Of a stretch of 63,709 bases of DNA, positions 1 through 63,709 are shown one piece after another. The first letter of the stretch is position 1; every line of letters starts with the position of its first letter. Origin of the DNA: a virus; the IMG/VR virus record IMGVR_UViG_3300022072_000008, positions 1 to 63,709 of that record. One strand, 5' to 3'. A program made the translations under genes and the position numbers. The notes under the pieces were generated by a model. That model saw only the letters and a program-made list of their open reading frames with translations. It did no database searches and had not been told where the DNA came from.

Positions 1-1686
1 AAAGAATTATTACTCTTAGGTAAAGCAGCAGAAGCCATTACTACAGTGGGTAGTAGTTTAACCTCTATTCTTACTACGCAAGGTGATGTGGTGTATCGAA
101 ATGCTACTGGCCCAGCGCGGTTAGCAGCGGGTGCAGCAGGTGAAGTCTTAAAGAGTGGAGGCGCTGGGGCTAATCCTACTTGGGGAGCAGCATCAGGTGC
201 AGCTGATTTTGAATTGGCTAGCAACATGACAGCAAGACAAGTAGCTCAAATAGATTCTACAGGTAAGATTGCGCCTATTACCTCATCTGCGCCTATAGCA
301 GCTAGCCTTATGACAACTACCCCATATCCAAATACTGGGCCATCTGGTGCTACAGGTATAAACTATTCGTGTGCAGTAGACCCATCAAACACTAACAGGT
401 TTGCGGTTGTTGGTGGAGATAGCGGCAGTAAAATTAGCGCAGGACTTGTTGCAGCAGACGGTTCAGTAACTTGGGGGGCAACGGTAACAGCGGGCACTAC
501 TACTGGTACAACTGGACATCATGATATTGAATGGGATCCTGTCAACGATGGTGTTCTTTGGGTGCGAAGTGGCCAAAGCGGTTCATCTATTTCAAGATTT
601 AGTACAACTACAGGGGGTGTTACTCTGACTCTTCTGGGGACATTTGCTGATACCACTGGCTACAACTGGGGAACACTAGACTTACACCCTACTATATCTG
701 GCAGGTTTATTATAACTCATAGATCGGCTAAAACTCTTCGCGTTTGTGATTTAACATCTAATACTGCATATTCACAAGCGGCAACGTTTAACCTTCCTTC
801 CAAAGATGCTAACTCACATATCGCTAAATTTTTCCCAGATGATGGCACTAAAATCTTATTACTGTATGCAGGATCAGGCGGTGGCTCTAAGGCTAGAGTA
901 ATGGATCTTACTGGAAATACATTAACTGCAGGCACAGAAGTTGTATTGGGTGATGCTGCTACACCTTATTTCCGAGCTAAGTCTTTTGCATGGGAGCCTA
1001 ATGGAGATTCATCTACGGGGTATAGATTTGCACTACTGGTTAATGGATTAACTGGCGCATCTGCACATGCCCAACCAGACATTGTTGTAGGTACTGTTAC
1101 TAACGTTGGGGCTACTGGAACAATCACAGTAGGAACTGCAGTAGATTGGGGTGAGGTAGTAATAGGCGGAAATCAAAATGGAGCTATGTCATCTTCAGAA
1201 TTTACACACAATCTGGCTTTTAGCCCTTACAACAAAACTGATCTTATAGTAGGTACTGATTTCATCGGCAAGTGTACTTTAGTAGGCAATGAAATAACTC
1301 TTCCTACAACGACTGTATCTAAAACTATTTCTGGCCACGGCATTACTGCCGCTAACGGCAGCTACAATATGCTTATTAACTTAGGCAGTTCTGGTAAGTA
1401 TTTATCACTTATGGAGACATCAGGTGGCGCTATAGTAAACCAACATGTAAAACCAGCAACATCAAGCATTGATGCTAACAAGATGATGGGTCTTGTAACT
1501 GCCGCAGGTTCGACAGGTGACACTAGAACTGTTCAATATTCTGGGCAAATGGGAGGCTTCTCTGGGTTGACTATTGGAGCGAGACATTACGTTCAAGGAG
1601 ATGCCAGCGTAACTTCTACTCAAGTGTCCGACTCAGTTTTTGTTGGGGTTGCGGTTAATGCAACGACGCTACAAGTTAAACTTTAA
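1..1686 (+). CDS. Tail-fibre-like beta-propeller protein, 5' end cut by window edge
   Basis: The reading frame is open from base 1 (KELLLLGKAAEAITT...), so the gene starts outside the window. The paralogue at 59922-61682 supplies the missing first 25 residues. The body carries spaced blade-like units: CAVDPSNTNRFAVV, IEWDPVNDGVLWV, LDLHPTISGRFIIT, IAKFFPDDGTKILL, FAWEPNGDSSTGYRFAL and LAFSPYNKTDLIVG. This x-DP-(n)-F-x-V pattern fits a six- or seven-bladed propeller (inference). The end (GLTIGARHYVQGDASVTST...) resembles the C-termini of the next two fibre genes. It is followed after 14 bases by the next fibre gene. Probably a receptor-binding or fibre-tip virion protein; no enzyme motif is visible. 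Confidence 0.75.
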   Translation, partial: KELLLLGKAAEAITTVGSSLTSILTTQGDVVYRNATGPARLAAGAAGEVLKSGGAGANPTWGAASGAADFELASNMTARQVAQIDSTGKIAPITSSAPIAASLMTTTPYPNTGPSGATGINYSCAVDPSNTNRFAVVGGDSGSKISAGLVAADGSVTWGATVTAGTTTGTTGHHDIEWDPVNDGVLWVRSGQSGSSISRFSTTTGGVTLTLLGTFADTTGYNWGTLDLHPTISGRFIITHRSAKTLRVCDLTSNTAYSQAATFNLPSKDANSHIAKFFPDDGTKILLLYAGSGGGSKARVMDLTGNTLTAGTEVVLGDAATPYFRAKSFAWEPNGDSSTGYRFALLVNGLTGASAHAQPDIVVGTVTNVGATGTITVGTAVDWGEVVIGGNQNGAMSSSEFTHNLAFSPYNKTDLIVGTDFIGKCTLVGNEITLPTTTVSKTISGHGITAANGSYNMLINLGSSGKYLSLMETSGGAIVNQHVKPATSSIDANKMMGLVTAAGSTGDTRTVQYSGQMGGFSGLTIGARHYVQGDASVTSTQVSDSVFVGVAVNATTLQVKL

Positions 1687-1700
1687 TCAAGGATTAGAAG

Positions 1701-2087
1701 ATGACGGATTATTTGTACACATCAGGTGGGTTTCCTGCTTCTCCTAGCTCTGGTGACTCGTTGGTTATCAATGGTCTGTTTTATGATTGGACAGGCACAG
1801 CTTGGAAAGTTAGATCTACAGTAACCAATCGAGTTGAGTTTATAGCTACTGCAAACCAAGCTACTAAAACTGGGCTAACTTATCTTGTTGGAAGTGTAGA
1901 TTGCTATATCAACGGCGCAAAGATGCTGCTTGGTACAGACTTTACAGCAACCGATGGTGTATCGGTTACGTTTACTCCCGCACTTGATCTCGATGATGAA
2001 GTACAACTTATTATGGGCGCTGACGCATCTATTGGATCCCCAGCGGTTGCTGGGGCAACTATAGCCAGAATCTTAATGTATACATAG
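1701..2087 (+). CDS. Short tail-fibre N-terminal module
   Basis: A 128-residue protein. Its first ~108 residues (MTDYLYTSGGFPASPSS..., through DDEVQLIMG) are nearly identical to the N-terminus of the 627-residue fibre protein at 61697. After that it ends in an unrelated short tail (ADASIGSPAVAGATIARILMYT) and lacks the propeller region. The upstream GGATTAGAAG leader is also nearly the same in both copies. It is either a stand-alone attachment module that partners the next gene, or a truncated fibre whose C-terminal domain was replaced. Confidence 0.7.
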   Translation: MTDYLYTSGGFPASPSSGDSLVINGLFYDWTGTAWKVRSTVTNRVEFIATANQATKTGLTYLVGSVDCYINGAKMLLGTDFTATDGVSVTFTPALDLDDEVQLIMGADASIGSPAVAGATIARILMYT

Positions 2088-2096
2088 GAGCCTCTC

Positions 2097-3284
2097 ATGG
2101 CCGAGCAAGTCAAAGTATTTAAAAATTTAGTAGATCAGACAGTAGCAGTAACGGCTACGGATGTAGTACTGCACACAACATCATCTACACAACGGGCAGT
2201 TCTAAGAGATCTAGATTGCATTAATTTAGGCTCGGACGTTAAGTTAGATCTTGATGGAAGAACAATGAATACAGGAACTTCTTCTGGAAATTTAGAGCGA
2301 ACTAAGAGTTTAATTATGGGGCCATCCTCTACGTTAAAATTAAAGTTTCCAGCAAAAGAGTCTGTTGGATTTTTAGGCATGTTCTTTTTTAATGGAACTA
2401 GTGCAATCAACGAAGGAATAAATTTAGTTACTGACGCAACAATTATTACTGAACCAGTTATTACTAGTCTTAGTGGTTCATCTATAACCCGAAGTTCTGG
2501 ATTTGTTCACAAACCTTTAGTAACTGACACTCCATATTTTTTTACTTTGAACACAGGTGTTGTTTACAAACATTCCATTACTGGCGCGGTAGTTGCTCAG
2601 CAGTCTATTGGTACTACTGCTCACCAAATGGGAAATGACGGAACGTATATTTACTACATTAAGTCAGCCACTATATATGGAAAAATGGCAATTGCTGATC
2701 TTACTTATACTGAGGTTACTGTGAGTGGCGCTTCTATGTCAATTCCGGGAGATAACCAAGGATCTTACGTCATTTATTATGACGGTAAAGTTTATTCTAA
2801 ACTGAACGGTGGTCATACTATTGTAAGTATTTTGACTTTAGCTACAGGAGTTGTGACTCAAAAAACTGACGCTAACTTTAATGTAGGTAGTTATTCTGAT
2901 GGAGCCACCCTTGTTACTAACGAAGCAGGCGTACCTTTTATTGTAGAGCAGGGCACAACTCATACTTCAGTCTGGAATATAAATACTGACGTAGTAACAA
3001 GAATAGCAGGAGGCGCTGGTTCTACTGAATATGGCAACGGAGGAGCTGAAATTAAACCGGGGGTTGCGCTAATAGTAGGTGAAGAAACTGACCGAGTAAC
3101 AATTATTGATACAAACTTTCCTGTTCCAGCTGTAACTGTTTATAAATATCCCAACAACCCATACCAATTGAATAACGTTCTTGGATCTTTTGGAAATAGG
3201 TTTGCACTTGCTGGAGGTTTAGTGCCTATAGAACCTCGTAAATTTAGCGCGTATGTTGCTGGCATAGACATTACTGAGGATTAG
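2097..3284 (+). CDS. Putative tail-fibre or receptor-binding protein
   Basis: A 395-residue protein with ATG 2097 behind an AGGAG site. No family was recognised. Residues ~1-120 look like a beta-rich attachment domain (LVDQTVAVTATDVVLHTT...). The rest carries irregular short repeats with Tyr/Ile-rich strands, such as TYIYYIKSATIYGKMAIADL and GSYVIYYDGKVYSK, reminiscent of propeller or beta-helix fibres. It has no counterpart in the 59922-63709 copy of the locus. It lies where the missing C-terminal domain of the preceding short gene would be, which suggests it took over that role (inference). Confidence 0.6.
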   Translation: MAEQVKVFKNLVDQTVAVTATDVVLHTTSSTQRAVLRDLDCINLGSDVKLDLDGRTMNTGTSSGNLERTKSLIMGPSSTLKLKFPAKESVGFLGMFFFNGTSAINEGINLVTDATIITEPVITSLSGSSITRSSGFVHKPLVTDTPYFFTLNTGVVYKHSITGAVVAQQSIGTTAHQMGNDGTYIYYIKSATIYGKMAIADLTYTEVTVSGASMSIPGDNQGSYVIYYDGKVYSKLNGGHTIVSILTLATGVVTQKTDANFNVGSYSDGATLVTNEAGVPFIVEQGTTHTSVWNINTDVVTRIAGGAGSTEYGNGGAEIKPGVALIVGEETDRVTIIDTNFPVPAVTVYKYPNNPYQLNNVLGSFGNRFALAGGLVPIEPRKFSAYVAGIDITED

Positions 3285-3287
3285 AAG

Positions 3288-4802
3288 ATGAGCAAAGCAA
3301 GGAACCTATCGACTTTACTCAGCTCAGACGGCTCAGTTAAGACAACTAAGTATACTGATAGTGTGGGTGGGCAATCTAATTTTGTAGCGTCAGGTACGTT
3401 GCCTAATGGTGTTCCCGTCATTTTAAAAACAGACGGGACTATAGAAGTTGTTGCTGGAACTTCAGCAGTTACAGAAAATATCCCAAAAGCAGTAGGAACT
3501 ACGTTTAAATCTGCTCTTGTTTCAAATTTAGCAATAGCTTTTAATCCAAATGTAGCAGGTAATTTTGTTATAGCATACGATTCAAAGTTGTTAGCAGGAA
3601 CAGTAAGTGGAAGCACTCTTTCTTTTGGGTCTGAAGTTTCTACAGGGTTAAATAATACAACGTATATCAGTATATCATTTGATCCAAATACTGCGAATAA
3701 GTTTATTGTAGTAGGAAAAATGCAATATGGATCAGTAATATTAGGTACTGTTTCTGGTACTACAGTTACTGTAAATACTACTGCTAACTTTCAACAATCT
3801 AATGTGTCATGGGTTACAGCAAAGTTTGATCCAAACAACGCTAATAAATTTGTACTTATGTATAGGGACGATACTAATTCAAATAAAGGAACTGCAATTG
3901 TAGGAACTATTTCAGGAACCACAATAACTTTTGGTTCTAAAAACGCATTATCTTTTAATAACACTTTCAATCATGTAATAGCTTTTGATCCAAGTAACGC
4001 TAATACTTTTGTACTTAACTACTCTGTAGGTTCTTATCCTTCTTGGACTGCTGGCGCTCTTGTAGGAACAATATCTGGAACCACTGTAACATATGGAGCT
4101 ACAGCTACCTATAATTCTTCAAAGTTTGCTAACTTTGCTGACATAGCTTTTGACCCTAATTCAGCTGGTAAATTTATAGTTGTTGGTGCAGCTTCTAACA
4201 ATAGTGATTATGGAACAGCAGTTGTAGGAATTGTTACAGGTACTTCTATTGCTTTTGGAAGCCCTGTTGTTTATCACTCAGGTGCGGCTTATTACAATAG
4301 TGTAAGGTTTAACCCGCATAAAGCAAACCAGTTAGTAGTGGCTTATACTTTTAACGGAGGGCAGCAGTACGCGTATGTGAGTGTAGGAACTGTTAGTGGA
4401 AATGCTGTGACTTTTGCTGCTCAGATAGTAATTAATGCTGGTGCTGGTTCTGCTTTAACAAGTATATCTTTTGACCCTAATAACGCGAATAACTTTGGAG
4501 TGGTATATAGGAATGGAGATAATTCAAACTACTCAGAAATGGTAGTTGGTGTAGTGGGATCTCCGGCAGGAACAAACATAACAAGCTCTAATTTTATAGG
4601 AATACCTAATGCTGCTTATGCAGATGGTGAAACAGCAACTGTAAAATTACAAGGAAGCTTGGCAACTAACCTATCTGGCTTAACAGCTTCAGAAACTTAT
4701 TACGTTCAAAATGATGGGACACTAGATACAACTGCTGATTCTCCATCTGTAGAAGCAGGCAAAGCATTATCATCAACCTCAATTTTATTAAAAGGTATTT
4801 AA
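3288..4802 (+). CDS. Tail-fibre protein with tandem propeller-type repeats
   Basis: A 504-residue protein whose body is a run of ~45-55-residue repeats. Examples are SFDPNTANKFIVVG...LGTVSGTTVTV, KFDPNNANKFVLMY...VGTISGTTITF, AFDPSNANTFVLNY...VGTISGTTVTY, AFDPNSAGKFIVVG and SFDPNNANNFGVVY. This is the clearest blade-like array in the window, with about seven units from residue ~75 to ~420. The C-terminus (GLTASETYYVQNDGTLDT) matches the ends of the other fibre genes. Its first 127 bases recur exactly at 63583-63709. Probably a virion fibre or tip protein; the receptor is unknown. Confidence 0.75.
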   Translation: MSKARNLSTLLSSDGSVKTTKYTDSVGGQSNFVASGTLPNGVPVILKTDGTIEVVAGTSAVTENIPKAVGTTFKSALVSNLAIAFNPNVAGNFVIAYDSKLLAGTVSGSTLSFGSEVSTGLNNTTYISISFDPNTANKFIVVGKMQYGSVILGTVSGTTVTVNTTANFQQSNVSWVTAKFDPNNANKFVLMYRDDTNSNKGTAIVGTISGTTITFGSKNALSFNNTFNHVIAFDPSNANTFVLNYSVGSYPSWTAGALVGTISGTTVTYGATATYNSSKFANFADIAFDPNSAGKFIVVGAASNNSDYGTAVVGIVTGTSIAFGSPVVYHSGAAYYNSVRFNPHKANQLVVAYTFNGGQQYAYVSVGTVSGNAVTFAAQIVINAGAGSALTSISFDPNNANNFGVVYRNGDNSNYSEMVVGVVGSPAGTNITSSNFIGIPNAAYADGETATVKLQGSLATNLSGLTASETYYVQNDGTLDTTADSPSVEAGKALSSTSILLKGI

Positions 4803-4803
4803 C

Positions 4804-5052
4804 ATGAAGACGATTGTCGAGAACGGCACAAACATCAGCAAGTATATGTTTGCTAATTCAGTGGCTATTACTATGGGTGCAGACTCTATTACAACTCCTG
4901 ATTTTATTATCGGAGATATGAATACAAGTAACTGTACGCTGGTTGAAGGCGTAACATCTCCCTCTGGCTGGGCTGGATGCAAGCACACTTTTGATGGTAC
5001 AACATGGGCTGCTAACCCAGATTGGGTTGAGCCAGAAGCAGATCCTGAGTAA
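4804..5052 (+). CDS. Small tail-fibre-associated protein, unknown function
   Basis: An 82-residue acidic protein (MKTIVENGTNISKYMF...EPEADPE) that starts one base after the preceding fibre gene. No family was recognised. It combines a beta-type N-terminus with an aromatic region (GCKHTFDGTTWAANPDWV) near the end. Small proteins of this type often follow fibre genes in marine phages and may be fibre assembly or attachment factors; here that is inferred from position only. Confidence 0.6.
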   Translation: MKTIVENGTNISKYMFANSVAITMGADSITTPDFIIGDMNTSNCTLVEGVTSPSGWAGCKHTFDGTTWAANPDWVEPEADPE

Positions 5053-5055
5053 TTT

Positions 5056-5334
5056 ATGAGCATAGTATATAGAGGCGAAACTTTTTCTGGCTACAACAAG
5101 CCGAAGCGTACCCCCAATCACCCAACGAAATCACACGCTGTTCTAATTAAAGACGGCGGCAAGGATCGGATGATTAGGTTCGGTGAGCAGGGTGCTTCTA
5201 CTGCTGGCAAACCAAAAGCTGGCGAGTCAGATAAGATGAAGGCAAAACGTAAATCATTTAAAGCCCGGCACGCAAAGAACATTGCTAAGGGTAAAACTTC
5301 AGCGGCCTATTGGGCCTCACGCACTAAATGGTAG
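5056..5334 (+). CDS. Small basic Lys-rich protein, unknown function
   Basis: A 92-residue, strongly basic protein (VLIKDGGKDRMIRFGEQG, KAKRKSFKARHAKNI, TSAAYWASRTKW) that starts 3 bases after the previous stop. This kind of short, Lys/Arg-rich protein with a conserved AAYWA-x-x-x-W end is common in podovirus structural regions, but I know no proven role. The charge suggests nucleic-acid contact, perhaps virion-packaged. Adjacent to another Lys-rich peptide at 5344. Confidence 0.65.
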   Translation: MSIVYRGETFSGYNKPKRTPNHPTKSHAVLIKDGGKDRMIRFGEQGASTAGKPKAGESDKMKAKRKSFKARHAKNIAKGKTSAAYWASRTKW

Positions 5335-5343
5335 GAGAATATT

Positions 5344-5466
5344 ATGCCAACAGTAGGAAAAGGAAGTAAGAAGAAAGAGTTTGGGTACGACGTGAAAGGT
5401 CGGACACAAGCAAAAGCGTACGCAAAAACCATGAAGACTAATGTTGTTAAGAAGAAGAAAAAGTAA
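5344..5466 (+). CDS. 40-residue Lys-rich peptide
   Basis: An ATG at 5344 behind AGGAG (5335-5339) opens a 40-codon frame that ends TAA at 5464-5466. The product is MPTVGKGSKKKEFGYDVKGR... ending in a run of lysines. Good ribosome site, tight spacing (9 bases after the previous gene) and a similar basic character support a real gene. Function unknown; a DNA-binding or packaged basic peptide is possible. Confidence 0.6.
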   Translation: MPTVGKGSKKKEFGYDVKGRTQAKAYAKTMKTNVVKKKKK

Positions 5467-5482
5467 TTTTTTTCTTAGCGTT

Positions 5483-5497
5483 ATAAGCTAGGCTTAT
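5483..5497 (+). promoter_or_regulatory. Dispersed element ATAAGC-N3-GCTTAT, copy in front of gene 5501
   Basis: Perfect 6-base arms with a 3-base spacer (ATAAGC TAG GCTTAT). The next gene's ATG (5501) begins 3 bases after the element, so there is no space for a normal ribosome site. Member of the window-wide set described in the findings. Likely a promoter/operator. Confidence 0.6.
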
Positions 5498-5500
5498 TAT

Positions 5501-5731
5501 ATGTGGTCAATTATTATTGCTATTGCTCTAATCGACAGTGGGGGGCGGGAGACACCGAAGTTGGTGTCCAGCTACCCCACTCTTAGAGAGTGTCGCTTGG
5601 AACTTTTAGAAGTAGCAAAGTCACTAGATTATGAGTTGGTGGTCAGCCCATTGCTCGGTTATTCCGTAAAAAAGGATAGTGAGGGCAAGACTATAGTGTT
5701 GTTCTGTGTCCAAAATCAAAAAGGTGTGTGA
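5501..5731 (+). CDS. Small protein with hydrophobic N-terminus at start of lysis region
   Basis: A 76-residue protein (MWSIIIAIALIDSGG..., ending FCVQNQKGV). The N-terminus has a short hydrophobic stretch, possibly a membrane anchor or signal; two Cys residues are present. No family was recognised. Its ATG follows the dispersed palindrome by 3 bases and no Shine-Dalgarno is visible, so a leaderless transcript is possible. Its place before the holin candidate and endolysin suggests a lysis-associated or spanin-like role, which is unproven. Confidence 0.55.
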   Translation: MWSIIIAIALIDSGGRETPKLVSSYPTLRECRLELLEVAKSLDYELVVSPLLGYSVKKDSEGKTIVLFCVQNQKGV

Positions 5732-5913
5732 TGTGGTCTAGCCCTTTGGAATTATACCCAGTGCATGTGTCACCTGATGTGGCACCTGTCGGTCACAGGC
5801 TTCTTATTGAGCCGCAGACTCACACAGTGAATGCGGAGTATCTTGTTGTTCAACCATCAAGAGAACCATACGGGATTCCCGTAGAGTACACACGGAGGTT
5901 ATGGATATGCTAG
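5731..5913 (+). CDS. Small protein of unknown function
   Basis: A 60-residue protein (MWSSPLELYPVHVSPDVAP...). ATG 5731 overlaps the preceding TGA by one base (TGATG), with AAGG just upstream, so translation is probably coupled. The end overlaps the next gene by 13 bases. Pro/Val-rich, no motif seen, no function assigned. A GTG at 5728 is an alternative start. Confidence 0.5.
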   Translation: MWSSPLELYPVHVSPDVAPVGHRLLIEPQTHTVNAEYLVVQPSREPYGIPVEYTRRLWIC

Positions 5914-6338
5914 CAGAATTGGCTATTGCAAATGCTGCCTTCGCAGTTATCAAAACCACACTAGCAAACGGAAAGGAAATTGCTGACGCTGGTGCCTCAT
6001 TAGGGAAATATTTTGGAGCGGAAAAGGCGATAGCTAAACAAGTAGCTAGTGGGTCTGGCAACGTACTAGAGGCTTTCCAAGCAAAGGAAGCTCTTGTTAG
6101 GCAAGAAGAAGAACTTAAATTTATGCTTAATAAACAGAGGCTGCATGGTTGGGTGGACTTTTTGGCATTCAAAGCCCAGTACACAAGAGATTTAAAAGAA
6201 GCGGAACTCGCAGCGCGCAAACAAAAGGCAGCAAAAGCCAAAGCATTAGATGAAAATTTGATGGTAGCCATGAAAGTGTTTGGCATATTAATTGTGATAC
6301 TGGGCGCGCTGTTCGGGGTCGCTATTTACGTGAGGTAA
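5901..6338 (+). CDS. Virion- or lysis-associated protein with C-terminal membrane segment
   Basis: A 145-residue protein with CGGAGG upstream of ATG 5901. Residues ~1-40 form a helical segment (ELAIANAAFAVIKTTLANG), ~60-120 are charged and coiled-coil-like, and ~124-143 are a clear transmembrane helix (VFGILIVILGALFGVAIYV). I recognise the type as a widespread small protein of podoviruses near lysis or tail genes, without a proven function. A holin/antiholin-like or membrane-anchored virion role are both open. Confidence 0.6.
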   Translation: MDMLAELAIANAAFAVIKTTLANGKEIADAGASLGKYFGAEKAIAKQVASGSGNVLEAFQAKEALVRQEEELKFMLNKQRLHGWVDFLAFKAQYTRDLKEAELAARKQKAAKAKALDENLMVAMKVFGILIVILGALFGVAIYVR

Positions 6339-6340
6339 CT

Positions 6341-6793
6341 ATGAGCTTTCTAAGTTTTTTAAGTCCAATTGCTAACTTAGGGTCAACTTACCTGGAGGGT
6401 AAGAACCAAGTGGCGAAAGCTAAATCAGCCGCCGCTATTGTTGGCTTACAAGCCGACGCAGAAGTAAAAGTAGCGGGGGCAAAAGCGGCAAACAAGCTAG
6501 CGGACAACGGACAGACGCAAGAATACAACCTTGATTTGGTGGCAATGCAACAGATGGATAAGTCATTCTTAGACGAGATTATGATTGCATTATTGCTGGT
6601 GCCTATTGCGGCGTCATTTTTAGGCTACCAAGCCGAAGTCACTGCTGCGTTTGAATCATTCGCTGCAATGCCAGATTGGTACCAGTATCTAGTGTTGGGA
6701 GTGTATGTCGTAAAGTTTGGGATGCGGGGTTTATTGACTAAGCTAATGTCAGGCAAGTTAGGAGCCTTAAACGCGAAAAAGCCCCAGCTTTAA
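6341..6793 (+). CDS. Candidate holin (three-TM gene-transfer-agent type)
   Basis: A 150-residue protein. The N-terminal half is soluble and Ala/Lys-rich. At residue ~75 it has KSFLDEIMIALLLVPIAASFLGY, then a second hydrophobic segment (WYQYLVLGVYVVKFGM). The 'SW/F-x-DE' motif followed by paired hydrophobic helices resembles the three-TM holin family of gene transfer agents. It starts 2 bases after the previous stop and lies upstream of the M15 endolysin. It would permeabilise the inner membrane to release or activate the endolysin. Confidence 0.55.
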   Translation: MSFLSFLSPIANLGSTYLEGKNQVAKAKSAAAIVGLQADAEVKVAGAKAANKLADNGQTQEYNLDLVAMQQMDKSFLDEIMIALLLVPIAASFLGYQAEVTAAFESFAAMPDWYQYLVLGVYVVKFGMRGLLTKLMSGKLGALNAKKPQL

Positions 6794-6801
6794 TATATAA
6801 T

Positions 6802-6816
6802 ATAAGCAGTGCTAAT
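6802..6816 (+). promoter_or_regulatory. Dispersed element ATAAGC-N3-GCTAAT, copy in front of gene 6831
   Basis: ATAAGC AGT GCTAAT, with the asymmetric GCTAAT arm facing the gene 14 bases downstream. TGCTAATAC resembles an extended -10 box. Member of the window-wide set. Confidence 0.6.
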
Positions 6817-6830
6817 ACATTGAGATACAC

Positions 6831-7052
6831 ATGTCTGATTTAGAAAAACGTATGACAAAAGCCGAGTATGTTTTAGAAGCTCAGGCGGACCAGATTGAAG
6901 AGCTGGAAGAAGCCCTGAAAGGGCTAAGTACGACGCTCAATGGTATAGAAAAACTTTTAGCTCAGATCAAGTGGATTGCAGTCGGAGCATTGCTGGTAGT
7001 TGCTATCAGTGACCACACATTTAGCTCAACCTTAATGAAGTTACTCTCATGA
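6831..7052 (+). CDS. Coiled-coil plus one-TM lysis protein (XhlA-like)
   Basis: A 73-residue protein. Residues ~1-47 are heptad-rich (EKRMTKAEYVLEAQADQIEEL, continuing to EKLLAQ) and ~48-62 form a transmembrane segment (IKWIAVGALLVVAIS). This coiled-coil/TM layout matches haemolysin XhlA-type holin accessory proteins. It overlaps the endolysin start by four bases (ATGA), so the two are probably translated together. Confidence 0.6.
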   Translation: MSDLEKRMTKAEYVLEAQADQIEELEEALKGLSTTLNGIEKLLAQIKWIAVGALLVVAISDHTFSSTLMKLLS

Positions 7053-7423
7053 ATGAATGGAAATATTTTACTGAAGACGAACTAAAGTGTAGCCATTCTG
7101 GAAAATGTTTGATGGACCCAAGCTTCATGCTGACGCTCGAAGCTATCCGTATAAAATGCGGGTTCCCCTTTACTATTACTTCTGCATACCGCGACCCAAC
7201 ACATCCCATCGAAGCTAAGAAATCAAAGCCCGGCTCTCACGCAAGTGGTCGTGCTGTAGACATCGCTGTGCGCGGCGACAAAGCCGTCAAGTTAATCAAG
7301 GTTGCTTTTGAGTTTGGTATTACAGGCATTGGCGTTCAGCAAAAAGGCGGCAGTCGGTTTATACATCTTGATGACTTGAGACTTGAAGACGGGTTTGCTC
7401 GACCAAATATTTGGAGTTATTAA
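7049..7423 (+). CDS. Endolysin, M15-family zinc peptidase
   Basis: A 124-residue single-domain protein. GSHASGRAVDIAV supplies H64 and D71 and FIHLDD supplies H106, the zinc-ligand pattern of the M15 (DD-carboxypeptidase / L-alanoyl-D-glutamate peptidase) fold. ITSAYRDPTH upstream is the usual conserved Arg region. It would cut peptide bridges or stems in the host wall at lysis. No signal peptide is seen, so it depends on a holin, and a holin candidate precedes it. TAATG overlap with the next gene. Confidence 0.85.
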   Translation: MNEWKYFTEDELKCSHSGKCLMDPSFMLTLEAIRIKCGFPFTITSAYRDPTHPIEAKKSKPGSHASGRAVDIAVRGDKAVKLIKVAFEFGITGIGVQQKGGSRFIHLDDLRLEDGFARPNIWSY

Positions 7424-9018
7424 TGGCTACTTTTAGCGTCTCACAATTTAACGGCATTGCCCCTAAGATTGCCCCTCGTTTGCTTGGCGAATCTATCGCA
7501 CAAGCTGCGGACAACGTGCGCTTAGACTCGGGCCGTGTTGAGGCGCTACCAAACCACAGTGCTTCGGTTTACACAGTGCCAAGCACAACGAACACAGTGT
7601 ATCTATACTCTGGTTCGATCTGGAAGAATTACAACGCAGAAGTAGATATTGTAGAAGGTCCAATTGTTAATGATGTAACTGAGCGGGTCTACTATACGGG
7701 TGAAACGTACCCGAAGATTTATCGAAACGATGGAGGTCCTTATCGTTTAGGAGTTCCAGCACCTACAGCAGCACCTACCGTAGCCGTGACGGGCACTGCT
7801 GATTTGGATGAACTTGAGGAGAGCCGTAGCTATGTTGTCACATTTGTCACAAGTTGGGGCGAAGAGGGCCCTCCATCCAGCGCAACGACACCAGTTTCGT
7901 TCCGGGATGGACAAAGTGTTACGGTCAACCTGCCAAGTATACCTACTACTGCTGGCCTTAATTTTAACTCAGGTGCTCTTAAACGTATTTACAGAACAAA
8001 CACCGGTAGCACATCCACAGGTTTTCAGTTCGTTGCCGAAGTAGCTTACACCGCAACAACTTACACGGATACAATAGCGAACAACGCACTGGGAGAAGTA
8101 ATCCCCTCAGTTACGTGGATGCGACCACCTGACGACGACACGACGTTATTTCCAACAGGTGCAATGCAAGGGCTTTGCTCAATAGGCAACGGCATAATGG
8201 CAGGGTTTACAGGTAAAACGTTATGTTTCAGTGTGCCTTACCTACCACACGCATGGCCTGTGAGTTATCAGCTTGCTACCGAATCAGAGATCGTAGCGAT
8301 CAAGCCAACGCCCGGCGGACTAGTCGTGGGGACCAAAGGCAAACCGTACATTGCCCAAGGTTCAGATCCGTCAGCCATTAGCTTAATACAACTAGAAAGC
8401 GACCAAGCGTGCGTGAGCAAGATGTCCATGGTTGATATGGGTGGCTATGTTATTTACGCCTCACCTGATGGCTTGGTGACAGTGCAGGGTCAACAGATAC
8501 AGTTAGTGACTGACGCATTGCTACGCCGCGCGCAGTGGCAAGCCTACAATCCTACAACGCTAAAAGCGATGAATTACGAAGGCACATACATTGCCTCGAA
8601 CGCAACACAAAGCATTGTCTTTGATCCGCGTGGCGCAAAGAACGCGTTGTCGACGATCAGTGATACGTTTAAAGCTGCATACAACCATTTAGAAACAGAC
8701 ACGTTGTATTTTGTAGACAGTACGTCGGTTAAGAAGTTTGGGCAGGGTTCAGGTTCGTATACATTAACTTGGAAATCAAAACCGTTTGTGAGTGCTCAAC
8801 CACGTAACTTTGGCTGGGCGCGGCTCGATGCTGCAAGCTACCCTGTCACGTTTAAACTTTACACAGACTCGACTTTGGAATTTACACACAGCGTCTTAAA
8901 TAGTGAGCCTTTTAGATTACCTTCTGCAAGTCGCGCAAAATCCTGGGAGTTTGAAGTTTCTGGGACAGCGTCAGTGAACAGCGTATCAATTGCAGATAAT
9001 GCGGCTGAACTTCTATGA
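7423..9018 (+). CDS. Tail or head-completion structural protein
   Basis: A 531-residue protein. ATG 7423 overlaps the endolysin stop (TAATG); a TTG at 7411 is less likely. The N-terminus (SVSQFNGIAPKIAPRLLGES, then AADNVRLDSGRVEALP) is a typical opening of phage stabilisation/nozzle proteins such as P22 gp10. A central part (TADLDELEESRSYVVTFV, then WGEEGPPS) looks like a fibronectin III-type unit. Later repeats may form propeller blades. Likely a virion protein of the tail stem; the exact P22 equivalence is inferred from its opening and the P22-like portal elsewhere. Confidence 0.6.
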   Translation: MATFSVSQFNGIAPKIAPRLLGESIAQAADNVRLDSGRVEALPNHSASVYTVPSTTNTVYLYSGSIWKNYNAEVDIVEGPIVNDVTERVYYTGETYPKIYRNDGGPYRLGVPAPTAAPTVAVTGTADLDELEESRSYVVTFVTSWGEEGPPSSATTPVSFRDGQSVTVNLPSIPTTAGLNFNSGALKRIYRTNTGSTSTGFQFVAEVAYTATTYTDTIANNALGEVIPSVTWMRPPDDDTTLFPTGAMQGLCSIGNGIMAGFTGKTLCFSVPYLPHAWPVSYQLATESEIVAIKPTPGGLVVGTKGKPYIAQGSDPSAISLIQLESDQACVSKMSMVDMGGYVIYASPDGLVTVQGQQIQLVTDALLRRAQWQAYNPTTLKAMNYEGTYIASNATQSIVFDPRGAKNALSTISDTFKAAYNHLETDTLYFVDSTSVKKFGQGSGSYTLTWKSKPFVSAQPRNFGWARLDAASYPVTFKLYTDSTLEFTHSVLNSEPFRLPSASRAKSWEFEVSGTASVNSVSIADNAAELL

Positions 9019-10604
9019 CAAAGAAACATATCGCACGGGCATTACCTGCGCTTCCGCCACGTATTGACCCTGAATTAAAACCATTGCTCACAGCGATAAA
9101 AGAAGTGCTGGAAGTGCAGGTCGGTCATCGTGGCGAAGACCTAGACAAAGCGGTTACGTTCCGAGATCTAACAGAATCTGGCATTGCTAACTTAGGCAAC
9201 CAAAGCAGTGTTGGCACATTGGTACCCATCTCTGATGTGGGCATACAAACACCCCCACCAGAGCCAGTTACTCTTACTGCGGCTGCAACTTTTACCAACG
9301 TTCTTTTGTCTTGGGGCGGCGGTTTTAAACACGACTTAGTTGCCTCTACTGAGGTATATCGCAGCACCTCTAACAGTTTAGCTACAGCTAGCCACATTGG
9401 TAGCACCTCGTCGTTTATTTACACAGACACTGTTGAGCCCTCAACCACTAACTATTATTGGGTTAGGTTTCGTTCACCAGCTGGTGTGGCTGGCCCGTAC
9501 AATGCAACTGCTGGAACATCGGCGGTGACCTCAAGTATTAATGATGCTATTCCTGACGCCACAATTAACGTAGCCAAGATAGCAAATTTGGTAGTCGATA
9601 TGGCTAGTGTCACAGGCACATTAACCGCAAGCCAAATTTCTGCAGGTTTAATTACATCGAATATGGTTGATGCAGCGGGTATTAGTGCAGACAAGATCAC
9701 GATGGACGGCAATATTGAATTTGCCAATACAGCTTCAGGTGTTCAGTTTGGTAAGACAGCGTTAGGTGATTCTCAAGCGGGGGCATTTTTTGGGCGGTCT
9801 GGTGGAGTGGCTGGCTTTAACATCTCATCGAGTACGAGCGGTATTTACGCAGACTCCGCTGGTCAAGTGGCATTGAACAACGTGCGCTTGTACACGGGTT
9901 CGGCTGGCTCGGCAGCAGAGTTTCCAAACCCTGGCACTTTTACACTTAACATCTCGTCAATTAGTACAGCTATCACTGTCATTATTATAGGCGGCGGCGG
10001 TGGTTCATGTAATGCTGGCGTGTATAACCCACCTTACGGAAAAATAGCGGGTACTTCAGGAACAGCTTCGTGGTTAAAGTGGTATTCAGGTTTGAACGGG
10101 ACAGGTAGTGTACTAGCTACTTACACAGCCGCTGGCGGGGCTGGGGTGGCTGCAGGGTCAGTTGGGTCAAACAGAAGTAGTGCGTCTGGTGTGTCTGGGC
10201 AAGCCTCATCAAAAGCAGCGGGAGGCGCTGGTGGCAATTATTCAGGCGGTTATGGCGGTCACGGTACTTTCGGGTCTGGTGGCGGCGGCCCAGCAGGTTC
10301 AGACACTTACAACGGGTCATCGAATGCTCCTGTTAATGTAAGTGCTGGAGCGGGAGCAACTGTTTCGCAGCTAATCAACAAACCCAGCGGCGCACAAAGC
10401 GTCAAGCTTTTTGTAGGCACTGGCGGCACTGGCGGACAAGGCTTTAGCCAATTCATTGGGGGCAACGACAATGTTCAAGGAGCAAATGTCGCCGGAGGAG
10501 GTAACGGCGGTAACGGCTTTGTATCAGTGGCTGATCCGAACTCAGGCGGCATTGAAGTGGATCTACTTTCAATCGTTAACCGACTTACAGCAGCAGGTAT
10601 TTAA
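9015..10604 (+). CDS. Central tail/adhesin protein with glycine-rich C-terminal domain
   Basis: A 529-residue protein. Residues ~80-165 look like a fibronectin III domain (VTLTAAATFTNVLLSWGGGF...). Residues ~180-260 match phage central tail-protein segments (ITSNMVDAAGISADKITMDG). Residues ~330-510 carry many glycine runs (GGGGGS, GGAGGNYSGGYGGHG, GGGGPAG, GTGGTGGQG, GGGNGGNG). Such runs form polyglycine-II-type sandwiches in T4-like gp38/S16 adhesins, so this may be a receptor-binding tip. ATGA overlap with the upstream gene. Confidence 0.65.
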   Translation: MTKKHIARALPALPPRIDPELKPLLTAIKEVLEVQVGHRGEDLDKAVTFRDLTESGIANLGNQSSVGTLVPISDVGIQTPPPEPVTLTAAATFTNVLLSWGGGFKHDLVASTEVYRSTSNSLATASHIGSTSSFIYTDTVEPSTTNYYWVRFRSPAGVAGPYNATAGTSAVTSSINDAIPDATINVAKIANLVVDMASVTGTLTASQISAGLITSNMVDAAGISADKITMDGNIEFANTASGVQFGKTALGDSQAGAFFGRSGGVAGFNISSSTSGIYADSAGQVALNNVRLYTGSAGSAAEFPNPGTFTLNISSISTAITVIIIGGGGGSCNAGVYNPPYGKIAGTSGTASWLKWYSGLNGTGSVLATYTAAGGAGVAAGSVGSNRSSASGVSGQASSKAAGGAGGNYSGGYGGHGTFGSGGGGPAGSDTYNGSSNAPVNVSAGAGATVSQLINKPSGAQSVKLFVGTGGTGGQGFSQFIGGNDNVQGANVAGGGNGGNGFVSVADPNSGGIEVDLLSIVNRLTAAGI

Positions 10605-10636
10605 TTAACTAAACAGTACTCACAAAGGTAATAAAT

Positions 10637-11368
10637 GTGGCATCAGTCAAACGGCAGCGCATTAGTACTCAAGAAGCACGGATGAAATCATCGTTAAAGT
10701 TTGCAGAGGATCGAGAAAGACCGCCATTACAACCCAAGACACCGAACCAAGATAAGTATCTCAAAGCATTAAAAAACCCACACTGCCCAGTGATCATTGC
10801 ATCGGGTGTAGCGGGGTCAGGAAAAACCTACCTAGCGTGCGCATATGCCGCTGACCAATTCATGCAGAACCGCGTACAAAAGATTATCTTGTGCCGCGCA
10901 AACATTCCTACTGGCCGAAGCCTCGGCGCATTCAAAGGTGACAAAGACGACAAGATGATGAACTGGGTTATGCCTATGGTCGACGTCTTAAAGCAACGCA
11001 TGGGTGCAGGTCGGTTTGATACCGCATTAGCGAATGGCAATATAGAGCTACAGCCATTAGAAACTATTCGTGGTCGATCTTTTGGCGGTGATAAAGAAGG
11101 TGCGATTGTTTTAATAGACGAAGCACAGCAGATGACAGTCGAAGAAATAAAAGCGGTGACCACTCGAATTGGTGAAAACTGTGTGTTGGTGTTGATGGGT
11201 GACTTGGCTCAATCGGACATTAAGCAGTCGTCAGGTTTGGGGGTATTAATTAAATTGCTGGATAAACATAAGCTGCCGATTACAGTTATCGACTTTGAGA
11301 TCTCAGACATCCAGCGTAGTGATACGTGTCGAATGTTCGTAGAGTTATTCTATAAAGAGGGTATATGA
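10637..11368 (+). CDS. phoH: PhoH-like ATPase
   Basis: A 243-residue protein with a GTG start at 10637 behind AAAGG. Walker A is GVAGSGKT (residues ~57-64) and Walker B is IVLIDEAQQ (~156-164), with the family's Q-rich step after it. Length and layout match the P-loop PhoH family, common in marine phages and usually counted as an auxiliary gene. The role is unsettled: ATP-dependent RNA metabolism is proposed, and phosphate-stress linkage is not consistent. It lies at the end of the rightward run, just before attP. Confidence 0.85.
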   Translation: MASVKRQRISTQEARMKSSLKFAEDRERPPLQPKTPNQDKYLKALKNPHCPVIIASGVAGSGKTYLACAYAADQFMQNRVQKIILCRANIPTGRSLGAFKGDKDDKMMNWVMPMVDVLKQRMGAGRFDTALANGNIELQPLETIRGRSFGGDKEGAIVLIDEAQQMTVEEIKAVTTRIGENCVLVLMGDLAQSDIKQSSGLGVLIKLLDKHKLPITVIDFEISDIQRSDTCRMFVELFYKEGI

Positions 11369-11369
11369 T

Positions 11370-11576
11370 ATGGAAGCATTATGGGAAGCGTTAGCATTTT
11401 TAGTGCAGGCGATTACAATTGGAGGGATAGCTGGCGTCGTGCTAGCGATCATTGGTATAGTGCCTGTAGAGATTCACCGCAACATAGAGCTGCACGTTAA
11501 CAACAAGGAAGAAGGAGAAAGGATTTTAAAATCCTGGGGGCTGGCTTTAGGTACTGAACCAGAGGAAGATGAGTAG
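11370..11576 (+). CDS. Small one-TM membrane protein
   Basis: A 68-residue protein with a long hydrophobic stretch at residues ~8-33 (FLVQAITIGGIAGVVLAIIG), then a charged tail (NNKEEGERILKSW...EPEEDE). One base separates it from phoH, so it is probably cotranscribed. No family recognised; a membrane-located accessory protein. Confidence 0.55.
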   Translation: MEALWEALAFLVQAITIGGIAGVVLAIIGIVPVEIHRNIELHVNNKEEGERILKSWGLALGTEPEEDE

Positions 11577-11646
11577 GTCAGTGCGTAGGTTTTACCTGCG
11601 CAATTTCCTACGCAGTACCTAATTGCACTTAATTGTAAGTTATTGC

Positions 11647-11674
11647 TTTACATTGCTTTTAATTGCACTATAAT
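11647..11674 (+). promoter_or_regulatory. Sigma70-type promoter candidate
   Basis: TTTACA (11647-11652), a 16-base spacer and a perfect TATAAT (11669-11674). It points toward attP and the integrase at 11880. It is unlike the dispersed palindromes used elsewhere, so integrase may be controlled separately. Confidence 0.5.
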
Positions 11675-11711
11675 AGCAGCGTGAACGGGCTAGGAAATCA
11701 ACTAAGTTGTT

Positions 11712-11788
11712 GATATATATGGAGATATACCTTAGCTAACGCTAACGAGTCCCGTCCGTTCCGCCATTTTTAATTCTCCATATATATC
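11712..11788. other. attP: attP candidate: tRNA 3'-end core between inverted repeats
   Basis: The segment 11746-11766 (CGAGTCCCGTCCGTTCCGCCA) reads as the T-loop, T-stem 3' strand, acceptor 3' strand, G73 discriminator and CCA of a tRNA. The 5' part of a tRNA is missing, as expected for a phage attachment core that restores the 3' end of a host tRNA gene. G73 fits for example Ser, Asn, Asp, Gln or Glu tRNAs; which one is not decidable. The core is bracketed by a perfect 14-base inverted repeat, GATATATATGGAGA (11712-11725) and TCTCCATATATATC (11775-11788). The integrase starts 91 bases downstream. Confidence 0.65.
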
Positions 11789-11879
11789 AGTGACATAGCA
11801 CTGGTAACAATGACTAATACGCACTTTCCTACGCAGTGAGTAGGAACAGTGTTATATTAGGCGTGTTAAGGAGAACACT

Positions 11880-13049
11880 ATGGCCACATACACCCCACTC
11901 AAAGATAAGACAGGCAAAATAACTGCACATCGTTTTCAAATAAGGAAACGAGGGTATAAAGAAAAAACTAAGCAGTTTACCACCAAAGGAAAAGGTGAGC
12001 GTTGGGCTAAGAAAACCGAATCTGAAATGGATGCTGGTTCATACGAAAGCACATCGAACGCTGGACGTTGGACGCTGGGCGCTGTTATGGCCGAGTACCT
12101 CGACAAAATACACCCTATCAAACCTTTTTGTAAATCCAAGAAGAATGCACTACTTCGTTTAATCGAACACCCGATGGCGTCAGTCAGTATTGTGGATCTT
12201 ACTACTCACCATTTCTATGAATTTGCAAAGTATCGTTCAGAGCATGGTGCGGGTCCAAAAACTGTAGCAGATGATATTGGGTATATAAGCAAAGCGCTGA
12301 CGTATGGTCGCGCCATTTTAAAAATACCTAATGCAACTAAGCCGCTAGACGAAGTTAGACCTGTGCTAAATGACTATGGGTTAACTGGTTCGAGTAATAA
12401 GCGCAAACGCAGACTTGTGCCAGGAGAGTTTGAGGCGCTTATGTCTGTACCCCACAGAAAATATGATGGGGCTAGAAGCAATGACAAGGTCATGACTCGG
12501 CTAAGAATGAAATACATTATTCCTTTAGCACTTGAGACAACGATGCGGGAATCAGAAATTGCTCGAATGAAGATTGATGATGTTAATTTTGAGGAAGGGG
12601 AGCTGATGATTTGGGCGCGAAAGCACCCAACAAAGAAGGAAACAAACGATCAGTTAATTCCTCTTACAGAAGAAGCTAGAAAAGTTTTGCGAGAGTATTT
12701 GAACTTAGGCATTCACACTAAAGGCAAACCTTTGTTCTGGCCAGTAAAAGCTAAGAACATGGGTGACATGTTTCACACAATGGCTGAGAAGAGTGGGATT
12801 AATGAAGTGGGTAGCAGTGTTAAGTCAAACTTTAATAACTTGACGTTTCATGATTTGAGGCACGAAGCAATCACACGATTGTTTGCGGAAGGGTTTAAAG
12901 CGGAGGAAGTGATGTTGTTCTCAGGTCATACCGACATGAAGTCACTGTTGATCTATGTAAACCTCACCCCAGCCGATGTCCTACGCGCTAAGGAAATACG
13001 GCGCGTGATCATGGAACAACGGCTAGACGAGATTAGTTTAGCTCTTTAA
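11880..13049 (+). CDS. int: Tyrosine site-specific integrase
   Basis: A 389-residue phage integrase. An N-terminal arm-binding region (residues ~1-60) and a core-binding SAM-like domain (~65-150) precede the catalytic domain (~180-380). Catalytic residues are visible: R223 (TTMRESEIARM), a Lys in WARKHPTKKE, H324-x-x-R327 (HDLRHEA), H350 (FSGHTD) and Y359 (LLIYVNL). AAGGAG precedes ATG 11880. It should integrate at the tRNA-like attP just upstream. Its 3' end overlaps the convergent leftward gene by 17 bases. Confidence 0.92.
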   Translation: MATYTPLKDKTGKITAHRFQIRKRGYKEKTKQFTTKGKGERWAKKTESEMDAGSYESTSNAGRWTLGAVMAEYLDKIHPIKPFCKSKKNALLRLIEHPMASVSIVDLTTHHFYEFAKYRSEHGAGPKTVADDIGYISKALTYGRAILKIPNATKPLDEVRPVLNDYGLTGSSNKRKRRLVPGEFEALMSVPHRKYDGARSNDKVMTRLRMKYIIPLALETTMRESEIARMKIDDVNFEEGELMIWARKHPTKKETNDQLIPLTEEARKVLREYLNLGIHTKGKPLFWPVKAKNMGDMFHTMAEKSGINEVGSSVKSNFNNLTFHDLRHEAITRLFAEGFKAEEVMLFSGHTDMKSLLIYVNLTPADVLRAKEIRRVIMEQRLDEISLAL

Positions 13050-13272
13050 TTTCAGCAGCGGACAACGCGCATTGCTCGTCGACGTATGCTGCAAGATCAG
13101 ATAAACGCATCATGCGTTTTTTGCCAAGCGTGAATGTGGGCACTTCAAAACGTCCACAATAAACGCTTTGTTGTAAGGTGCGCTTTGGTACGCCAAGCAA
13201 GTCACTGACTTCGTCAAGGCCGATAAACGGCTTGTTAAAAAGATCAGTGAGTAGAGTCTGAGTCGTCTTCAT
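13033..13272 (-). CDS. Excisionase-like / AlpA-like helix-turn-helix protein
   Basis: A 79-residue protein. The core (FIGLDEVSDLLGVPKRTLQQ, followed by a Tyr/Cys turn and LGKKRMMRLSDLAAYVDEQ) is a winged-helix/MerR-like HTH of the type seen in excisionases and AlpA-like regulators. I chose ATG 13272; an upstream in-frame ATG (13317) would add 15 residues but has its AGAGG almost touching it. Convergent with and overlapping the integrase end, which suits a recombination directionality factor (inference). Confidence 0.6.
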   Translation of the reverse strand: MKTTQTLLTDLFNKPFIGLDEVSDLLGVPKRTLQQSVYCGRFEVPTFTLGKKRMMRLSDLAAYVDEQCALSAAEIKELN

Positions 13273-13483
13273 AAGATTCAACCAGTTTGTTGAGATACCA
13301 CGCTGCCTTTTTGGCATCCTCTGCGGTGTCCCATTTCTCTCTCCATAGGTATTTAATTACGGTGGCTCTGCAGTGGGCTCGGAATCCTTCCGGTCCTAGT
13401 GCAGCGCGTATGGCGTCAATGCATTGCATCCCTGTATCAGATTGGTAATGCACAGGTTGCTCAACCATGTCGTGTTCTTTCAT
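13244..13483 (-). CDS. DUF3310-type small protein
   Basis: A 79-residue protein. VEQPVHYQSDTGMQCIDAIR...GFRAHCRATVIKYLWREKW...DAKKAAWYLNKLVE matches the phage DUF3310 pattern (opening HY, CIDAI, NAIKYLWR, DL-KA-WYL). Function unknown in the family; often near nucleotide or replication genes. The family homology starts right after ATG 13483, and this ATG lies 3 bases after a dispersed ATAAGC element, so this start is preferred over one at 13600. Confidence 0.75.
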   Translation of the reverse strand: MKEHDMVEQPVHYQSDTGMQCIDAIRAALGPEGFRAHCRATVIKYLWREKWDTAEDAKKAAWYLNKLVESYEDDSDSTH

Positions 13484-13486
13484 ATT

Positions 13487-13501
13487 ATTAGCTCTGCTTA
13501 T
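13487..13501 (-). promoter_or_regulatory. Dispersed element, copy in front of gene 13483
   Basis: Read leftward it is ATAAGC AGA GCTAAT, then AAT and the ATG of the DUF3310 gene. The asymmetric GCTAAT arm faces the gene. No ribosome site fits between the element and the ATG. Confidence 0.6.
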
Positions 13502-13530
13502 ATTGGAATGCAAAAAAATAGAAACTATTT

Positions 13531-13731
13531 TTATGGGGGGCCTTGCTGACATTGCTTGTAGTCGTTGTTGCCAAATGATGTTGCCATCCCTGCAAACCAA
13601 GGCTCCATGACGCCATAAATAGGGGCAGTGACAGCAAAGGTATCAGTGTGGATTAAGTGCCACTCCCAACATTCTTCTTGCATCCACGCCTTCTTTTTGG
13701 ATTGATTGTTATTAAGTTGGCTAACTATCAT
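13531..13731 (-). CDS. Small Trp-rich protein (paralogue of gene at 26661)
   Basis: A 66-residue frame whose ATG directly follows the repressor stop (TAAATG). Residues ~16-31 (WMQEECWEWHLIHTD) resemble WMSENIWSWHIVFTD in the gene at 26661-26870, following W-M-x-E-x-x-W-x-W-H-[LI]-[IV]-x-T-D. A matching paralogue makes a real gene more likely. No function known. Confidence 0.4.
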   Translation of the reverse strand: MIVSQLNNNQSKKKAWMQEECWEWHLIHTDTFAVTAPIYGVMEPWFAGMATSFGNNDYKQCQQGPP

Positions 13732-14403
13732 TTAAAATTGCACCCCTCTTATTAAACCGCAAACGCTAATGCTTGGGTCTGATAAATCGACGGTGGTGTT
13801 AATACCGACTTCTGTTGGGTGGTACGTTTGTACTTCGTCACCTTTGATACCGCTAACAACACGAATAATACAAGCGCCTTTTCCGTAACGGACAAGGACC
13901 TGATTCCCTATCTCCCATTTAGCTAATGGGTCAATGATTGCATATTCGCCGTTGCTGTATCGAGGTGAGTATTCGTCTGTGTCTATTTCAACGGCGAACG
14001 CTCCTGACATTGTGTGTGTCATAATACTAACAACTCTATTTAAAACGGGTTTCCCCGAAAGTGTAATTGACACCGGAATTTCTGACCTCATCGTAGGGCT
14101 AACTGCGTTCAAGAGCTTATATTCTTCAAGCTCTGCCACTAAAGCCCCAAGGTCACAACGAAGTAACGCTGACACGCTTAATACCATCATAGGGTTGATG
14201 GATACTGCGCCGCTCAACATCTGATTAAACATCGGCTGTGAAACACCGATCTGATCCGCTGCATTCTTTTGGGTTAACTCCGACCCTAGTTTTCCGTTTT
14301 TGTATTTCCTCCATTCGTTATTAATTCTTCGGGACATCTCAAGAGAGTCAGCAGAAATTAGCCTTAGCGGTTTTGTAGATTTACTCTTTTGTGATTTGTC
14401 CAT
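13732..14403 (-). CDS. CI-type phage repressor with S24-like domain lacking catalytic residues
   Basis: A 223-residue protein. An N-terminal HTH (residues ~43-66, LTQKNAADQIGVSQPMFNQM) is followed by a C-terminal LexA/CI-like beta domain (~136-215, AFAVEIDTDEYSPRYSNGEY, then AIIDP and QVLVRYGKG). In cleavable family members the region aligned with DTDEYSP reads G-D-S-M-x-P and a Lys lies in the later strand. Here the Ser is Glu and the Lys position looks like CIIRVV. It should bind operators as a dimer but may not self-cleave. It lies in the leftward operon with the 14381 and 14872 genes and overlaps 14381. Confidence 0.8.
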   Translation of the reverse strand: MDKSQKSKSTKPLRLISADSLEMSRRINNEWRKYKNGKLGSELTQKNAADQIGVSQPMFNQMLSGAVSINPMMVLSVSALLRCDLGALVAELEEYKLLNAVSPTMRSEIPVSITLSGKPVLNRVVSIMTHTMSGAFAVEIDTDEYSPRYSNGEYAIIDPLAKWEIGNQVLVRYGKGACIIRVVSGIKGDEVQTYHPTEVGINTTVDLSDPSISVCGLIRGVQF

Positions 14404-14854
14404 TATGTCTTGTCTCCATACAGAATTCTGTAAGCCATTTCGATACTTCTTTATTTGAAATGATTGTGTGTTTTTTAATTCCGTTTATCCATTGTTCTTT
14501 CTCGGTGAGAAGAAAACCCCCTGATGGGGACCCTATAATACAAGCACAGCTTATCGAATGTCCAGACATTTTTATTAGCCATGCTAATTGCTGTGCAGAA
14601 AGGTTTGGTTTTATGAGTGTGGTGTCACGTTTTGGTAGCTTAGCAATCCACTTATACTCGACCCATATGTTTGCAGCAGGGCCGGAATACCAACAGTCGG
14701 GGACACCGCCTGCGTAGTTGTCGTGGATTTTCCACTTGTGCATTTCTGAAGGAAGGGGGCGGTGGATGGAACGGATGTATCCGTGCTCATTCAAAAGGTA
14801 GGGCCTCTTTACTGAGGGCTCCATCCACCATAAAAGGGCGTCACTTCCATACAA
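14381..14854 (-). CDS. PD-(D/E)XK-type nuclease
   Basis: A 157-residue protein. GGVPDCWYSG followed by NIWVEYKWIAK gives the PD...(D/E)-x-K active site. LSAQQLAWLIKMSGHSISCACIIGS gives the Q-x-x-W helix and the next strand, as in VRR-Nuc/Holliday-resolvase-like phage endonucleases. Likely acts on branched or nicked phage DNA in replication or recombination. Its end overlaps the repressor start by 23 bases. Confidence 0.65.
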   Translation of the reverse strand: MYGSDALLWWMEPSVKRPYLLNEHGYIRSIHRPLPSEMHKWKIHDNYAGGVPDCWYSGPAANIWVEYKWIAKLPKRDTTLIKPNLSAQQLAWLIKMSGHSISCACIIGSPSGGFLLTEKEQWINGIKKHTIISNKEVSKWLTEFCMETRHNGQITKE

Positions 14855-14871
14855 CGCCCGGTGCGCAGCGG

Positions 14872-15612
14872 TTAGGCTGCTTTTTGGTCTACGTGACCAG
14901 ACAGATGCTTGTAAGCTTCTTCTGCCTTAGCGTGTAGGTCAGGGGATGCCCAGCCTTTGCGCTCGATCTTGTAGTTAAGATACGTCTTACCGTTCTTCTT
15001 ATTCTCTTCTGTGATACCGGCTACGGCCCACACAGCTGAGAAACGATCGCCGCCCGCTGCTGCAATCTGATTGTTCCAGCGATTAGACACTTTGGCCTTG
15101 GTACGAGGGAACTTCATGATAGCGCCAGTGGCTTTACCAGTTTCGAGATTGAGTACAAGAACGTAGTGACGAGGTGAATCGTTTACGTCGTAGTTATCAA
15201 TGTCTTCGAATTCTGCAGAGGGGCTGTTGAACGCTTGCTCAATGGCTTCTTTAGACTCGAATTCTTTGGTACTGGTTCCCGCGTCGACGAACGGGTAGTT
15301 GGTGTTCTTGTTCCACGCCATCCAGAAATGATCGTAGTACACATTGACTACTAAACATTCTGACATGATCTCGCGAGTCTGGTCATTGAACATCATGCCG
15401 GGCTTCGCACCAGGAATATAACGTGCATGACTTTCGTCACATTCGTTGCTGATCTTTTGGAGCAGCTTGATCTCTGGAATATCATCGGAGGAAACAGTAA
15501 CGTTTTCGTTGCCGAGGCCGGCAGCGTTGGTTACGTGGTCTGGGGTGTCATCAATTAGCATTAAGCTTGATGGAGTTGTGATTTCTTTTTTAGGCATTGT
15601 ACGTTTACTCAC
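14872..15612 (-). CDS. Putative ssDNA-binding or recombination protein
   Basis: A 246-residue protein with a low-complexity N-terminus (~1-40), then IPEIKLLQKISNECDESHAR, IPGAKPGMMFNDQTREIM and VVNVYYDHFWMAWNK. This K-L-L-Q ... G-A-K-P-G ... layout is a widespread phage family, often annotated as ssDNA-binding without experiments. First gene after a double ATAAGC element (15658 and 15683), with nuclease and repressor genes downstream. Probably the head of a replication/regulation operon. Confidence 0.5.
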   Translation of the reverse strand: MSKRTMPKKEITTPSSLMLIDDTPDHVTNAAGLGNENVTVSSDDIPEIKLLQKISNECDESHARYIPGAKPGMMFNDQTREIMSECLVVNVYYDHFWMAWNKNTNYPFVDAGTSTKEFESKEAIEQAFNSPSAEFEDIDNYDVNDSPRHYVLVLNLETGKATGAIMKFPRTKAKVSNRWNNQIAAAGGDRFSAVWAVAGITEENKKNGKTYLNYKIERKGWASPDLHAKAEEAYKHLSGHVDQKAA

Positions 15613-15657
15613 TGTAGTTACATTGGACGCTGAACCCTGTTGGGTAGCATAGTTATT

Positions 15658-15697
15658 ATAAGCCCTGCTTATAGTTATGTATATAAGCTGGGCTTAT
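15658..15697 (-). promoter_or_regulatory. Double dispersed element upstream of gene 15612
   Basis: Two perfect-arm copies, ATAAGC CCT GCTTAT (15658-15672) and ATAAGC TGG GCTTAT (15683-15697), start 25 bases apart. They lie between the ssDNA-binding-like gene and the end of the next gene upstream. A pair suggests cooperative binding ahead of the operon that also contains the repressor, so autoregulation is possible. Confidence 0.6.
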
Positions 15698-15701
15698 TTA
15701 T

Positions 15702-16076
15702 TTACAAAGCTCGAAGGTTTAACTTACGGTCTTTGAAAATCTCGACACCAGGGACTTCATGTCCGAGGTTTAATAGCTCACGAAACGCTGCTGCACTCAT
15801 GCGTTTTTGCAAGAGGTAGAACGAGTCATTGGTCTTGATGTAGTCGTACACAAGATCCCAATCTTTGACAGTAGGTACGTCAGTCTCTGAGATAGAGACG
15901 TTGGCACTAAGACCGCCGATACGCTTGGCACCTTGGTCGTCCATCTTGACCATGATCTCGCTGGATAAGTTTTTGAAGTCTTCCTTGAGTGCGTTGACTT
16001 TCTTTTCGTCAGCACGGATTACTTCGCGTAGTTGATGTGCCTGTTCGATCAGGTCACCTAGTTTTGAATCAGTCAT
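15702..16076 (-). CDS. Coiled-coil protein of replication region, unknown function
   Basis: A 124-residue protein. ATG 16076 has GAGGAG upstream and is preferred to 16109. Residues ~1-45 are coiled-coil (LIEQAHQLREVIRADEKKVN). Then comes a compact domain (RIGGLSANVSISETDVPTVK ... NDSFYLLQKRMSAAAFRELL). I have seen this layout beside ssDNA-binding-like genes in other phages, but no role is known. Overlaps the upstream gene by 8 bases. Confidence 0.6.
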   Translation of the reverse strand: MTDSKLGDLIEQAHQLREVIRADEKKVNALKEDFKNLSSEIMVKMDDQGAKRIGGLSANVSISETDVPTVKDWDLVYDYIKTNDSFYLLQKRMSAAAFRELLNLGHEVPGVEIFKDRKLNLRAL

Positions 16077-16407
16077 TGGTACTCTCCTCGTTGGTAATTT
16101 TATAATCAAAAGGTTCCATTAAAAATTCTTCGGTGTAAAAAGTATCACCATCGTGATGTTCTTTAGTGGCCATGTAGCCAAACACGTTGATGTGCATACC
16201 TGATGGGCCGTATACGATAAAGTTTAATCGCCTACCATCTTCTTGGACGATCTCTTCGTCACCGTCCGACACTGACCAGATTTGCGATTCTGCATACCCG
16301 AGTTTCATTAACTCATGGGGGGAATTTGCGTAATCACCACAGCAATTGCCGTCACTGTCCATTCGTGAAACTTGTTCAAACGGGAACTCTTTGTTGTAAT
16401 CTGTCAT
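16069..16407 (-). CDS. Small acidic protein, unknown function
   Basis: A 112-residue acidic protein (MTDYNKEFPFEQVSRMDSDG..., SGMHINVFGYMATKEHHDGD). No family recognised. It overlaps its neighbours by 4-8 bases in a tightly packed leftward run (16069-18079) in which almost every gene has AGGAGG and a 0-10 base gap, so it is cotranslated with them. Confidence 0.6.
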   Translation of the reverse strand: MTDYNKEFPFEQVSRMDSDGNCCGDYANSPHELMKLGYAESQIWSVSDGDEEIVQEDGRRLNFIVYGPSGMHINVFGYMATKEHHDGDTFYTEEFLMEPFDYKITNEESTND

Positions 16408-16634
16408 TCGTCACTCTCCATTTCATGGATCGTATACCCTTGCTCTTCGCCAGCTGCGTGAGTGTAGTCGACTAACTGAGCCCATGTAGTAAAGCCTTTA
16501 GAACCTAAGTACATTTGATCAAGCTCTTCGCCATCTTTGTCCCATGTACCTACCATGGAGACAGTAGCGGTTTCTGACATCTCGCCGTAACATCTAATAC
16601 CTTTATGAATTGTCATTTGGGTTGCTTGTTTCAT
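16404..16634 (-). CDS. Small acidic protein, unknown function
   Basis: A 76-residue protein (MKQATQMTIHKGIRCYGEMS ... THAAGEEQGYTIHEMESDE). Overlaps by 4 bases at both ends. No domain recognised. Position in the small-gene run suggests an early host-interaction or regulatory protein (inference). Confidence 0.6.
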   Translation of the reverse strand: MKQATQMTIHKGIRCYGEMSETATVSMVGTWDKDGEELDQMYLGSKGFTTWAQLVDYTHAAGEEQGYTIHEMESDE

Positions 16635-16894
16635 GGTTTAACCTCCACTAATTTAAAAAATTTATCTGTACTTAAATCTACATCGGCGAATGCAATCCTA
16701 TAGCTTTCATTTGGATACTCTAAACCATCAGCCATAAAGTAATCGTTATAACCCTTGGCGTAGGCATCTATACGATCCACTGCGTTTATGTTGTCACTAT
16801 AAACAACTAGCATTGGTTCACCATCTTGTACATACATGTAAGACTCTTTAGCAAGAGACCATACTAAGTGCTCTGTGACTGTCATTATTGTCAT
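16631..16894 (-). CDS. Small protein, unknown function
   Basis: An 87-residue protein (MTIMTVTEHLVWSLAKESYM ... YRIAFADVDLSTDKFFKLVE). ATGA-type overlaps with neighbours; GGAGG upstream of the ATG. No family recognised. Confidence 0.6.
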   Translation of the reverse strand: MTIMTVTEHLVWSLAKESYMYVQDGEPMLVVYSDNINAVDRIDAYAKGYNDYFMADGLEYPNESYRIAFADVDLSTDKFFKLVEVKP

Positions 16895-17250
16895 ACGACC
16901 TCCTTATGCCGCATGGAAATGTCTTTGAGCATGCCTGCAACTGCGTATTCAGTGAGCGTTTTATCTGCTTTGAAGTGCAAGTCACGCTCAATCGGCAGGC
17001 CAAACGGGGGAAATTTGATAGACATGAGTTCGTCCATCGACACATAACCTAGTTCGGGTGTTCCGAAACCTAAGTCACAAAGTCCATAGGCCATGTTTGA
17101 TTCTGGATCTAACTCAGTCAGCAGCCATGTACAGGCACCGCCTCCAAACAATTTAACGACGGGCTTAAAATCTATTTCGTCTGCGTCTCCATTGTTAGTG
17201 TTTCGGTTCTTTATTAATTTAGCTTCAATTGCTTTAGTTAGTATCTTCAT
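16891..17250 (-). CDS. DUF2958-type protein with an extra C-terminal tail
   Basis: A 119-residue protein. ATG 17250 follows AGGAGG; longer frames upstream lack a ribosome site. VVKLFGGGACTWLLTELDPE, AYGLCDLGFGTPELGYVS and FGLPIERDLHF are the DUF2958 signature, a family common on phages and plasmids with no known role. After the usual end (TLTEYA) it carries VAGMLKDISMRHKEVV, which is nearly the same as AVAGMLKDISIR in the SNF2 helicase at 18088. The shared DNA is described in the findings. Confidence 0.75.
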   Translation of the reverse strand: MKILTKAIEAKLIKNRNTNNGDADEIDFKPVVKLFGGGACTWLLTELDPESNMAYGLCDLGFGTPELGYVSMDELMSIKFPPFGLPIERDLHFKADKTLTEYAVAGMLKDISMRHKEVV

Positions 17251-17258
17251 AAGTCCTC

Positions 17259-17462
17259 CTAGTAGGTGTGTTTTTCGGGTTGGCGAGCGTCCATATCTGC
17301 TGCCCAAAGATCATGCTTCTCTTCGTGCTGACTAACTGCTTCGGCCCCATCCTTGGCGTACTGCCACACAAACTCATCCCAATCGGCAGGAAGGCTCTGA
17401 CCTTCCTCTATAAAACTAATCTCATTGGAACCATTCATATAAGTACAGAATCTTTTATTCAT
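17259..17462 (-). CDS. Small acidic protein, unknown function
   Basis: A 67-residue protein (MNKRFCTYMNGSNEISFIEE ... WDEFVWQYAKDGAEAVSQHE). AGGAGG precedes the ATG, and the start overlaps the upstream stop by 4 bases. No domain recognised. Confidence 0.6.
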   Translation of the reverse strand: MNKRFCTYMNGSNEISFIEEGQSLPADWDEFVWQYAKDGAEAVSQHEEKHDLWAADMDARQPEKHTY

Positions 17463-17887
17463 ACATCCTCCTTAATTTCTTCATAACGAAGGTCTTCGTA
17501 GACACTCTCGTTTATAAACATCTGAACAATAGCGTCAGCTTGTTTATCATCAATCAACAAAATGTCAGTGCTTATTTTTCCATCTGCTTCAACTTTTGCT
17601 AACTCGGCTGCAGTGCAAGTTTGGGGGTTAATAGACGCTCCTTGCGTTAGTTCTAGAAAACGATCTACGTGCTCTGGATTCCAAAATTTATAAGTTTTTA
17701 GTTTTGTTTTTCTTAGCTCAAGTTTTTCTAGTTCGAGTTTTACTTCATGTATTTTGTCGTCAAACATTTCCATTAGTTCGTGTGCATAGTCGTCCTCGGC
17801 GCTGTAGAACTGATCTTTCCAGTGCTTTAAAGCGCTAACAAAACCTTCTGTGCAGTGTTTACAGTCATATATTCTAGTAAGTTGCAT
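17459..17887 (-). CDS. Coiled-coil protein, unknown function
   Basis: A 142-residue protein. CKHCTEG near the N-terminus is a single C-x-x-C, and residues ~35-70 form a charged coiled coil (DKIHEVKLELEKLELRKTKL). The acidic end (YEDLRYEEIKEDV) is typical of this gene run. AGGAGG upstream. Function unknown. Confidence 0.6.
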   Translation of the reverse strand: MQLTRIYDCKHCTEGFVSALKHWKDQFYSAEDDYAHELMEMFDDKIHEVKLELEKLELRKTKLKTYKFWNPEHVDRFLELTQGASINPQTCTAAELAKVEADGKISTDILLIDDKQADAIVQMFINESVYEDLRYEEIKEDV

Positions 17888-17896
17888 ACGTCCTCC

Positions 17897-18079
17897 TTAA
17901 AACGAGTCGTTTACAGCACGCATGACTTCGTCACACGCCGCCGTATAGGTTGGATATTCGCCAATGAACTGGTCATTAATGCGTAATTCAACGTGTTCCA
18001 TATTTCCGATCATTCCGACCGGCTTAATTATTACTGAGGCTGTCATGTCGTACAGTCCTGCTTTAATTACATTATTCAT
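17897..18079 (-). CDS. Small protein, unknown function
   Basis: A 60-residue protein (MNNVIKAGLYDMTASVIIKP ... EYPTYTAACDEVMRAVNDSF) with a predicted beta-alpha layout. GGAG precedes ATG 18079, and it starts 8 bases after the helicase stop, so it is cotranscribed with it. No family recognised. Confidence 0.55.
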   Translation of the reverse strand: MNNVIKAGLYDMTASVIIKPVGMIGNMEHVELRINDQFIGEYPTYTAACDEVMRAVNDSF

Positions 18080-18087
18080 AACTTCTC

Positions 18088-19458
18088 CTATGCTGCTTTA
18101 GTGATCTGATTGAACAACGACAACAGGTCATTCATACGTGTCATCTTCTCGCCAAGTCGCTCGTACACTTTGGTTTCGTGTGTGTCACGGGCTGCGATCA
18201 TGATGGTTTCGGTCTTTTGTGTCTGGCCTGCACGATAGATACGGCGGTTCATCTGCTGGAAGTGCTCGGCATTGTACGATGGGCTACACCAGATGGTCGT
18301 AGTGCCCTTGGTCAATGTCAGTCCGTGACCAGCGGCCTGCGGGTGACAGAAAATAACCTGGAGCTTACCGGCTTGGTAGTCGCGAACGATCTCAGTACGT
18401 CGAGCAACGGGCACTGTGCCGTCGATGTAGGCATACTCGATACCTAGCTTGTCAGCTAACTTGCAGAGCTCAACGCGCTCATGTCGCCAGTTGAAGGCAA
18501 CAAGACTGTGCTTGCGTGCAGCAACAAGTTCCATTACGAGATCATAGCGCTGTGTATGAAACACTTTGCTGATACCGTCTTCGTTGTAGATGGCACCTGT
18601 GCATAACTGCAACAGCTTTTTGACCTTGGCTCCTGCATGGATGGCATTGATCGTCTCACCGTCTTTGGTGTCGATCATAGAGTCCCATGCAAAATCTCGG
18701 TATTGCTTGAGCAATGCTGGTGGTAAGTCGATGTACATGGTGTGCTCTGTATTTTGTGGAACATCAATACAGTCCTCGAAACGAAAACGTATGGAGATGT
18801 CTTTGAGCATGCCTGCGACAGCATCTTCTGAGCCGGGCTTGTCTTTCCACTGAACCATGCGTGGGTCAGGACCAACTTGCTGTGGTGAACATACCTGAGA
18901 GCGATAACCCCAGTAGCTTTTGCCAAGGCGTTCGCCGTCGTCGACAAGCTTGGCAGGGTGCCACATGTCTAAGATGGTGTTGGCATTGGGTGTGCCTGAC
19001 ATAATGATGCGGTGCTTGAATGTATCCACTAACTTAGCAATTGCTTTGGAGCGTTGGCTGGTGGAATTCTTGAAGGCTGTAAACTCGTCAATGCACAACC
19101 ATGAGAAACCGTCGAGAACGTCTGGGTTATTGACAAGCCACTTGACTGCATCGTGGTTGGTAATAGTAATGTCTACATTCTCTGAGAACATCTTGGCTCG
19201 GTTCTTAGCGTACGCAACAGCGTACTTGAGCTCTGGATTGAACTGCTCGATGTCGTCACCCCAGCTAGGCTGAAGGATAGACAGCGGCGCAATGACAAGC
19301 ATCTTACCGTCTTTGTTTTCTGTGTAAGCCTGCAGAACTGAGCGGGTCTTACCAGTGCCAGGATCTGATGTCACAATCACACGGTCATTAGCTGCAATGA
19401 AGTCTGATGTGACACGCTGATGCTTGTATAAAGCTGGTGTAGTTTTGAAGAAGTCCAT
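18088..19458 (-). CDS. SNF2-family DNA helicase/translocase
   Basis: A 456-residue protein. Motif I SDPGTGKT (residues 31-38), motif II CIDEF (122-126), motif III SGTPNANT, and the C-terminal RecA lobe with motifs V (QAAGHGLTLTKG) and VI (QMNRRIYRAGQ). The order and length fit small phage SNF2 enzymes. ATP-dependent DNA translocation in phage replication, repair or transcription is likely. Starts 5 bases after the small gene at 19464. Confidence 0.88.
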   Translation of the reverse strand: MDFFKTTPALYKHQRVTSDFIAANDRVIVTSDPGTGKTRSVLQAYTENKDGKMLVIAPLSILQPSWGDDIEQFNPELKYAVAYAKNRAKMFSENVDITITNHDAVKWLVNNPDVLDGFSWLCIDEFTAFKNSTSQRSKAIAKLVDTFKHRIIMSGTPNANTILDMWHPAKLVDDGERLGKSYWGYRSQVCSPQQVGPDPRMVQWKDKPGSEDAVAGMLKDISIRFRFEDCIDVPQNTEHTMYIDLPPALLKQYRDFAWDSMIDTKDGETINAIHAGAKVKKLLQLCTGAIYNEDGISKVFHTQRYDLVMELVAARKHSLVAFNWRHERVELCKLADKLGIEYAYIDGTVPVARRTEIVRDYQAGKLQVIFCHPQAAGHGLTLTKGTTTIWCSPSYNAEHFQQMNRRIYRAGQTQKTETIMIAARDTHETKVYERLGEKMTRMNDLLSLFNQITKAA

Positions 19459-19463
19459 AATAG

Positions 19464-19625
19464 TTATGCCCCGTTCAATATAAAGGTAAGGTTGTCTTTT
19501 ATCTCGCGAACATATTCATCATAAGACAAAGGTATTTCGCCAGTGTCTTCAAGAGAGTCGACATACCATTCGTAGTGCTCTTTTAATTCACTTGGGCTAA
19601 CGTCTTTTAGTTTGATTGGTTCCAT
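19464..19625 (-). CDS. 53-residue acidic protein, paralogue of gene at 28361
   Basis: ATG 19625 follows AGGAGG; the frame ends TAA at 19464-19466. LKEHYEWYVDSLEDTGEIPL-SYDEYV is closely similar to MSEHYDFYHDETIDNGDIPL-SFDEYI in the protein at 28361-28630, so the two are a small phage paralogue family. Function unknown. It sits directly before the SNF2 helicase. Confidence 0.65.
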   Translation of the reverse strand: MEPIKLKDVSPSELKEHYEWYVDSLEDTGEIPLSYDEYVREIKDNLTFILNGA

Positions 19626-19633
19626 GAGTCCTC

Positions 19634-19939
19634 CTAGTTAGCAGCGACCCAACGTAACGTTGGGCGGCGTAGCTTTATATTTTTAACTGAGTACAGGACC
19701 CAACGGCATGACAGCTTTTTGTAACTTACAAATTGCTTGGCAATGATGAGAACAACACTGATGAACAAGCCACCGATGATCGCTGCCATCATGCCGCTGT
19801 AAGTGCCAGCGAATACATACATGAGTCCAATGGTGGCAACGATGTCGATGAGTATGTCGAAGCCTAAAATATTATTGAAGCCGACCTTATACAGCAGGAA
19901 TATAATCCCCAGTGCGGTTAGCAAACCGGCGCTTAACAT
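19634..19939 (-). CDS. Small membrane protein with two to three TM segments
   Basis: A 101-residue protein. Hydrophobic segments at residues ~3-20, ~28-50 and ~52-68 (LGIIFLLYKVGF, ILIDIVATIGLMYVFAG, MMAAIIGGLFISVVLIIA), then a basic tail. GAGAGG precedes the ATG. No family recognised. One of three consecutive membrane genes between helicase and nuclease. Confidence 0.6.
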   Translation of the reverse strand: MLSAGLLTALGIIFLLYKVGFNNILGFDILIDIVATIGLMYVFAGTYSGMMAAIIGGLFISVVLIIAKQFVSYKKLSCRWVLYSVKNIKLRRPTLRWVAAN

Positions 19940-20045
19940 CGCGATACCTCTCTATTAAGAACTGAACACAGTTCATGGCTAGTGTGAAAATGTCATAGGC
20001 ATAAGCAGCCCAGATAAGAAAATTAATAAGTACGGTCTTGAGCAT
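19887..20045 (-). CDS. Small membrane protein, start uncertain
   Basis: A 52-residue frame from ATG 20045 behind GGAG. Hydrophobic residues ~3-22 (KTVLINFLIWAAYAYDIFTL) are followed by a basic tail (ERYRDVKRRFANRTGDY). It overlaps the next membrane gene by 53 bases, which is more than usual here, so it is less certain than its neighbours. Confidence 0.4.
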   Translation of the reverse strand: MLKTVLINFLIWAAYAYDIFTLAMNCVQFLIERYRDVKRRFANRTGDYIPAV

Positions 20046-20229
20046 AAGACGAAATCTCCCATAATAATTTGATAAGCAACGCAGCAATGAGCAGCACCAT
20101 AACGGTAGTAGTAACAAAGCTGAGTGCACTGGATAGTAGTGATAAAGCTACTGTGATCGTCGTAGCGATAGCTGCGTATTTAAGGCAACGATCGTTGGAC
20201 AATGTCTTGAGTCGTGAATAAATGGTCAT
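20023..20229 (-). CDS. Small two-TM membrane protein
   Basis: A 68-residue protein. Two hydrophobic segments (AAIATTITVALSLLSSALSF and TTTVMVLLIAALLIKLLWEI) with a short link form a likely hairpin. GGAGG precedes the ATG. Function unknown; a hairpin of this size could be holin-like or a superinfection-exclusion protein, but nothing in the sequence decides it. Confidence 0.6.
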   Translation of the reverse strand: MTIYSRLKTLSNDRCLKYAAIATTITVALSLLSSALSFVTTTVMVLLIAALLIKLLWEISSYAQDRTY

Positions 20230-20452
20230 AGATCCTCCATGGATAAGAATAGAAAAATTGCAGAGTCACCAAAGCAAGGATTTGGAGTTGTAAGTTAAAA
20301 AAGGTTAGCAGCCTACTTACAAACTTCCGCCGCGTACTGCTCGGCTCAGAGAAACTTCGGCCTCTGCTGCGGGTGTTATTAGCCCCACCGCCCGCTGGGG
20401 TAATTCTTGGTTTATATAAACTACTATTTAGTCTATAACGCCCCATTCGCAT
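20180..20452 (-). CDS. Doubtful basic protein with C-terminal hydrophobic segment
   Basis: An open frame between the nuclease and the membrane genes. It has a basic, Arg/Ser-rich front half (NNTRSRGRSFSEPSSTRRKF) and a hydrophobic stretch (LQLQILALVTLQFFY). No clear ribosome site, and it overlaps genes on both sides. Listed because it would otherwise leave a ~200-base gap in a tightly packed operon. Confidence 0.25.
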   Translation of the reverse strand: MRMGRYRLNSSLYKPRITPAGGGANNTRSRGRSFSEPSSTRRKFVSRLLTFFNLQLQILALVTLQFFYSYPWRIYDHLFTTQDIVQRSLP

Positions 20453-21195
20453 GAACCGTCTTTGGCGTAGTGACACCACTTACAGTTTTGGCGCGAGGGT
20501 TTAGGTTCGAAGTCTGTGCATGACGTCATAGTGAGGGCTCGTTTATTGAGCTTAGGCCAGAACATCATGGCTTGTTCACGGGTATATGCTTGGATCGTGG
20601 GCCCGTGATTCTGATCCAGATACCAAAGCTCGGTCTCTATGTATTCCATTTTGGGGAAGCGCATAAACGACGCAATTGCGTACGTCATGAGCTGAGCGCC
20701 GTGCTTTAGTTCGTTATTCCATTTCTTGCCTGTCTTATGGTCGATAGCACGACCTGACGTTTCGCTTTCCGTAACGAATGCATCTAACTTAATGCGTGCC
20801 CAGGTGTCAGGGACAGCCCAACCTGTTGGTTCCCAGGATTGTGTAAAGCCCCAATCACCTTCGACTTCGACTTTGCCATCTTCGTAGTCCTTGCGCAGTT
20901 GCTTGAAACTCTCTGTGTATTTAGATAACTCGTCGGGTAACTCGCCTACAAAACCTTGAACGTAGTCCTCTGCAAGTGTGTGAATAGCTGTACCACGATC
21001 GGCAGCACTGCCTGATGGCTCTGGGATTTTCTCTACTTTGTTGAGGTACACACGGTATGGGCACTCTTCAAATTTGGTGAGGGTAGAAAACGACCACGCT
21101 TTGATAGGTCCAAGTATTTGTAACGCATCTGCTTGTGCTGTCGCTTCTGCGTCTACTTTATTTTGGTCAGGTCTATCGCTTGCAAAAAAGTCCAT
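20428..21195 (-). CDS. Cas4/RecB-like PD-(D/E)XK nuclease with probable Fe-S cluster
   Basis: A 255-residue protein. FSTLTKFEECPYRVYLNKV (C45), ADRGTAIHTLAEDY, GRAIDHKTGK (the D-x-K core) and GAQLMTYAI (Q-x-x-x-Y) form the RecB-type nuclease motifs. C238, C241 and C249 near the end (CKWCHY, GSCEW) together with C45 match the four-Cys cluster of Cas4/AddB-like enzymes. Probably a ssDNA exonuclease for recombination-linked replication. It follows the primase-helicase by 15 bases. Confidence 0.82.
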   Translation of the reverse strand: MDFFASDRPDQNKVDAEATAQADALQILGPIKAWSFSTLTKFEECPYRVYLNKVEKIPEPSGSAADRGTAIHTLAEDYVQGFVGELPDELSKYTESFKQLRKDYEDGKVEVEGDWGFTQSWEPTGWAVPDTWARIKLDAFVTESETSGRAIDHKTGKKWNNELKHGAQLMTYAIASFMRFPKMEYIETELWYLDQNHGPTIQAYTREQAMMFWPKLNKRALTMTSCTDFEPKPSRQNCKWCHYAKDGSCEWGVID

Positions 21196-21210
21196 ATCAA
21201 TGCTCCGTGT

Positions 21211-23742
21211 TTAATGTAATGGGTTGCCGTGACAAATTGTTTCTTTGTCTGTGGGTGAGAAGTGGTGGTCAATTAGTTCTTGTTTATCAAAATCTACTAA
21301 ACGAAACGTTTTTATTAAGCCTCGTCTACGAATTTTGTCAGAGCACTTTACGCGTTCTGTAATTACGCCACGCTTGCCTAGCATTCTTGCGAATTTTTCT
21401 TTACTAAACGCACCGTTTTCAATTGAATTGCACAAGGTGTAGAGCTCTTGGTTAGTTACTGCTATTTCTTGGCCTTCGTTAAACACCCAGTTTTTAACAA
21501 TACGTTCTGAATTAAGTTGTGTGTTTACATCGTAATCACGGCTTAAAGAAGCATCGACACTAAGAATTTTCTCAACGAAATAATCTAAGTTGCTGGTTTT
21601 GATTGCAGTAATAAAGTGATCAATCCATGTCATGGATGCGTCACGCATAAGCTGTTTAGCACTGTTATCTAATGGCTGGTATGCTTGGATAGGATCAGCT
21701 TCAAACGCGTTAACAAACTCAACTAAATTCATAAGTTCTTTGTCACGATTCTTTTTAAGGTCCTGCATCATGTTTGGGTAAGCAGCTAAGATAGGAACTT
21801 CTTGGCGCTTGCCGATGTTGAAACGTCTGTCTGTAGCAGATAAACGAATGACTTCAATCTCATTTGAGTTAAAGCACATGTTGGCGTACAACCTAACTTG
21901 ACGTTGAGCCTGTCGCATACCGCGAACAGTACCGAAGGTTTCCGTTACCATATGTTTAAGCTTGTTCATCATCTTGTTAGAAGATGCGCTGTCGGTCAGT
22001 TTGAATTCGTCAACAACTAAAAACAAAGTGTGTTCTTCGAAGTCGTTGAATTGATCTTCGACGTTTTCTAACGTCTTGTAGCCTGCATGTTTGCCATACA
22101 ACTGATGAATAATTTGATGGAAGAATAAGCCTTTGCCTGTACCCTCAATTCCTGTGAACACCCACGCTGTCGTCAGCTTTTGTTTCGTCTGGAAGGCATA
22201 CGCAAACCAGTTGAAGAAATGCTCGAATTCCGGATCGCTGGACCCGACCATGTGATACATGATTGCGTACAGCGTGGGGCTGCATTTTTTTAATAGATAA
22301 CCTCGTCCGTATTCAAGCGTGTGCTCATCTTCTGCAGAGAGTTCTCTGTGGCGCAGAAACTTGGTCGGTTCATACGTGTTTACAAATTGATTCTCAATAT
22401 CTAACTGCACGTTAGTTTGTGGATCAAAAACACGATCCCAATCGGGTATAGGTTCGGGTACTTCCTCGCCATGGTTAGCCATAAAATCTTTTAAGTTAGC
22501 GCGTCTAGTAGCGTTTAATTTCATGATAAGGTCATTGTTTGTGTCATACGTCAGGGCATAATGCTCGTCCGATGTAGCGTCACGAAACACATAAGGTGCT
22601 GGGATGTTTGCGGCAGTGATCCGCTCACTGAACTGTTCACAAATCGACTTATAAAAATCCATGTCTACGTCTTTCATTCTGAACGGAGGTTCATCTTTGA
22701 AGTTGTAAACGATTTGTGGATTGTCTATTGGCCAGTAATAAGCGTTGCTGTCGCCCATACGCCCATCTTTGTCTTGGATGTTAGCGTAGACATAACCTGA
22801 TGAGTCGTTGACATAAGCTAACTGCATTAACGCACGATCTGGATTAGCAACAATCTCTACCGTCCTGCCACTACTTCTAATGCTTTGCATGTCAGCAGTT
22901 TTATGAGCAAGGCCAGCGTCTTTACGGACTTTCTTTAATGCTTTAGCGGCAAGTAGTTTGATCTGATCTTCTGTACAGCCTACAAGCAATGGCATGAGGT
23001 CAATGATCGCTGCTTGTTTCTCTACGAGTACAATGCGGTCGTTATCATCTAATCGTTTTTCTACACCTGTCATGATTGGTGGAGCGATATAGATTAACTT
23101 AGAATTATCTGCCACGGTTCGATCACAAGGATAGATGAGCGCTGTGCCGTTGCTGCTCATATTTAACTGATCGTTAAAGATGGGAGAGTCAAAGTTGAGC
23201 TTAGTCAGCCAACCTTTTAATGTCTTAGGATGCACTGGGTTAGCCAGCATGAAATCCAAGTGCATGGATAACCGATCAGCTTTCATACCAGTAGAAGCAC
23301 TGGCTGTCGCAATGTAACTTATATTGTGGAGCTCTTCAGGAAGGAGCTTTACAAGGTACTCAGCGGCAAACATTATATTAGCTCTGCTTATAACACCAGT
23401 CGTAGGATAATTAGGCGTAACGCCAAATTCCTTAGCCTTAACTAAGTCAAGGTTGTCGATGTCTATAGTCATCCAATCACAAACAAGATTCGTTTGTGTT
23501 TGGCCTGCGCGAGATTGCTCTTCCAGGTTTTTCTTGAGCTGACCCCGAAGTAGGGCATGACCTTTGGCTGCATGGTTAACCATGAGCTTATGCATCTGCT
23601 TTAAGCCGCTGGATGAGTTGGCTACTTCGTAGACGTGCGAGTCAAAGGTTTTGACTTGTGGGTAGCTTTTTTTGGAGGTGGGGGTGAATTCTTTTGCAAG
23701 ACGAACGCCGTTGCTCGCCTGCATGAATGTAAGAACGCTCAT
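21211..23742 (-). CDS. Primase-helicase with P-loop SF3-like domain
   Basis: An 843-residue protein. The N-terminal ~350 residues contain a primase-polymerase-like region (DWMTIDIDNLDL, ASASTGMKADRLSMHLDFML). The helicase part has GIEGTGKG (531-538), LFLVVDEFKL and a following sensor region, as in D5/DUF5906-type SF3 helicases. It should prime and unwind phage DNA for the family A polymerase upstream. A dispersed element lies inside the gene at 23377, just before Met124, so a shorter product lacking the first 123 residues is possible. Confidence 0.82.
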   Translation of the reverse strand: MSVLTFMQASNGVRLAKEFTPTSKKSYPQVKTFDSHVYEVANSSSGLKQMHKLMVNHAAKGHALLRGQLKKNLEEQSRAGQTQTNLVCDWMTIDIDNLDLVKAKEFGVTPNYPTTGVISRANIMFAAEYLVKLLPEELHNISYIATASASTGMKADRLSMHLDFMLANPVHPKTLKGWLTKLNFDSPIFNDQLNMSSNGTALIYPCDRTVADNSKLIYIAPPIMTGVEKRLDDNDRIVLVEKQAAIIDLMPLLVGCTEDQIKLLAAKALKKVRKDAGLAHKTADMQSIRSSGRTVEIVANPDRALMQLAYVNDSSGYVYANIQDKDGRMGDSNAYYWPIDNPQIVYNFKDEPPFRMKDVDMDFYKSICEQFSERITAANIPAPYVFRDATSDEHYALTYDTNNDLIMKLNATRRANLKDFMANHGEEVPEPIPDWDRVFDPQTNVQLDIENQFVNTYEPTKFLRHRELSAEDEHTLEYGRGYLLKKCSPTLYAIMYHMVGSSDPEFEHFFNWFAYAFQTKQKLTTAWVFTGIEGTGKGLFFHQIIHQLYGKHAGYKTLENVEDQFNDFEEHTLFLVVDEFKLTDSASSNKMMNKLKHMVTETFGTVRGMRQAQRQVRLYANMCFNSNEIEVIRLSATDRRFNIGKRQEVPILAAYPNMMQDLKKNRDKELMNLVEFVNAFEADPIQAYQPLDNSAKQLMRDASMTWIDHFITAIKTSNLDYFVEKILSVDASLSRDYDVNTQLNSERIVKNWVFNEGQEIAVTNQELYTLCNSIENGAFSKEKFARMLGKRGVITERVKCSDKIRRRGLIKTFRLVDFDKQELIDHHFSPTDKETICHGNPLH
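23377..23391 (-). promoter_or_regulatory. Dispersed element inside the primase-helicase gene
   Basis: Read leftward: ATAAGC AGA GCTAAT, then ATA and an in-frame ATG (23373, codon 124). The codons read I-S-R-A-N-I-M. Arm orientation and distance to the ATG are the same as at 13487, so this may fire an internal leaderless transcript. Confidence 0.5.
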
Positions 23743-23774
23743 TATTTATTTCCCGTCAGATAGCGTACTAGAAT

Positions 23775-23789
23775 ATAAGCATTGCTTAT
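23775..23789 (-). promoter_or_regulatory. Dispersed element upstream of the primase-helicase
   Basis: ATAAGC ATT GCTTAT with perfect arms, 32 bases before ATG 23742 and in the gap after csrA. The leftward TGCTTATATT resembles an extended -10 box. Confidence 0.6.
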
Positions 23790-23833
23790 ATTACTCAAGC
23801 GTTAATATATAACTTTTTGTTATAGGGGTATAA

Positions 23834-24022
23834 CTAGTTAATATTATGACGACGGTTGTACACTTCTTCGCGGTCGATAATGATCTCAGGAGGGGCTTCA
23901 AAACTGAGGCGTATCTGCCCGTTTTTCTGTCCTTGTAATACGGTAACTTTTATTAAGCCCGTGTCAGTTTGGATAAATACTCGCTGCATCTCATTACGCG
24001 TTAATACCAAATTGCCGTTCAT
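23834..24022 (-). CDS. csrA: CsrA/RsmA-family translational regulator
   Basis: A 62-residue protein, the same size as bacterial CsrA. NLVLTRN at the N-terminus, VTVLQGQKNGQIRLSFEAPP in the middle and IIIDREEVYNRR at the end match CsrA strands 1, 3-4 and 5 and the helix, including the RNA-contacting Leu4/Arg6 region and the Arg of REE-Y. The usual second Arg after LTR is Asn. ATG 24022 follows AAAGGAC; an upstream frame start overlaps the polymerase and lacks a site. It should bind A-GGA motifs in mRNA leaders and could retune host or phage translation. Directly downstream of the polymerase gene. Confidence 0.85.
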   Translation of the reverse strand: MNGNLVLTRNEMQRVFIQTDTGLIKVTVLQGQKNGQIRLSFEAPPEIIIDREEVYNRRHNIN

Positions 24023-24035
24023 TGTAAAATGTCCT

Positions 24036-25883
24036 TTATTTACTGTAGTTGTCCGCATAGCCGCCTTCTGCGTCTAAGGGTAAAGCGGAGGCCCAGACAG
24101 GGGGAGTACGCATAATGTCGTACATCTTATTTATCGTCTGGTCTGGGTTGGCTTGTGAAGCTATGCCCACAAGTTCATCGTGAACCTGCAATACGATACG
24201 CCCACCAATGCTGGTGAGGTAATCGTCAGCTGCAAGCATCTGATCTGTGACTACGATGCGAGCAAGAGCCTGTGTGATGTTTTCACACAGCTTGCCGCCG
24301 TAGATCTTAGTCTTGTGTCTGCCCGAGCCATACACGGTCTCTCGTCCCTCAGTCCGTAGGTCTGGGTAACGAAGGTACATGCCATTGGGCAGTTTAATTT
24401 TTTGGTACTGAATAATAAGAGGGCCGAACGCGAAGTTAGCATGCTTGTTCTGCATTGCTGTGCACGCGTTTTGGCAACGCTTCCAGTACTCTGTAATGCG
24501 TGAGTTGGCGGATCTATACAGATCGACAATGCCTTGCACTTCGTGTTGTTCAAGACTCACTGGTGGTCCAAGCGCACCCATCTTGAGGGTGTCTCTAAAC
24601 TTGTCAGCGCCCATGCCATAGCCTAAGCCAAGCACTGCACACTTCCCAAGGAAGCGTTCGGCATTGTCCACGCCTTTGATAATAGGGCGGTGGTATATTT
24701 TGCTGGCGAAGTCGCAATAGACATCGCCTTTTGCATTAAACACATCGAGCATTGATCGCTGGTCAGCGAGCCATGCCAACATCCTGGCCTCAATGTTGGA
24801 GCTGTCTGCGACATACACAAGGCTGCCTTTGGGAGCACACAGTGACTTACGTAACTCACTACCTCGTTTAAGGTTCTGTAAGTTAAGCTTCTCACCGCCG
24901 CTGTAGCGGCCAGTGTGTGCACCATAGTAGTTTAAAGCTGCAGGTATAAGACCACGGCACCGATCAGCAGTAAGCAGAAGCCTGTCTGCCCGAGTAACTT
25001 CGCCGGTTGATTTAACCGCTTTACGAGCCGTCCAGATAGGCTCGTAATCAGAGTTATCGCGCTGGAGTTTTTGAAAGCCGAGATCGGTTTTACCAAGCGC
25101 ATGCGTAGGCTTACCTGTAGTAGGAGAAATCTTACTCGGCACTTTAACTTTAAAAAGTGTAAGTAGCTCAGCAAACTGTTTATTTGAGGAGAATATTTTT
25201 GGGTCTTCATAGACTGTTTCCAACTGATCAGTGATGAAAGTCAATCCATGTTCGATGAGCGCTGTGCGTTGCTCAGCGGAGATAGCAGCGTGCGCAGCAA
25301 CTCTCTCCCTATCCAATACTATCGCGGGTTCTACAAACATCTTAGTAGTAAGATGAATGAGATCCTGCTCGCTTTGAGGGAAGTGGCCGATCATCTGCTG
25401 GTAGCAATGATAGGTGAGGTGAGTGTCTTGTATACAGTAGCCTTTAATCAACTGCGAAAGCGCATCGTCGAAGTCTAGGATGCCTTTGCTGTCTGCTAGC
25501 TCATCACCTTTACGCATTGTGTCATCGTCTGGGAACAGACGGATGCACAACTCTTTAAGAGAGGCCGACTCAAAGGGGAAAAGAGCCTTGGCCATTGATC
25601 GTGTGTCTGCATAACGCGTTGGGTATAGCCCATAGTGGTGGTGCAGAATGAATGCGTCGAACTTAGTGTTCTGGCATATCAGTGTGCAAGGCTCATCGAG
25701 CGCCGCGCGCAGTGCCGATGCCATAGCATCGCCTGTAAAGTATAAAGGGGCACCATCGTTGATCTGAATAGACACGCCGTGCGCTTTGAAGCGCTCGTCG
25801 GTGACGTATTCGATGGTGTTCATCTTGCGAAGAGTGTAATCCTTGTCGTAGTAAGTCTCGAAGTCTAATGTAACGAGTTTCAT
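24036..25883 (-). CDS. Family A DNA polymerase with 3'-5' exonuclease
   Basis: A 615-residue protein. The exonuclease domain has LDFET (D7, E9) and later DEDD-type residues (CQNTKFDAFIL). The polymerase domain has motif A around residues 355-370 (DSSNIEARMLAW), the O-helix region at ~405-425 and motif C HDELVG (568-573). No 5'-3' exonuclease domain is present, as in T7 and many marine podovirus enzymes. Main replicative polymerase of the phage. Confidence 0.93.
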   Translation of the reverse strand: MKLVTLDFETYYDKDYTLRKMNTIEYVTDERFKAHGVSIQINDGAPLYFTGDAMASALRAALDEPCTLICQNTKFDAFILHHHYGLYPTRYADTRSMAKALFPFESASLKELCIRLFPDDDTMRKGDELADSKGILDFDDALSQLIKGYCIQDTHLTYHCYQQMIGHFPQSEQDLIHLTTKMFVEPAIVLDRERVAAHAAISAEQRTALIEHGLTFITDQLETVYEDPKIFSSNKQFAELLTLFKVKVPSKISPTTGKPTHALGKTDLGFQKLQRDNSDYEPIWTARKAVKSTGEVTRADRLLLTADRCRGLIPAALNYYGAHTGRYSGGEKLNLQNLKRGSELRKSLCAPKGSLVYVADSSNIEARMLAWLADQRSMLDVFNAKGDVYCDFASKIYHRPIIKGVDNAERFLGKCAVLGLGYGMGADKFRDTLKMGALGPPVSLEQHEVQGIVDLYRSANSRITEYWKRCQNACTAMQNKHANFAFGPLIIQYQKIKLPNGMYLRYPDLRTEGRETVYGSGRHKTKIYGGKLCENITQALARIVVTDQMLAADDYLTSIGGRIVLQVHDELVGIASQANPDQTINKMYDIMRTPPVWASALPLDAEGGYADNYSK

Positions 25884-25910
25884 GTTTTGTCTTCCATGAG
25901 ATGAGAGGGT

Positions 25911-26117
25911 TTATTCTAATTCTTGCTCTGGTGCACCAGCCATTGGCCGCTGCTCGATGGTGAATGGCTGGTTAGCCAATCGTAATCGGTCTAATAGTGT
26001 TTGTTTATTGATGCGTTTCCCGCCGGGCAATGCCATAACATTAGGTTGTCCGGGTATTTCAGGGATGATGCACCCGTTAGTGCGGATGCAGTAGTACAAT
26101 TCATACCCGGGTTTCAT
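25911..26117 (-). CDS. Small protein upstream of DNA polymerase
   Basis: A 68-residue protein (MKPGYELYYCIRTNGCIIPE ... GKRINKQTLLDRLRLANQPF). The ATG touches a weak dispersed element directly (GCCATT-ATG), so no ribosome site is present. A stronger copy lies 33 bases farther upstream. No domain recognised; first gene of the polymerase-csrA transcript. Confidence 0.6.
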   Translation of the reverse strand: MKPGYELYYCIRTNGCIIPEIPGQPNVMALPGGKRINKQTLLDRLRLANQPFTIEQRPMAGAPEQELE

Positions 26118-26165
26118 AATGGCTCTGCTTATATGTTGTCAGAGACTAGTATAAGCTGTGCTTAT
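26118..26165 (-). promoter_or_regulatory. Paired dispersed elements in front of gene 26117
   Basis: 26151-26165 is a perfect-arm copy (ATAAGC TGT GCTTAT). 26118-26132 is a degenerate copy with one good arm (AATGGC TCT GCTTAT on the + strand). They start 33 bases apart, the same spacing as the pair at 34119-34166. Confidence 0.55.
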
Positions 26166-26182
26166 GTAATAAGGCAATGCCG

Positions 26183-26488
26183 TTAGGCATATTTTGTGTT
26201 GGATGCGAAGAATTCCATGCCTGCTTGATGGGAAACTAACTCGACTCCTGGCTTTTCCCAAAAGGCGTCGTGCAAAGCAGCGTTCCAGAAAGTTTTTACA
26301 GTGTCAGACACTGGTACGTCACGGTCCATGTAAGCACCGTCAAACTGCACATCAAACACTACATCGAAACCGTCGATGAGCTTTTCGTATCTGAGTACAT
26401 GTTTGCCAATAACAATCTCAATTGTATTACCTAGAGGCATAGTGACGTGTTCGGATATTTTAATCAGGTTAAGATCAAAAAGATTCAT
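26183..26488 (-). CDS. Small protein, unknown function
   Basis: A 101-residue protein (MNLFDLNLIKISEHVTMPLG ... LVSHQAGMEFFASNTKYA) with alternating beta-type hydrophobics and AGGAG before the ATG. No family recognised. Starts 9 bases after the gene at 26498. Confidence 0.6.
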   Translation of the reverse strand: MNLFDLNLIKISEHVTMPLGNTIEIVIGKHVLRYEKLIDGFDVVFDVQFDGAYMDRDVPVSDTVKTFWNAALHDAFWEKPGVELVSHQAGMEFFASNTKYA

Positions 26489-26497
26489 GAGGTTCTC

Positions 26498-26623
26498 CTA
26501 CCAGTGAGTTTGGAATTTTGATAAATCATTAGATAGCATTTTTTCGTACATCAGATCTTCGTCTTCAGCAAAATGCCAGTGGGATAATAAGTTATTAAGT
26601 TGTTGAGTTTTTTTGGTGCGCAT
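26498..26623 (-). CDS. 41-residue protein, unknown function
   Basis: GGAG precedes ATG 26623; the frame ends TAG at 26498-26500. The product starts MRTKKTQQLNNLLSHWHFAE and ends KFQTHW. Acidic centre (AEDEDLMYEKML). Tight spacing with the next gene and a good ribosome site support it. Confidence 0.55.
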   Translation of the reverse strand: MRTKKTQQLNNLLSHWHFAEDEDLMYEKMLSNDLSKFQTHW

Positions 26624-26660
26624 AATAGTTCTCCATAAATATGCAACGCCTTGGACAATT

Positions 26661-26870
26661 TTACAATTGGTCGCTAGGCATGTGGATATGACTACAAGCT
26701 GAACGACGATTTGCAGCAGTGGTTAATGTGGGTTGCAAAGTGCAAGATGCGCTAGTGCGTAAAGGTATTAATTGAGACATACGGTCTGTAAAGACAATGT
26801 GCCAGCTCCAGATGTTTTCTGACATCCAATGCAGTTTTTTACACCGCATTTTGCTTAGGTTAAATAACAT
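26661..26870 (-). CDS. Small Trp-rich protein (paralogue of gene at 13531)
   Basis: A 69-residue frame from ATG 26870 behind GGAG. HWMSENIWSWHIVFTD parallels AWMQEECWEWHLIHTD in the gene at 13531. The C-terminal half (CTLQPTLTTAANRRSACSHI) is not conserved between them. Function unknown. Confidence 0.45.
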   Translation of the reverse strand: MLFNLSKMRCKKLHWMSENIWSWHIVFTDRMSQLIPLRTSASCTLQPTLTTAANRRSACSHIHMPSDQL

Positions 26871-26894
26871 GATTAACTCCATTTATTAATGTTG

Positions 26895-27113
26895 TCAGAA
26901 GACGAGATTGTCCTCTGACTTTTGGCGAAGAGCGTCGACTATATCGAGCGCTACCCCTATATTACGTTCGTCTTCAGGCTCTCTTAGCCTAAATGCGTAC
27001 GCTACAATCTGTAATTGAGCGATGTCGTCGTCAGTGAGCACTGATTGCGAGTAGTAACTACCCTCAAGGGCGTCGACTATTGCGAAATATTCATGTGCTT
27101 TGACAAAACGCAT
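26895..27113 (-). CDS. Small acidic helical protein, unknown function
   Basis: A 72-residue protein (MRFVKAHEYFAIVDALEGSY ... NIGVALDIVDALRQKSEDNL). Helix-rich, no family recognised. It starts 5 bases after the stop of the upstream cell-wall hydrolase gene, so it is likely cotranscribed with it. Confidence 0.55.
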   Translation of the reverse strand: MRFVKAHEYFAIVDALEGSYYSQSVLTDDDIAQLQIVAYAFRLREPEDERNIGVALDIVDALRQKSEDNLVF

Positions 27114-27118
27114 CGTGA

Positions 27119-27514
27119 TTACCTATAAAACTTATGAGTGCCGATGGTGGCTACTGATTCAAGCGTGCTAGCCCAACTTGGACTAACGTAATGCGCATGA
27201 TAATGCGTAGCTCCATCGACAAGATCCGGAAAATCCGGGGTTAATACTAACGAAGCAACTTGATTTGCTTCTAGCCACGCATTAGCGTCGCGTGGTGAGT
27301 CAGACAAACCGTCACACCACCAAGAAAATTGGCAAAGATGCAATCTTCCGGGGTATTTATTGTGGTAAACAACATCACACACACTATTAGGATAGTGCGG
27401 TGAGCTGACTCTGTTCATTACAACTTGAGCGACGGCCACTTGCTCTATGAGAGGTTGTGACCTTGCTTCAAAGTAAATATTCTGCGCAAGGCAGAACAAG
27501 GCTTCTACAATCAT
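27119..27514 (-). CDS. SleB-type cell wall hydrolase
   Basis: A 131-residue protein. CLAQNIYFEARSQPLIEQVA (with the catalytic-type Glu in YFEAR), VAQVVMNRV, YPNSVCDVVY, CQFSWWCDG and GATHYHAHYVSPSWA...GTHKFYR are the order of motifs in the hydrolase_2/SleB family, which cuts peptidoglycan glycan strands. No signal peptide seen. Unusually it is in the leftward early block, far from the M15 endolysin. It overlaps the DNA-binding gene upstream by 4 bases. Confidence 0.85.
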   Translation of the reverse strand: MIVEALFCLAQNIYFEARSQPLIEQVAVAQVVMNRVSSPHYPNSVCDVVYHNKYPGRLHLCQFSWWCDGLSDSPRDANAWLEANQVASLVLTPDFPDLVDGATHYHAHYVSPSWASTLESVATIGTHKFYR

Positions 27515-27837
27515 GCGGCTTGTTTAACTCCTAATAGCTTTTGGGTAAACCAAGACAGCTTGTTTAACGTGACGATTTGATGTCGACCGCTGTAATTGTA
27601 GGTTTGGGATACTAATACAGGCGTTGCAGGACCGAGCGTTTTAACTGTAACGGGTCTGCCTCTGCGAGCACGGATTGGTTTGCCTGCATCAAGTTTTTTC
27701 TTGATACTGTATTTGCGCATCGAGCAAGCTGGGCTTGTACGTTTTAACTTTTTAGCAACTTGCGCTATTGGCAGATCGCTGTTCATTAAAAAATTAGTAT
27801 CTTTTTTGGTCCAGGTTTTATTACTTTTAGTTTTCAC
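27511..27837 (-). CDS. Homeodomain-like DNA-binding protein
   Basis: A 108-residue basic protein. TWTKKDTNFLMNSDLPIAQV-AKKLKRTSPACSMRKYSIKK fits a Myb/SANT-like helix-turn-helix (residues ~8-50), followed by an Arg-rich linker (RARRGRP). GTG start at 27837 behind GAGG, overlapping the previous stop (GTGA). Probably a phage transcription or DNA-architectural factor. Confidence 0.6.
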   Translation of the reverse strand: MKTKSNKTWTKKDTNFLMNSDLPIAQVAKKLKRTSPACSMRKYSIKKKLDAGKPIRARRGRPVTVKTLGPATPVLVSQTYNYSGRHQIVTLNKLSWFTQKLLGVKQAA

Positions 27838-28079
27838 TTTGCTACCTCATTAGCTGTGCTTATATTAACATCTTTATTGATGCTGTTTACTTCTTGTAAT
27901 TCGTTGAGTTTTTGTGCCATGGTGTTGTACAACACGTACATGGCGGTTAATGCAGCCATATTACTGCCTGAGCCTGTGCTATGGCCTTGGTATTCAGCGT
28001 TAATAAGGTCATTGCCGTATTTTAAAGCTTCGTTGATCGTTGCTCGTTCGCTGAACATTCCTACTTTTTCGTAAGTCAT
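27834..28079 (-). CDS. Small helical protein, unknown function
   Basis: An 81-residue protein (MTYEKVGMFSERATINEALK ... AMYVLYNTMAQKLNELQEVN). Its last codons (I-S-T-A-N-E-V-A-K) encode a dispersed ATAAGC element that lies just before the next gene. Overlaps neighbours by 4 bases on both sides. Confidence 0.6.
   Translation of the reverse strand: MTYEKVGMFSERATINEALKYGNDLINAEYQGHSTGSGSNMAALTAMYVLYNTMAQKLNELQEVNSINKDVNISTANEVAK
27849..27863 (-). promoter_or_regulatory. Dispersed element at the end of gene 28079
   Basis: Read leftward: ATAAGC ACA GCTAAT, in the 3' end of one gene and 11 bases before the GTG of the next. GCTAAT faces the downstream gene. Confidence 0.55.
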
Positions 28080-28351
28080 ACGTTTTTCTCCGCAATATAG
28101 TTTTGGAGGAATTGGATAAGGTCACCCGCCGCCTCCTCGGGTAGATAGACTTTGGAGGTATCTATATAACTTCTCTGCAGTGTCCCAAAAGAAACCTCTA
28201 CATGACGTATCGTTAGCCCGTTTTTGTCGATGGCTCCTTCTAGGAGGTCTAGCTTTTGATAGGCCTTTGAGTACTCTGCATTTATCTTGCGTTGCTGTTT
28301 GATTTTTTCAGCAAGCGCTAAGACTTCATCGTCTGTTGTTGGTTTACTCAT
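28076..28351 (-). CDS. Small protein with coiled-coil start, unknown function
   Basis: A 91-residue protein (TTDDEVLALAEKIKQQRKIN ... YLPEEAAGDLIQFLQNYIAE). Likely helix, beta strand, helix. AAGGAGG precedes the ATG. No family recognised. Confidence 0.55.
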   Translation of the reverse strand: MSKPTTDDEVLALAEKIKQQRKINAEYSKAYQKLDLLEGAIDKNGLTIRHVEVSFGTLQRSYIDTSKVYLPEEAAGDLIQFLQNYIAEKNV

Positions 28352-28360
28352 AAGTCCTCC

Positions 28361-28630
28361 TTAATCGTTAGTATGTTTGTTCATCCAATCGCGCTGGTGT
28401 TGACTGATTTCGTATTTGTCTTCGTTTTCGTCTTCCTCTTCTTCGTCTTCGGGGTCATCCATACTGGTTTCCCCACATTTCTGATCCATAATCGAAATAA
28501 TGTCTTCTCGGTATTCGCAGATATACTCGTCAAAAGACAGTGGAATGTCTCCGTTATCAATAGTTTCATCATGGTAAAAGTCGTAATGCTCACTCATGAC
28601 AATTTTAATTTGTTGTACTAAGGCTGACAT
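28361..28630 (-). CDS. Acidic small protein, paralogue of gene at 19464
   Basis: An 89-residue protein. MSEHYDFYHDETIDNGDIPL-SFDEYICEYRE is shared with the 53-residue protein at 19464-19625. The C-terminus is a long acidic run (DDPEDEEEEDENEDK) followed by YEISQHQRDWMNKH. The acidic tail suggests a DNA-mimic or protein-binding role, but this is only a possibility. Confidence 0.65.
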   Translation of the reverse strand: MSALVQQIKIVMSEHYDFYHDETIDNGDIPLSFDEYICEYREDIISIMDQKCGETSMDDPEDEEEEDENEDKYEISQHQRDWMNKHTND

Positions 28631-28641
28631 TTGTATTCTCC

Positions 28642-29655
28642 TTATTTATAACTGGTCCAAGGTGGCATGTACCAATGATCTACTGGATGATCATTGGCCA
28701 TTGGGGTTGTGATTAGGTCTAACTTCTGGTCGATCTGCTCACGCAGCTCCTGAACAGTGACACCATAATCTTCTAGGATCTCAGCTACTTCTACTGGGTG
28801 CTCTTCGCAAAGATCTAGCATGTCGTATGCGCCTCTGTCGTAATAATTGTAATCGTCGAAAGAGTAGTCGTTGTCTGTAACGTCGCGCGATGTTGGGAGT
28901 GCTTCCCAATCAATTTGTAATAGACGAGCGAGTAACTTTTCTGCAAAGCCTACGTCTTGCGTTTCTTTGATGGTGTGTTGTGACCAGTAGCCAACGGACA
29001 AGTTGGTACACTCTGGGATCATGTGGGTGTAGTTCGCTGAGTCAGTGAACACACCGGTGTCGCAAGGCTTGAACTTGAATCCTGGTGTAATGTTGAGCTC
29101 GTTGCTCAATGCTTGTGCGAACTCGTCTGATGCACACCGTGTGCCTTGGTGTGTGATGACATCTTCGTAGTAGTGACGATCGAACGCTACGCATCTTCGT
29201 AGGCCAAGTGCCATGAGATACTCATAGTTATCTTTTGCTGAAGCACTTGATCCGAGCCCACCGACTTCTTCGTCACGGTGGAAGGCATAAAGTCCAGGGA
29301 CTTTGGCTTCGATCATGGCGAGCATAAACCATATGCCTGTGCCGTCGTCAGCACCGAGCTGTGACTTGTGATCTGTAAACAGATGGTTGGTCATAGGGTC
29401 GATGACTAACTTATTTTTGTAGTCTGCATGAGGCTTGGGATGGACAGTGTCGGTGTGACAACTGAACATTGTAGTCGACTTGTCCATGGACACTTCGACA
29501 AACACATTGCCGTAGGCATCCATGCGTGCACCTTCTAAGGATAGTAGGTTGTTGGTTACCCAATCTTCCTCAGTTTGTGAACCTGATGGGCGTTGTATTT
29601 CAAGAATGTTAAATAATTTCTGAACGTCGTTCGCTGGGGTTGTGATAGCTAACAT
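28642..29655 (-). CDS. M20/M28-type zinc metallopeptidase
   Basis: A 337-residue protein. It has a full co-catalytic di-zinc set: H67-x-D69 (SCHTDTVHP), D103 (LGADDGTG), E129-E130 (HRDEEVGG), D159 (VAFDRH) and H227 (GYWSQHTI), in the order seen in M20/M28 peptidases (peptidase T, carboxypeptidase-like). DTGVFTDSANYTHMIPECTN also matches the family. The C-terminal ~90 residues are acidic and specific to this protein. No signal peptide, so it acts in the cytoplasm. Phage copies are uncommon. It lies 10 bases downstream of the 640-residue repeat protein and is probably its partner. Confidence 0.8.
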   Translation of the reverse strand: MLAITTPANDVQKLFNILEIQRPSGSQTEEDWVTNNLLSLEGARMDAYGNVFVEVSMDKSTTMFSCHTDTVHPKPHADYKNKLVIDPMTNHLFTDHKSQLGADDGTGIWFMLAMIEAKVPGLYAFHRDEEVGGLGSSASAKDNYEYLMALGLRRCVAFDRHYYEDVITHQGTRCASDEFAQALSNELNITPGFKFKPCDTGVFTDSANYTHMIPECTNLSVGYWSQHTIKETQDVGFAEKLLARLLQIDWEALPTSRDVTDNDYSFDDYNYYDRGAYDMLDLCEEHPVEVAEILEDYGVTVQELREQIDQKLDLITTPMANDHPVDHWYMPPWTSYK

Positions 29656-29665
29656 GTAATTCTCC

Positions 29666-31588
29666 TTATGCTGCTGTTTCTAGGGTGATAGGGGTAGTAG
29701 TTTCTAGTAACGAGTAATTGCCTACTTCGTCACAAACAAGGTGGCTGGTCCAGTAGTAGTCGCCGTTTATTTCTGAGGCTAAACATGTGGGGATACTTTG
29801 CTGGTGGTACTTAGAGTAGACAACTTCGTCATCTGGGAACCAATCTGTTGTGCCATCGTCCATGGTGATTAGCTCAGCGTCATCTTCTATGAGGTAATGA
29901 CCTAAATGATCGCTGTGAACTGCATACTCGTCACTAACATGCAGACCGTTGCCTATGTATGAGGCTTCGTCTTGATGAATGTACTCGTCTGATACATCAC
30001 ATGTGACTAAGTCATCTGTGTGGTAATACTCATCGGTTATATGGCATTTGTAGATGCTGTAGAATTGCAACGTGTTGTCGGTATGTCTGTACCATTCACC
30101 CATAGAGTCTATAAAAATAGCATCGTCATGATGGATGTATCGGTCATGACTATTACCGCAATACGCATGCACAAAATCATTGTCTAGGCAGCATTCGCAG
30201 ACGTCGCCAACGTCATCTACATAAGTTGCTTCGCTGTCATGATCTTGTTCGCAGTTAGCACACGTTTCCTTGCAGCTTTGGCACACGCCAGTTTGGTAAT
30301 TGGCGGTCATTTCACCGTAATTTTCTTCGCAGATGCGTAAGCAATCATCCATGTCGTCAACTGGCAGATTGCCGCTGTCGATGTATGGGCAGACAAAGGC
30401 TGCGCCATCGTTGATTGGTATACGTTCTATCGTTTGTCCTACTAAGGCATAGCTGTTATGGGTGAAACCTGCGTCTTCTAATCTACTTCGCAATTCACTA
30501 CGCGCGTTGTCCATTGCGTCGGTGTTGTGGTAAATCTCGACATATGATTGTGTGGACTGTACAACAAGTGAACGTGCTGGAATAAGTCCGTTCGGTAGTT
30601 CGATATAAGCTACTTCGATGTCGCCATTAGCTAAGATGCTAACGGGCAATCGACCGGTAGAAGCTGAACCGTCGTACCAGTCTATGGGGTGCGACATACA
30701 AGAACTTGGTCCACGTAAGTAGACGTTGGTGAATTCTTTGATGGTTTTTGCAAACTTTAGCTGCACAGTTTGGTCGCCGTTCTCAATAGCCACGCATCTG
30801 CGTACTTGATCGGAGTCAAGGTCTAAGAACTTGTTAAGGTAGCGACCGGGCTTAGTTCTGATCTGACGATCAGACTCACGGTAGCTGGGGTCAATAGGTT
30901 GAAAGGCTACTTGTCCAGGTTCTTGGGCAGAGTAATGAGGAAAGGTAAGCGGGGCGACATGATTGCTGATAAAGAAATCTTCGGTGCAGAAGCTAGGGAA
31001 GGTGCGTTGCGCCTTGAACGTTGCTGGTGCAAAGTGGCGAGCGAACTCGCGTTTGAACCAGAACGAATCTTGTATTTCTTCTGGACTCAATAGAAGTCTG
31101 CGAATGATGTGATTGACCTTGCTCGCTGTGCCTTGGTCGATGGCCGATTGGTTGTGAAGAACTAAGTTCCTAAACCAACAGCTGTAGTTGGGCAAAAACT
31201 TATTAAGTTCTTGCTCGCTGCGAATGTGCCGAGGCACATTGAACAGGTGCAGGTCGATGTTGCCTACATACTCCCAACCACTGTCAATTGCAGATTGGAA
31301 TTTTTCGTGGTCATCGTGATAACTCATTGCAAACGGCACATCTAAGCGGTCAGGATTGTAAACAATAAATTTACTGTTCTTTTCAAGTACGTCGCCTGCG
31401 TCAACGCTGTATAACTGACCTTTATGCAGATCAGACAATGGCCATATTTGCATAGGGCCCATTGTGGTCAAGTCCATTGTGGTAGTAATGGTGTGGTTGT
31501 TTTCTGCTCTGACAATTGTATTGTCGACTAAGAAAAACAAAGACACTGCATAGTCTTTAACAAAGTACTGTGGTGTGTGATAGGACAT
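29666..31588 (-). CDS. 640-residue Cys/His/Asp-rich repeat protein, unknown function
   Basis: The N-terminal ~410 residues are an unrecognised globular region (GPSSCMSHPIDWYDGSASTG, GRLPVSILANGDIEVAYIEL). The next ~60 residues are Cys-rich (CQSCKETCANCEQD, CECC), which fits zinc binding. The last ~170 residues hold short units such as RYIHHDDAIFI, YYHTDDLVTC, YIHQDEASYI and YAVHSDHLGHYLIEDDAEL. Function unknown. GGAG precedes the ATG and a dispersed element lies 17 bases farther up. Confidence 0.7.
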   Translation of the reverse strand: MSYHTPQYFVKDYAVSLFFLVDNTIVRAENNHTITTTMDLTTMGPMQIWPLSDLHKGQLYSVDAGDVLEKNSKFIVYNPDRLDVPFAMSYHDDHEKFQSAIDSGWEYVGNIDLHLFNVPRHIRSEQELNKFLPNYSCWFRNLVLHNQSAIDQGTASKVNHIIRRLLLSPEEIQDSFWFKREFARHFAPATFKAQRTFPSFCTEDFFISNHVAPLTFPHYSAQEPGQVAFQPIDPSYRESDRQIRTKPGRYLNKFLDLDSDQVRRCVAIENGDQTVQLKFAKTIKEFTNVYLRGPSSCMSHPIDWYDGSASTGRLPVSILANGDIEVAYIELPNGLIPARSLVVQSTQSYVEIYHNTDAMDNARSELRSRLEDAGFTHNSYALVGQTIERIPINDGAAFVCPYIDSGNLPVDDMDDCLRICEENYGEMTANYQTGVCQSCKETCANCEQDHDSEATYVDDVGDVCECCLDNDFVHAYCGNSHDRYIHHDDAIFIDSMGEWYRHTDNTLQFYSIYKCHITDEYYHTDDLVTCDVSDEYIHQDEASYIGNGLHVSDEYAVHSDHLGHYLIEDDAELITMDDGTTDWFPDDEVVYSKYHQQSIPTCLASEINGDYYWTSHLVCDEVGNYSLLETTTPITLETAA

Positions 31589-31604
31589 AAGATAACTCCA
31601 TTTG

Positions 31605-31619
31605 ATTAGCTGTGCTTAT
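31605..31619 (-). promoter_or_regulatory. Dispersed element in front of gene 31588
   Basis: Read leftward: ATAAGC ACA GCTAAT, 16 bases before the ATG with a GGAG between, so this copy would give a short normal leader. Confidence 0.6.
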
Positions 31620-31634
31620 AACAACAAGCACTGG

Positions 31635-31859
31635 TTAAGGTTTAAGGACTAGATCCTCAAACTTTGCTTCGATCCATACATGAGCGCCGCATCCAAGTGG
31701 GAACTCTGGGGAATAGATGATCTTACTAGGGCCATCTATGATTACTTCGCGGCAATATGTGTTTGCCTTGTAAGTTTTTACAGTTATGCAAGGATGATTC
31801 TCACCATGCTTACGATTGTCACGAATGACATGTTGATTAATGTGTATTCGGGCTTTCAT
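31635..31859 (-). CDS. Small protein, unknown function
   Basis: A 74-residue protein. ATG 31859 follows GAGGT; a longer start at 31874 lacks one. Beta-type pattern (CITVKTYKANTYCREVIIDG, HVWIEAKFEDLVL) with two Cys. Overlaps the upstream gene by 23 bases. Confidence 0.55.
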   Translation of the reverse strand: MKARIHINQHVIRDNRKHGENHPCITVKTYKANTYCREVIIDGPSKIIYSPEFPLGCGAHVWIEAKFEDLVLKP

Positions 31860-32286
31860 TGAGCACCTCATCAATTAATATTTGTCGTTTGTTATCTATT
31901 CGAGAATAAAGATTGTTAACTTGCACAGTTCTTTGACAGAACGTCTTGCCAGATAAGCTTTTTATATATATGACACATTCGTCATACGGCACATTTAATG
32001 CTCGTAATTGAACAACTAAATCTAAAATTACGTTACGGATTAATGTTTTTCGTTGTTTTCTTATTTTTGTAAACAGGTTTTTACGATTTATGGCTGTTTG
32101 ACAACCTTGTATGGAACGCTTTAATACCTGTCCACAATTTTCTAAGGGCATATTTAGGGCTCGCAATTCAACAAGCAAGTCGAGTTCGTTTTGAGAAAAC
32201 GGCTTGCCGTGAACAAATTGTCTTTGGTCAAAGCCTGTAGGTTTTTTTAAACGTTTAGGAATCTTAGGTTTAAACACTAGGCTCAT
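31837..32286 (-). CDS. DNA-binding-like protein with internal duplication
   Basis: A 149-residue basic protein with two similar halves: ELDLLVELRALNMPLENCGQ...INRKNLFTKI and ILDLVVQLRALNVPYDECVI...VQVNNLYSRI. Each looks like a helix-turn-helix unit of the kind also seen in the protein at 27511. Likely binds DNA through two HTH domains. Function unknown. Confidence 0.55.
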   Translation of the reverse strand: MSLVFKPKIPKRLKKPTGFDQRQFVHGKPFSQNELDLLVELRALNMPLENCGQVLKRSIQGCQTAINRKNLFTKIRKQRKTLIRNVILDLVVQLRALNVPYDECVIYIKSLSGKTFCQRTVQVNNLYSRIDNKRQILIDEVLNESPNTH

Positions 32287-32452
32287 CTTTTACCTCGTTA
32301 AGTACATTGATCTTTTGCTGAAACTCAGCAGCTTTGACGGTGTGGTAATTTACATAGTCATCGTTGCGGCGCATCGCTTCTATGTAGTTGTCACGTTCGA
32401 TGGTGTATTTGTTCAAAAGCTTTGCTTTTTGGAGATTTTCTTTAAGTGTCAT
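32270..32452 (-). CDS. Small helical protein, unknown function
   Basis: A 60-residue charged protein (MTLKENLQKAKLLNKYTIER ... KAAEFQQKINVLNEVKDEPS). AAAGGA precedes the ATG; it overlaps genes on both sides by 11-17 bases, as in translationally coupled operons. Confidence 0.5.
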   Translation of the reverse strand: MTLKENLQKAKLLNKYTIERDNYIEAMRRNDDYVNYHTVKAAEFQQKINVLNEVKDEPSV

Positions 32453-32855
32453 CTTGGTCCTTTGATAATTGTTGATCTAACTTGTCCCAAGAAGGGTAGT
32501 CGTCTTGGGCTAATTGCATTTGGCTGACCATTTGCACATTGGTAACTTCATCTGCCGCCGCATCGTATTCTAGGTAGCACACGACGCGTTTAGTTCTAAT
32601 ACCCTTATTTACTGTAAGGGTATTCTCACGGTCAAACTTGTCTGCACGCACCCTGATGATGGCGTCTTCTACGCTCTCTGGTTTAGCTTGCGTGATGGCA
32701 GGTTCTATATTAAATCCTGCTTCTTTGTTTAAGAAAGCAAGGAGTCCTGGTTTGTCAGTGGGGACTTCCCACATATCGAACTGTCCTAGATCTCTTTTAG
32801 CATCGGCTTGTGTGCCTGCCCATTGGGTGCGGTTTTGGTTGACATAAAGTTTCAT
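32442..32855 (-). CDS. Unknown protein with N-terminal beta/alpha domain
   Basis: A 137-residue protein. ATG 32855 (GGAG upstream) is preferred to 32906. MKLYVNQNRTQWAGTQADAK and FDMWEVPTDKPGLLAFLN form a recognisable fold-like start seen in phage small proteins, followed by an acidic, Gln/Asp-rich C-terminus. Function unknown. Confidence 0.55.
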   Translation of the reverse strand: MKLYVNQNRTQWAGTQADAKRDLGQFDMWEVPTDKPGLLAFLNKEAGFNIEPAITQAKPESVEDAIIRVRADKFDRENTLTVNKGIRTKRVVCYLEYDAAADEVTNVQMVSQMQLAQDDYPSWDKLDQQLSKDQDDT

Positions 32856-32869
32856 GTCTTTTACTCCAT

Positions 32870-33004
32870 TTAGTGTATTGCTTTTTGGTCTTCGTCCAGT
32901 GGCCATGGGAACCAGTGCCCACAGTCCGTGCAGTATTTAAGGAACTGGGATCTTATTAGCCCTAAATGAGTACCGCCGCATAGGGGACATGCTTTGGTAC
33001 TCAT
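32870..33004 (-). CDS. 44-residue zinc-ribbon protein
   Basis: ATG 33004 overlaps the preceding stop (ATGA) and the frame ends TAA at 32870. C6-x-x-C9 (ACPLCGG) and C25-x-x-C28 (YCTDCGHW) make a compact zinc ribbon. The tail is WFPWPLDEDQKAIH. Probably a nucleic-acid or protein-binding small zinc protein. Confidence 0.6.
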   Translation of the reverse strand: MSTKACPLCGGTHLGLIRSQFLKYCTDCGHWFPWPLDEDQKAIH

Positions 33005-33267
33005 TCTGCAGAATTTGCGGGTTTGTTTGAGTCGCGTTGGGCGTGCCAACCTTCTAAATCGTTCTCAAACCGTGTGCCAGTGAGGTCGTGCATTAAATAT
33101 TTATTGGCCCACTTTGTCTCAGTGAGAGAGTTGTTAATTTGCGCTTGAATCTCGTTAATTTTCACCTGCAGATTTTCAATCGAGCGTTCCTTACTTGCGC
33201 GGAGCTTGGTTCCAGATCTTAGGAACTCGACAAGTTCCTTGTCTGACTTCCACATTAAATTGCTCAT
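33001..33267 (-). CDS. Coiled-coil protein, unknown function
   Basis: An 88-residue protein from ATG 33267 behind GGAG. Residues ~25-50 form a coiled coil (ASKERSIENLQVKINEIQAQ). The end is polar. Coupled to the zinc-ribbon gene by a 4-base overlap. No family recognised. Confidence 0.55.
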   Translation of the reverse strand: MSNLMWKSDKELVEFLRSGTKLRASKERSIENLQVKINEIQAQINNSLTETKWANKYLMHDLTGTRFENDLEGWHAQRDSNKPANSAE

Positions 33268-33291
33268 GGTTAACTCCATTTAGTTATAGGG

Positions 33292-33418
33292 TGACACCTT
33301 GCCTATACCCGTACTACTTTCGGGGAATTACAAAGTAAGCCATGTACATGGTTACAAGGTGTCATAAAGGGTGATGCTTTACCTATTGCGTACAGTACAT
33401 CTGTATAGGTAGAGCATC
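33292..33418. repeat. Two inverted repeats in an intergenic gap
   Basis: The 155-base gap between 33267 and 33423 holds a 10-base inverted repeat (TGACACCTTG 33292-33301, CAAGGTGTCA 33355-33364) enclosing the palindrome CCATGTACATGG. A 14-base stem follows (GATGCTTTACCTAT 33373-33386 with ATAGGTAGAGCATC 33405-33418, one mismatch, 18-base loop). The left arms of the two are similar (GGGTGAC/T...CCTAT). Could be a small RNA, attenuator or protein site. No T-run makes it a standard terminator. Confidence 0.45.
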
Positions 33419-33422
33419 GTGG

Positions 33423-33641
33423 TTATAAATACTCAGCTAGTTCTTTGTCCAACGCGCGCTGCGCGAGGGCAGCTTCTATTTTTGCGCGTGCCACATTGGT
33501 TTTGTATGCAGGCTCTTTGTAGAGGTTGCTATTGGTTAAATTGACGCGTGCGACTGCAGCGTCTTCGTCGTAGCGTCCCTGCGCATCGAGCCAGTGGCAA
33601 TCGACAGGCAGGAAATGTCCTTTGGGCATGACGCTGCTCAT
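33423..33641 (-). CDS. Small protein, unknown function
   Basis: A 72-residue protein (MSSVMPKGHFLPVDCHWLDA ... AKIEAALAQRALDKELAEYL) with a helical C-terminus. Overlaps the upstream stop by 4 bases. No family recognised. Confidence 0.5.
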   Translation of the reverse strand: MSSVMPKGHFLPVDCHWLDAQGRYDEDAAVARVNLTNSNLYKEPAYKTNVARAKIEAALAQRALDKELAEYL

Positions 33642-33874
33642 GCCACCATCTCATGGAGGGCTTGGGTAACGTGTTCCTCGTTGAGATAATCTAAGTCTCC
33701 ACCTGCATCGCGTCCTATTGCTGCTGCGCTAAGCACATCGTAGTCAAGCTCAGGTTCTGTTCCTGGGTCGACGCTGTCGTGGCGCATATCCGGAGGGTTG
33801 CCGGGGTGGTAGTGGGTGACGTTGACGTCAACAAGCCAGTTGCCGACGACGATTGTGTGATTGCCTGTAGTCAT
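33638..33874 (-). CDS. Small acidic protein, unknown function
   Basis: A 78-residue protein (MTTGNHTIVVGNWLVDVNVT ... LDYLNEEHVTQALHEMVA). AAGGAG precedes the ATG. His-rich near the front (THYHPGNPPDMRHD). No family recognised. Confidence 0.55.
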   Translation of the reverse strand: MTTGNHTIVVGNWLVDVNVTHYHPGNPPDMRHDSVDPGTEPELDYDVLSAAAIGRDAGGDLDYLNEEHVTQALHEMVA

Positions 33875-34119
33875 GGTTTGTTGCTCCTTGCTAAAGCTAG
33901 CATTGTTGGTTGGTACACCTTAAAAAACGCCTCTATCTTAAAGGGCGTATCAAAGGTGAGGTTGGCCCAAGAGCCATTCTCACGTTGCTCAACTGCCCAC
34001 ATGGGCAATGATTCCTTCCGAGCCCTGATGATCATCCGATCAATTGTATTGTCGTCGATCTTCTGGAACTTGGCCCATACACGTAAGGCGGGGTAGGCCC
34101 ATTTACTTTTGGTTTTCAT
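33871..34119 (-). CDS. Small basic protein, unknown function
   Basis: An 82-residue protein (MKTKSKWAYPALRVWAKFQK ... PFKIEAFFKVYQPTMLALAR). The ATG directly follows a half-conserved dispersed element (ATAAGCAGGACAAT-ATG), with no ribosome site, as at 26117. First gene of a leftward transcript. Confidence 0.55.
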   Translation of the reverse strand: MKTKSKWAYPALRVWAKFQKIDDNTIDRMIIRARKESLPMWAVEQRENGSWANLTFDTPFKIEAFFKVYQPTMLALARSNKP

Positions 34120-34166
34120 ATTGTCCTGCTTATAAATCTTAGTTGGTTAATATTAGCCGTGCTTAT
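34119..34166 (-). promoter_or_regulatory. Paired dispersed elements in front of gene 34119
   Basis: 34152-34166 is ATTAGC CGT GCTTAT on the + strand (leftward ATAAGC ACG GCTAAT). 34128-34133 keeps only the GCTTAT arm of a second copy. The GCTTAT arms are 33 bases apart, as in the pair at 26118-26165. Confidence 0.5.
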
Positions 34167-34203
34167 AGAATTAAGCAAGAGTTATTTTTGTTGTACATTA
34201 AAC

Positions 34204-34249
34204 TGTACAGGTTACATTAAGAGGTTTATTGATATGTACAGGTTACATT
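34204..34249. repeat. Direct repeat TGTACAGGTTACATT
   Basis: Two identical 15-base copies at 34204-34218 and 34235-34249, 31 bases apart (about three helical turns), with a shorter TGTACATT at 34192. They lie upstream of the leftward promoter element at 34152, so an activator or operator is plausible. Confidence 0.45.
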
Positions 34250-34281
34250 GAGCGCTGCTCGTTGTTGTTAGACCGGGACAT

Positions 34282-34305
34282 AAAAAAAGGGCCCGAAGGC
34301 CCTTT
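34282..34305 (-). terminator. Rho-independent terminator of gene 34309
   Basis: Read leftward: AAAGGGCC TTCG GGCCCTTT followed by a T-run (the + strand shows AAAAAAA at 34282-34288). It begins just after the stop codon at 34309. Clear stem, stable tetraloop and U-tract. Confidence 0.85.
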
Positions 34306-34308
34306 GGG

Positions 34309-34986
34309 TTAGACTAGATGCGCCGTGCTTTGTGCGACTTTGACAAGCTGTAGTACAACGTCGTTGTGCTGCTTGTTTTCTGCAAACTTGGCTTCAGTGC
34401 GAGACTGAGCTTGCTGTTTGCTACGCTTTTTATTGAGCTCGGTGACTACGAAGATCTCGTAGCGTTCTTTCCTGCTAGTTGTAGGCACGATGTTGAACAT
34501 GTCGTGCAATAGCGAGATGTCGGACATGGTCTGTGTGAACCGTTCTGATGTCTCGCTGACAACTTTGTAGCCGAACTCGCTGAGCTGGATCTTGTTCCTG
34601 TCGGTGTCTGCGTAGACGGTGTCTTTGACACCCTGCGCATCCTGCGTGCCGTAGACATCTTGTACAGGCTTTATCTGTACGAACATGTCGTGACTGTTAG
34701 CTACGGTGTTAGCGCAATACTTGAGTTCACGCTGGTTTGAATCGTAGGCAATTCCCATGTCATCGCCGAACATTTGTTCGAATGATGGCGTGGTTTGGAA
34801 CGCTGCAATATTGCCATAATTGGCAATTACGCCGAGTTGATTACATGCCATTTGTGACAAGAAATCAATTTGGTTTTGCAGGTAAGTACTGAACTGCTCT
34901 GTCATTTGGAATGATCCGGTGACAGTTTGCTCAGTGCGTACTGGCTCGAATGCTGCTGCTTTTACTTTAGTGTTTACTTTAGTCAT
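34309..34986 (-). CDS. 225-residue protein of unknown function
   Basis: No family recognised. The N-terminal ~30 residues are unstructured (NTKVKAAAFEPVRTEQTVTG). The rest is mixed alpha/beta (YLQNQIDFLSQMACNQLGVI, FGYKVVSETSERFTQTMSDI) with a charged, Gln-rich end (NKKRSKQQAQSRTEAKFAEN). A terminator follows it directly, so it ends a transcript and may be strongly expressed early. Confidence 0.65.
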   Translation of the reverse strand: MTKVNTKVKAAAFEPVRTEQTVTGSFQMTEQFSTYLQNQIDFLSQMACNQLGVIANYGNIAAFQTTPSFEQMFGDDMGIAYDSNQRELKYCANTVANSHDMFVQIKPVQDVYGTQDAQGVKDTVYADTDRNKIQLSEFGYKVVSETSERFTQTMSDISLLHDMFNIVPTTSRKERYEIFVVTELNKKRSKQQAQSRTEAKFAENKQHNDVVLQLVKVAQSTAHLV

Positions 34987-34997
34987 GATGATATTCC

Positions 34998-35165
34998 TTA
35001 ATGTTGTGCGCGTTGTTGCGCGATTGTGTTACGAATGTATTCTTCGCGTGCTATTCCTACTAAGGGCTCGAAAGGTAATTCCTCAAAGCTTCTGGTGTCA
35101 GATTCTTGTGCAATTAAGATGTCTAACGGGTCGTTGCTTGCTGCTGTGTATACGATTTCGTACAT
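34998..35165 (-). CDS. 55-residue acidic protein, unknown function
   Basis: ATG 35165 follows AGGAG; the frame ends TAA at 34998-35000. The product starts MYEIVYTAASNDPLDILIAQ and ends REEYIRNTIAQQRAQH. It has its own leader, a duplicate of the leader of gene 35983. Stop is 12 bases before the next ATG. Confidence 0.6.
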   Translation of the reverse strand: MYEIVYTAASNDPLDILIAQESDTRSFEELPFEPLVGIAREEYIRNTIAQQRAQH

Positions 35166-35179
35166 GTCATATCTCCTAT

Positions 35180-35230
35180 GGTTGATGACACTTCACACGA
35201 CGAACGCTGGGTACGTAGTACTCAGCGAAA
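35180..35230. repeat. Duplicated leader sequence, copy 1
   Basis: GGTTGATGACAC...CGACGAACGCTG..TACG..AGTA.TCAGCGAA matches the segment 35998-36054. Each copy lies 15-16 bases upstream of a leftward ATG (35165 and 35983), so it is probably a shared 5' regulatory or promoter segment. Confidence 0.55.
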
Positions 35231-35452
35231 ATTTCTACGCCTTCGGTTTGCGTGGACTCTGCGCGCTGCGCGTTGTCCGTTGCCCTCGGTCAAGGACTTG
35301 GTTATTCTGTCCTCTGCTATTTGACTGATTGCTATGTACGTGACCATACATAGTGCGGTGTACACGACAGACATCTCCCAAGAGATGAAGATGACAAGCG
35401 CTACTGCGCAAAAGATCATTGATAAGCCTGAGATAATGTTAAATATGTTCAT
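35222..35452 (-). CDS. Small two-TM membrane protein
   Basis: A 76-residue protein. Hydrophobic segments at residues ~5-24 and ~27-44 (LSMIFCAVALVIFISWEM, VVYTALCMVTYIAISQI), then a basic end (AARRVHANRRRRNFR). AAAGGA precedes the ATG. Its end overlaps leader copy 1. Function unknown. Confidence 0.55.
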   Translation of the reverse strand: MNIFNIISGLSMIFCAVALVIFISWEMSVVYTALCMVTYIAISQIAEDRITKSLTEGNGQRAARRVHANRRRRNFR

Positions 35453-35624
35453 GGTTCGTTTCCTTTTCTAGGACTGCGTTAAGTTCTTTGATTACTCTTT
35501 TGTAGCGGATGTAGATTAGTGGACTAAGGACAATGCCCGTTGCCACGGTGACTGCTACAAGAGGTGTGAGTGCAACGACCGTTGTTGCAGTTGCCAGTGG
35601 CTTGGTAAACGTTGATAGTTTCAT
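35439..35624 (-). CDS. Small one- to two-TM membrane protein
   Basis: A 61-residue protein with a long hydrophobic stretch (TTVVALTPLVAVTVATGIVL, SPLIYI) and a charged tail (KRVIKELNAVLEKETNHEHI). AAGGAG upstream; overlaps the neighbouring gene by 14 bases. Function unknown. Confidence 0.55.
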   Translation of the reverse strand: MKLSTFTKPLATATTVVALTPLVAVTVATGIVLSPLIYIRYKRVIKELNAVLEKETNHEHI

Positions 35625-35983
35625 GTTGACTCCTTGGTCAAGGGGGTTAATGCGGCTGTTACCATGTACTGTGTTAATCGTTCATCGGCCTTTGACCATT
35701 GGTCGTTTGCGATTCTTAACCAGTTTTTGTGGTCGGTTAGCAATTGCTCTAACTTTGCATTTTCTGCCTCTAGCTGATCAATGCGCGCTGCCATTGCTTC
35801 CATGTCTTGCTCTACATGGTATTGAGCAGTTGCTCGTTCGAGATCTTTCCGTAACATAGAATTGCACGGGTATTGATCAACTGCTCGTTCGAGCTCTTCT
35901 GGAGTGAATGTGTACCCTCCAAGGTCGCCTTCTGCTCCCCAAGTCATTTCGTGTTGCTTAGGACGTTGATTTAATGTAGTCAT
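35621..35983 (-). CDS. Coiled-coil protein, first gene of leftward block
   Basis: A 120-residue protein. Residues ~25-60 are helical and acidic; ~60-85 form a coiled coil (MAARIDQLEAENAKLEQLLT). GAGGAG precedes ATG 35983. It is the promoter-proximal gene of the leftward early region, next to the repeat-rich intergenic segment. Function unknown. Confidence 0.6.
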   Translation of the reverse strand: MTTLNQRPKQHEMTWGAEGDLGGYTFTPEELERAVDQYPCNSMLRKDLERATAQYHVEQDMEAMAARIDQLEAENAKLEQLLTDHKNWLRIANDQWSKADERLTQYMVTAALTPLTKEST

Positions 35984-35997
35984 GTGAGTACTCCTCT

Positions 35998-36054
35998 GGT
36001 TGATGACACAATGCGCGACGAACGCTGTTTACGACGTAGGAGTAATCAGCGAAT
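35998..36054. repeat. Duplicated leader sequence, copy 2
   Basis: Second copy of the segment at 35180-35230, placed 15 bases upstream of ATG 35983. The conserved core is GACGAACGCTG with TCAGCGAA after ~20 bases, which can pair (CGCTG/CAGCG). Confidence 0.55.
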
Positions 36055-36068
36055 GTTCTAAATGCGAC

Positions 36069-36299
36069 ATTTGGGTCACAAGGTCACGAGTGTTTTGGAA
36101 ATTGGTGACCCAAACGTAAAAACTGGTTAAAAAGTAACCAATGTGTTTCACGACATTGTTTCACGGGGCGTGTTTTGGGTCATGAATGGGCATTTGGGTC
36201 ATGAATAAGCGATTTGGGTCATGAATGAAGATTTGTTAAGTCGTTGATTTATAAGGTAATGGTCATGAATGAAAAAGGGGAATCTCATTCATGACCATT
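36069..36299. repeat. Iteron-like direct and inverted repeats, candidate origin
   Basis: TTTGGGTCATGAAT occurs at 36174-36187, 36193-36206 and 36213-36226 (starts 19 and 20 bases apart). TTTGGGTCAC (36070-36079) and GTGACCCAAA (36105-36114) form a perfect inverted pair. AATGGTCATGAATG (36258-36271) and CATTCATGACCATT (36286-36299) form a perfect 14-base inverted repeat with a 14-base loop. The 35984-36756 region has no gene and divides leftward early from rightward late genes. Origin or master control region (inference). Confidence 0.6.
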
Positions 36300-36547
36300 C
36301 GGAAAGCGTTGCTATCAAAGGGCTAGAGAGAAATCGTGGTTATGAATACACCCTTTTTTTAAGTTGACAATTGAGAGTGTTTTTACTGAAAGTGTATATG
36401 TGTAATACGCTAACTGGGGTACCTCTTGTAACCAAGAATTGCTGTAAGTAGCAACTATGTAGACAGGGCGTGGCTTGTAGAGGATTTTAACGCTTTTAGA
36501 GGGAGTTTATATTGTCCTTGATTTGTTAAGTAAATGTCTCAAATACG

Positions 36548-36700
36548 ACACTTTTGGCCAGCGGCCCGCGCGCGGCGATCATCGGCATGTAACAACGGAC
36601 AACGAGCATTGTTCAACGTGCGACGTACAACGAGCAACGGACAACGTCCAACGGGCATCGCGCAGCGAACGTGGCGAGCAGAGCGAGGCACGATGCCTGC
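36548..36700. repeat. GC-rich degenerate ACAACG repeats
   Basis: After a GC-rich patch (GCCAGCGGCCCGCGCGCGGC) the sequence repeats CAACGGACAACGAGC-like units (AACAACGGACAACG, GTACAACGAGCAACGG, ACAACGTCCAACGGGC) out to ~36670, then a GAACGTGGCGAGCAGAGCGAG segment. Composition is unlike the AT-leaning flanks. Frames crossing it look non-coding. No known element recognised. Confidence 0.5.
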
Positions 36701-36730
36701 ATGCATGTGCACATGGTATACCGGGACATT

Positions 36731-36756
36731 AAAAAAGGGCCTTGCGGCCCTTTTGG
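36731..36756 (-). terminator. Rho-independent terminator after gene 36757
   Basis: Read leftward: AAAAGGGCC GCAA GGCCCTTTT followed by more T. It starts right after the TAA at 36757. Nearly the same stem as the terminator at 34282. Confidence 0.8.
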
Positions 36757-36933
36757 TTATTGTAGTGTGAATGGTGGTTCCTCTGTGGCGGGTTGTGGTT
36801 TAGGTGCGGTGTAGGCGTGTAGTTTCTCCTTGAGCGTAGTCTTGGGTTGATCGGGTGAGGTGGCAGTGTGTAGCTTCTCTTTGAAGTTGATGGTAGGTAG
36901 TGTGATGGTTATTGAGGGGATAGTGAATTTCAT
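36757..36933 (-). CDS. 58-residue protein with internal KEKLH repeat
   Basis: ATG 36933 follows AAGGA; TAA 36757-36759 abuts a terminator. The product begins MKFTIPSITITLPTINFKEK; FKEKLHTATSP and LKEKLHAYTAP are an internal repeat, with a Pro-rich tail (APKPQPATEEPPF). Function unknown. It lies alone with a membrane gene upstream. Confidence 0.6.
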   Translation of the reverse strand: MKFTIPSITITLPTINFKEKLHTATSPDQPKTTLKEKLHAYTAPKPQPATEEPPFTLQ

Positions 36934-36935
36934 GG

Positions 36936-37094
36936 TTATAGTTCCTTGTTAGTGTGAGTAAGTTTATGGAATTGATAGATGAAGATTGGGATTGCGAGTA
37001 GGGCAAGTGTTAAGGTGATGGGTAAGAATATAAAGGTGATGATGAGACGAAGGTATAAAGGTTTAGAGTAAAGAGAGTAGAAGAAAAGCTGCAT
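36936..37094 (-). CDS. 52-residue membrane protein
   Basis: ATG 37094 follows AAGGAACT; the frame ends TAA at 36936-36938, two bases before the next ATG. Residues ~14-40 are hydrophobic (YLRLIITFIFLPITLTLALL, AIPIFIY). The two small genes 36936 and 36757 form a terminator-ended unit. Function unknown. Confidence 0.55.
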   Translation of the reverse strand: MQLFFYSLYSKPLYLRLIITFIFLPITLTLALLAIPIFIYQFHKLTHTNKEL

Positions 37095-37313
37095 GGTAGT
37101 TCCTTAGAATAGTAAAAAGACATAGAGACAAGACGAACGGGGCGAGCGGAGCGAGAAACGGAAAACGTATAGGGGTCCCTGGAGGGAAAAAAGGAAAACA
37201 AGGTTCCAAATCCGGAATCGGGGAAGGGGGGTGGTGAATAGTAAAGTACCCAAACCCTGCCCATCGGCCATAGACCACCTAAAAAGGTAAATTAATTTTT
37301 TTTATATGTTATT
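37095..37313. other. Gene-free stretch between divergent units
   Basis: About 220 bases with no credible gene; open frames here have odd Pro/Phe/Ser-rich composition and no ribosome site. It contains a purine-rich segment (~37140-37240, GGCGAGCGGAGCGAG, GGAAAACG) similar in style to 36660-36690. It presumably holds the leftward promoter for the 36936 gene, but I see no consensus. Confidence 0.4.
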
Positions 37314-37328
37314 ATAAGCACTGCTAAT
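37314..37328 (+). promoter_or_regulatory. Dispersed element in front of the HNH-terminase operon
   Basis: ATAAGC ACT GCTAAT followed by ATTAT. GCTAAT faces the rightward genes. Likely promoter/operator for the packaging genes. Confidence 0.65.
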
Positions 37329-37344
37329 ATTATATGGTCGTTGT

Positions 37345-37752
37345 GTGGAACCTATAGAGCGCAGAATACAGAAGAACCTCAGTCAGCAGCGACGCTATTA
37401 CAGCGCCACCGGCAGACCTAAACAGATGTTCAGTAGTGCTCGGAAAAGAGCGATTAAAAAATCGTTGGAGTTCACCTTAACCGTCGAGTGGTTGCTTGAC
37501 AGATTTGAAACACAAGACCACAGCTGCGCAATGACCGGTATAAGTTTTGTTTATGACAAAGACAAGCGATTCACAAGGCACCCATTTTCTCCAAGCCTTG
37601 ATCGCATTGATAACGACAAGGGCTACACGCCCGAGAATACGCGAGTGGTTTGTACGATGTACAACTACTGCAGAAATGTTGCTCGAGACGAAGACGTAGA
37701 GTATTTCGCTTGGCAGTTGTTTCAACATAAATTCGGCGTTAGACCGAAGTGA
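37345..37752 (+). CDS. HNH endonuclease
   Basis: A 135-residue protein with a GTG start. CAMTGISFVYD, PSLDRIDNDKGYTPENTRVV and CTMYNYCRN give the HNH pattern (Cys-rich start, S-x-DRID, GY-x-x-x-N, N-x-x-x-N/C). HNH enzymes beside terminase genes commonly aid packaging by nicking cos-like sites. Starts 17 bases after the dispersed element. Confidence 0.8.
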   Translation: MEPIERRIQKNLSQQRRYYSATGRPKQMFSSARKRAIKKSLEFTLTVEWLLDRFETQDHSCAMTGISFVYDKDKRFTRHPFSPSLDRIDNDKGYTPENTRVVCTMYNYCRNVARDEDVEYFAWQLFQHKFGVRPK

Positions 37753-37772
37753 TGCTTATAGGCCGTTAGAGT

Positions 37773-38285
37773 ATGGAAATTGCAGAAGATGCCTTTGAAG
37801 AAGGGCATAAAGTGCTGCCGAAGTTGACCAAACAGCAAGAGCAGTTTGTTAGGTACTACTTGCTAGGGTATTCAACCACTGAGGCAGGTAAACAGGCAGG
37901 GTATTCACAGGCTAATTCATCCAAGTTGGTGAACAACGCAGTGATACAACGCACGTTGACCTACTTCCGAGAGAAAGAGTTCGATCGCATTGCGGTCACT
38001 CGGGAAAGTATTACTAAATTATTTTTTGAGGCCCACAGAAAGAGTGGTAGCTCAACAGAAGAGGTCGCAGCACTTAGAGAGATTGCAAAAATGCATGGCC
38101 TCTACGAGCCACAAAAGATACAGACGATTAGCGTGAATATAAATTCCGAGCGGCACATAGAAGCCGCAACAGATGCAGATTTACTCAAGCTAGCAGGGCT
38201 GGGTGACACACACTTTAACCCTGATTCAACGATCGACGGTGTATTTGAAGAAGTGGAGGCTAGCAATGGAAAAGAGGGACACTAA
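37773..38285 (+). CDS. terS: Terminase small subunit
   Basis: A 170-residue protein. LPKLTKQQEQFVRYYLLGYS, TEAGKQAGYSQANSSKLVNN is the terminase_2-type HTH, followed by an oligomerisation helix (VAALREIAKMHGLYEPQKIQ). It recognises the packaging site and feeds DNA to the large subunit. Its last bases overlap the large-subunit start by 20. Confidence 0.82.
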   Translation: MEIAEDAFEEGHKVLPKLTKQQEQFVRYYLLGYSTTEAGKQAGYSQANSSKLVNNAVIQRTLTYFREKEFDRIAVTRESITKLFFEAHRKSGSSTEEVAALREIAKMHGLYEPQKIQTISVNINSERHIEAATDADLLKLAGLGDTHFNPDSTIDGVFEEVEASNGKEGH

Positions 38286-40065
38286 GAAGTGCTCTTTTTG
38301 CAACGAGGATAGACCACACACGTTGTTCGATGCCCATAGCGCGCCGACCGTTTGCTCAAAGTGTAAGAATTTCGGTGAGCGCCGTGCGTTTGAAGCAATT
38401 ATCGCTGACCCAAAGCGCCATAAGCAGTATTTGAAAGAGAAAGAAGAAGAGCAAAAAGCCCAACTCGCCCACAAAGGCAAGCTTTTGCACAACAAACGTT
38501 TGAGACAATCGGAACGAGACACGTTGGAAAAACAAGACTTGGGAAAACAGCCAGATTTTACAGACGAGAATGGTATTTTCGACCCTAAGATGGCTGCACA
38601 GGCAGAACTAGCGAAGCGTGAGCTGGCTCGGAGACACCTATTGCCCTTTGTACAGCGGTTCAACGACAACTACATACCAGGATGGGTGCATAAAGACATT
38701 TGTCTGCGCCTAGAAAAATTTTCAGCAGATGTTGACGCTAAAAAATCCCCCCGATTAATGCTATTTATGCCACCGCGCCACGGTAAGAGTGAATTAGCCT
38801 CTAAAACCTTCCCCGCATGGCACCTTGGGCGTTATCCAGACCACGAATTTATTGCGTGTTCCTACTCTGGCTCGTTGGCCATGGGATTCTCGCGCAAAGT
38901 ACGTGGCTTTTTGCGTGATCAGCAGTATCAGTCCTTGTTTGAAACCCGATTAGATCCCGAATCGCAGGGCGCTGAGCAGTGGCTAACGACCAAAGGTGGT
39001 GGTTATGTCGCAGCGGGCGTGGGCGGACCGATCACCGGTAAAGGCGCTCATATATTAGTAATTGATGATCCTGTAAAAAACCGTGAGCAAGCTGAATCTG
39101 AGACCGCTCGCCAAACGGCAAAGGATTGGTATACCTCAACGGCCTATACGCGTCTCGCGCCGGGCGGTGGCATCCTCGTTATCCTAACTCGTTGGCACGA
39201 TGACGACCTAGCAGGCTGGTTATTGGAGCAAGAGAAAGACGGCGGTGACTCCTGGGAAGTGATCAAGTACCCAGCCATCGCTGAGGAAGACGAGAAGTAC
39301 CGTAAGAAGCACGAACCGTTGCATCCAGCCCGTTATGGCTCTGAAGCATTGATGCGCATACAGAAGGCTGTAGGACCCCGTGATTGGTCCGCTTTGTATC
39401 AGCAAAACCCCGTGGCCGATGAAGGTGAATACTTCAAAATCGGAATGTTCCAATACTACAAAACCAACGCTCTAGAACATAAGAAGCTAAAAGTCTATTG
39501 CGCATGGGACCTTGCGATCGGTAAAGCAGATCGTAACGATTTCTCGGTGGGCGTTGTTGTTGGTGTAGACCAAGAAGACAAGATGTATGTCATGCACGTC
39601 GAGCGGGGCAAATGGGACGGTTACGAGTTAGTCGAGAAAATCCTCGATGTGTATGAGGAATATCAACCGTCGATCGTTGGCATCGAGCGGGGGCACATTG
39701 AGATGGCCCTTGGACCTTTTTTAAAGAAGCGGATCGCCGAGCGTGGTCTGTACGAAATGTATTTGATGGAACTGAAAACGGGGCGCAGAGATAAAGAAGC
39801 TCGAGCCCGTGCGATTCAGGGCCGTATGCAACAAGGTATGGTGTTTTTCCCCAAGTTCCAACTGTGGAATGCAGGATTAATGGCAGAGATGTTGCGATTC
39901 CCTAATGGTGTGCACGATGACCAAGTCGACAGTTTAGCTTGGATCGGATTAATGATGTCCGAGATGTCCACCGTTGTAGACCAAAGAATAATTGAAGAGT
40001 CTTGGAGAGATAAGCTCCCCGGTCTCATGGCCCCTAACCGCAGTAAATCAGCGATGAGTGCATAG
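38266..40065 (+). CDS. terL: Terminase large subunit with N-terminal zinc finger
   Basis: A 599-residue protein; ATG 38266 follows GGAGG. Residues ~8-35 hold KKCSFCNED and TVCSKCKNF, a C-x2-C...C-x2-C zinc site not usual in TerL. ATPase: MPPRHGKSE (Walker A, ~residue 167) and HILVIDDP (Walker B, ~266). Nuclease: CAWDLAIGKADRNDFS, IVGIERGHIE and HDDQVDSLAW supply the acidic triad. It translocates and cuts DNA at the portal. Confidence 0.93.
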   Translation: MEKRDTKKCSFCNEDRPHTLFDAHSAPTVCSKCKNFGERRAFEAIIADPKRHKQYLKEKEEEQKAQLAHKGKLLHNKRLRQSERDTLEKQDLGKQPDFTDENGIFDPKMAAQAELAKRELARRHLLPFVQRFNDNYIPGWVHKDICLRLEKFSADVDAKKSPRLMLFMPPRHGKSELASKTFPAWHLGRYPDHEFIACSYSGSLAMGFSRKVRGFLRDQQYQSLFETRLDPESQGAEQWLTTKGGGYVAAGVGGPITGKGAHILVIDDPVKNREQAESETARQTAKDWYTSTAYTRLAPGGGILVILTRWHDDDLAGWLLEQEKDGGDSWEVIKYPAIAEEDEKYRKKHEPLHPARYGSEALMRIQKAVGPRDWSALYQQNPVADEGEYFKIGMFQYYKTNALEHKKLKVYCAWDLAIGKADRNDFSVGVVVGVDQEDKMYVMHVERGKWDGYELVEKILDVYEEYQPSIVGIERGHIEMALGPFLKKRIAERGLYEMYLMELKTGRRDKEARARAIQGRMQQGMVFFPKFQLWNAGLMAEMLRFPNGVHDDQVDSLAWIGLMMSEMSTVVDQRIIEESWRDKLPGLMAPNRSKSAMSA

Positions 40066-40067
40066 CT

Positions 40068-42203
40068 ATGGCGTACAAGAAGTCAAAGAAGGTCGATCCT
40101 CTAGAAGAGACTAAGATCGTAGATAATAACTGGGCTCGCTATACGCGGGCTAGAGACGCGGGCCACACTGACTACATAAAGACAGCGATTAAGTGTGATC
40201 GTTATTATCGTGGTGAGCAGTGGGAACAAACAGACATTGACGCATTAGATTCAGAGGGTCGCCCACACCTGACCATCAATACCATTTTGAGCACCGTCAA
40301 CACCATACTGGGGGAGCAGTCCTCTAAACGTGCGGACGTATTGTTTAAGCCTCGACGTAACTCCTCAGATGAAGTCGCTGCGGTGCTCACCAAACTCTAC
40401 ATGCAGATCAGTGACAACAACCAATACGACTATTTAGAGAGTCAGGTGTTCGCTGACGGCATCATCCAAGATCGTGGTTACTTCGACATCCGTATGAATT
40501 TCGACGACCACATTGAGGGTGAGGTGCAGATCACAGCAGAAGACCCATTAGATATTCTGCCTGATCCAGATGCTAAAGATTACGACCCCACCACATGGAA
40601 CGAAGTCATAAAGACCAAGTGGCTAAGCGTCGATGACATTGAGCAACAGTATGGCCAAGAGAAAGCAGATCGCTTGCGTATTATTGCTGAAAACGGCGAG
40701 CACTTAGGCCGTGATTCAATGGACTTGGTGGAGATGCGCGATACGACATATGGTGATGTTGAGGAAGCCATCCTTAATGGTGGAAACATTGATGACAAGC
40801 ACAGTGTTCGTGCCATTCGGGTTGTTGAAAGGCAGCATAGAAAACTAACACTAACTCCACACTTTGTTGACCCTAAAACAAAGGACATGCGCATAGTTCC
40901 AGAATCCTGGGACGAAGAGCGCACTGAGATGTTTGCTAAAGAGTACGGCCTTGGCATGCTCAAAAAGCTAGTTAAGAAGGTACGTTGGACCATTACTGCG
41001 GACCAAGTCGTGTTGCACGATGATTGGTCACCGTACAAAGACTTTACGATCGTACCTTACTTCCCGTATTTCAGGCGTGGTAAACCGTTTGGTATGGTTC
41101 GTAACCTTCTCTCGCCTCAAGAGCAATTGAATAAGATCTCTTCACAAGAACTGCATATTGTGAACACGACTGCTAACAGTGGTTGGGTTGTTGAGACGGG
41201 CTCCTTAAATGGTATGACATCGGATGATCTCCAAGAACGTGGCGCTCAGACAGGTCTAGTATTGGAATACAACCGTGGGTCAGCTGCTCCAGCAAAGATC
41301 CAACCAAACCAGATCCCAACGGGTCTCGATCGCATTGGCCAAAAAGCAGCCAACAACATAAAAGAGATCTCGGGTGTATCTGACGCGATGCTTGGTCAGG
41401 ACAGTGCAGAGGTGTCAGGTGTTGCCATTCAGGCGAAGCAGAATCGTGGTCAGATTCAGATCCAGGTTCCTTTAGATAACCTCGCTCGGTCGCGAGTGTT
41501 TGTTGCTAAAAACATCATGTGCCTTATCCAATCGTTCTATACCGAAGAGCGCGTGATTCAGATTACTAACGACGATGACCCAATGAAACCTCGGGAAGAG
41601 TTGGTACTAAACCAAATGACCCCCGAAGGCGAAGTTGTTAATGACATGACGTTAGGTGAATACGACGTTGTTGTGTCTTCTATGCCAGCCCGTGACACGT
41701 TCGATGAGTCGCAGTTTGCAGAAGCATTGCAGCTACGCCAAGTAGGCATTGCCATTCCTGACGATGCCATTATTGAGTATTCACATCTGCAGCGTAAGGC
41801 TGAGCTTGCTAAGCGTATCCGCATGATTACAGGTGTTGAACAATCGCCAGAGCAGCAAGAAGCCGCTCAGATGCAACAGCAGATCCAGATGGAACAGGTG
41901 AAGTTAGAGATGCAAAAGCTCCAATCAGAAGCGGCTCATTTGCAAGCCCAAGCACAACTTGCTGCAGCAAAAGCAAACGATATAGATACGCAGCCTGAGA
42001 AGGAGATGGCTGAACTAGAAGCACGCATGGCTCTGAAGCGCCAAGAATTGGATGTGCGTATGCAACTGGCTGAGTTGTCCGCAACTCAAAAACAGCAAAC
42101 ATCAGAAACCCAAGCAACTACCAAGATTGCCGCAGAAGTAATGCGGCTTGGTGCCCAAGGGCAAAAGCCCGCTAACCCTGATGGAAATGTATTACCCAAG
42201 TAG
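40068..42203 (+). CDS. Portal protein, P22-like
   Basis: A 711-residue protein, close to the length of P22 gp1. RYYRGEQWEQTDIDALDSEG and RPHLTINTILSTVNTILGEQ are the standard opening of this portal family. The C-terminal ~130 residues are Gln/Ala/Glu-rich coiled coil (QQEAAQMQQQIQMEQVKLEM), as in the P22 barrel. Forms the dodecameric DNA gate. Two bases after terL. Confidence 0.9.
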   Translation: MAYKKSKKVDPLEETKIVDNNWARYTRARDAGHTDYIKTAIKCDRYYRGEQWEQTDIDALDSEGRPHLTINTILSTVNTILGEQSSKRADVLFKPRRNSSDEVAAVLTKLYMQISDNNQYDYLESQVFADGIIQDRGYFDIRMNFDDHIEGEVQITAEDPLDILPDPDAKDYDPTTWNEVIKTKWLSVDDIEQQYGQEKADRLRIIAENGEHLGRDSMDLVEMRDTTYGDVEEAILNGGNIDDKHSVRAIRVVERQHRKLTLTPHFVDPKTKDMRIVPESWDEERTEMFAKEYGLGMLKKLVKKVRWTITADQVVLHDDWSPYKDFTIVPYFPYFRRGKPFGMVRNLLSPQEQLNKISSQELHIVNTTANSGWVVETGSLNGMTSDDLQERGAQTGLVLEYNRGSAAPAKIQPNQIPTGLDRIGQKAANNIKEISGVSDAMLGQDSAEVSGVAIQAKQNRGQIQIQVPLDNLARSRVFVAKNIMCLIQSFYTEERVIQITNDDDPMKPREELVLNQMTPEGEVVNDMTLGEYDVVVSSMPARDTFDESQFAEALQLRQVGIAIPDDAIIEYSHLQRKAELAKRIRMITGVEQSPEQQEAAQMQQQIQMEQVKLEMQKLQSEAAHLQAQAQLAAAKANDIDTQPEKEMAELEARMALKRQELDVRMQLAELSATQKQQTSETQATTKIAAEVMRLGAQGQKPANPDGNVLPK

Positions 42204-42229
42204 TTTTATTTAAACCAACGGAGGCCCTA

Positions 42230-43279
42230 ATGCCTAAATCAAAAATAAGTGCCAATTTAGAGCACGATGACAGTATTGAAGATAATAACTTTGACGAGTT
42301 CGCAGGTGGAGATGGTCGCGAAGAATTTGACGCTAGTAGTTTAGATCGCGGCGATATTCCTGAAGAAGAAGTTGATCCAACAGATGCCGCTATCGCGCAT
42401 TTAGTTGAGGTCGCTGATGAAGCAGAAGCCGAAGAGGAAGCGCCCGAAGAGGAAGCCGAAGCAGCCGAGGGCGAAGAAGAAGTTGAATCTGAGCTAGAGG
42501 GTGACGAAGCTGGACTAGAAGGCGAGGAAGTCGAAGAAGAAGCAGAAGAAGTCGAAGAAGTAGCCGCTAAATCGGACGAGAAGTCGCACATGGTGCCCAA
42601 GTCGCGCATGGACGAAGAGATCGCTCGTAGACGGCAGCTTGAAGATCGCCTTGCTAAGCTTGAAGAACGTTCAAAACCTGAAGAAGCTCCAGAGCCAGAG
42701 TTTGATTTCGATGGTAAAGAAGCTGAATACATGGATGCAGTTCTCGATGGTGAGACGGATAAAGCACAAAAAGTGCGTAAAGAAATCCGCAGTGCAGAAC
42801 GAGATTCAATGGCTAAAGAATTGCGCAAGGACATTCACAACACAACGAATGTAACTAAGCAGCAGTTAGATCTTGATGTTGCCGTTTCTGACATGGTGAC
42901 TTCATACCCAGTGCTGGATTCCAATAGCGAACAAGCTGACGCAGATATGATCGCAGATGCTAATGAGCTCATGGGGATGTATGCAGAAAGAGGTATGGCA
43001 CAAGCTGACGCGCTGCGTAAAGCAGTTCGTATGACATTAGCGTCGAGCATGCCTGAGTTGTTACAGCCAAAAGCAGTTGAGTCAAAGCCGACAGCTAAAA
43101 AGCGCACAACGGATGTGAAGCAAAAGCTAGAAGCTGCTAATAAACAACCTGCAAAATTGGCTGGCGAAAGTGCGGCAACGCGCGGTAACGATGTCGTCGA
43201 CATTAGCACCATGACGGACGCTGACTTTGACAAACTATCTGATGCCCAAATGAAACGGTTACGTGGGGACTTTGGCTAA
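42230..43279 (+). CDS. Scaffolding protein
   Basis: A 349-residue protein. Residues ~1-120 are extremely acidic and Glu-rich (EEEAEEVEEVAAKSDEKSHM region); ~120-200 are coiled coil (RMDEEIARRRQLEDRLAKLE); the C-terminus is basic (SKPTAKKRTTDVKQKLEAAN, then MKRLRGDFG). Place between portal and capsid and this charge layout identify the internal scaffold. GGAGG upstream. Confidence 0.8.
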   Translation: MPKSKISANLEHDDSIEDNNFDEFAGGDGREEFDASSLDRGDIPEEEVDPTDAAIAHLVEVADEAEAEEEAPEEEAEAAEGEEEVESELEGDEAGLEGEEVEEEAEEVEEVAAKSDEKSHMVPKSRMDEEIARRRQLEDRLAKLEERSKPEEAPEPEFDFDGKEAEYMDAVLDGETDKAQKVRKEIRSAERDSMAKELRKDIHNTTNVTKQQLDLDVAVSDMVTSYPVLDSNSEQADADMIADANELMGMYAERGMAQADALRKAVRMTLASSMPELLQPKAVESKPTAKKRTTDVKQKLEAANKQPAKLAGESAATRGNDVVDISTMTDADFDKLSDAQMKRLRGDFG

Positions 43280-43533
43280 TGCGCGAGGAAATAGAAGCAG
43301 CGTTCGAATTGGAGTTCCCTGGACTTCTTTTCATGGATGGTCTCGACGATGCAATTATTGGGATGGCTGAAAGGGAGGCAGTCCCAGTAGTTGTGTATTC
43401 CACCATGAAAATACTGCAAAACCTCGTTGATCGGGGTATGGGTATGCATGAAGCTAGAGAGTTCATGGCATTTAATATTGAGGGGGCTTTTGTGGGAGAG
43501 CACACCCCCATTATAGTAGATGATGTCTTTTAA
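43279..43533 (+). CDS. Small structural-region protein, unknown function
   Basis: An 84-residue acidic protein (LLFMDGLDDAIIGMAEREAV ... EFMAFNIEGAFVGEHTPIIV). Overlaps the scaffold stop by one base. This type often sits between scaffold and capsid in podoviruses with no proven role. The sequence at its 3' end is duplicated downstream. Confidence 0.6.
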   Translation: MREEIEAAFELEFPGLLFMDGLDDAIIGMAEREAVPVVVYSTMKILQNLVDRGMGMHEAREFMAFNIEGAFVGEHTPIIVDDVF

Positions 43534-43569
43534 TAGATTATTGCGGGCGAATGATGTCTTTTAATAGAT
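43520..43569. repeat. 31-base-spaced tandem duplication at gene end
   Basis: ATGATGTCTTTTAATAGAT occurs at 43520-43538 (containing the stop of gene 43279) and again at 43551-43569. A recent local duplication. Confidence 0.7.
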
Positions 43570-43588
43570 CATCAATTTCCTTTAATTT

Positions 43589-43603
43589 ATAAGCTGTGCT
43601 AAT
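43589..43603 (+). promoter_or_regulatory. Dispersed element, upstream copy before capsid leader
   Basis: ATAAGC TGT GCTAAT, GCTAAT arm toward the capsid gene 248 bases away. With the copy at 43803 it brackets a ~200-base structured, gene-free segment. Confidence 0.6.
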
Positions 43604-43802
43604 ATAGGTACACAGGCTCGTCTTACAGTACGACAACTGTTAAAGCCTCTTGAATCGAAGGCCGTACGACACACGGCAGCATTCGCCAGCTTAAAAAGGC
43701 CATGAGTTCGTCCCTCTAAAAAAGGTCGCTATTTCGTTCGGGCACGACACGTCCAACAGCATGCAGTGGTTGTCGCCCCTGCCTGATTAATGGCGACCGT
43801 TT
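43604..43802 (+). ncRNA. Candidate structured RNA or leader upstream of capsid gene
   Basis: No gene fits in this segment. It has several self-complementary parts: GCCGT/ACGGC (43661-43665 with 43673-43677); an outer GGTCGC/GCGACC (43724-43729 with 43793-43798); and inside it GGGC-(AC)-GACA with TGTCGCCC (43740-43749 with 43771-43778). Transcripts from the 43589 element would carry it. It could be a leader that controls capsid expression or a small RNA. No known RNA family recognised. Confidence 0.4.
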
Positions 43803-43817
43803 ATAAGCAATGCTTAT
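43803..43817 (+). promoter_or_regulatory. Dispersed element in front of the capsid gene
   Basis: ATAAGC AAT GCTTAT with perfect arms; TGCTTATATT looks like an extended -10 box. A ~30-base leader with TAGGTGA precedes the capsid ATG. Confidence 0.65.
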
Positions 43818-43850
43818 ATTTTATTTAATTTTTTTATAGGTGATTTTCTC

Positions 43851-44960
43851 ATGGCATTAACTAACTTTGCCGCTCTAACTTCAGAGCAAAAGACCGTATG
43901 GTCTCGCGACTTCTGGCACGCTGCCCGTAACGCATCCTTCATTAACCAATTCGCTGGTTCTGGCTCTAACGCCATGGTTCAGCGCATTACTGACTTAACT
44001 AAAAGTGAAAAGGGCGCACGCGCTGTTTTAACTTTGCTAGCTGACTTGTCTGGAGACGGTGTTGTAGGTGACTACACTCTAGAAGGCAACGAAGAAGCAC
44101 TTTCTAGTTCAGACATCACAGTTCGTATCGACCAGATGCGTAATGCAAACCGTTTGGCTGGCCGTTTAGCCGACCAAAAGTCTATCGTAAACTTCCGCGA
44201 AGCCTCTAAAGATTCATTGGCTTACTGGATGGCTGACCGTATGGACCAGATTGCATTCTTAACTTTGTCTGGTTTGGCATACACCAAGAAGAACAACGGT
44301 GGTGTTCGTACTGTAGCTGCTGCTGGTCAAAACTTGAGCAACCTTGAGTTTGCTGCTGACGTTTCTGCTCCTACTAGCGCACGTACATTAATTGCAAATG
44401 CTGACGGTACTGTTGGTACTGGCGATCTTGCTGCTACTGGAATCTTGGGATACAAGAACATTGTAAACCTAAAAGCTTATGCCAAAGATCACTACATGCG
44501 TGGTGTACGTGGCAAAGGTGGTGACGAAGGTTTCCATATGTTCGTTACCCCACAAGGCATGGCTCAGCTCAAGTTAGACGCTGATTTCCTAGCTAACGTT
44601 CGTAACGCAGGCAACCGTGGACCAGTTAACTCTTTGTTCTCAGGTTCTTCTTCCGTAATGGTAGACGGCGTAATGGTTCATGAGTTCCGTCATGTATATG
44701 ACACTTCTGGTGAAGCATCTGGATCTAAGTTTGGTTCCGGCGGTACGGTAGACGGACAACGTGTCTTGTTCTGTGGCGCACAAGCATTGGCAATGGCTGA
44801 CATTGGCGACGCTGACTGGGTTGAAGATACTTACGACTACGGAAACCAGCACGGTATCTCAATCGGTAAGATCTTAGGCTTCCGTAAGCCAAAGTACACC
44901 AGCATGGTAACTGGCGACACCCAAGACTTTGGTGTAATCACGCTAGACACTGCGCTTTAA
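43851..44960 (+). CDS. Major capsid protein (N4 gp56-like)
   Basis: A 369-residue protein. VWSRDFWHAARNASFINQF, LAGRLADQKSIVNFREASKD and LAYWMADRMDQIAFLTLSG are characteristic of the N4-gp56/DUF4043 capsid family (HK97 fold). GFHMFVTPQGMAQLKLDADF also matches it. The codon pattern is regular and GC-richer at third positions than the fibres, consistent with high expression. It has its own promoter element and terminator. Confidence 0.88.
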   Translation: MALTNFAALTSEQKTVWSRDFWHAARNASFINQFAGSGSNAMVQRITDLTKSEKGARAVLTLLADLSGDGVVGDYTLEGNEEALSSSDITVRIDQMRNANRLAGRLADQKSIVNFREASKDSLAYWMADRMDQIAFLTLSGLAYTKKNNGGVRTVAAAGQNLSNLEFAADVSAPTSARTLIANADGTVGTGDLAATGILGYKNIVNLKAYAKDHYMRGVRGKGGDEGFHMFVTPQGMAQLKLDADFLANVRNAGNRGPVNSLFSGSSSVMVDGVMVHEFRHVYDTSGEASGSKFGSGGTVDGQRVLFCGAQALAMADIGDADWVEDTYDYGNQHGISIGKILGFRKPKYTSMVTGDTQDFGVITLDTAL

Positions 44961-44976
44961 ATAATTAGGGCCTCTT

Positions 44977-45003
44977 CCCCCGGCAGGACGCTGGGGGCTT
45001 TTT
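44977..45003 (+). terminator. Rho-independent terminator after capsid gene
   Basis: Stem CCCCCGGC / GCTGGGGG (one G-U pair) with loop AGGAC, followed by CTTTTT. Lies 17 bases after the capsid stop. The loop contains AGGA, the core of CsrA-type sites. Confidence 0.82.
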
Positions 45004-45015
45004 GGAGTTTTATAT

Positions 45016-45387
45016 ATGTTGATTTCTGATAAGGCAATGCACGTAAGCAGTACGACAGGCCAATCGGCTTGGTTTGAAGCTGGTGTTGCGCGGGAAGTCC
45101 CACTACCTTTAGTGGACCAATGTATTGCTGCAGGAGCATATCCTGTAGGCGAGAAAAAATCAGCGCAAAAACCTGCGTCTGAAAAAGTCGAAGTAAATGA
45201 GGTTTCAGATGAAGACCGCATTATGGAGATTGTCACTGCCATTGAGCAGTTGGTAGAGAAAGGTGACACAAAAGCCTTCTCAAAAAACACGGGTGAACCA
45301 AAAGTTCGCAGCCTAGAAAAAGTTTTGGGTTACGACATCACTCCTGAGCAACGCGATGTAGCGTGGGCTGAACTTAGCGAGACGTAA
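45016..45387 (+). CDS. Small head-region protein, unknown function
   Basis: A 123-residue protein with GGAG upstream. The N-terminus (KAMHVSSTTGQSAWFEAGVA) is beta-type; the C-terminus is helical (DRIMEIVTAIEQLVEKGDTK). Resembles head-tail joining or capsid decoration-associated proteins by place only. TAATG overlap with the next gene. Confidence 0.55.
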   Translation: MLISDKAMHVSSTTGQSAWFEAGVAREVPLPLVDQCIAAGAYPVGEKKSAQKPASEKVEVNEVSDEDRIMEIVTAIEQLVEKGDTKAFSKNTGEPKVRSLEKVLGYDITPEQRDVAWAELSET

Positions 45388-46043
45388 TGGCCATTTCATC
45401 GAACGACATTATCGGTAAAGCACAGACGGTTTTGCAGGATATAGCAGGCACCCGATGGACAACAACGGAGTTGCTTTCGTGGTTAAACGACGGGCAGCGT
45501 GAAGTCTGCTTGCTCAAGCCTTCTGTTAGTGCAACTAACCAGTCTGTAACTTTAGTTGCTGGAACAAAGCAAAACATTCCAGCTACGGGTCTGCAGGTAT
45601 TACGTATTGTGCGAAATTTAACTAGTACAGGGGCAGGCGGCAAGGTAGTCCGAGTTATTAGTCGCGACGTCTTAGATACGCGCAAGCCACTATGGCACAC
45701 CGCAACAGCGACAACGCTTGCCGACCATTACACCTTCGATGAGTTAGACCCCAGGACTTTTTATGTATACCCACCTAACACTGGTAATGGGTATATTGAA
45801 GTTGTTTTTTCTGTACAACCAACACAGGTTGCAGCAAACGGAAACATAACCATTCCTGACATACACGCAAACAACTTGTTGGATTACATTTTGTACCGCG
45901 CTTACGCTAAAGAAGCGGATAACGCAGGTAATGGCGCACGCAGCGCCCAACACTATAAAGCAATGCAAATGTCTCTTGGCATAAAAATACAGCTAGACAG
46001 TGTAACAAGTCCAAATACGCGCACAGTGCCAACACAGGGTTAA
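45387..46043 (+). CDS. Head-tail adaptor-like protein
   Basis: A 218-residue protein. IIGKAQTVLQDIAGTRWTTT, ELLSWLNDGQREVCLLKP is the standard start of a phage adaptor/DUF6682-type family, with DPRTFYVYPP and DIHANNLLDYILYRAYAKEA later. Likely forms the ring under the portal. The call rests on the family pattern and its place after the capsid. Confidence 0.7.
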   Translation: MAISSNDIIGKAQTVLQDIAGTRWTTTELLSWLNDGQREVCLLKPSVSATNQSVTLVAGTKQNIPATGLQVLRIVRNLTSTGAGGKVVRVISRDVLDTRKPLWHTATATTLADHYTFDELDPRTFYVYPPNTGNGYIEVVFSVQPTQVAANGNITIPDIHANNLLDYILYRAYAKEADNAGNGARSAQHYKAMQMSLGIKIQLDSVTSPNTRTVPTQG

Positions 46044-46049
46044 CCTATT

Positions 46050-46676
46050 ATGTATTACAAAGACATGGTCGAGCTTCTCCCTTATAACATCGCAGGTTGC
46101 CCTGACTTTGTAGTTGAGAAAGCTATAAAAGATGCAACGTTAAGCTTCTGCAGACGTAGTGGCGCATTTCGTTTACCTTTGGATGCCTTTACAACTAATG
46201 AGGGGGAGTATGAGTACGATATTGACCTACCTCGCAACACTAATATTGTGGACATTTTTTCTGTTACCGTTGGGGCAAAAGAAATAACCCCCGACACTGA
46301 ACAAGGCGCAACTCACGCAAATCCTGAATGGCGCACCCAGAAAAATACGCCAACCAATTATATACGCCCTACTAATAAAACGCTTTTTTTAGTGCCTGCC
46401 CCAGCGTTTTCTGGTGAGGACATTATAGTCCATGCGTCTCTCAAACCAAGCTTAAAAGCAACGAGTATAGAAGACGATTTTGTCGAAGATTATGTTGACG
46501 GAATTATGGCGGGTGCCTTAGCAAATTTATTGAACGCCCATGACATGCCATGGGCGAATCCACAACGAGCGGCTAAACACGAAGCAGAATTTGAAGCCCA
46601 TATAAGGGACGCAAAACAAAAAGCTGATGGCCGCGCGGGGGCATCAAGAAGGACAGTGCAATACGGAGGTCTGTAG
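46050..46676 (+). CDS. Tail-stem or adaptor protein
   Basis: A 208-residue protein. MVELLPYNIAGCPDFVVEKA and ATLSFCRRSGAFRLPLDAFT open it; ETEYDIDLP-type strands and a helical C-terminus (DYVDGIMAGALANLLNAHDM, AAKHEAEFEAHIRDAKQKAD) follow. This layout is frequent next to adaptor genes in podoviruses; likely a tail-tube or stem component. Confidence 0.55.
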   Translation: MYYKDMVELLPYNIAGCPDFVVEKAIKDATLSFCRRSGAFRLPLDAFTTNEGEYEYDIDLPRNTNIVDIFSVTVGAKEITPDTEQGATHANPEWRTQKNTPTNYIRPTNKTLFLVPAPAFSGEDIIVHASLKPSLKATSIEDDFVEDYVDGIMAGALANLLNAHDMPWANPQRAAKHEAEFEAHIRDAKQKADGRAGASRRTVQYGGL

Positions 46677-47111
46677 ATGGTTGAGTTAGTACCAGCTACC
46701 AAGGCCGAGATTAGGGCCGACTATTTATACTTTGAGAATGGCATGACGGAGATTATTCGCAAGGTCCAAGCAAAGTTTGTCGCTGCTGACATCTACCATT
46801 ACCTTATGCAAGGCAAGATCCATTTGTATTGGATTGAAGAAGGTATAGATCGTCTGGGTTTTGTAATACTTAGCCAATACGATTCTGGGTACGAAGAGAT
46901 GCCTACCTTGGTTATTGACCACTTATGGCTTACTCCAGGATTAGATGTTTTTGCAGAAGCCATCGCAGCAGGACACGATCTGGCGAACAAGTTGGGCGTC
47001 GAGCGTATCGAATTTAATTCAGCCCGATTAGGTTGGGGCAAGCGTGTTAAGGAGCTAGGTTTTGAACCAGCGTTCGTAACATACCACTTTCAGGTGAATA
47101 GAAATGGGTAG
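46677..47111 (+). CDS. GNAT-fold internal virion protein-like
   Basis: A 144-residue protein. GFVILSQYDSGYEEMPTLVI, IDHLWLTPGLDVFAEAIAAG, and GVERIEFNSARLGWGKRVKE-LGFEP fit a GNAT acetyltransferase fold. A similar GNAT-like protein (T7 gp13 class) is encoded with internal core proteins, and here it directly precedes four likely internal proteins. Whether it keeps acyltransferase activity is not shown. Confidence 0.65.
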   Translation: MVELVPATKAEIRADYLYFENGMTEIIRKVQAKFVAADIYHYLMQGKIHLYWIEEGIDRLGFVILSQYDSGYEEMPTLVIDHLWLTPGLDVFAEAIAAGHDLANKLGVERIEFNSARLGWGKRVKELGFEPAFVTYHFQVNRNG

Positions 47112-47718
47112 TTCAGCATCAAAAGCACAAGCGGATCCGCATGAAAAAGCATTGGTTGATAACTCGAACACAATTGCTAACCGTCATAAAGAATTATACC
47201 GGCCTCTTCAAGAAGGTTTTGTTAAGGAGTCTGGGCGCGATGTTTCTGCAGTCCTTGGCGGTAGAGCAAACGCTGATACGGCACAGGCATTTTCTTCAAG
47301 TCAGGGTGCCAGCTTGGGTGCTTCCGGTAGCAGTGGCGGGTTTGGCAGCGGTCGTTCTATAGGTACACAAGCCCAGCAGGGTGTTATCCAAAGCAATGCT
47401 CTTGGTGGCGCATTGGCCTCAGCAAATCAAAAAGCAACAACTGTTAGAGACCAAGCACAACTGGGCGCACTTAAAATTGGGCAAGGTGGTCGTAGCACAG
47501 CATTGCAGGGTTTATCCCAAGCAGCCCGTGCCCAGAACCAAGAAATTGTTGCTAAGTCCCAAGCAGCCAGCAGCATGCAAGATACAAACATGGCGTTTGC
47601 TGGCGATCTAGGCGCAGGTTTATATACATTGAAAAACCCGCCTAAAACACCAGAATTAGATGCCTATAAACAGATGCTTGAAGATGCAAAGAATCTTTAT
47701 GGTACGAGGACTACATAA
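47104..47718 (+). CDS. Internal virion protein candidate
   Basis: A 204-residue Ala/Gln/Ser-rich protein (ATTVRDQAQLGALKIGQGGR, AQNQEIVAKSQAASSM) with a Gly/Ser-rich middle (GASLGASGSSGGFGSGRSIG). Amphipathic, long-helix composition typical of ejection proteins. Overlaps the previous gene by 8 bases and the next by 1. Confidence 0.6.
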   Translation: MGSSASKAQADPHEKALVDNSNTIANRHKELYRPLQEGFVKESGRDVSAVLGGRANADTAQAFSSSQGASLGASGSSGGFGSGRSIGTQAQQGVIQSNALGGALASANQKATTVRDQAQLGALKIGQGGRSTALQGLSQAARAQNQEIVAKSQAASSMQDTNMAFAGDLGAGLYTLKNPPKTPELDAYKQMLEDAKNLYGTRTT

Positions 47719-48368
47719 TGGGTGTATTAGATAAACTAGGCGATATGTTTAACAGCAATAGCCAAGGGCCTAACACAGGGCCCCCATCTCAAGGTTTTAA
47801 AGAAGGGGCGCCAAAAGATTATAAGCCTAACAGAATAGGTGAAGAGCAAAATCGAACAGTATCAACCGATGCGGGGTCAATGGCTCAAGAGACTTTAGCA
47901 AAAATTTCACGGGACGAGCTCAAGAATTACCTAGACAAATTTGGTAGTACAGAAGAAGCATTGTTAGCAGACACTGACAGTAGGGCGATGATCGACAATG
48001 CCAAATCTTCACAGGTTCTTGGGCAGCAGGTTTCTGATGGAATGCAACAACGCACGTTGAGCCGTTACGGTGCAAGTCTGACGGGTGCACAAATGGCCTC
48101 TCAAAATCGCATGAATTCTTTAGGTAATGCGTCGAACTTTACTGGCGCGGTAAACAACTCTGTTCTGGATCAACGCGACCGTAACTTGGGTCTGAAATCT
48201 CAGCTTATGGGTATCGGTAACGAACAATTGGGCGTGGCGATGGGTGGGCTAAGTTCAGCTGCAGGTATGGAGGCTTCAAGAGAAGCTCAGTATCAGCGCG
48301 ATCGTGCATCAGCTCACGCACAAAATATGCAAATGATGGGTCAAATTATTGGCTTTGGAATAGGTTAG
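47718..48368 (+). CDS. Internal virion protein candidate (T7 gp14-like)
   Basis: A 216-residue protein. Helical, with Ser/Met/Gln-rich C-terminal half (QRTLSRYGASLTGAQMASQN, NMQMMGQIIGFGIG). The composition and place resemble T7 gp14-class proteins that insert in the outer membrane on ejection. Function inferred. Confidence 0.6.
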   Translation: MGVLDKLGDMFNSNSQGPNTGPPSQGFKEGAPKDYKPNRIGEEQNRTVSTDAGSMAQETLAKISRDELKNYLDKFGSTEEALLADTDSRAMIDNAKSSQVLGQQVSDGMQQRTLSRYGASLTGAQMASQNRMNSLGNASNFTGAVNNSVLDQRDRNLGLKSQLMGIGNEQLGVAMGGLSSAAGMEASREAQYQRDRASAHAQNMQMMGQIIGFGIG

Positions 48369-48377
48369 GAAAAGACA

Positions 48378-50465
48378 ATGGCATACATGAATCCAATCTT
48401 AGGTGCAATTCAGAACAAGCAAAAGCAAGACATAGCTAACCAGCAGTTTGAGGCTAACTACGCTATGAAGGCTCAACAGCTTGGCGCACAGATGCCCGGT
48501 TGGAAAGCCTCGGCGGATGCGCAGGTTTTTGAAAACAATAAAAAACTTTTGACGCAAGGCCATCAGTATTTTAGGAACTCAGGGATGATGGACCCAGAAA
48601 CATTTGCTTTTAAGTCGCAAGAAGAGATTATGAGCGACCCCGGCTTGATGCAACAGATGTCCGACTTTATGAATATGCCAATGAATAAAGACTTAATTGA
48701 CCCTAACAAGACAGGCCAAACCTTTAAAGGTTTTGTTCCCGTCTCTTCTTCTCAGGCAGTAATGGAATTGGACAGCCCCGAAAAAACTGGAGAAAGAACG
48801 TTTGTTTCGGAAAATGCATCAACAAATCCGTCGGATAACCCGATGCTTATGGACGCAAACACTTGGAATATTATGACCCAAAAGATGATTTCAAGGATGG
48901 AACATGCATCGGGAATGCTAGGTGGTTTTGGTCGCAAAGCACTCCAAGAGCAGGCTGATAAGGGACAGGGAAGAGCAGAGGATCTTGTAAACAATTCAGC
49001 GCTGCAATTGCAGTTGCCAACTCGCCAAGATCTCAACGATGCCGCTGGAAACCCAGAAACATCTATGCCACAACAAGAAATACCTGTCGACCAAAACCAA
49101 GTAGAGGTGCCTACAGCATTCGGCAGTGAGGGCGGGCTTAGTTTCGACATACCTAAACAAGACCCGAGTAAAAATAGGCAAGGACCAGCAAAGGGCAACT
49201 ATTTAAGAAATCTTTTGAGAGACACAGGCGAAGCAGCAAAGCTGTCTCAGTATTCGCCTACCGAACTAAACAACCTAACTGACCCTATGCTCCAGTTTGC
49301 CGCTGAGTTCCATAAGGACGCTATTAAAGACAATTCTGTCCAAAAAATTGTGAGACAGGGTTTTGGCAAGAAGGGTAAAAAACAACCTTTAACAGAAGAT
49401 CAAGAGATAGCAATTGCGCAGCACACAGCAGCGTTGGATCAGATACAAGGTTTAGCCGCAAGCCGAGTAGCAGTTGGCAATGCTACTGAACAAAATACAA
49501 TGGCTAGCAAAGCAACGAATAATGCAGTCAAGAATCAGGTGGCCACCGTTAGTATGGTGACTGATCCAGCCAAATCGGCCGCGTTAGACGCTGCCATTAC
49601 ATCAGATGTTGGCACTGATCCCAAAAATATAGAAGAAGCCGTCACTAAAGCAGGAAAAACAATCGGCGGCATAAAACCAAACAAAAAGATTACAAGTAAA
49701 GATGTGTACCAACTTAGTTTACTTAAAGCCAATAAGGTTATTGATCAGGCGACATTTAACCGTATTATTGATCTAGGTGTTTTTTCTGATGACACCTTAG
49801 GCTTAGTAAAAACTAATGTGGATGCGCAGGTATCGGTACTGAAACAACAGATGAGCGATGCAGCCAAAGCAAAAGCTGCAGCGATTAAAGCAAAGGCAAA
49901 ATTAAAAGAAGACAAAGGTAATGGGGATTTTCTTGACGTCCAGCAAAGTTTAGATACTATTTTTGATGAAAACCCAGACGGGTATTTTACAGCCTTATTC
50001 TCTTCCCACTCAGTCGACCAATTAACAGCACCACAAGCGGCGCACCTCAGTGTTCAGATGGGCCAAAAGCTTAACAAAAAGTTCGACATAAGTTGGTATT
50101 CAGATCCTATTGACTACTTTACTCAAGGGAACATCAAAAAAGAAGATGCTGCAGTGGGTATGCGTAATTATGCACTCACCGAAGATGGAAGGGTCGTCAA
50201 CATTGACCCTGCAACAGGACAAGAGAAAGGAAATGCAGATGTGCGGTTGAGTAGTTTCTCTGCCGACGAACAAACATACCTCAGAAAAGAACTGAAGTCC
50301 CCTTACGACACCCGCTCACGAAACATAGAAAGAGAAGTGCAACGTATACAAAAGCAAATAAGTGAAAGATTAATCAGCGCGCAACAAATGCCAGCAGTGC
50401 AAGCGCGACTTGAAATATTAGAAGGTATAGCAACTGCCTTAGACGCCCAAAAAGGGGGAGGTTAA
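48378..50465 (+). CDS. Large internal virion protein
   Basis: A 695-residue protein. Long helical, Gln/Lys/Ala-rich regions (LKQQMSDAAKAKAAAIKAKA) and a globular centre; residues ~625-690 again helical (YDTRSRNIEREVQRIQKQIS). No enzyme motif seen. Size and position match T7 gp15-like ejection proteins. Probably ejected with the DNA. Confidence 0.6.
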   Translation: MAYMNPILGAIQNKQKQDIANQQFEANYAMKAQQLGAQMPGWKASADAQVFENNKKLLTQGHQYFRNSGMMDPETFAFKSQEEIMSDPGLMQQMSDFMNMPMNKDLIDPNKTGQTFKGFVPVSSSQAVMELDSPEKTGERTFVSENASTNPSDNPMLMDANTWNIMTQKMISRMEHASGMLGGFGRKALQEQADKGQGRAEDLVNNSALQLQLPTRQDLNDAAGNPETSMPQQEIPVDQNQVEVPTAFGSEGGLSFDIPKQDPSKNRQGPAKGNYLRNLLRDTGEAAKLSQYSPTELNNLTDPMLQFAAEFHKDAIKDNSVQKIVRQGFGKKGKKQPLTEDQEIAIAQHTAALDQIQGLAASRVAVGNATEQNTMASKATNNAVKNQVATVSMVTDPAKSAALDAAITSDVGTDPKNIEEAVTKAGKTIGGIKPNKKITSKDVYQLSLLKANKVIDQATFNRIIDLGVFSDDTLGLVKTNVDAQVSVLKQQMSDAAKAKAAAIKAKAKLKEDKGNGDFLDVQQSLDTIFDENPDGYFTALFSSHSVDQLTAPQAAHLSVQMGQKLNKKFDISWYSDPIDYFTQGNIKKEDAAVGMRNYALTEDGRVVNIDPATGQEKGNADVRLSSFSADEQTYLRKELKSPYDTRSRNIEREVQRIQKQISERLISAQQMPAVQARLEILEGIATALDAQKGGG

Positions 50466-50468
50466 CCA

Positions 50469-53400
50469 ATGAGTGGTAACCTCCTAAGAGACATAAACTC
50501 GCTAAAACTAGACATTGAAAAACAAGCAGAGACTAAGAGCTCAGGATTGCCGGGTCGAATAGCTTTGCTTAGACAAGATTTAGACGCGGGTATGATACTC
50601 ACTCCCCAAAACTTGACGCCTATGGACGCGGGTATGGAAGCAGGTAGACAGGGGCTAAAATCCGCAAAGAACACTGCGCTGTCTGCTGGTAACTATCTCA
50701 TTGGGGACGACGAGGCTGGGGCAGATTACCTTAAAGAAGCTCAAGCTATTGATGGGCAAGTAGGGCGGTTATCTGGCCAGTACACCAGCTTTGAAGAGTT
50801 TATTGATGATCCAGGTTTCAGTAATTTTGCTGAGATGACCACATTCAAACTAGGGCAAGCGGTCCCATCGGCCATTGAAAGTTTTGCATCTGGTACGGCA
50901 GGCGCAGCAATGGGTTTTGTAGGTAGCGGTGGCGTTGGCGCTATTCCAGGTTTTGTTGGAGGTTTGGTTGCCAAAGGCAAAGCAAAACGCATGATTCGTG
51001 ATGCTATTATTGACTACGCCCAAGGTAAAGCAACTGATGAACAAAAGAACGTCGCACAACAAGCCTTAAAATTCGGCGCTGTTAACAGTTATAACAGTGC
51101 AAAACGAGGCATTGTGCCGGGCGCTAAAATTGGCGCAATGAGTTCAGGTTATTACCAAGGTGTATCAGCATCGTTCGGCGAATCTGTTGAGACCGGGCAA
51201 GATAGACAAGAAGCTGCAGGCATTGCCGCATTAATGGGTATACCGTTTGCTGCGGCTGACGTTGCTCCAGAAATATTATTCGTAAAATCATTAGCCAAAC
51301 TTGGCAAGTCTACAGGCGACACTTCTGCACTGAGAGCGTTTGGCGGTACTGTTTTGAAGCAAGGCGCTGCAGAAGCATTAGCGGAAGGTAGTCAAGAAAG
51401 TTTAATTGTCGCCCAACGTTTTCAACAAGACCCCAACTACGACGCAGAACGTGCGGTCATGCGTATTGCGGATTCTGCATACTCTGGTTTGGTTGCTGGT
51501 AAAGCGTTAGGTGTAACATCTGGCACAGTGAACGCTGCATTAACAACAGCAAGAAACGCACTAAATAAAACTAGACAAACCATCCATGAGAAGACAGCGC
51601 CTGATGCTGAAACGGTAAAGAATTTTGAGTTTGACGACCTATCGCCAGAGGGCATGGCGCAAGTCCCACTGAACGAGTTGGTTTACGCTGTTCAAGATGT
51701 ACAAGAGGGCCAAACCTTCGAAGCTGACCCAATCTCACAAGAGCATGCCGCTGCAGCGATCCAAGAACTAAACAGACGCGCCGAAGAGATGGGGCAAAAC
51801 CGTTTCCAAGAATTAGTAATGAGAGAGCTGAACGCAGGCAAAACTGCAGACCCCTCGTCAGAACTTGAGCAGGCCACGCCTAACGAAAGCGATTTACCAG
51901 AAGCAGGCGCAACTGAGCAGCGCGCAGTAGACAACTACGAAGACGAAGACATTGCAACAGCAGAAACGACTCAAGGTTTTGAAGAAAGGTTACTCGGTCA
52001 CAAAAATAAAAAAGCACTTGTAGGCTACAAAATAGGGAGCAACGGATTAAAGGACAGGCTTGCAGAACTGCAAGAAGAAAACCCTGGACGGCAGTATCGG
52101 TTAGTACAAAAAGATGGGAAAGGCTATGTAGAAGAAGTCGTTGAAAGTAGTTTTGACGTGACCGAAATTGTGAACGAAGGCATTACGAAAGCGCGAGCTG
52201 GAGTACTAAAAAAAGGTGTTGATAGAACTGTTCCCGCCACTGATCCGCAAGGAAAAGACTTTAAGCTAGCTCCTACGGAGTTAGCGTTTGCAGGCCAACG
52301 TGCCAATAACAAAGACAAAGCTAACGCAGCAAACATGACCTACCCGCAGTTAATCATGTCAGGTTTGCTGCGCATGGTTCAGGAGCTGACGGAGAAAGGG
52401 TTCAAAATGGACCTTGATGCGCTGCCCGATAACACAGTTATTATTAGGGGTAAGGCAAAAAACGATGTTCCCGTTCGCACTCAGTATACTTGGGGGGACC
52501 TCAAAAGGGCTTGGGCCCAAAGAAAAGACACAAGGGAAGGGTCGGCGTTCGACGGTTTAAACGCGAAGGAACAGAAGCTCATCGAAACAGAAGAGCAGAT
52601 AGAAAAGCTTGGGCGCAACCCCTATGTCGGTGCAACTCGAAATGAATTAGATGAACTAATAATTCAGCGTGATGCACAACTAGCGGAAATAGAAAGCAGG
52701 GACGACACAGAAACTGACACTACAGTAATGGGGACGATCCAGCAGGAGCAGGAAGAACAGAAAGCCCGAATCCTTGACGAAGATGGTAAGGCGATTACTT
52801 ACCCTAATACAAAATCACGTAAAGGGAAAATTAGAACAGCACCAAAAGATGAATCCATAAGCTACGGCGTTGTGAAGAAAAAGGGCAAACCAGCAAGTGA
52901 AGCCCAACAAAAAGTTTTAGATAATCGCGCTAAACGAAAGGCTAAAAAAACTGCTGATGCGCAAGAGCGACGAGAAAGGATAGAACAAGACAAAAAAGAC
53001 AAGCAGGCCGAGGTAGACCAAACTAAACAAGCGACGCAAGAACGCGTAGCAAAGACAAAAGCGAAGCGCGACGCAGCAAAGCCAAAGCCAAAACCAAAGC
53101 CAAAGCCAAAGCCAAAGCCAAAGCCAAAGCCAAAGCAAGAGCAGAAGCCCCAGCCAAAAGCAAAGCCTTTAACGCGAAAGGAATCAGGCAAGGTGTCTTT
53201 CTATGGGACTTTTCCAGATGTGTTCGCGCGTTACGCCAACGCAATTATATCGGCTGTGGGCATAAAGACTAAAGTCCATATTATGTGGGCAGACGACCTC
53301 CAAGCATTTAATGAGCAGAACGGCAATCCTATAGGGGAAGCCAGTGTAAAAAATGCTATTGACGGCACACTGAAAGGATTCGTTGCACAACGTGATGGCA

Positions 53401-55823
53401 ACGCTTACATCGTGTTATCCAAAGATATAGGCAACCCTTATCGGCAGGCGCTTGTTGCCGCAGTGCTAGGGCACGAACTTGGCCACGTATTGTTTAAAGA
53501 GTCTATTAATAGCTTATCCAAAGAGAACCTTGCGCGTTTAAAAAAGGCTTATCAGGAACAGCTAAAGACAAAGAGCAATAAGCAATACACCAATGACGAT
53601 GCTGGCTTTGAAGAATGGTATGCGGATCAGGTGTCTGCGTGGGCTGGCAAACAAACCAAAACTCCAGGGAAGTTTGCTGAGTCGCATTTCAAACGTATAG
53701 GTTTGAAGATGCAGCAGATTTGGCGCAAGTCACGCTCCTTTGTGCGTCAGATGTTCCGTGGGGCAACTGACGCCCAGAAAGCGCAGACTAGAACCCTTAA
53801 AGATCGTTTTACTCTAGATGAAACCTTTGAACAGTACATGAACAGTGTGTTGGAAAGCATTAATGTACAAGAGTCTACTGCGGGATCAACAAGTGGGTCG
53901 ACAACCGGAGGTAAGATTTTTGAGAACCTCGGTCAGTTGGAAGGAACGCCGTTAGTAACAAAGCTCGTTGAGGCTATGCGTAAAATATGGGACTCAGGTT
54001 TTGTCGATGGGCTAATGAAAATTATCTTGTCAGCAGACCAATACGCCCGGGTTCGTTTAGGTAAGCTAGGTCCAGCGTTCGCTAATTTGTTTTACCACCG
54101 CACTCAGTCTGTAACTCAAGGCTTAGGCAACATGCTTAACAAAGCAAACCATGCTTTGGATAAATGGAACGCACAGTTTGCAGAGATTATCGGGGAAGAC
54201 ACAGAGCGATCTAGCAAGGTACTTGCAGAAATGCAGTCAGGTGTATCAATCGAAAATTCCATTGACCCAGAAATGCGTAGGCAGCTTGCAGATTTCTTTG
54301 AGCGTTTTCATAAAGACTATTTAGCGAAGCGTATACCTAACATAGGTAAGATTAAAGATTATTTCCCTGTCGTGTATAACATTGCGGCAATACAAGCAAA
54401 CCCTGATGCGTTCTTGGCAGAATTACAAAAAGCGGGTTTAAACAAACGGCAATCACAAACGGTCATGCGCACTATGTTAGAAAACAACGGCGCATTTGTT
54501 GACGATTCCCCCAATCAAGAAATCTTCGGGCCTCAGTTTAATTCTAGGTTGCAACGTGCTCTAAAGAATATGGATACAAAAGCAATGCAAGACCTTGGCT
54601 TCTACCAAGATCCGTTAATTGCTGTGCAGTCCTATTTGAAACAAGCCACAAAACATGCGGAATATAATGCAGTAAAAGCCGAGGCTGAAAGACTCATTAA
54701 CAGCATGAACCCTAAACAACAGGCTCAAGCTCGCAAAATTGTACTCGGCTACATGGGCAGACTTGGCGCAGAGATAGATCCTACTTGGAACAAGTATCAG
54801 TCATACATTGCAGCGTTACAGTTTGCCACAACCTTAATGTTTTCTGTAGTCGCGTCGTTCACAGACCTTGCTAACCCTATTATCCGTGCCAAAGATATGG
54901 ACGGTTTCAAGAGCGCTTTGAGCAATTGGCGTAAATACATGAGTAAACAAAGCCGCGAAGAAATGGCCGAGTTTGCTGAGCGCATAGGTGCTGCATCCCG
55001 CGAAGCAGTTCAAGAAGCTTTACACCAAGCAAACAACTCAGAGTTTATGGAGGCAGGCGCGCGTAAATGGTCAGATAAGTTTTTCAAAGCTATTGGCCTT
55101 GAACAGTGGACTAGGATGACTCGAATTATTGCAGCGAGTATGGGCCGTGACTTTATTGTTACTCACTCCAGAAAAGCAGCAGCAGGCGATGTGCAGAGTA
55201 TACGTTACTTAAAAGAACTCGGGCTCACCCACCAAACTGTAGCAAAAGCGTACAACCAAGAAACAGACACGCTTGATATTTCAACGCCGGAGGGTGAAGC
55301 AGTACAAGAAGCCATACTTAATTTTGTAGATGAATCAATCATACGGCCTAATGCTGCACAACGTCCTGTTTGGGCTAGTGACCCGCATTACATGTTGCTA
55401 TGGCAACTAAAAAGTTTCTTCTATTCATTCGGGCAGATCGTAGTGGGTGGCGTCGTTAGAGAAATGAAGGCACGTTACAAAGAAGGCGACAAGGTTGGTG
55501 CTATGATGCCTCCAATGATTTTGTTTGCTGCACTAATGCCATTGGCTGCTTTAGGACTGCAAACACGCGAACTAATCAAGGGTGCTTTCAAGGAGCCCCG
55601 CGAAAAGGAAGAGGATGAAGTGGCCTATGTTTTCGATCTAGTCGATCGCGCTGGCATACTTGGACCCCTTTCTATCATCAAATCTATGTTTGATGCAGAG
55701 AGCAGCGGACGAAGTGCTTTAGTTTCAGTCATGGGTCCAACGGCTGGAAGCATTGAAACATTTGTTAACGGCGACTTGGGCGACCTAGCAAAACGGCTAA
55801 CCCCCATTTACTCACAGTTATAA
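50469..55823 (+). CDS. Giant internal virion (ejection) protein with HExxH metallopeptidase motif
   Basis: A 1784-residue protein, the largest here. Residues ~130-190 are hydrophobic, Gly/Ala-rich (TAGAAMGFVGSGGVGAIPGF). Residues ~870-895 are a Lys-Pro dipeptide run. Residues 1002-1006 are HELGH (AAVLGHELGHVLFKES), with a later GFEEWYADQVSAW as possible third-ligand region, fitting a zinc peptidase. The C-terminal ~450 residues are helical with hydrophobic parts. In T7-like phages the equivalent protein (gp16) carries a lytic transglycosylase; here a peptidase seems to fill that place. Confidence 0.72.
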   Translation: MSGNLLRDINSLKLDIEKQAETKSSGLPGRIALLRQDLDAGMILTPQNLTPMDAGMEAGRQGLKSAKNTALSAGNYLIGDDEAGADYLKEAQAIDGQVGRLSGQYTSFEEFIDDPGFSNFAEMTTFKLGQAVPSAIESFASGTAGAAMGFVGSGGVGAIPGFVGGLVAKGKAKRMIRDAIIDYAQGKATDEQKNVAQQALKFGAVNSYNSAKRGIVPGAKIGAMSSGYYQGVSASFGESVETGQDRQEAAGIAALMGIPFAAADVAPEILFVKSLAKLGKSTGDTSALRAFGGTVLKQGAAEALAEGSQESLIVAQRFQQDPNYDAERAVMRIADSAYSGLVAGKALGVTSGTVNAALTTARNALNKTRQTIHEKTAPDAETVKNFEFDDLSPEGMAQVPLNELVYAVQDVQEGQTFEADPISQEHAAAAIQELNRRAEEMGQNRFQELVMRELNAGKTADPSSELEQATPNESDLPEAGATEQRAVDNYEDEDIATAETTQGFEERLLGHKNKKALVGYKIGSNGLKDRLAELQEENPGRQYRLVQKDGKGYVEEVVESSFDVTEIVNEGITKARAGVLKKGVDRTVPATDPQGKDFKLAPTELAFAGQRANNKDKANAANMTYPQLIMSGLLRMVQELTEKGFKMDLDALPDNTVIIRGKAKNDVPVRTQYTWGDLKRAWAQRKDTREGSAFDGLNAKEQKLIETEEQIEKLGRNPYVGATRNELDELIIQRDAQLAEIESRDDTETDTTVMGTIQQEQEEQKARILDEDGKAITYPNTKSRKGKIRTAPKDESISYGVVKKKGKPASEAQQKVLDNRAKRKAKKTADAQERRERIEQDKKDKQAEVDQTKQATQERVAKTKAKRDAAKPKPKPKPKPKPKPKPKPKQEQKPQPKAKPLTRKESGKVSFYGTFPDVFARYANAIISAVGIKTKVHIMWADDLQAFNEQNGNPIGEASVKNAIDGTLKGFVAQRDGNAYIVLSKDIGNPYRQALVAAVLGHELGHVLFKESINSLSKENLARLKKAYQEQLKTKSNKQYTNDDAGFEEWYADQVSAWAGKQTKTPGKFAESHFKRIGLKMQQIWRKSRSFVRQMFRGATDAQKAQTRTLKDRFTLDETFEQYMNSVLESINVQESTAGSTSGSTTGGKIFENLGQLEGTPLVTKLVEAMRKIWDSGFVDGLMKIILSADQYARVRLGKLGPAFANLFYHRTQSVTQGLGNMLNKANHALDKWNAQFAEIIGEDTERSSKVLAEMQSGVSIENSIDPEMRRQLADFFERFHKDYLAKRIPNIGKIKDYFPVVYNIAAIQANPDAFLAELQKAGLNKRQSQTVMRTMLENNGAFVDDSPNQEIFGPQFNSRLQRALKNMDTKAMQDLGFYQDPLIAVQSYLKQATKHAEYNAVKAEAERLINSMNPKQQAQARKIVLGYMGRLGAEIDPTWNKYQSYIAALQFATTLMFSVVASFTDLANPIIRAKDMDGFKSALSNWRKYMSKQSREEMAEFAERIGAASREAVQEALHQANNSEFMEAGARKWSDKFFKAIGLEQWTRMTRIIAASMGRDFIVTHSRKAAAGDVQSIRYLKELGLTHQTVAKAYNQETDTLDISTPEGEAVQEAILNFVDESIIRPNAAQRPVWASDPHYMLLWQLKSFFYSFGQIVVGGVVREMKARYKEGDKVGAMMPPMILFAALMPLAALGLQTRELIKGAFKEPREKEEDEVAYVFDLVDRAGILGPLSIIKSMFDAESSGRSALVSVMGPTAGSIETFVNGDLGDLAKRLTPIYSQL

Positions 55824-55875
55824 GCACAGATTATTGAATAATGATATACTGTTTTTGCGTATAAGCAGTGCTTAT
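55820..55875 (+). promoter_or_regulatory. Dispersed elements in front of the fibre operon
   Basis: 55861-55875 is a perfect-arm copy (ATAAGC AGT GCTTAT), 33 bases before ATG 55909. A weak copy (ATAAGC ACA GATTAT, 55820-55834) overlaps the stop codon of the preceding gene. Confidence 0.6.
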
Positions 55876-55908
55876 TAAGCGCACATTAATTAATTTCTGG
55901 AGTTAGCA

Positions 55909-56319
55909 ATGTCTAAATTTTCTGATTATCTTGAGGAAAAAATCCTCGACGCCACCTTGAAGGGTGGCACTTTTCCTACTATTGGGACAGTATACTTAGC
56001 TACTTTTACTTCTGATCCTACAGATGCAGGTTCAGGCACCGAAAGTACGTGGAATGCCAACAGTATTGCCTATGCACGTCAGGCAATGACGTTTGGTGCT
56101 ATTTCTACTAGCGGAACAGGCAAAGAAGCCGCCAGTTCTACTCAGATTCAGTTCCCTGCATTTCAAGGTTCCAGCCATGTAGTTACTCACATTGGTATTT
56201 ACGATGCTGCAACGAGTGGTAACTTACTTTATCACACCAACTTAGCAACTAGTAAAACGCTTACTCAAGACGATGTACTGTCGTTTGCTGTTAACGGCGT
56301 TACGGTGACTCTAGACTAA
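55909..56319 (+). CDS. Small tail structural protein
   Basis: A 136-residue protein. YLEEKILDATLKGGTFPTIG, TVYLATFTSDPTDAGSG and SHVVTHIGIYDAATSGNLLY form a pattern I know from phage tail/fibre-associated proteins (domain of ~130 residues). It opens the fibre operon after a promoter element. Exact role unknown. Confidence 0.65.
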   Translation: MSKFSDYLEEKILDATLKGGTFPTIGTVYLATFTSDPTDAGSGTESTWNANSIAYARQAMTFGAISTSGTGKEAASSTQIQFPAFQGSSHVVTHIGIYDAATSGNLLYHTNLATSKTLTQDDVLSFAVNGVTVTLD

Positions 56320-58773
56320 ATGAACTTTTCCGCACTCAATACACACGCCATAGGCGTTCAACTTGTTACTGCTTCGGCAGTACTTGAGGGTGCGGGATCA
56401 TTCAGTGCAGGGGCATCTGTTTCTGCTCAAGCAACTACAGTCAATGTCGCTTATGCAAACGCTACAATCAGCGCAGCCGCATTAGCAACAACGCAGTCTG
56501 TTATTTGTTTTGCTAGGGCTATTGCTACATTAAGTTGTAACGCAGCTGCAAATGTAGAAGGGCATAAAGTTACGTTTAGTAACGCTGAAATAGTTTGCGC
56601 AGCTAGCAGTAATGCTAATGCTGTAGTTCACAGGCAAGCAGTCGTGTACGTTACGGCTCAGGCAACGAATGTTGCTTTAGGATCGAGGGTGGCCTACGCG
56701 TCTGCTTCATTACAAGCAGAGTGTAACCTAACCGCTAACTCAGGTGTGGTCGCCTTCGGTTCTTCAGCAATTGTTGCAAATGCCGCCATTTCAGCTTCAG
56801 TAATCTTAACAAGTCTTGTTCAAGCAACAGCGCATGTGTCGGATTCTAGCTACGTTGTTGCGGGCTACACCACTTGGTATGACAGCTGGGCTAATTCTAC
56901 TGGACAATACTATGCCGCTAATAGCGGTAACTATCATATTTTCCAAGCTGTCCCTGGACTGTATCCACCAACCTATCAGGTCTATAGTGCTTCACCAAGT
57001 CTAGCGCCAATATCACAAGCAAATACAGGGTATCAGTATCGAGTTGGTTCCTTGTTAAGTGGTGGAGCTTACCAAACATACTATATTAATGGCGTATATT
57101 ATCAGGGTTTTTGGAGGCATTTAGAGGTAAACACACCTTACTCTGTTTATACCCCACCACTTACTGTATATACAGGCTACACACCTAATGCCCAGGTTGT
57201 GGTTTCAGACGTATCTATTCTTAGGGGTAGCTTCGCATACCCATCTGGATCTTCTGAGGTTACCGCAACAGGTACTCGATTAGCTTCGGTATCAGCAGAT
57301 GTAACCAGTTTAGCCTCAGCTGCGGCAGAAGTGTTTACAGTAAGATTCATTGATGCATCAGCGGCAGTTAATTCAGAAGCAGAGACAACCGCATCAGCAA
57401 CATCCTTTACAGTACATCCAGCGCAAGCAACTGGAAACGCTTCTGCTAATATTACTACAACACCAATTTTACACGTTTATGTAGCTGAGACAGTCAGTGC
57501 ATCAGCCACAGCCACAGCTGATGGCGACATTTTAATCAGCGCCACAGCGTCTGTGTCGGACTCTAGCTACATAACCCCCGGCTACTGGATACCTTCGTAC
57601 ACGACTACTCAAGACTTTAATGCTGCGTTTTACTGGGTGCATTATTTAGGTAGCGAGGTATATTTTACTTATACACCTGAATCTATAGCCCCGTATTACA
57701 GTAACAATACATATACAGGAACTAATATTGTTTCTGCAATAAAAGCTGTTTTAGATTCTGGAGCACCAGCAGGAACTTCATACGTTAGTTATCTAACCTC
57801 CGCTCAAACTAGAAATGGAGTATCTGGTTTCAATGGTGGCCTCAAGCGAAGAGTTACCACTACACACCCTGCTGTTTGGGTTGCACCAGTTACTGTATAT
57901 ACAGGCTACACACCTTCCGCAAATGTTTCAGCTGAAGCAATTATCTTATTAAGCGTTAGTCTTTCAGCATCGGGAGAAGTATCAGCCGCAGGCTTTAAAA
58001 CAGCCTTCGCTGAAGCGGCATTTACAGGAAGTAGCATCACCATCTCAGCAGGGACGCACAGTGTTGTTGTTCGGGCTGATGCCATTGCCAGCGCCAATCT
58101 TTCAGCTGACTCATTCGTCCTTAGAGAAGCTAGTGCCAACTTAGATCCTACAGCATTAGTGACTACTTCGGTACACGTTGACTCATTCAGAACAGCCAGC
58201 GTAGTGGCTAACGCTAGCATTGCTGGGGCAGCTTCCAGAATAGCACATGCTCAGTTGGCTGGAATTACAGGTTCTTCTCAGTTCACAGAGAGTGCCGTCA
58301 ATTTCGCTAACTCTCAGGGCGCATTTACGGGCAGTAGTGTAACTGTTTCAGCCGCATTCCAACGCGCATTTGCAGCAATAGGCGTGACCTCTACAGCCAG
58401 CATCACTGCTGAAGCAGACGTAGAAATTTGGGCCAAGGCTGATGTAGTTGCTAGCTCAGTAGTGGCCGTGACAGGTACGGGGGTTAACTCAGCCCACGCT
58501 TACTTTACTGCATCTTCCGATATGTCAGCTCTTGCAAACCTGCTTGTATTTGCAGATGCAGCACTTTCTGCAACAGCTAAGGTCGTTAATGGTTTCGCAT
58601 TAGTTGCCCAAGAAGGTACTCGTAGTAACGGCATTCTTATATTAGTCGAAGCAGAAAATAGAACATTACTTGTTGATGCAAGTGCAGGTAACCGAACAAT
58701 CATTGTAGATGCAGAAGATAGAACAATCATTGTAGATGCAGAAGATAGAACCATCTTCGCTGAAGCAGCTTAA
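56320..58773 (+). CDS. Large Ala/Ser-rich repetitive structural protein
   Basis: An 817-residue protein that starts right at the previous stop. It has many ~25-residue Ala/Val/Ser strands (SAQATTVNVAYANATISAAA). A ~150-residue module is duplicated: VSDSSYVVAGYTTWYDSW ... LTVYTGYTPNAQV and VSDSSYITPGYWIPSY ... VTVYTGYTPSANV. The C-terminus has four units of the NRTIIVDAE type. Probably an extended beta-structured fibre or spike. Confidence 0.65.
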   Translation: MNFSALNTHAIGVQLVTASAVLEGAGSFSAGASVSAQATTVNVAYANATISAAALATTQSVICFARAIATLSCNAAANVEGHKVTFSNAEIVCAASSNANAVVHRQAVVYVTAQATNVALGSRVAYASASLQAECNLTANSGVVAFGSSAIVANAAISASVILTSLVQATAHVSDSSYVVAGYTTWYDSWANSTGQYYAANSGNYHIFQAVPGLYPPTYQVYSASPSLAPISQANTGYQYRVGSLLSGGAYQTYYINGVYYQGFWRHLEVNTPYSVYTPPLTVYTGYTPNAQVVVSDVSILRGSFAYPSGSSEVTATGTRLASVSADVTSLASAAAEVFTVRFIDASAAVNSEAETTASATSFTVHPAQATGNASANITTTPILHVYVAETVSASATATADGDILISATASVSDSSYITPGYWIPSYTTTQDFNAAFYWVHYLGSEVYFTYTPESIAPYYSNNTYTGTNIVSAIKAVLDSGAPAGTSYVSYLTSAQTRNGVSGFNGGLKRRVTTTHPAVWVAPVTVYTGYTPSANVSAEAIILLSVSLSASGEVSAAGFKTAFAEAAFTGSSITISAGTHSVVVRADAIASANLSADSFVLREASANLDPTALVTTSVHVDSFRTASVVANASIAGAASRIAHAQLAGITGSSQFTESAVNFANSQGAFTGSSVTVSAAFQRAFAAIGVTSTASITAEADVEIWAKADVVASSVVAVTGTGVNSAHAYFTASSDMSALANLLVFADAALSATAKVVNGFALVAQEGTRSNGILILVEAENRTLLVDASAGNRTIIVDAEDRTIIVDAEDRTIFAEAA

Positions 58774-58786
58774 AAGAGAGAAATTT

Positions 58787-59059
58787 ATGGATTCGTTTCA
58801 AAAACAGCCCACCGAACAATTGGATTACGACATTGATTTTTCCGATTGGTTGCCGAATGGGGACGCTATTACTTCCACAACGGTTACATCATCCCCAGCC
58901 GGTTTGACTATTTATGTGACTGATGCAGCGACCATCATGCCTAAAGTTTGGGTAGCTGCGGGTGTGGATAAAAAGAGCTACATTGTTTCTGTCACAGTTG
59001 AGACCAATCAGAGTCGAACTAAAGAAGTGAACTTTAAAGTAAAAGTGAAGGACACATAA
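58787..59059 (+). CDS. Small virion protein with immunoglobulin-like layout
   Basis: A 90-residue protein; ATG 58787 follows AGAGAG. LDYDIDFSDWLPNGDAITST and SYIVSVTVETNQSRTKEVNF match small phage proteins often described as minor tail/capsid with an Ig-like fold. One base before the next gene. Confidence 0.65.
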   Translation: MDSFQKQPTEQLDYDIDFSDWLPNGDAITSTTVTSSPAGLTIYVTDAATIMPKVWVAAGVDKKSYIVSVTVETNQSRTKEVNFKVKVKDT

Positions 59060-59060
59060 G

Positions 59061-59909
59061 ATGGCTTTTGAGAATAATGTACAGGCTACACTTCACACAA
59101 ACGTAGCCGTTGGCGCGACTACAGTTGATGTAGTGAAGGCTATTGCGCCTAATAAAGATGTTCCTGCAAGTGGTCGATTAACTTTATCTGCAACTGGTAA
59201 GATTGAAATCATTAGCTACACAGGGCGCACTAACCCTGTTGATAGTCAAACTTTTGCAGTCACTGCTGTTGGCGGTAACTACATTATAAGCAGTGTGGCT
59301 AATAAAGCGTTAACTTTAAAAGCTGGATCTACCTATATATTTACTTATCCATCAGGACATCCGTTTCGATTTTCTACTACTTCAGATGGTACACATGGAA
59401 GCGGATCAGAATACACTACAGGTGTAACTCACAATAGCTCAACACAAACTACAATTATTGTATCTGATAGCACTCCAACCACTCTATATTATTACTGCTC
59501 TTATCACTCAAACATGGGTGGTGATATATCAGTTATTAGCTATTGGACATTAACTGGTGTCACTAAAAATGCAGAGTCTTCGTTTGGTGATCAGGCATGG
59601 TCAGCAGGAGATGCTTGTTTTCAAGCGTTAACTGCGGCAGATGTTGCTTCCTTACAAGGTGCAACTGGGCCTGCTGGTGCAACTGGAGCTACTGGCCCCG
59701 CAGGAACAGCCGCTTTAGTCTTAATCAGTCAATCAACAGCCCCTACTTCACCCGCCCTTGGGCAACAGTGGTTTGATACTTCTCAAGGTATTCTTTATCA
59801 ATTCTTTACGGATGGTACAGACGGTGCTTGGCTAGATCAAGGCGCAGTAAACAGCACTCCATCTGCATCAGCTGAAGATGCTGAAATTTTAGCACTTATC
59901 GGACTCTAA
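59061..59909 (+). CDS. Tail collar-like protein with cupredoxin-like insertion and collagen-like repeat
   Basis: A 282-residue protein. Residues 1-58 and 161-185 together look like one small domain (IEIISYTGRT ... WTLTGVTKNAES) split by an insert at ~62-160. The insert is beta-rich with H100 (SGHPFRF), C146, H149 and M152 (YYYCSYHSNMGG), the ligand set and spacing of a type-1 copper (cupredoxin) site. Residues ~200-216 are collagen-like (GATGPAGATGATGPAG). The end (GQQWFDTSQGILYQFF) is a common fibre motif. Confidence 0.68.
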   Translation: MAFENNVQATLHTNVAVGATTVDVVKAIAPNKDVPASGRLTLSATGKIEIISYTGRTNPVDSQTFAVTAVGGNYIISSVANKALTLKAGSTYIFTYPSGHPFRFSTTSDGTHGSGSEYTTGVTHNSSTQTTIIVSDSTPTTLYYYCSYHSNMGGDISVISYWTLTGVTKNAESSFGDQAWSAGDACFQALTAADVASLQGATGPAGATGATGPAGTAALVLISQSTAPTSPALGQQWFDTSQGILYQFFTDGTDGAWLDQGAVNSTPSASAEDAEILALIGL

Positions 59910-59921
59910 AGGAGCCAAACC

Positions 59922-61682
59922 ATGACCATTAATACTACAACAGTTGAAGCTAGCTTGCAGACAGCGCTTAACGCAACTACCGGCACAACAGAAGCTAAAG
60001 AATTATTACTCTTAGGTAAAGCAGCAGAAGCCATTACTACAGTGGGTAGTAGTTTAACCTCTATTCTTACTACGCAAGGTGATGTGGTGTATCGAAATGC
60101 TACTGGCCCAGTGCGGTTAGCAGCGGGTGCAGCAGGTGAAGTTTTAGTAAGTGGGGGTGCTGGGGCTAATCCTACTTGGGGAACAGCAGCAGGTGCGAAT
60201 AATTTTGAACTAGCTAGCAACATGACAGCAAGACAAGTAGCTCAAATAGATTCTACAGGTAAGATTGCGCCTATTACCTCATCTGCGCCTATAGCAAGTA
60301 GTCTTATGGCAACTACCCCATATCCAAATACTGGGCCATCTGGTGCTACAGGTGTAAACTATTCGTGTGCAGTAGACCCATCAAACACTAACAGATTTGC
60401 GGTTGTTGCTGGAGATAACACCCCTAAAATTAACGCAGGACTTGTTGCAGCAGACGGTTCAGTAACTTGGGGGGCAACGGTAACACACGGCAATAATACT
60501 GGTACAACTGGACATCATGATATTGAATGGGATCCTGTCAACGATGGTGTTCTTTGGGTGCGAAGTGGCCAAAGCGGTAACAGTATTTCAAGATTTAGTA
60601 CAACGACAGGGGGTGTTACTCTGACCCATCTGGGGACATTTACTGATAGCACTGGCTACAACTATGGAACACTAGACTTACACCCTACTATATCTGGCAG
60701 GTTTCTTATAACTCATAGAGTGCTTAGAACTGTTCGCGTTTGTGATTTAACATCTAATACTGCATATTCACAAGCGGCAACGTATACGCTTCCTTCCAAA
60801 GATGCTAACTCACATATTGCTAAATTTTTCCCAGATGATGGCACTAAAATCTTAGTACTGTATGCAGGATCAGGCGGTGGCACTAAGGCTAGAGTAATGG
60901 ATCTTACTGGAAATACATTAACTCAGGGCACAGACGTTGTATTGGGTGATCATACTTCACCTTATTTCCGAGCTAAGTCTTTTACATGGGAGCCTAATGG
61001 AGATTCATCTACGGGGTATAGATTTGCACTAATGGTTAATGGATTAACTGGCGCATCTTCACATGCCCGACCAGACATTGTTGTAGGTACTGTTACTAAC
61101 GTTGGGGCTACTGGAACAATCACAGTAGGATCTGCAGTAGATTGGGGTGAGGCAGTAATAGGCGGAAATGAAAATGGAGCTTTGTCAACTTCAGAATTTA
61201 CACACAATATGGTTTTTAGCCCTTACAACAAAACTGATCTTGTAGTAGGTACTGATTTCATCGGCAAGTGTACCTTAGTAGGCAATGAGTTAACTCTTCC
61301 TACAACGACTGTATCTAAAACTATTTCTGGCCACGGCAATTCTGCCGCTAACGGCAGCTACAATATGCTTATTAACTTAGGCGCTTCTGGTAAGTATTTA
61401 TCGCTTATGGAGACATCAGGTGGCGCTATAGTAAACCAACATGCAAAACCAGCAATATCAAACATTGATGCTGACAAGATGATGGGTCTTGTAACTGCCG
61501 CAGGTTCGACAGGTGACACTAGAACTGTTCAATATTCTGGGCAAATGGGAGGCTTCTCTGGGTTGACTATTGGAGCGAGACATTACGTTCAAGGAGATGC
61601 CAGCGTAACTTCTACTCAAGTGTCCAACTCAGTTTTTGTTGGTGTTGCAGTTAATGCAACTACGCTACAAGTTAAACTTTAA
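59922..61682 (+). CDS. Tail-fibre beta-propeller-like protein, complete paralogue
   Basis: A 586-residue protein with AAAGGAG upstream. Full-length counterpart of the partial gene at 1-1686, with identical DNA over the first 115 shared bases. The N-terminal ~30 residues (TVEASLQTALNATTGTTEAK) are present only here. It has the same blade units (CAVDPSNTNRFAVV, IEWDPVNDGVLWV, LDLHPTISGRFLIT, LVFSPYNKTDLVVG type). Likely receptor-binding fibre. Confidence 0.75.
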   Translation: MTINTTTVEASLQTALNATTGTTEAKELLLLGKAAEAITTVGSSLTSILTTQGDVVYRNATGPVRLAAGAAGEVLVSGGAGANPTWGTAAGANNFELASNMTARQVAQIDSTGKIAPITSSAPIASSLMATTPYPNTGPSGATGVNYSCAVDPSNTNRFAVVAGDNTPKINAGLVAADGSVTWGATVTHGNNTGTTGHHDIEWDPVNDGVLWVRSGQSGNSISRFSTTTGGVTLTHLGTFTDSTGYNYGTLDLHPTISGRFLITHRVLRTVRVCDLTSNTAYSQAATYTLPSKDANSHIAKFFPDDGTKILVLYAGSGGGTKARVMDLTGNTLTQGTDVVLGDHTSPYFRAKSFTWEPNGDSSTGYRFALMVNGLTGASSHARPDIVVGTVTNVGATGTITVGSAVDWGEAVIGGNENGALSTSEFTHNMVFSPYNKTDLVVGTDFIGKCTLVGNELTLPTTTVSKTISGHGNSAANGSYNMLINLGASGKYLSLMETSGGAIVNQHAKPAISNIDADKMMGLVTAAGSTGDTRTVQYSGQMGGFSGLTIGARHYVQGDASVTSTQVSNSVFVGVAVNATTLQVKL

Positions 61683-61696
61683 TCAAGGGTTAGAAG

Positions 61697-63580
61697 ATGA
61701 CGGATTATTTGTACACATCAGGTGGCTTTCCCACTTCTCCTAGCTCTGGTGACTCATTAGTTATCAATGGTCTGTTCTACGATTGGACAGGCACAGCTTG
61801 GAAAGTTAGATCTACAGTATCTAATCGAGTTGAGTTTATAGCTACTGCAAACCAAGCTACTAAAACTGGGCTAACCTATTTTGTTGGAAGTATAGATTGC
61901 TATATCAACGGTGCAAAGATGTTGCTTGGTACAGACTTCACAGCAACCGATGGTACATCAGTTACGTTTACTCCTGCACTTGATCTGGATGATGAAGTTC
62001 AACTTATTATGGGTGTTAGCGCATCTGCTGGAGGATCAACAGCTAGTAATACAAGTACGCTTGATCTTGTACTTGCTAGTAATATAGCTGCTAAAAAAGC
62101 GGCTATAATAAATTCAGACGGAAAAATTGATGGCATTTCCCAAGTTGTAGGAGCAGCTGGAACGCTTCTTACAGGAACCCAATACTCAAATACTAGTGGC
62201 TATTCTGCGTCAGGTTATAATTACAGAGCTGCGGTAGACCCATTTAACTCTAATCGTTTTGCGCTTGTTGGAAGTGATAGCACTCCTAATATATGTGTAG
62301 GACTTGTTGCAGCAGACGATTCAGTTACTTTTGGCGCAGCAGCTACAAGTCAATCTCCCACTTCCACTACAGGGCATCACGATATTGTCTGGGATCCTGT
62401 TAATGAAAATATTCTTTGGGTTAGATCTGGCGCTTCGAGTAGTTCAATTCATAGGTATAGTGTAAGTGGCACTACTTTGACAGTATTGGGAAGAGTAGGT
62501 AGCACACAAGGAAACAGTGAGTGGGGAACTCTAGACGTTCATCCCACTATATCTAACAGATTTATTATTACTAAAAAAAATCTTAGAACTATTGAGTACT
62601 GTAGGTTAGATACTAACACTACATATACTGTGCTTTCTTCTACTCTTATAGGCGCGAAGTCTAGTCACACACATATTGCTAAATTTTTTCCAGACGATGG
62701 CTCTAAGATTTTAATGCTTTACGCTAGATCATCAGGCGGCACACATTCAAAAATAGCAACTATTAATGCTGACAATTCATTAAGTTTAACTTCAAATGCT
62801 ATTGGCGATAATCAGCTGGGCACACTCTCAGATTCTGCTAATTTTAAAGGCAAAGGCTTTGCATGGGAGCCTAATGGCGATTCATCTACTGGTTATAGAT
62901 TTGCATTAATGGCTAATGGGCTAGTAGGTGCATCTCCGGCTACTAATGCAGACCTAATTGTAGGCACTGTAACTAACGTTGGCGCTGGCACAATTACGCT
63001 AGGAACACCAGTAGATTGGGGCGGAGTTTCAATAGAAGGAGGCACTGCTTTAACTAGTTTATTAGACTCTGAGTTCACAAGTAATCTGGCTTTTAGTCCA
63101 CACAACAAAACTGATCTTTGGGTAGGTACTAATTACTTTGGCAAAGTTACCTTGTCAGGAAATGAGATAACTCTTCCTACGGCATTTAATGACCTAGTGA
63201 GTCACACTCTTTCTAGCGGCAGTTGGGATTTAATAATTAACTTAGGCAGCAGTGGTAAATTCTTATCTCTGATGAGGGGAACCACTAAAGCTATAGTAAA
63301 TTATCATGAGAGAGCAACAGTATCTACTCTTGATGCTACTAAGATTATAGGCATTGTAAACACTGCGGGAGTAACAGACGATACTAGACCTGTTCAGTAT
63401 GCTGGAACAGCTACAGGCTTTTCTGGATTGACTACAGGGTCTACACACTATGTTCAGGGAGATGGAAGCATAACCGCAACAAACGTTGGTATTTCTGCTA
63501 CAACTGTTGCTTCTGTACCTATAGGAATTGCAATAGATGAAACTACTCTACTCATTAAATTTAACAACCACGGGAATTAA
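61697..63580 (+). CDS. Tail-fibre protein: attachment module plus propeller
   Basis: A 627-residue protein. Residues 1-~108 match the whole front of the 128-residue protein at 1701. Residues ~115-627 form a propeller region of the same type as 59922 (AAVDPFNSNRFALV, IVWDPVNENILWV, LDVHPTISNRFIIT, IAKFFPDDGSKILM, LAFSPHNKTDLWVG). It ends GLTTGSTHYVQGDGSITATN. So it combines modules found separately elsewhere in the locus. Confidence 0.75.
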   Translation: MTDYLYTSGGFPTSPSSGDSLVINGLFYDWTGTAWKVRSTVSNRVEFIATANQATKTGLTYFVGSIDCYINGAKMLLGTDFTATDGTSVTFTPALDLDDEVQLIMGVSASAGGSTASNTSTLDLVLASNIAAKKAAIINSDGKIDGISQVVGAAGTLLTGTQYSNTSGYSASGYNYRAAVDPFNSNRFALVGSDSTPNICVGLVAADDSVTFGAAATSQSPTSTTGHHDIVWDPVNENILWVRSGASSSSIHRYSVSGTTLTVLGRVGSTQGNSEWGTLDVHPTISNRFIITKKNLRTIEYCRLDTNTTYTVLSSTLIGAKSSHTHIAKFFPDDGSKILMLYARSSGGTHSKIATINADNSLSLTSNAIGDNQLGTLSDSANFKGKGFAWEPNGDSSTGYRFALMANGLVGASPATNADLIVGTVTNVGAGTITLGTPVDWGGVSIEGGTALTSLLDSEFTSNLAFSPHNKTDLWVGTNYFGKVTLSGNEITLPTAFNDLVSHTLSSGSWDLIINLGSSGKFLSLMRGTTKAIVNYHERATVSTLDATKIIGIVNTAGVTDDTRPVQYAGTATGFSGLTTGSTHYVQGDGSITATNVGISATTVASVPIGIAIDETTLLIKFNNHGN

Positions 63581-63582
63581 CA

Positions 63583-63709
63583 ATGAGCAAAGCAAGGAAC
63601 CTATCGACTTTACTCAGCTCAGACGGCTCAGTTAAGACAACTAAGTATACTGATAGTGTGGGTGGGCAATCTAATTTTGTAGCGTCAGGTACGTTGCCTA
63701 ATGGTGTTC
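63583..63709 (+). CDS. 5' end of a tail-fibre gene, cut by window edge
   Basis: ATG 63583 opens a frame whose 127 bases to the window end are identical to 3288-3414 (MSKARNLSTLLSSDGSVKTT...). The bases just before the ATG differ from those at 3287. It is either a second copy of that gene or the same gene reached from the other side of a repeat. Confidence 0.7.
   Translation, partial: MSKARNLSTLLSSDGSVKTTKYTDSVGGQSNFVASGTLPNGV

Follow-up and report, generated by a model that had tools for sequence, protein, structure and literature searches.

Hypervariable recognition loci of marine phages have been described as metaviromic islands (Mizuno et al., 2014; PMC3909814), and such recognition islands break short-read assemblies (Warwick-Dugdale et al., 2019; PMC6487183). 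The window analysed here, a stretch of 63,709 nt that constitutes one whole virus record, contains a locus that resembles these islands: near-identical phages differ at tail-fibre or recognition genes, gene content varies within the population, and short-read assemblies branch and break. The locus differs from the described islands in that a single contig retains the two alternative alleles, one at each end, and in that the replacements separating them fall on one face of a predicted propeller. It is a good example of a known phenomenon, to which a correction from paralogues to alleles and a specific, testable face are added here.

Beta-propeller receptor-binding proteins of phages include phi11 Gp45 (five blades), PRD1 P2, and PhiKZ gp131C (seven blades) (PMC4901313). 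The fibre protein considered here is similar with respect to a propeller in a distal tail protein and a proposed ligand site on one face. In contrast, its propeller is a predicted one, has about seven blades, and has no sequence match to a solved structure: a phmmer search of the full-length allele (B) against the PDB gave 0 matches at E up to 1, and hence no sequence homology to a solved propeller receptor-binding protein. The closest named portal proteins are of the phage KPP25 type (Pseudomonas, 62-64 kb), with 43% identity. KPP25 and its relatives share a similar genome size and this level of portal identity with the present phage, but the fibre genes are not common to them, and the lineage described here is a metagenomic one with a tyrosine integrase. 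The phage is apparently a temperate relative of the KPP25 group. The integrase gene lies at 11880-13049 (plus strand; PF00589, E=1.7e-23), in a phage whose portal is KPP25-like.

An earlier note had described the similar fibre genes at the two ends of the record (A and B; Table 1) as paralogues. The evidence instead identifies them as alternative alleles at overlapping contig ends. Positions 1-2030 and 59997-62026 are 94% identical and align without gaps. The last bases of the record, 63583-63709, are an exact copy of 3288-3414, with a match length of 127 and a backward extension of 0 nt; 127 is a usual largest word length in short-read metagenome assemblers. An independent viral contig of 19.2 kb from another metagenome (L172) is 100% identical to 61474-63709 and then runs unbroken into 3288-11267, where one base in 7,980 differs (99.987% identity beyond the junction from B-C to E), and therefore joins B-C (haplotype 2) directly to gene E. 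The first base of L172 corresponds to 61474, which is the first base of a 152-nt run identical in A and B, indicating that the assembly of the second metagenome branched there; since this is the branch point expected of a graph holding both alleles, both probably occur in that sample too. A relative with a 61.3-kb genome (G011; portal protein 87% identical) has the homologues of the two record ends in one contiguous stretch, with a single fibre set between them.

The simplest account of these observations is a circular phage map of ~60 kb with overlapping ends, whose fibre locus exists in two alternative forms, A-c-D-E and B-C-E. The assembly path crosses the 152-nt stretch identical in A and B, so that we infer the pairing of heads with tails and, with it, the phase of A with c-D. 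The start of the record does not fit the rule of branching at runs of more than 127 nt, as just 115 shared bases follow base 1; a third allele or a drop in coverage there is possible. The fibre locus is hypervariable (A-c-D versus B-C), and its flank is 99.99% identical between the two metagenomes. Apparent paralogues at both ends of a viral contig should be checked first for being alleles, and population alleles of a putative receptor-binding gene can be read straight from public viral records whose contig ends overlap.

Table 1. Features of the fibre locus and of the contig ends, in window coordinates; loops are those of the predicted propeller of B
Feature	Position	Strand	Basis
Fibre allele A (allele of 59922-61682), 5' end cut by contig end, 561 codons present	1-1686	+	Open frame; 94% nt identical, gap-free, to 59997-61682
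Run identical in A and B, 152 nt (= 61474-61625)	1478-1629	+	Sole common run >127 nt; L172 starts at its first base
c, 128 aa, haplotype 1; adaptor module as at the N-terminus of C, plus ATIAR-type tail	1701-2087	+	93% identical to first 112 aa of C; dN/dS 0.18
D, fibre protein, 395 aa, haplotype 1, in place of C; predicted beta-sandwich plus propeller	2097-3284	+	AlphaFold model, Foldseek propeller matches, relatives
127-nt copy of the contig's last bases, haplotypes rejoin here	3288-3414	+	Exact match length 127
E, fibre protein with propeller, follows both haplotypes; 5' end = cassette boundary	3288-4802	+	Neighbour comparison
Conserved structural gene directly upstream of fibre locus, baseplate/tail-fibre connector-like	59061-59909	+	PHROG 677, E=7.6e-11, and others
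Fibre allele B, 586 aa, full length; predicted ~7-bladed beta-propeller (residues ~146-495) between an N-terminal part and a C-terminal domain	59922-61682	+	AlphaFold model, Foldseek
BC loop, blade 1, residues 164-168, variable face	60411-60425	+	B model
DA loop, blades 1/2, residues 189-199, variable face	60486-60518	+	B model
BC loop, blade 2, residues 216-220, variable face	60567-60581	+	B model
DA loop, blades 2/3, residues 242-250, variable face	60645-60671	+	B model
BC loop, blade 3, residues 266-269, variable face	60717-60728	+	B model
DA loop, blades 4/5, residues 336-348, variable face	60927-60965	+	B model
BC loop, blade 5, residues 374-383, variable face	61041-61070	+	B model
DA loop, blades 5/6, residues 403-429, variable face	61128-61208	+	B model
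C, 627 aa, second fibre protein in haplotype 2; A/B-like propeller (50-52% aa identity) behind an adaptor module	61697-63580	+	Alignment; identical in L172
Contig end, duplicate of 3288-3414	63583-63709	+	Exact match

C is an undoubted paralogue of A/B, and A/B, C and D have no confident Pfam or PHROG family match. Similarity searches with the fibre protein gave nothing beyond short matches at the N-terminus, from Pelagibacter phages and a single uncultured marine phage, and a scan of bacterial genomes gave no relative. Searches of viral contigs for further A/B alleles (with the fibre protein, exact DNA words, and a three-sequence profile) yielded L172 and a homologue in L171 (66%), and no others. 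The relatives of D are in L173 (68%), L174 (56%), and L075 (33%). Three kinds of upstream neighbour are observed for E: D within the record, C at the record end and in L172, and an unrelated ORF in L181. Upstream of the locus, the gene at 59061-59909 has a domain (59240-59540, residues about 60-160) that is present in >100 other viral contigs at roughly 43-78% identity.

Several parts of the locus recur elsewhere. Copies of the C-type adaptor (MTDYLYTSGGF...), with about 87-94% amino acid identity, precede different fibre domains in unrelated contigs (L173:9186-9518, L174:4492-4824, and L171:17448-17738, in addition to 1701-2087 of the record). A short ATIAR/ATIAK gene end followed by D moves as a unit between phages (2040-3284; L075:3-1611; L173:7890-9182; L174:3172-4488). 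L171 also has a 2557-aa ORF (L171:9762-17435) in which a C-type adaptor is followed by four consecutive E-like propeller repeats, and L182 has several E-like propellers in tandem ORFs.

Realignment of 415-963 with 60411-60959 (183 codons in frame, no gaps; 44 base differences) reproduced exactly the 26 replacement and 4 silent codons counted by eye in the earlier note, and its impression that many codons are changed at two or three bases was borne out, with 11 such codons. This region is the most extreme part of a gene-wide pattern: over the full pair, 1-1683 versus 59997-61679 (561 codons), the counts are 57 replacement and 17 silent. The ratio of 26:4 is by itself unremarkable against a neutral expectation near 3:1, but it is remarkable against comparators, as the N-terminal part shared by c and C has 8 replacement and 15 silent codons (Fisher P=1.4e-4 versus 26:4).

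The dN/dS ratio of the full A/B pair is 1.16-1.22 rather than well below 1 (1.16 by pairwise codon likelihood), and a likelihood-ratio test does not distinguish it from 1 (P=0.56). For 415-963 the ratio is 2.43 (P=0.056 versus 1), in a region that was picked post hoc; a scan for the best 183-codon window gave P=0.165, so that 415-963 is not unusual given the gene-wide ratio. Comparison of the same gene with the L171 homologue gives 0.25-0.26 over a longer divergence, and the A/B ratio is far above this long-term value of about 0.25 (P=1.5e-10). Among the comparators, the ratio is about 0.05 for the portal, 0.32 for E versus its counterpart in L181, and 0.18 for the c/C N-terminus.

A structure model of B (AlphaFold model m8c5e137f46f3) was built from a profile of 18 relatives. 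Its confidence is modest (mean pLDDT 69.6; mostly about 70-93 at residues 200-400), and its Foldseek matches are seven-bladed and WD40 propellers; on this basis, a beta-propeller fold is predicted for the A/B fibre. Where a propeller blade has four strands, its BC and DA loops are found at one face, and its AB and CD turns at the opposite one. The earlier note had placed the changes in surface-like loops between blades. As a statement about loops in general this did not hold, since changed residues have no significant preference for non-strand over strand positions (P=0.2-0.8); it did hold, within the predicted model, for the loops of one face. Although the loop classes were defined with the changes already known, a mechanical partition from the DSSP strand list gave the same result: 25 replacement and 0 silent codons among the 129 codons of the BC/DA loops, and 1 replacement among the 69 of the AB/CD turns (P=1.2e-4). 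Changed strand residues also sit nearer the BC/DA face (P=0.0045), and the changes do not fall in the core of the modelled propeller.

A two-omega model assigns 3.0 to the BC and DA loops and 0.79 to the rest of the protein (LRT 27.5), and the loop value differs from omega=1 (LRT 14.4, P=1.5e-4). The strong diversifying selection proposed in the earlier note is consequently not supported for the whole pair, nor formally for 415-963, but it is supported for the BC/DA face. These selection tests rest on one sequence pair, without a phylogeny. The AB/CD turns are conserved family-wide (14/66 for B versus C, 12/66 for B versus the L171 homologue), which implies that the contrast between faces is in part structural constraint. 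The lack of silent changes on the variable face is stronger evidence than that contrast; with each codon counted once it has P=6e-4 (kappa 0.7), and with single-base codons only, P=4e-3 to 6e-3 (kappa 0.7-1.7).

Taking these results together, we consider it likely that the record derives from a mixed population of a circular ~60-kb phage in which A and B are alleles, the BC/DA face is a receptor-binding surface under diversifying selection, and neighbouring genes are exchanged as cassettes. The record would then represent a short-tailed phage genome assembled from this population and cut open inside the fibre locus. The position in the tail-fibre region and the variable face together suggest that the BC/DA face is the receptor-binding surface, which may bind a variable host surface structure. 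Variation of the host receptor would select for amino acid changes on this face, with constraint persisting elsewhere in the protein, and several fibre alleles would be maintained in the population. The neighbouring propeller genes, C versus c-D, would be swapped as cassettes between a common adaptor module and E. The A and B alleles may, we infer, differ in host range; should the BC/DA face be the one that binds the receptor, host-range differences between otherwise near-identical phages would come down to a few dozen residues.

It is unlikely that the alleles diverged without positive selection, through relaxed constraint or unpurged polymorphism with clusters arising from multinucleotide mutation. 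The whole-pair dN/dS of 1.16, no different from 1, is consistent with such an origin, and multinucleotide changes can mimic selection and inflate omega: the 11 multi-base codons compare with a mean of 3.2 under random placement by codon position (none of 20,000 draws reached 11). Transversions also predominate over transitions in 415-963 (32:12; 33:12 in 412-963), as against 4:23 in c/C, an excess only partly explained by the replacement bias. However, neutral divergence does not readily give 0 silent among 25 changed codons on one face, a result that stands at about P=5e-3 when multi-base codons are removed. Relaxation of constraint would, moreover, have to be local to one face, as the first 137 codons (transitions:transversions 17:4) and c/C (23:4) both show ordinary constraint.

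Import of loop patches from related fibre genes, whether through recombination or through gene conversion, appears distinctly improbable as the source of the replacements, even though the locus is clearly mosaic, as shown by the exchange of C and c-D, the three upstream neighbours of E, and the reuse of the adaptor. Silent divergence is 0.05 in A/B and about 0.22 in c/C directly downstream (about four-fold; Fisher P=4e-5 on codon counts), which implies separate histories and points to recombination between these two segments. Imported tracts should nevertheless carry silent changes, and the variable loops have none. Gene conversion from C was rejected, because C agrees with neither allele at most differing sites: at the 57 differing A/B residues it agrees with A at 15, with B at 8, and with neither at 31.

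It is very unlikely that one genome carries A and B in tandem as true paralogues, in a fibre array left unclosed by the assembler. Tandem propeller fibre genes do occur in the relatives L182, L171 and L173, and C is clearly paralogous to A/B. An array of this kind is difficult to reconcile with the independent contig, in which B-C leads straight into E: A-c-D likewise leads straight into E, so that a molecule holding both would need two copies of E that match over 127 nt or more. In addition, the gene at 59061-59909 runs directly into B, L172 breaks precisely where the alleles would merge, and the relative G011 has a single fibre set.

With diversifying selection on the BC/DA face of two alleles as the preferred reading, there is very little room for an unusual mutational process acting besides selection and itself directed at the binding loops, such as the transversions, multi-base codons, lack of silent changes and lack of a retroelement might suggest. 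The earlier note's suggestion of targeted replacement found no support in the form of a diversity-generating retroelement with adenine-directed loop mutagenesis, which is excluded as far as the record reaches: many changed codons do vary in the first two bases and keep the third, as in NNC/NNT variable repeats, but the record has no reverse transcriptase (PF00078; controls positive) and no template repeat on either strand outside A/B themselves, the changes are spread over >1 kb, and adenine is involved in just 25 of the 45 differences in 412-963.

Two repeats were observed in structural genes elsewhere in the record. A 32-nt direct repeat (97% identical; 57155-57186 and 57884-57915) lies inside the structural gene 56320-58773, and a lysine-proline repeat, (KP)n, is encoded at 53075-53150 inside a 1784-aa virion protein, with a similar KP-rich stretch in the G011 homologue.
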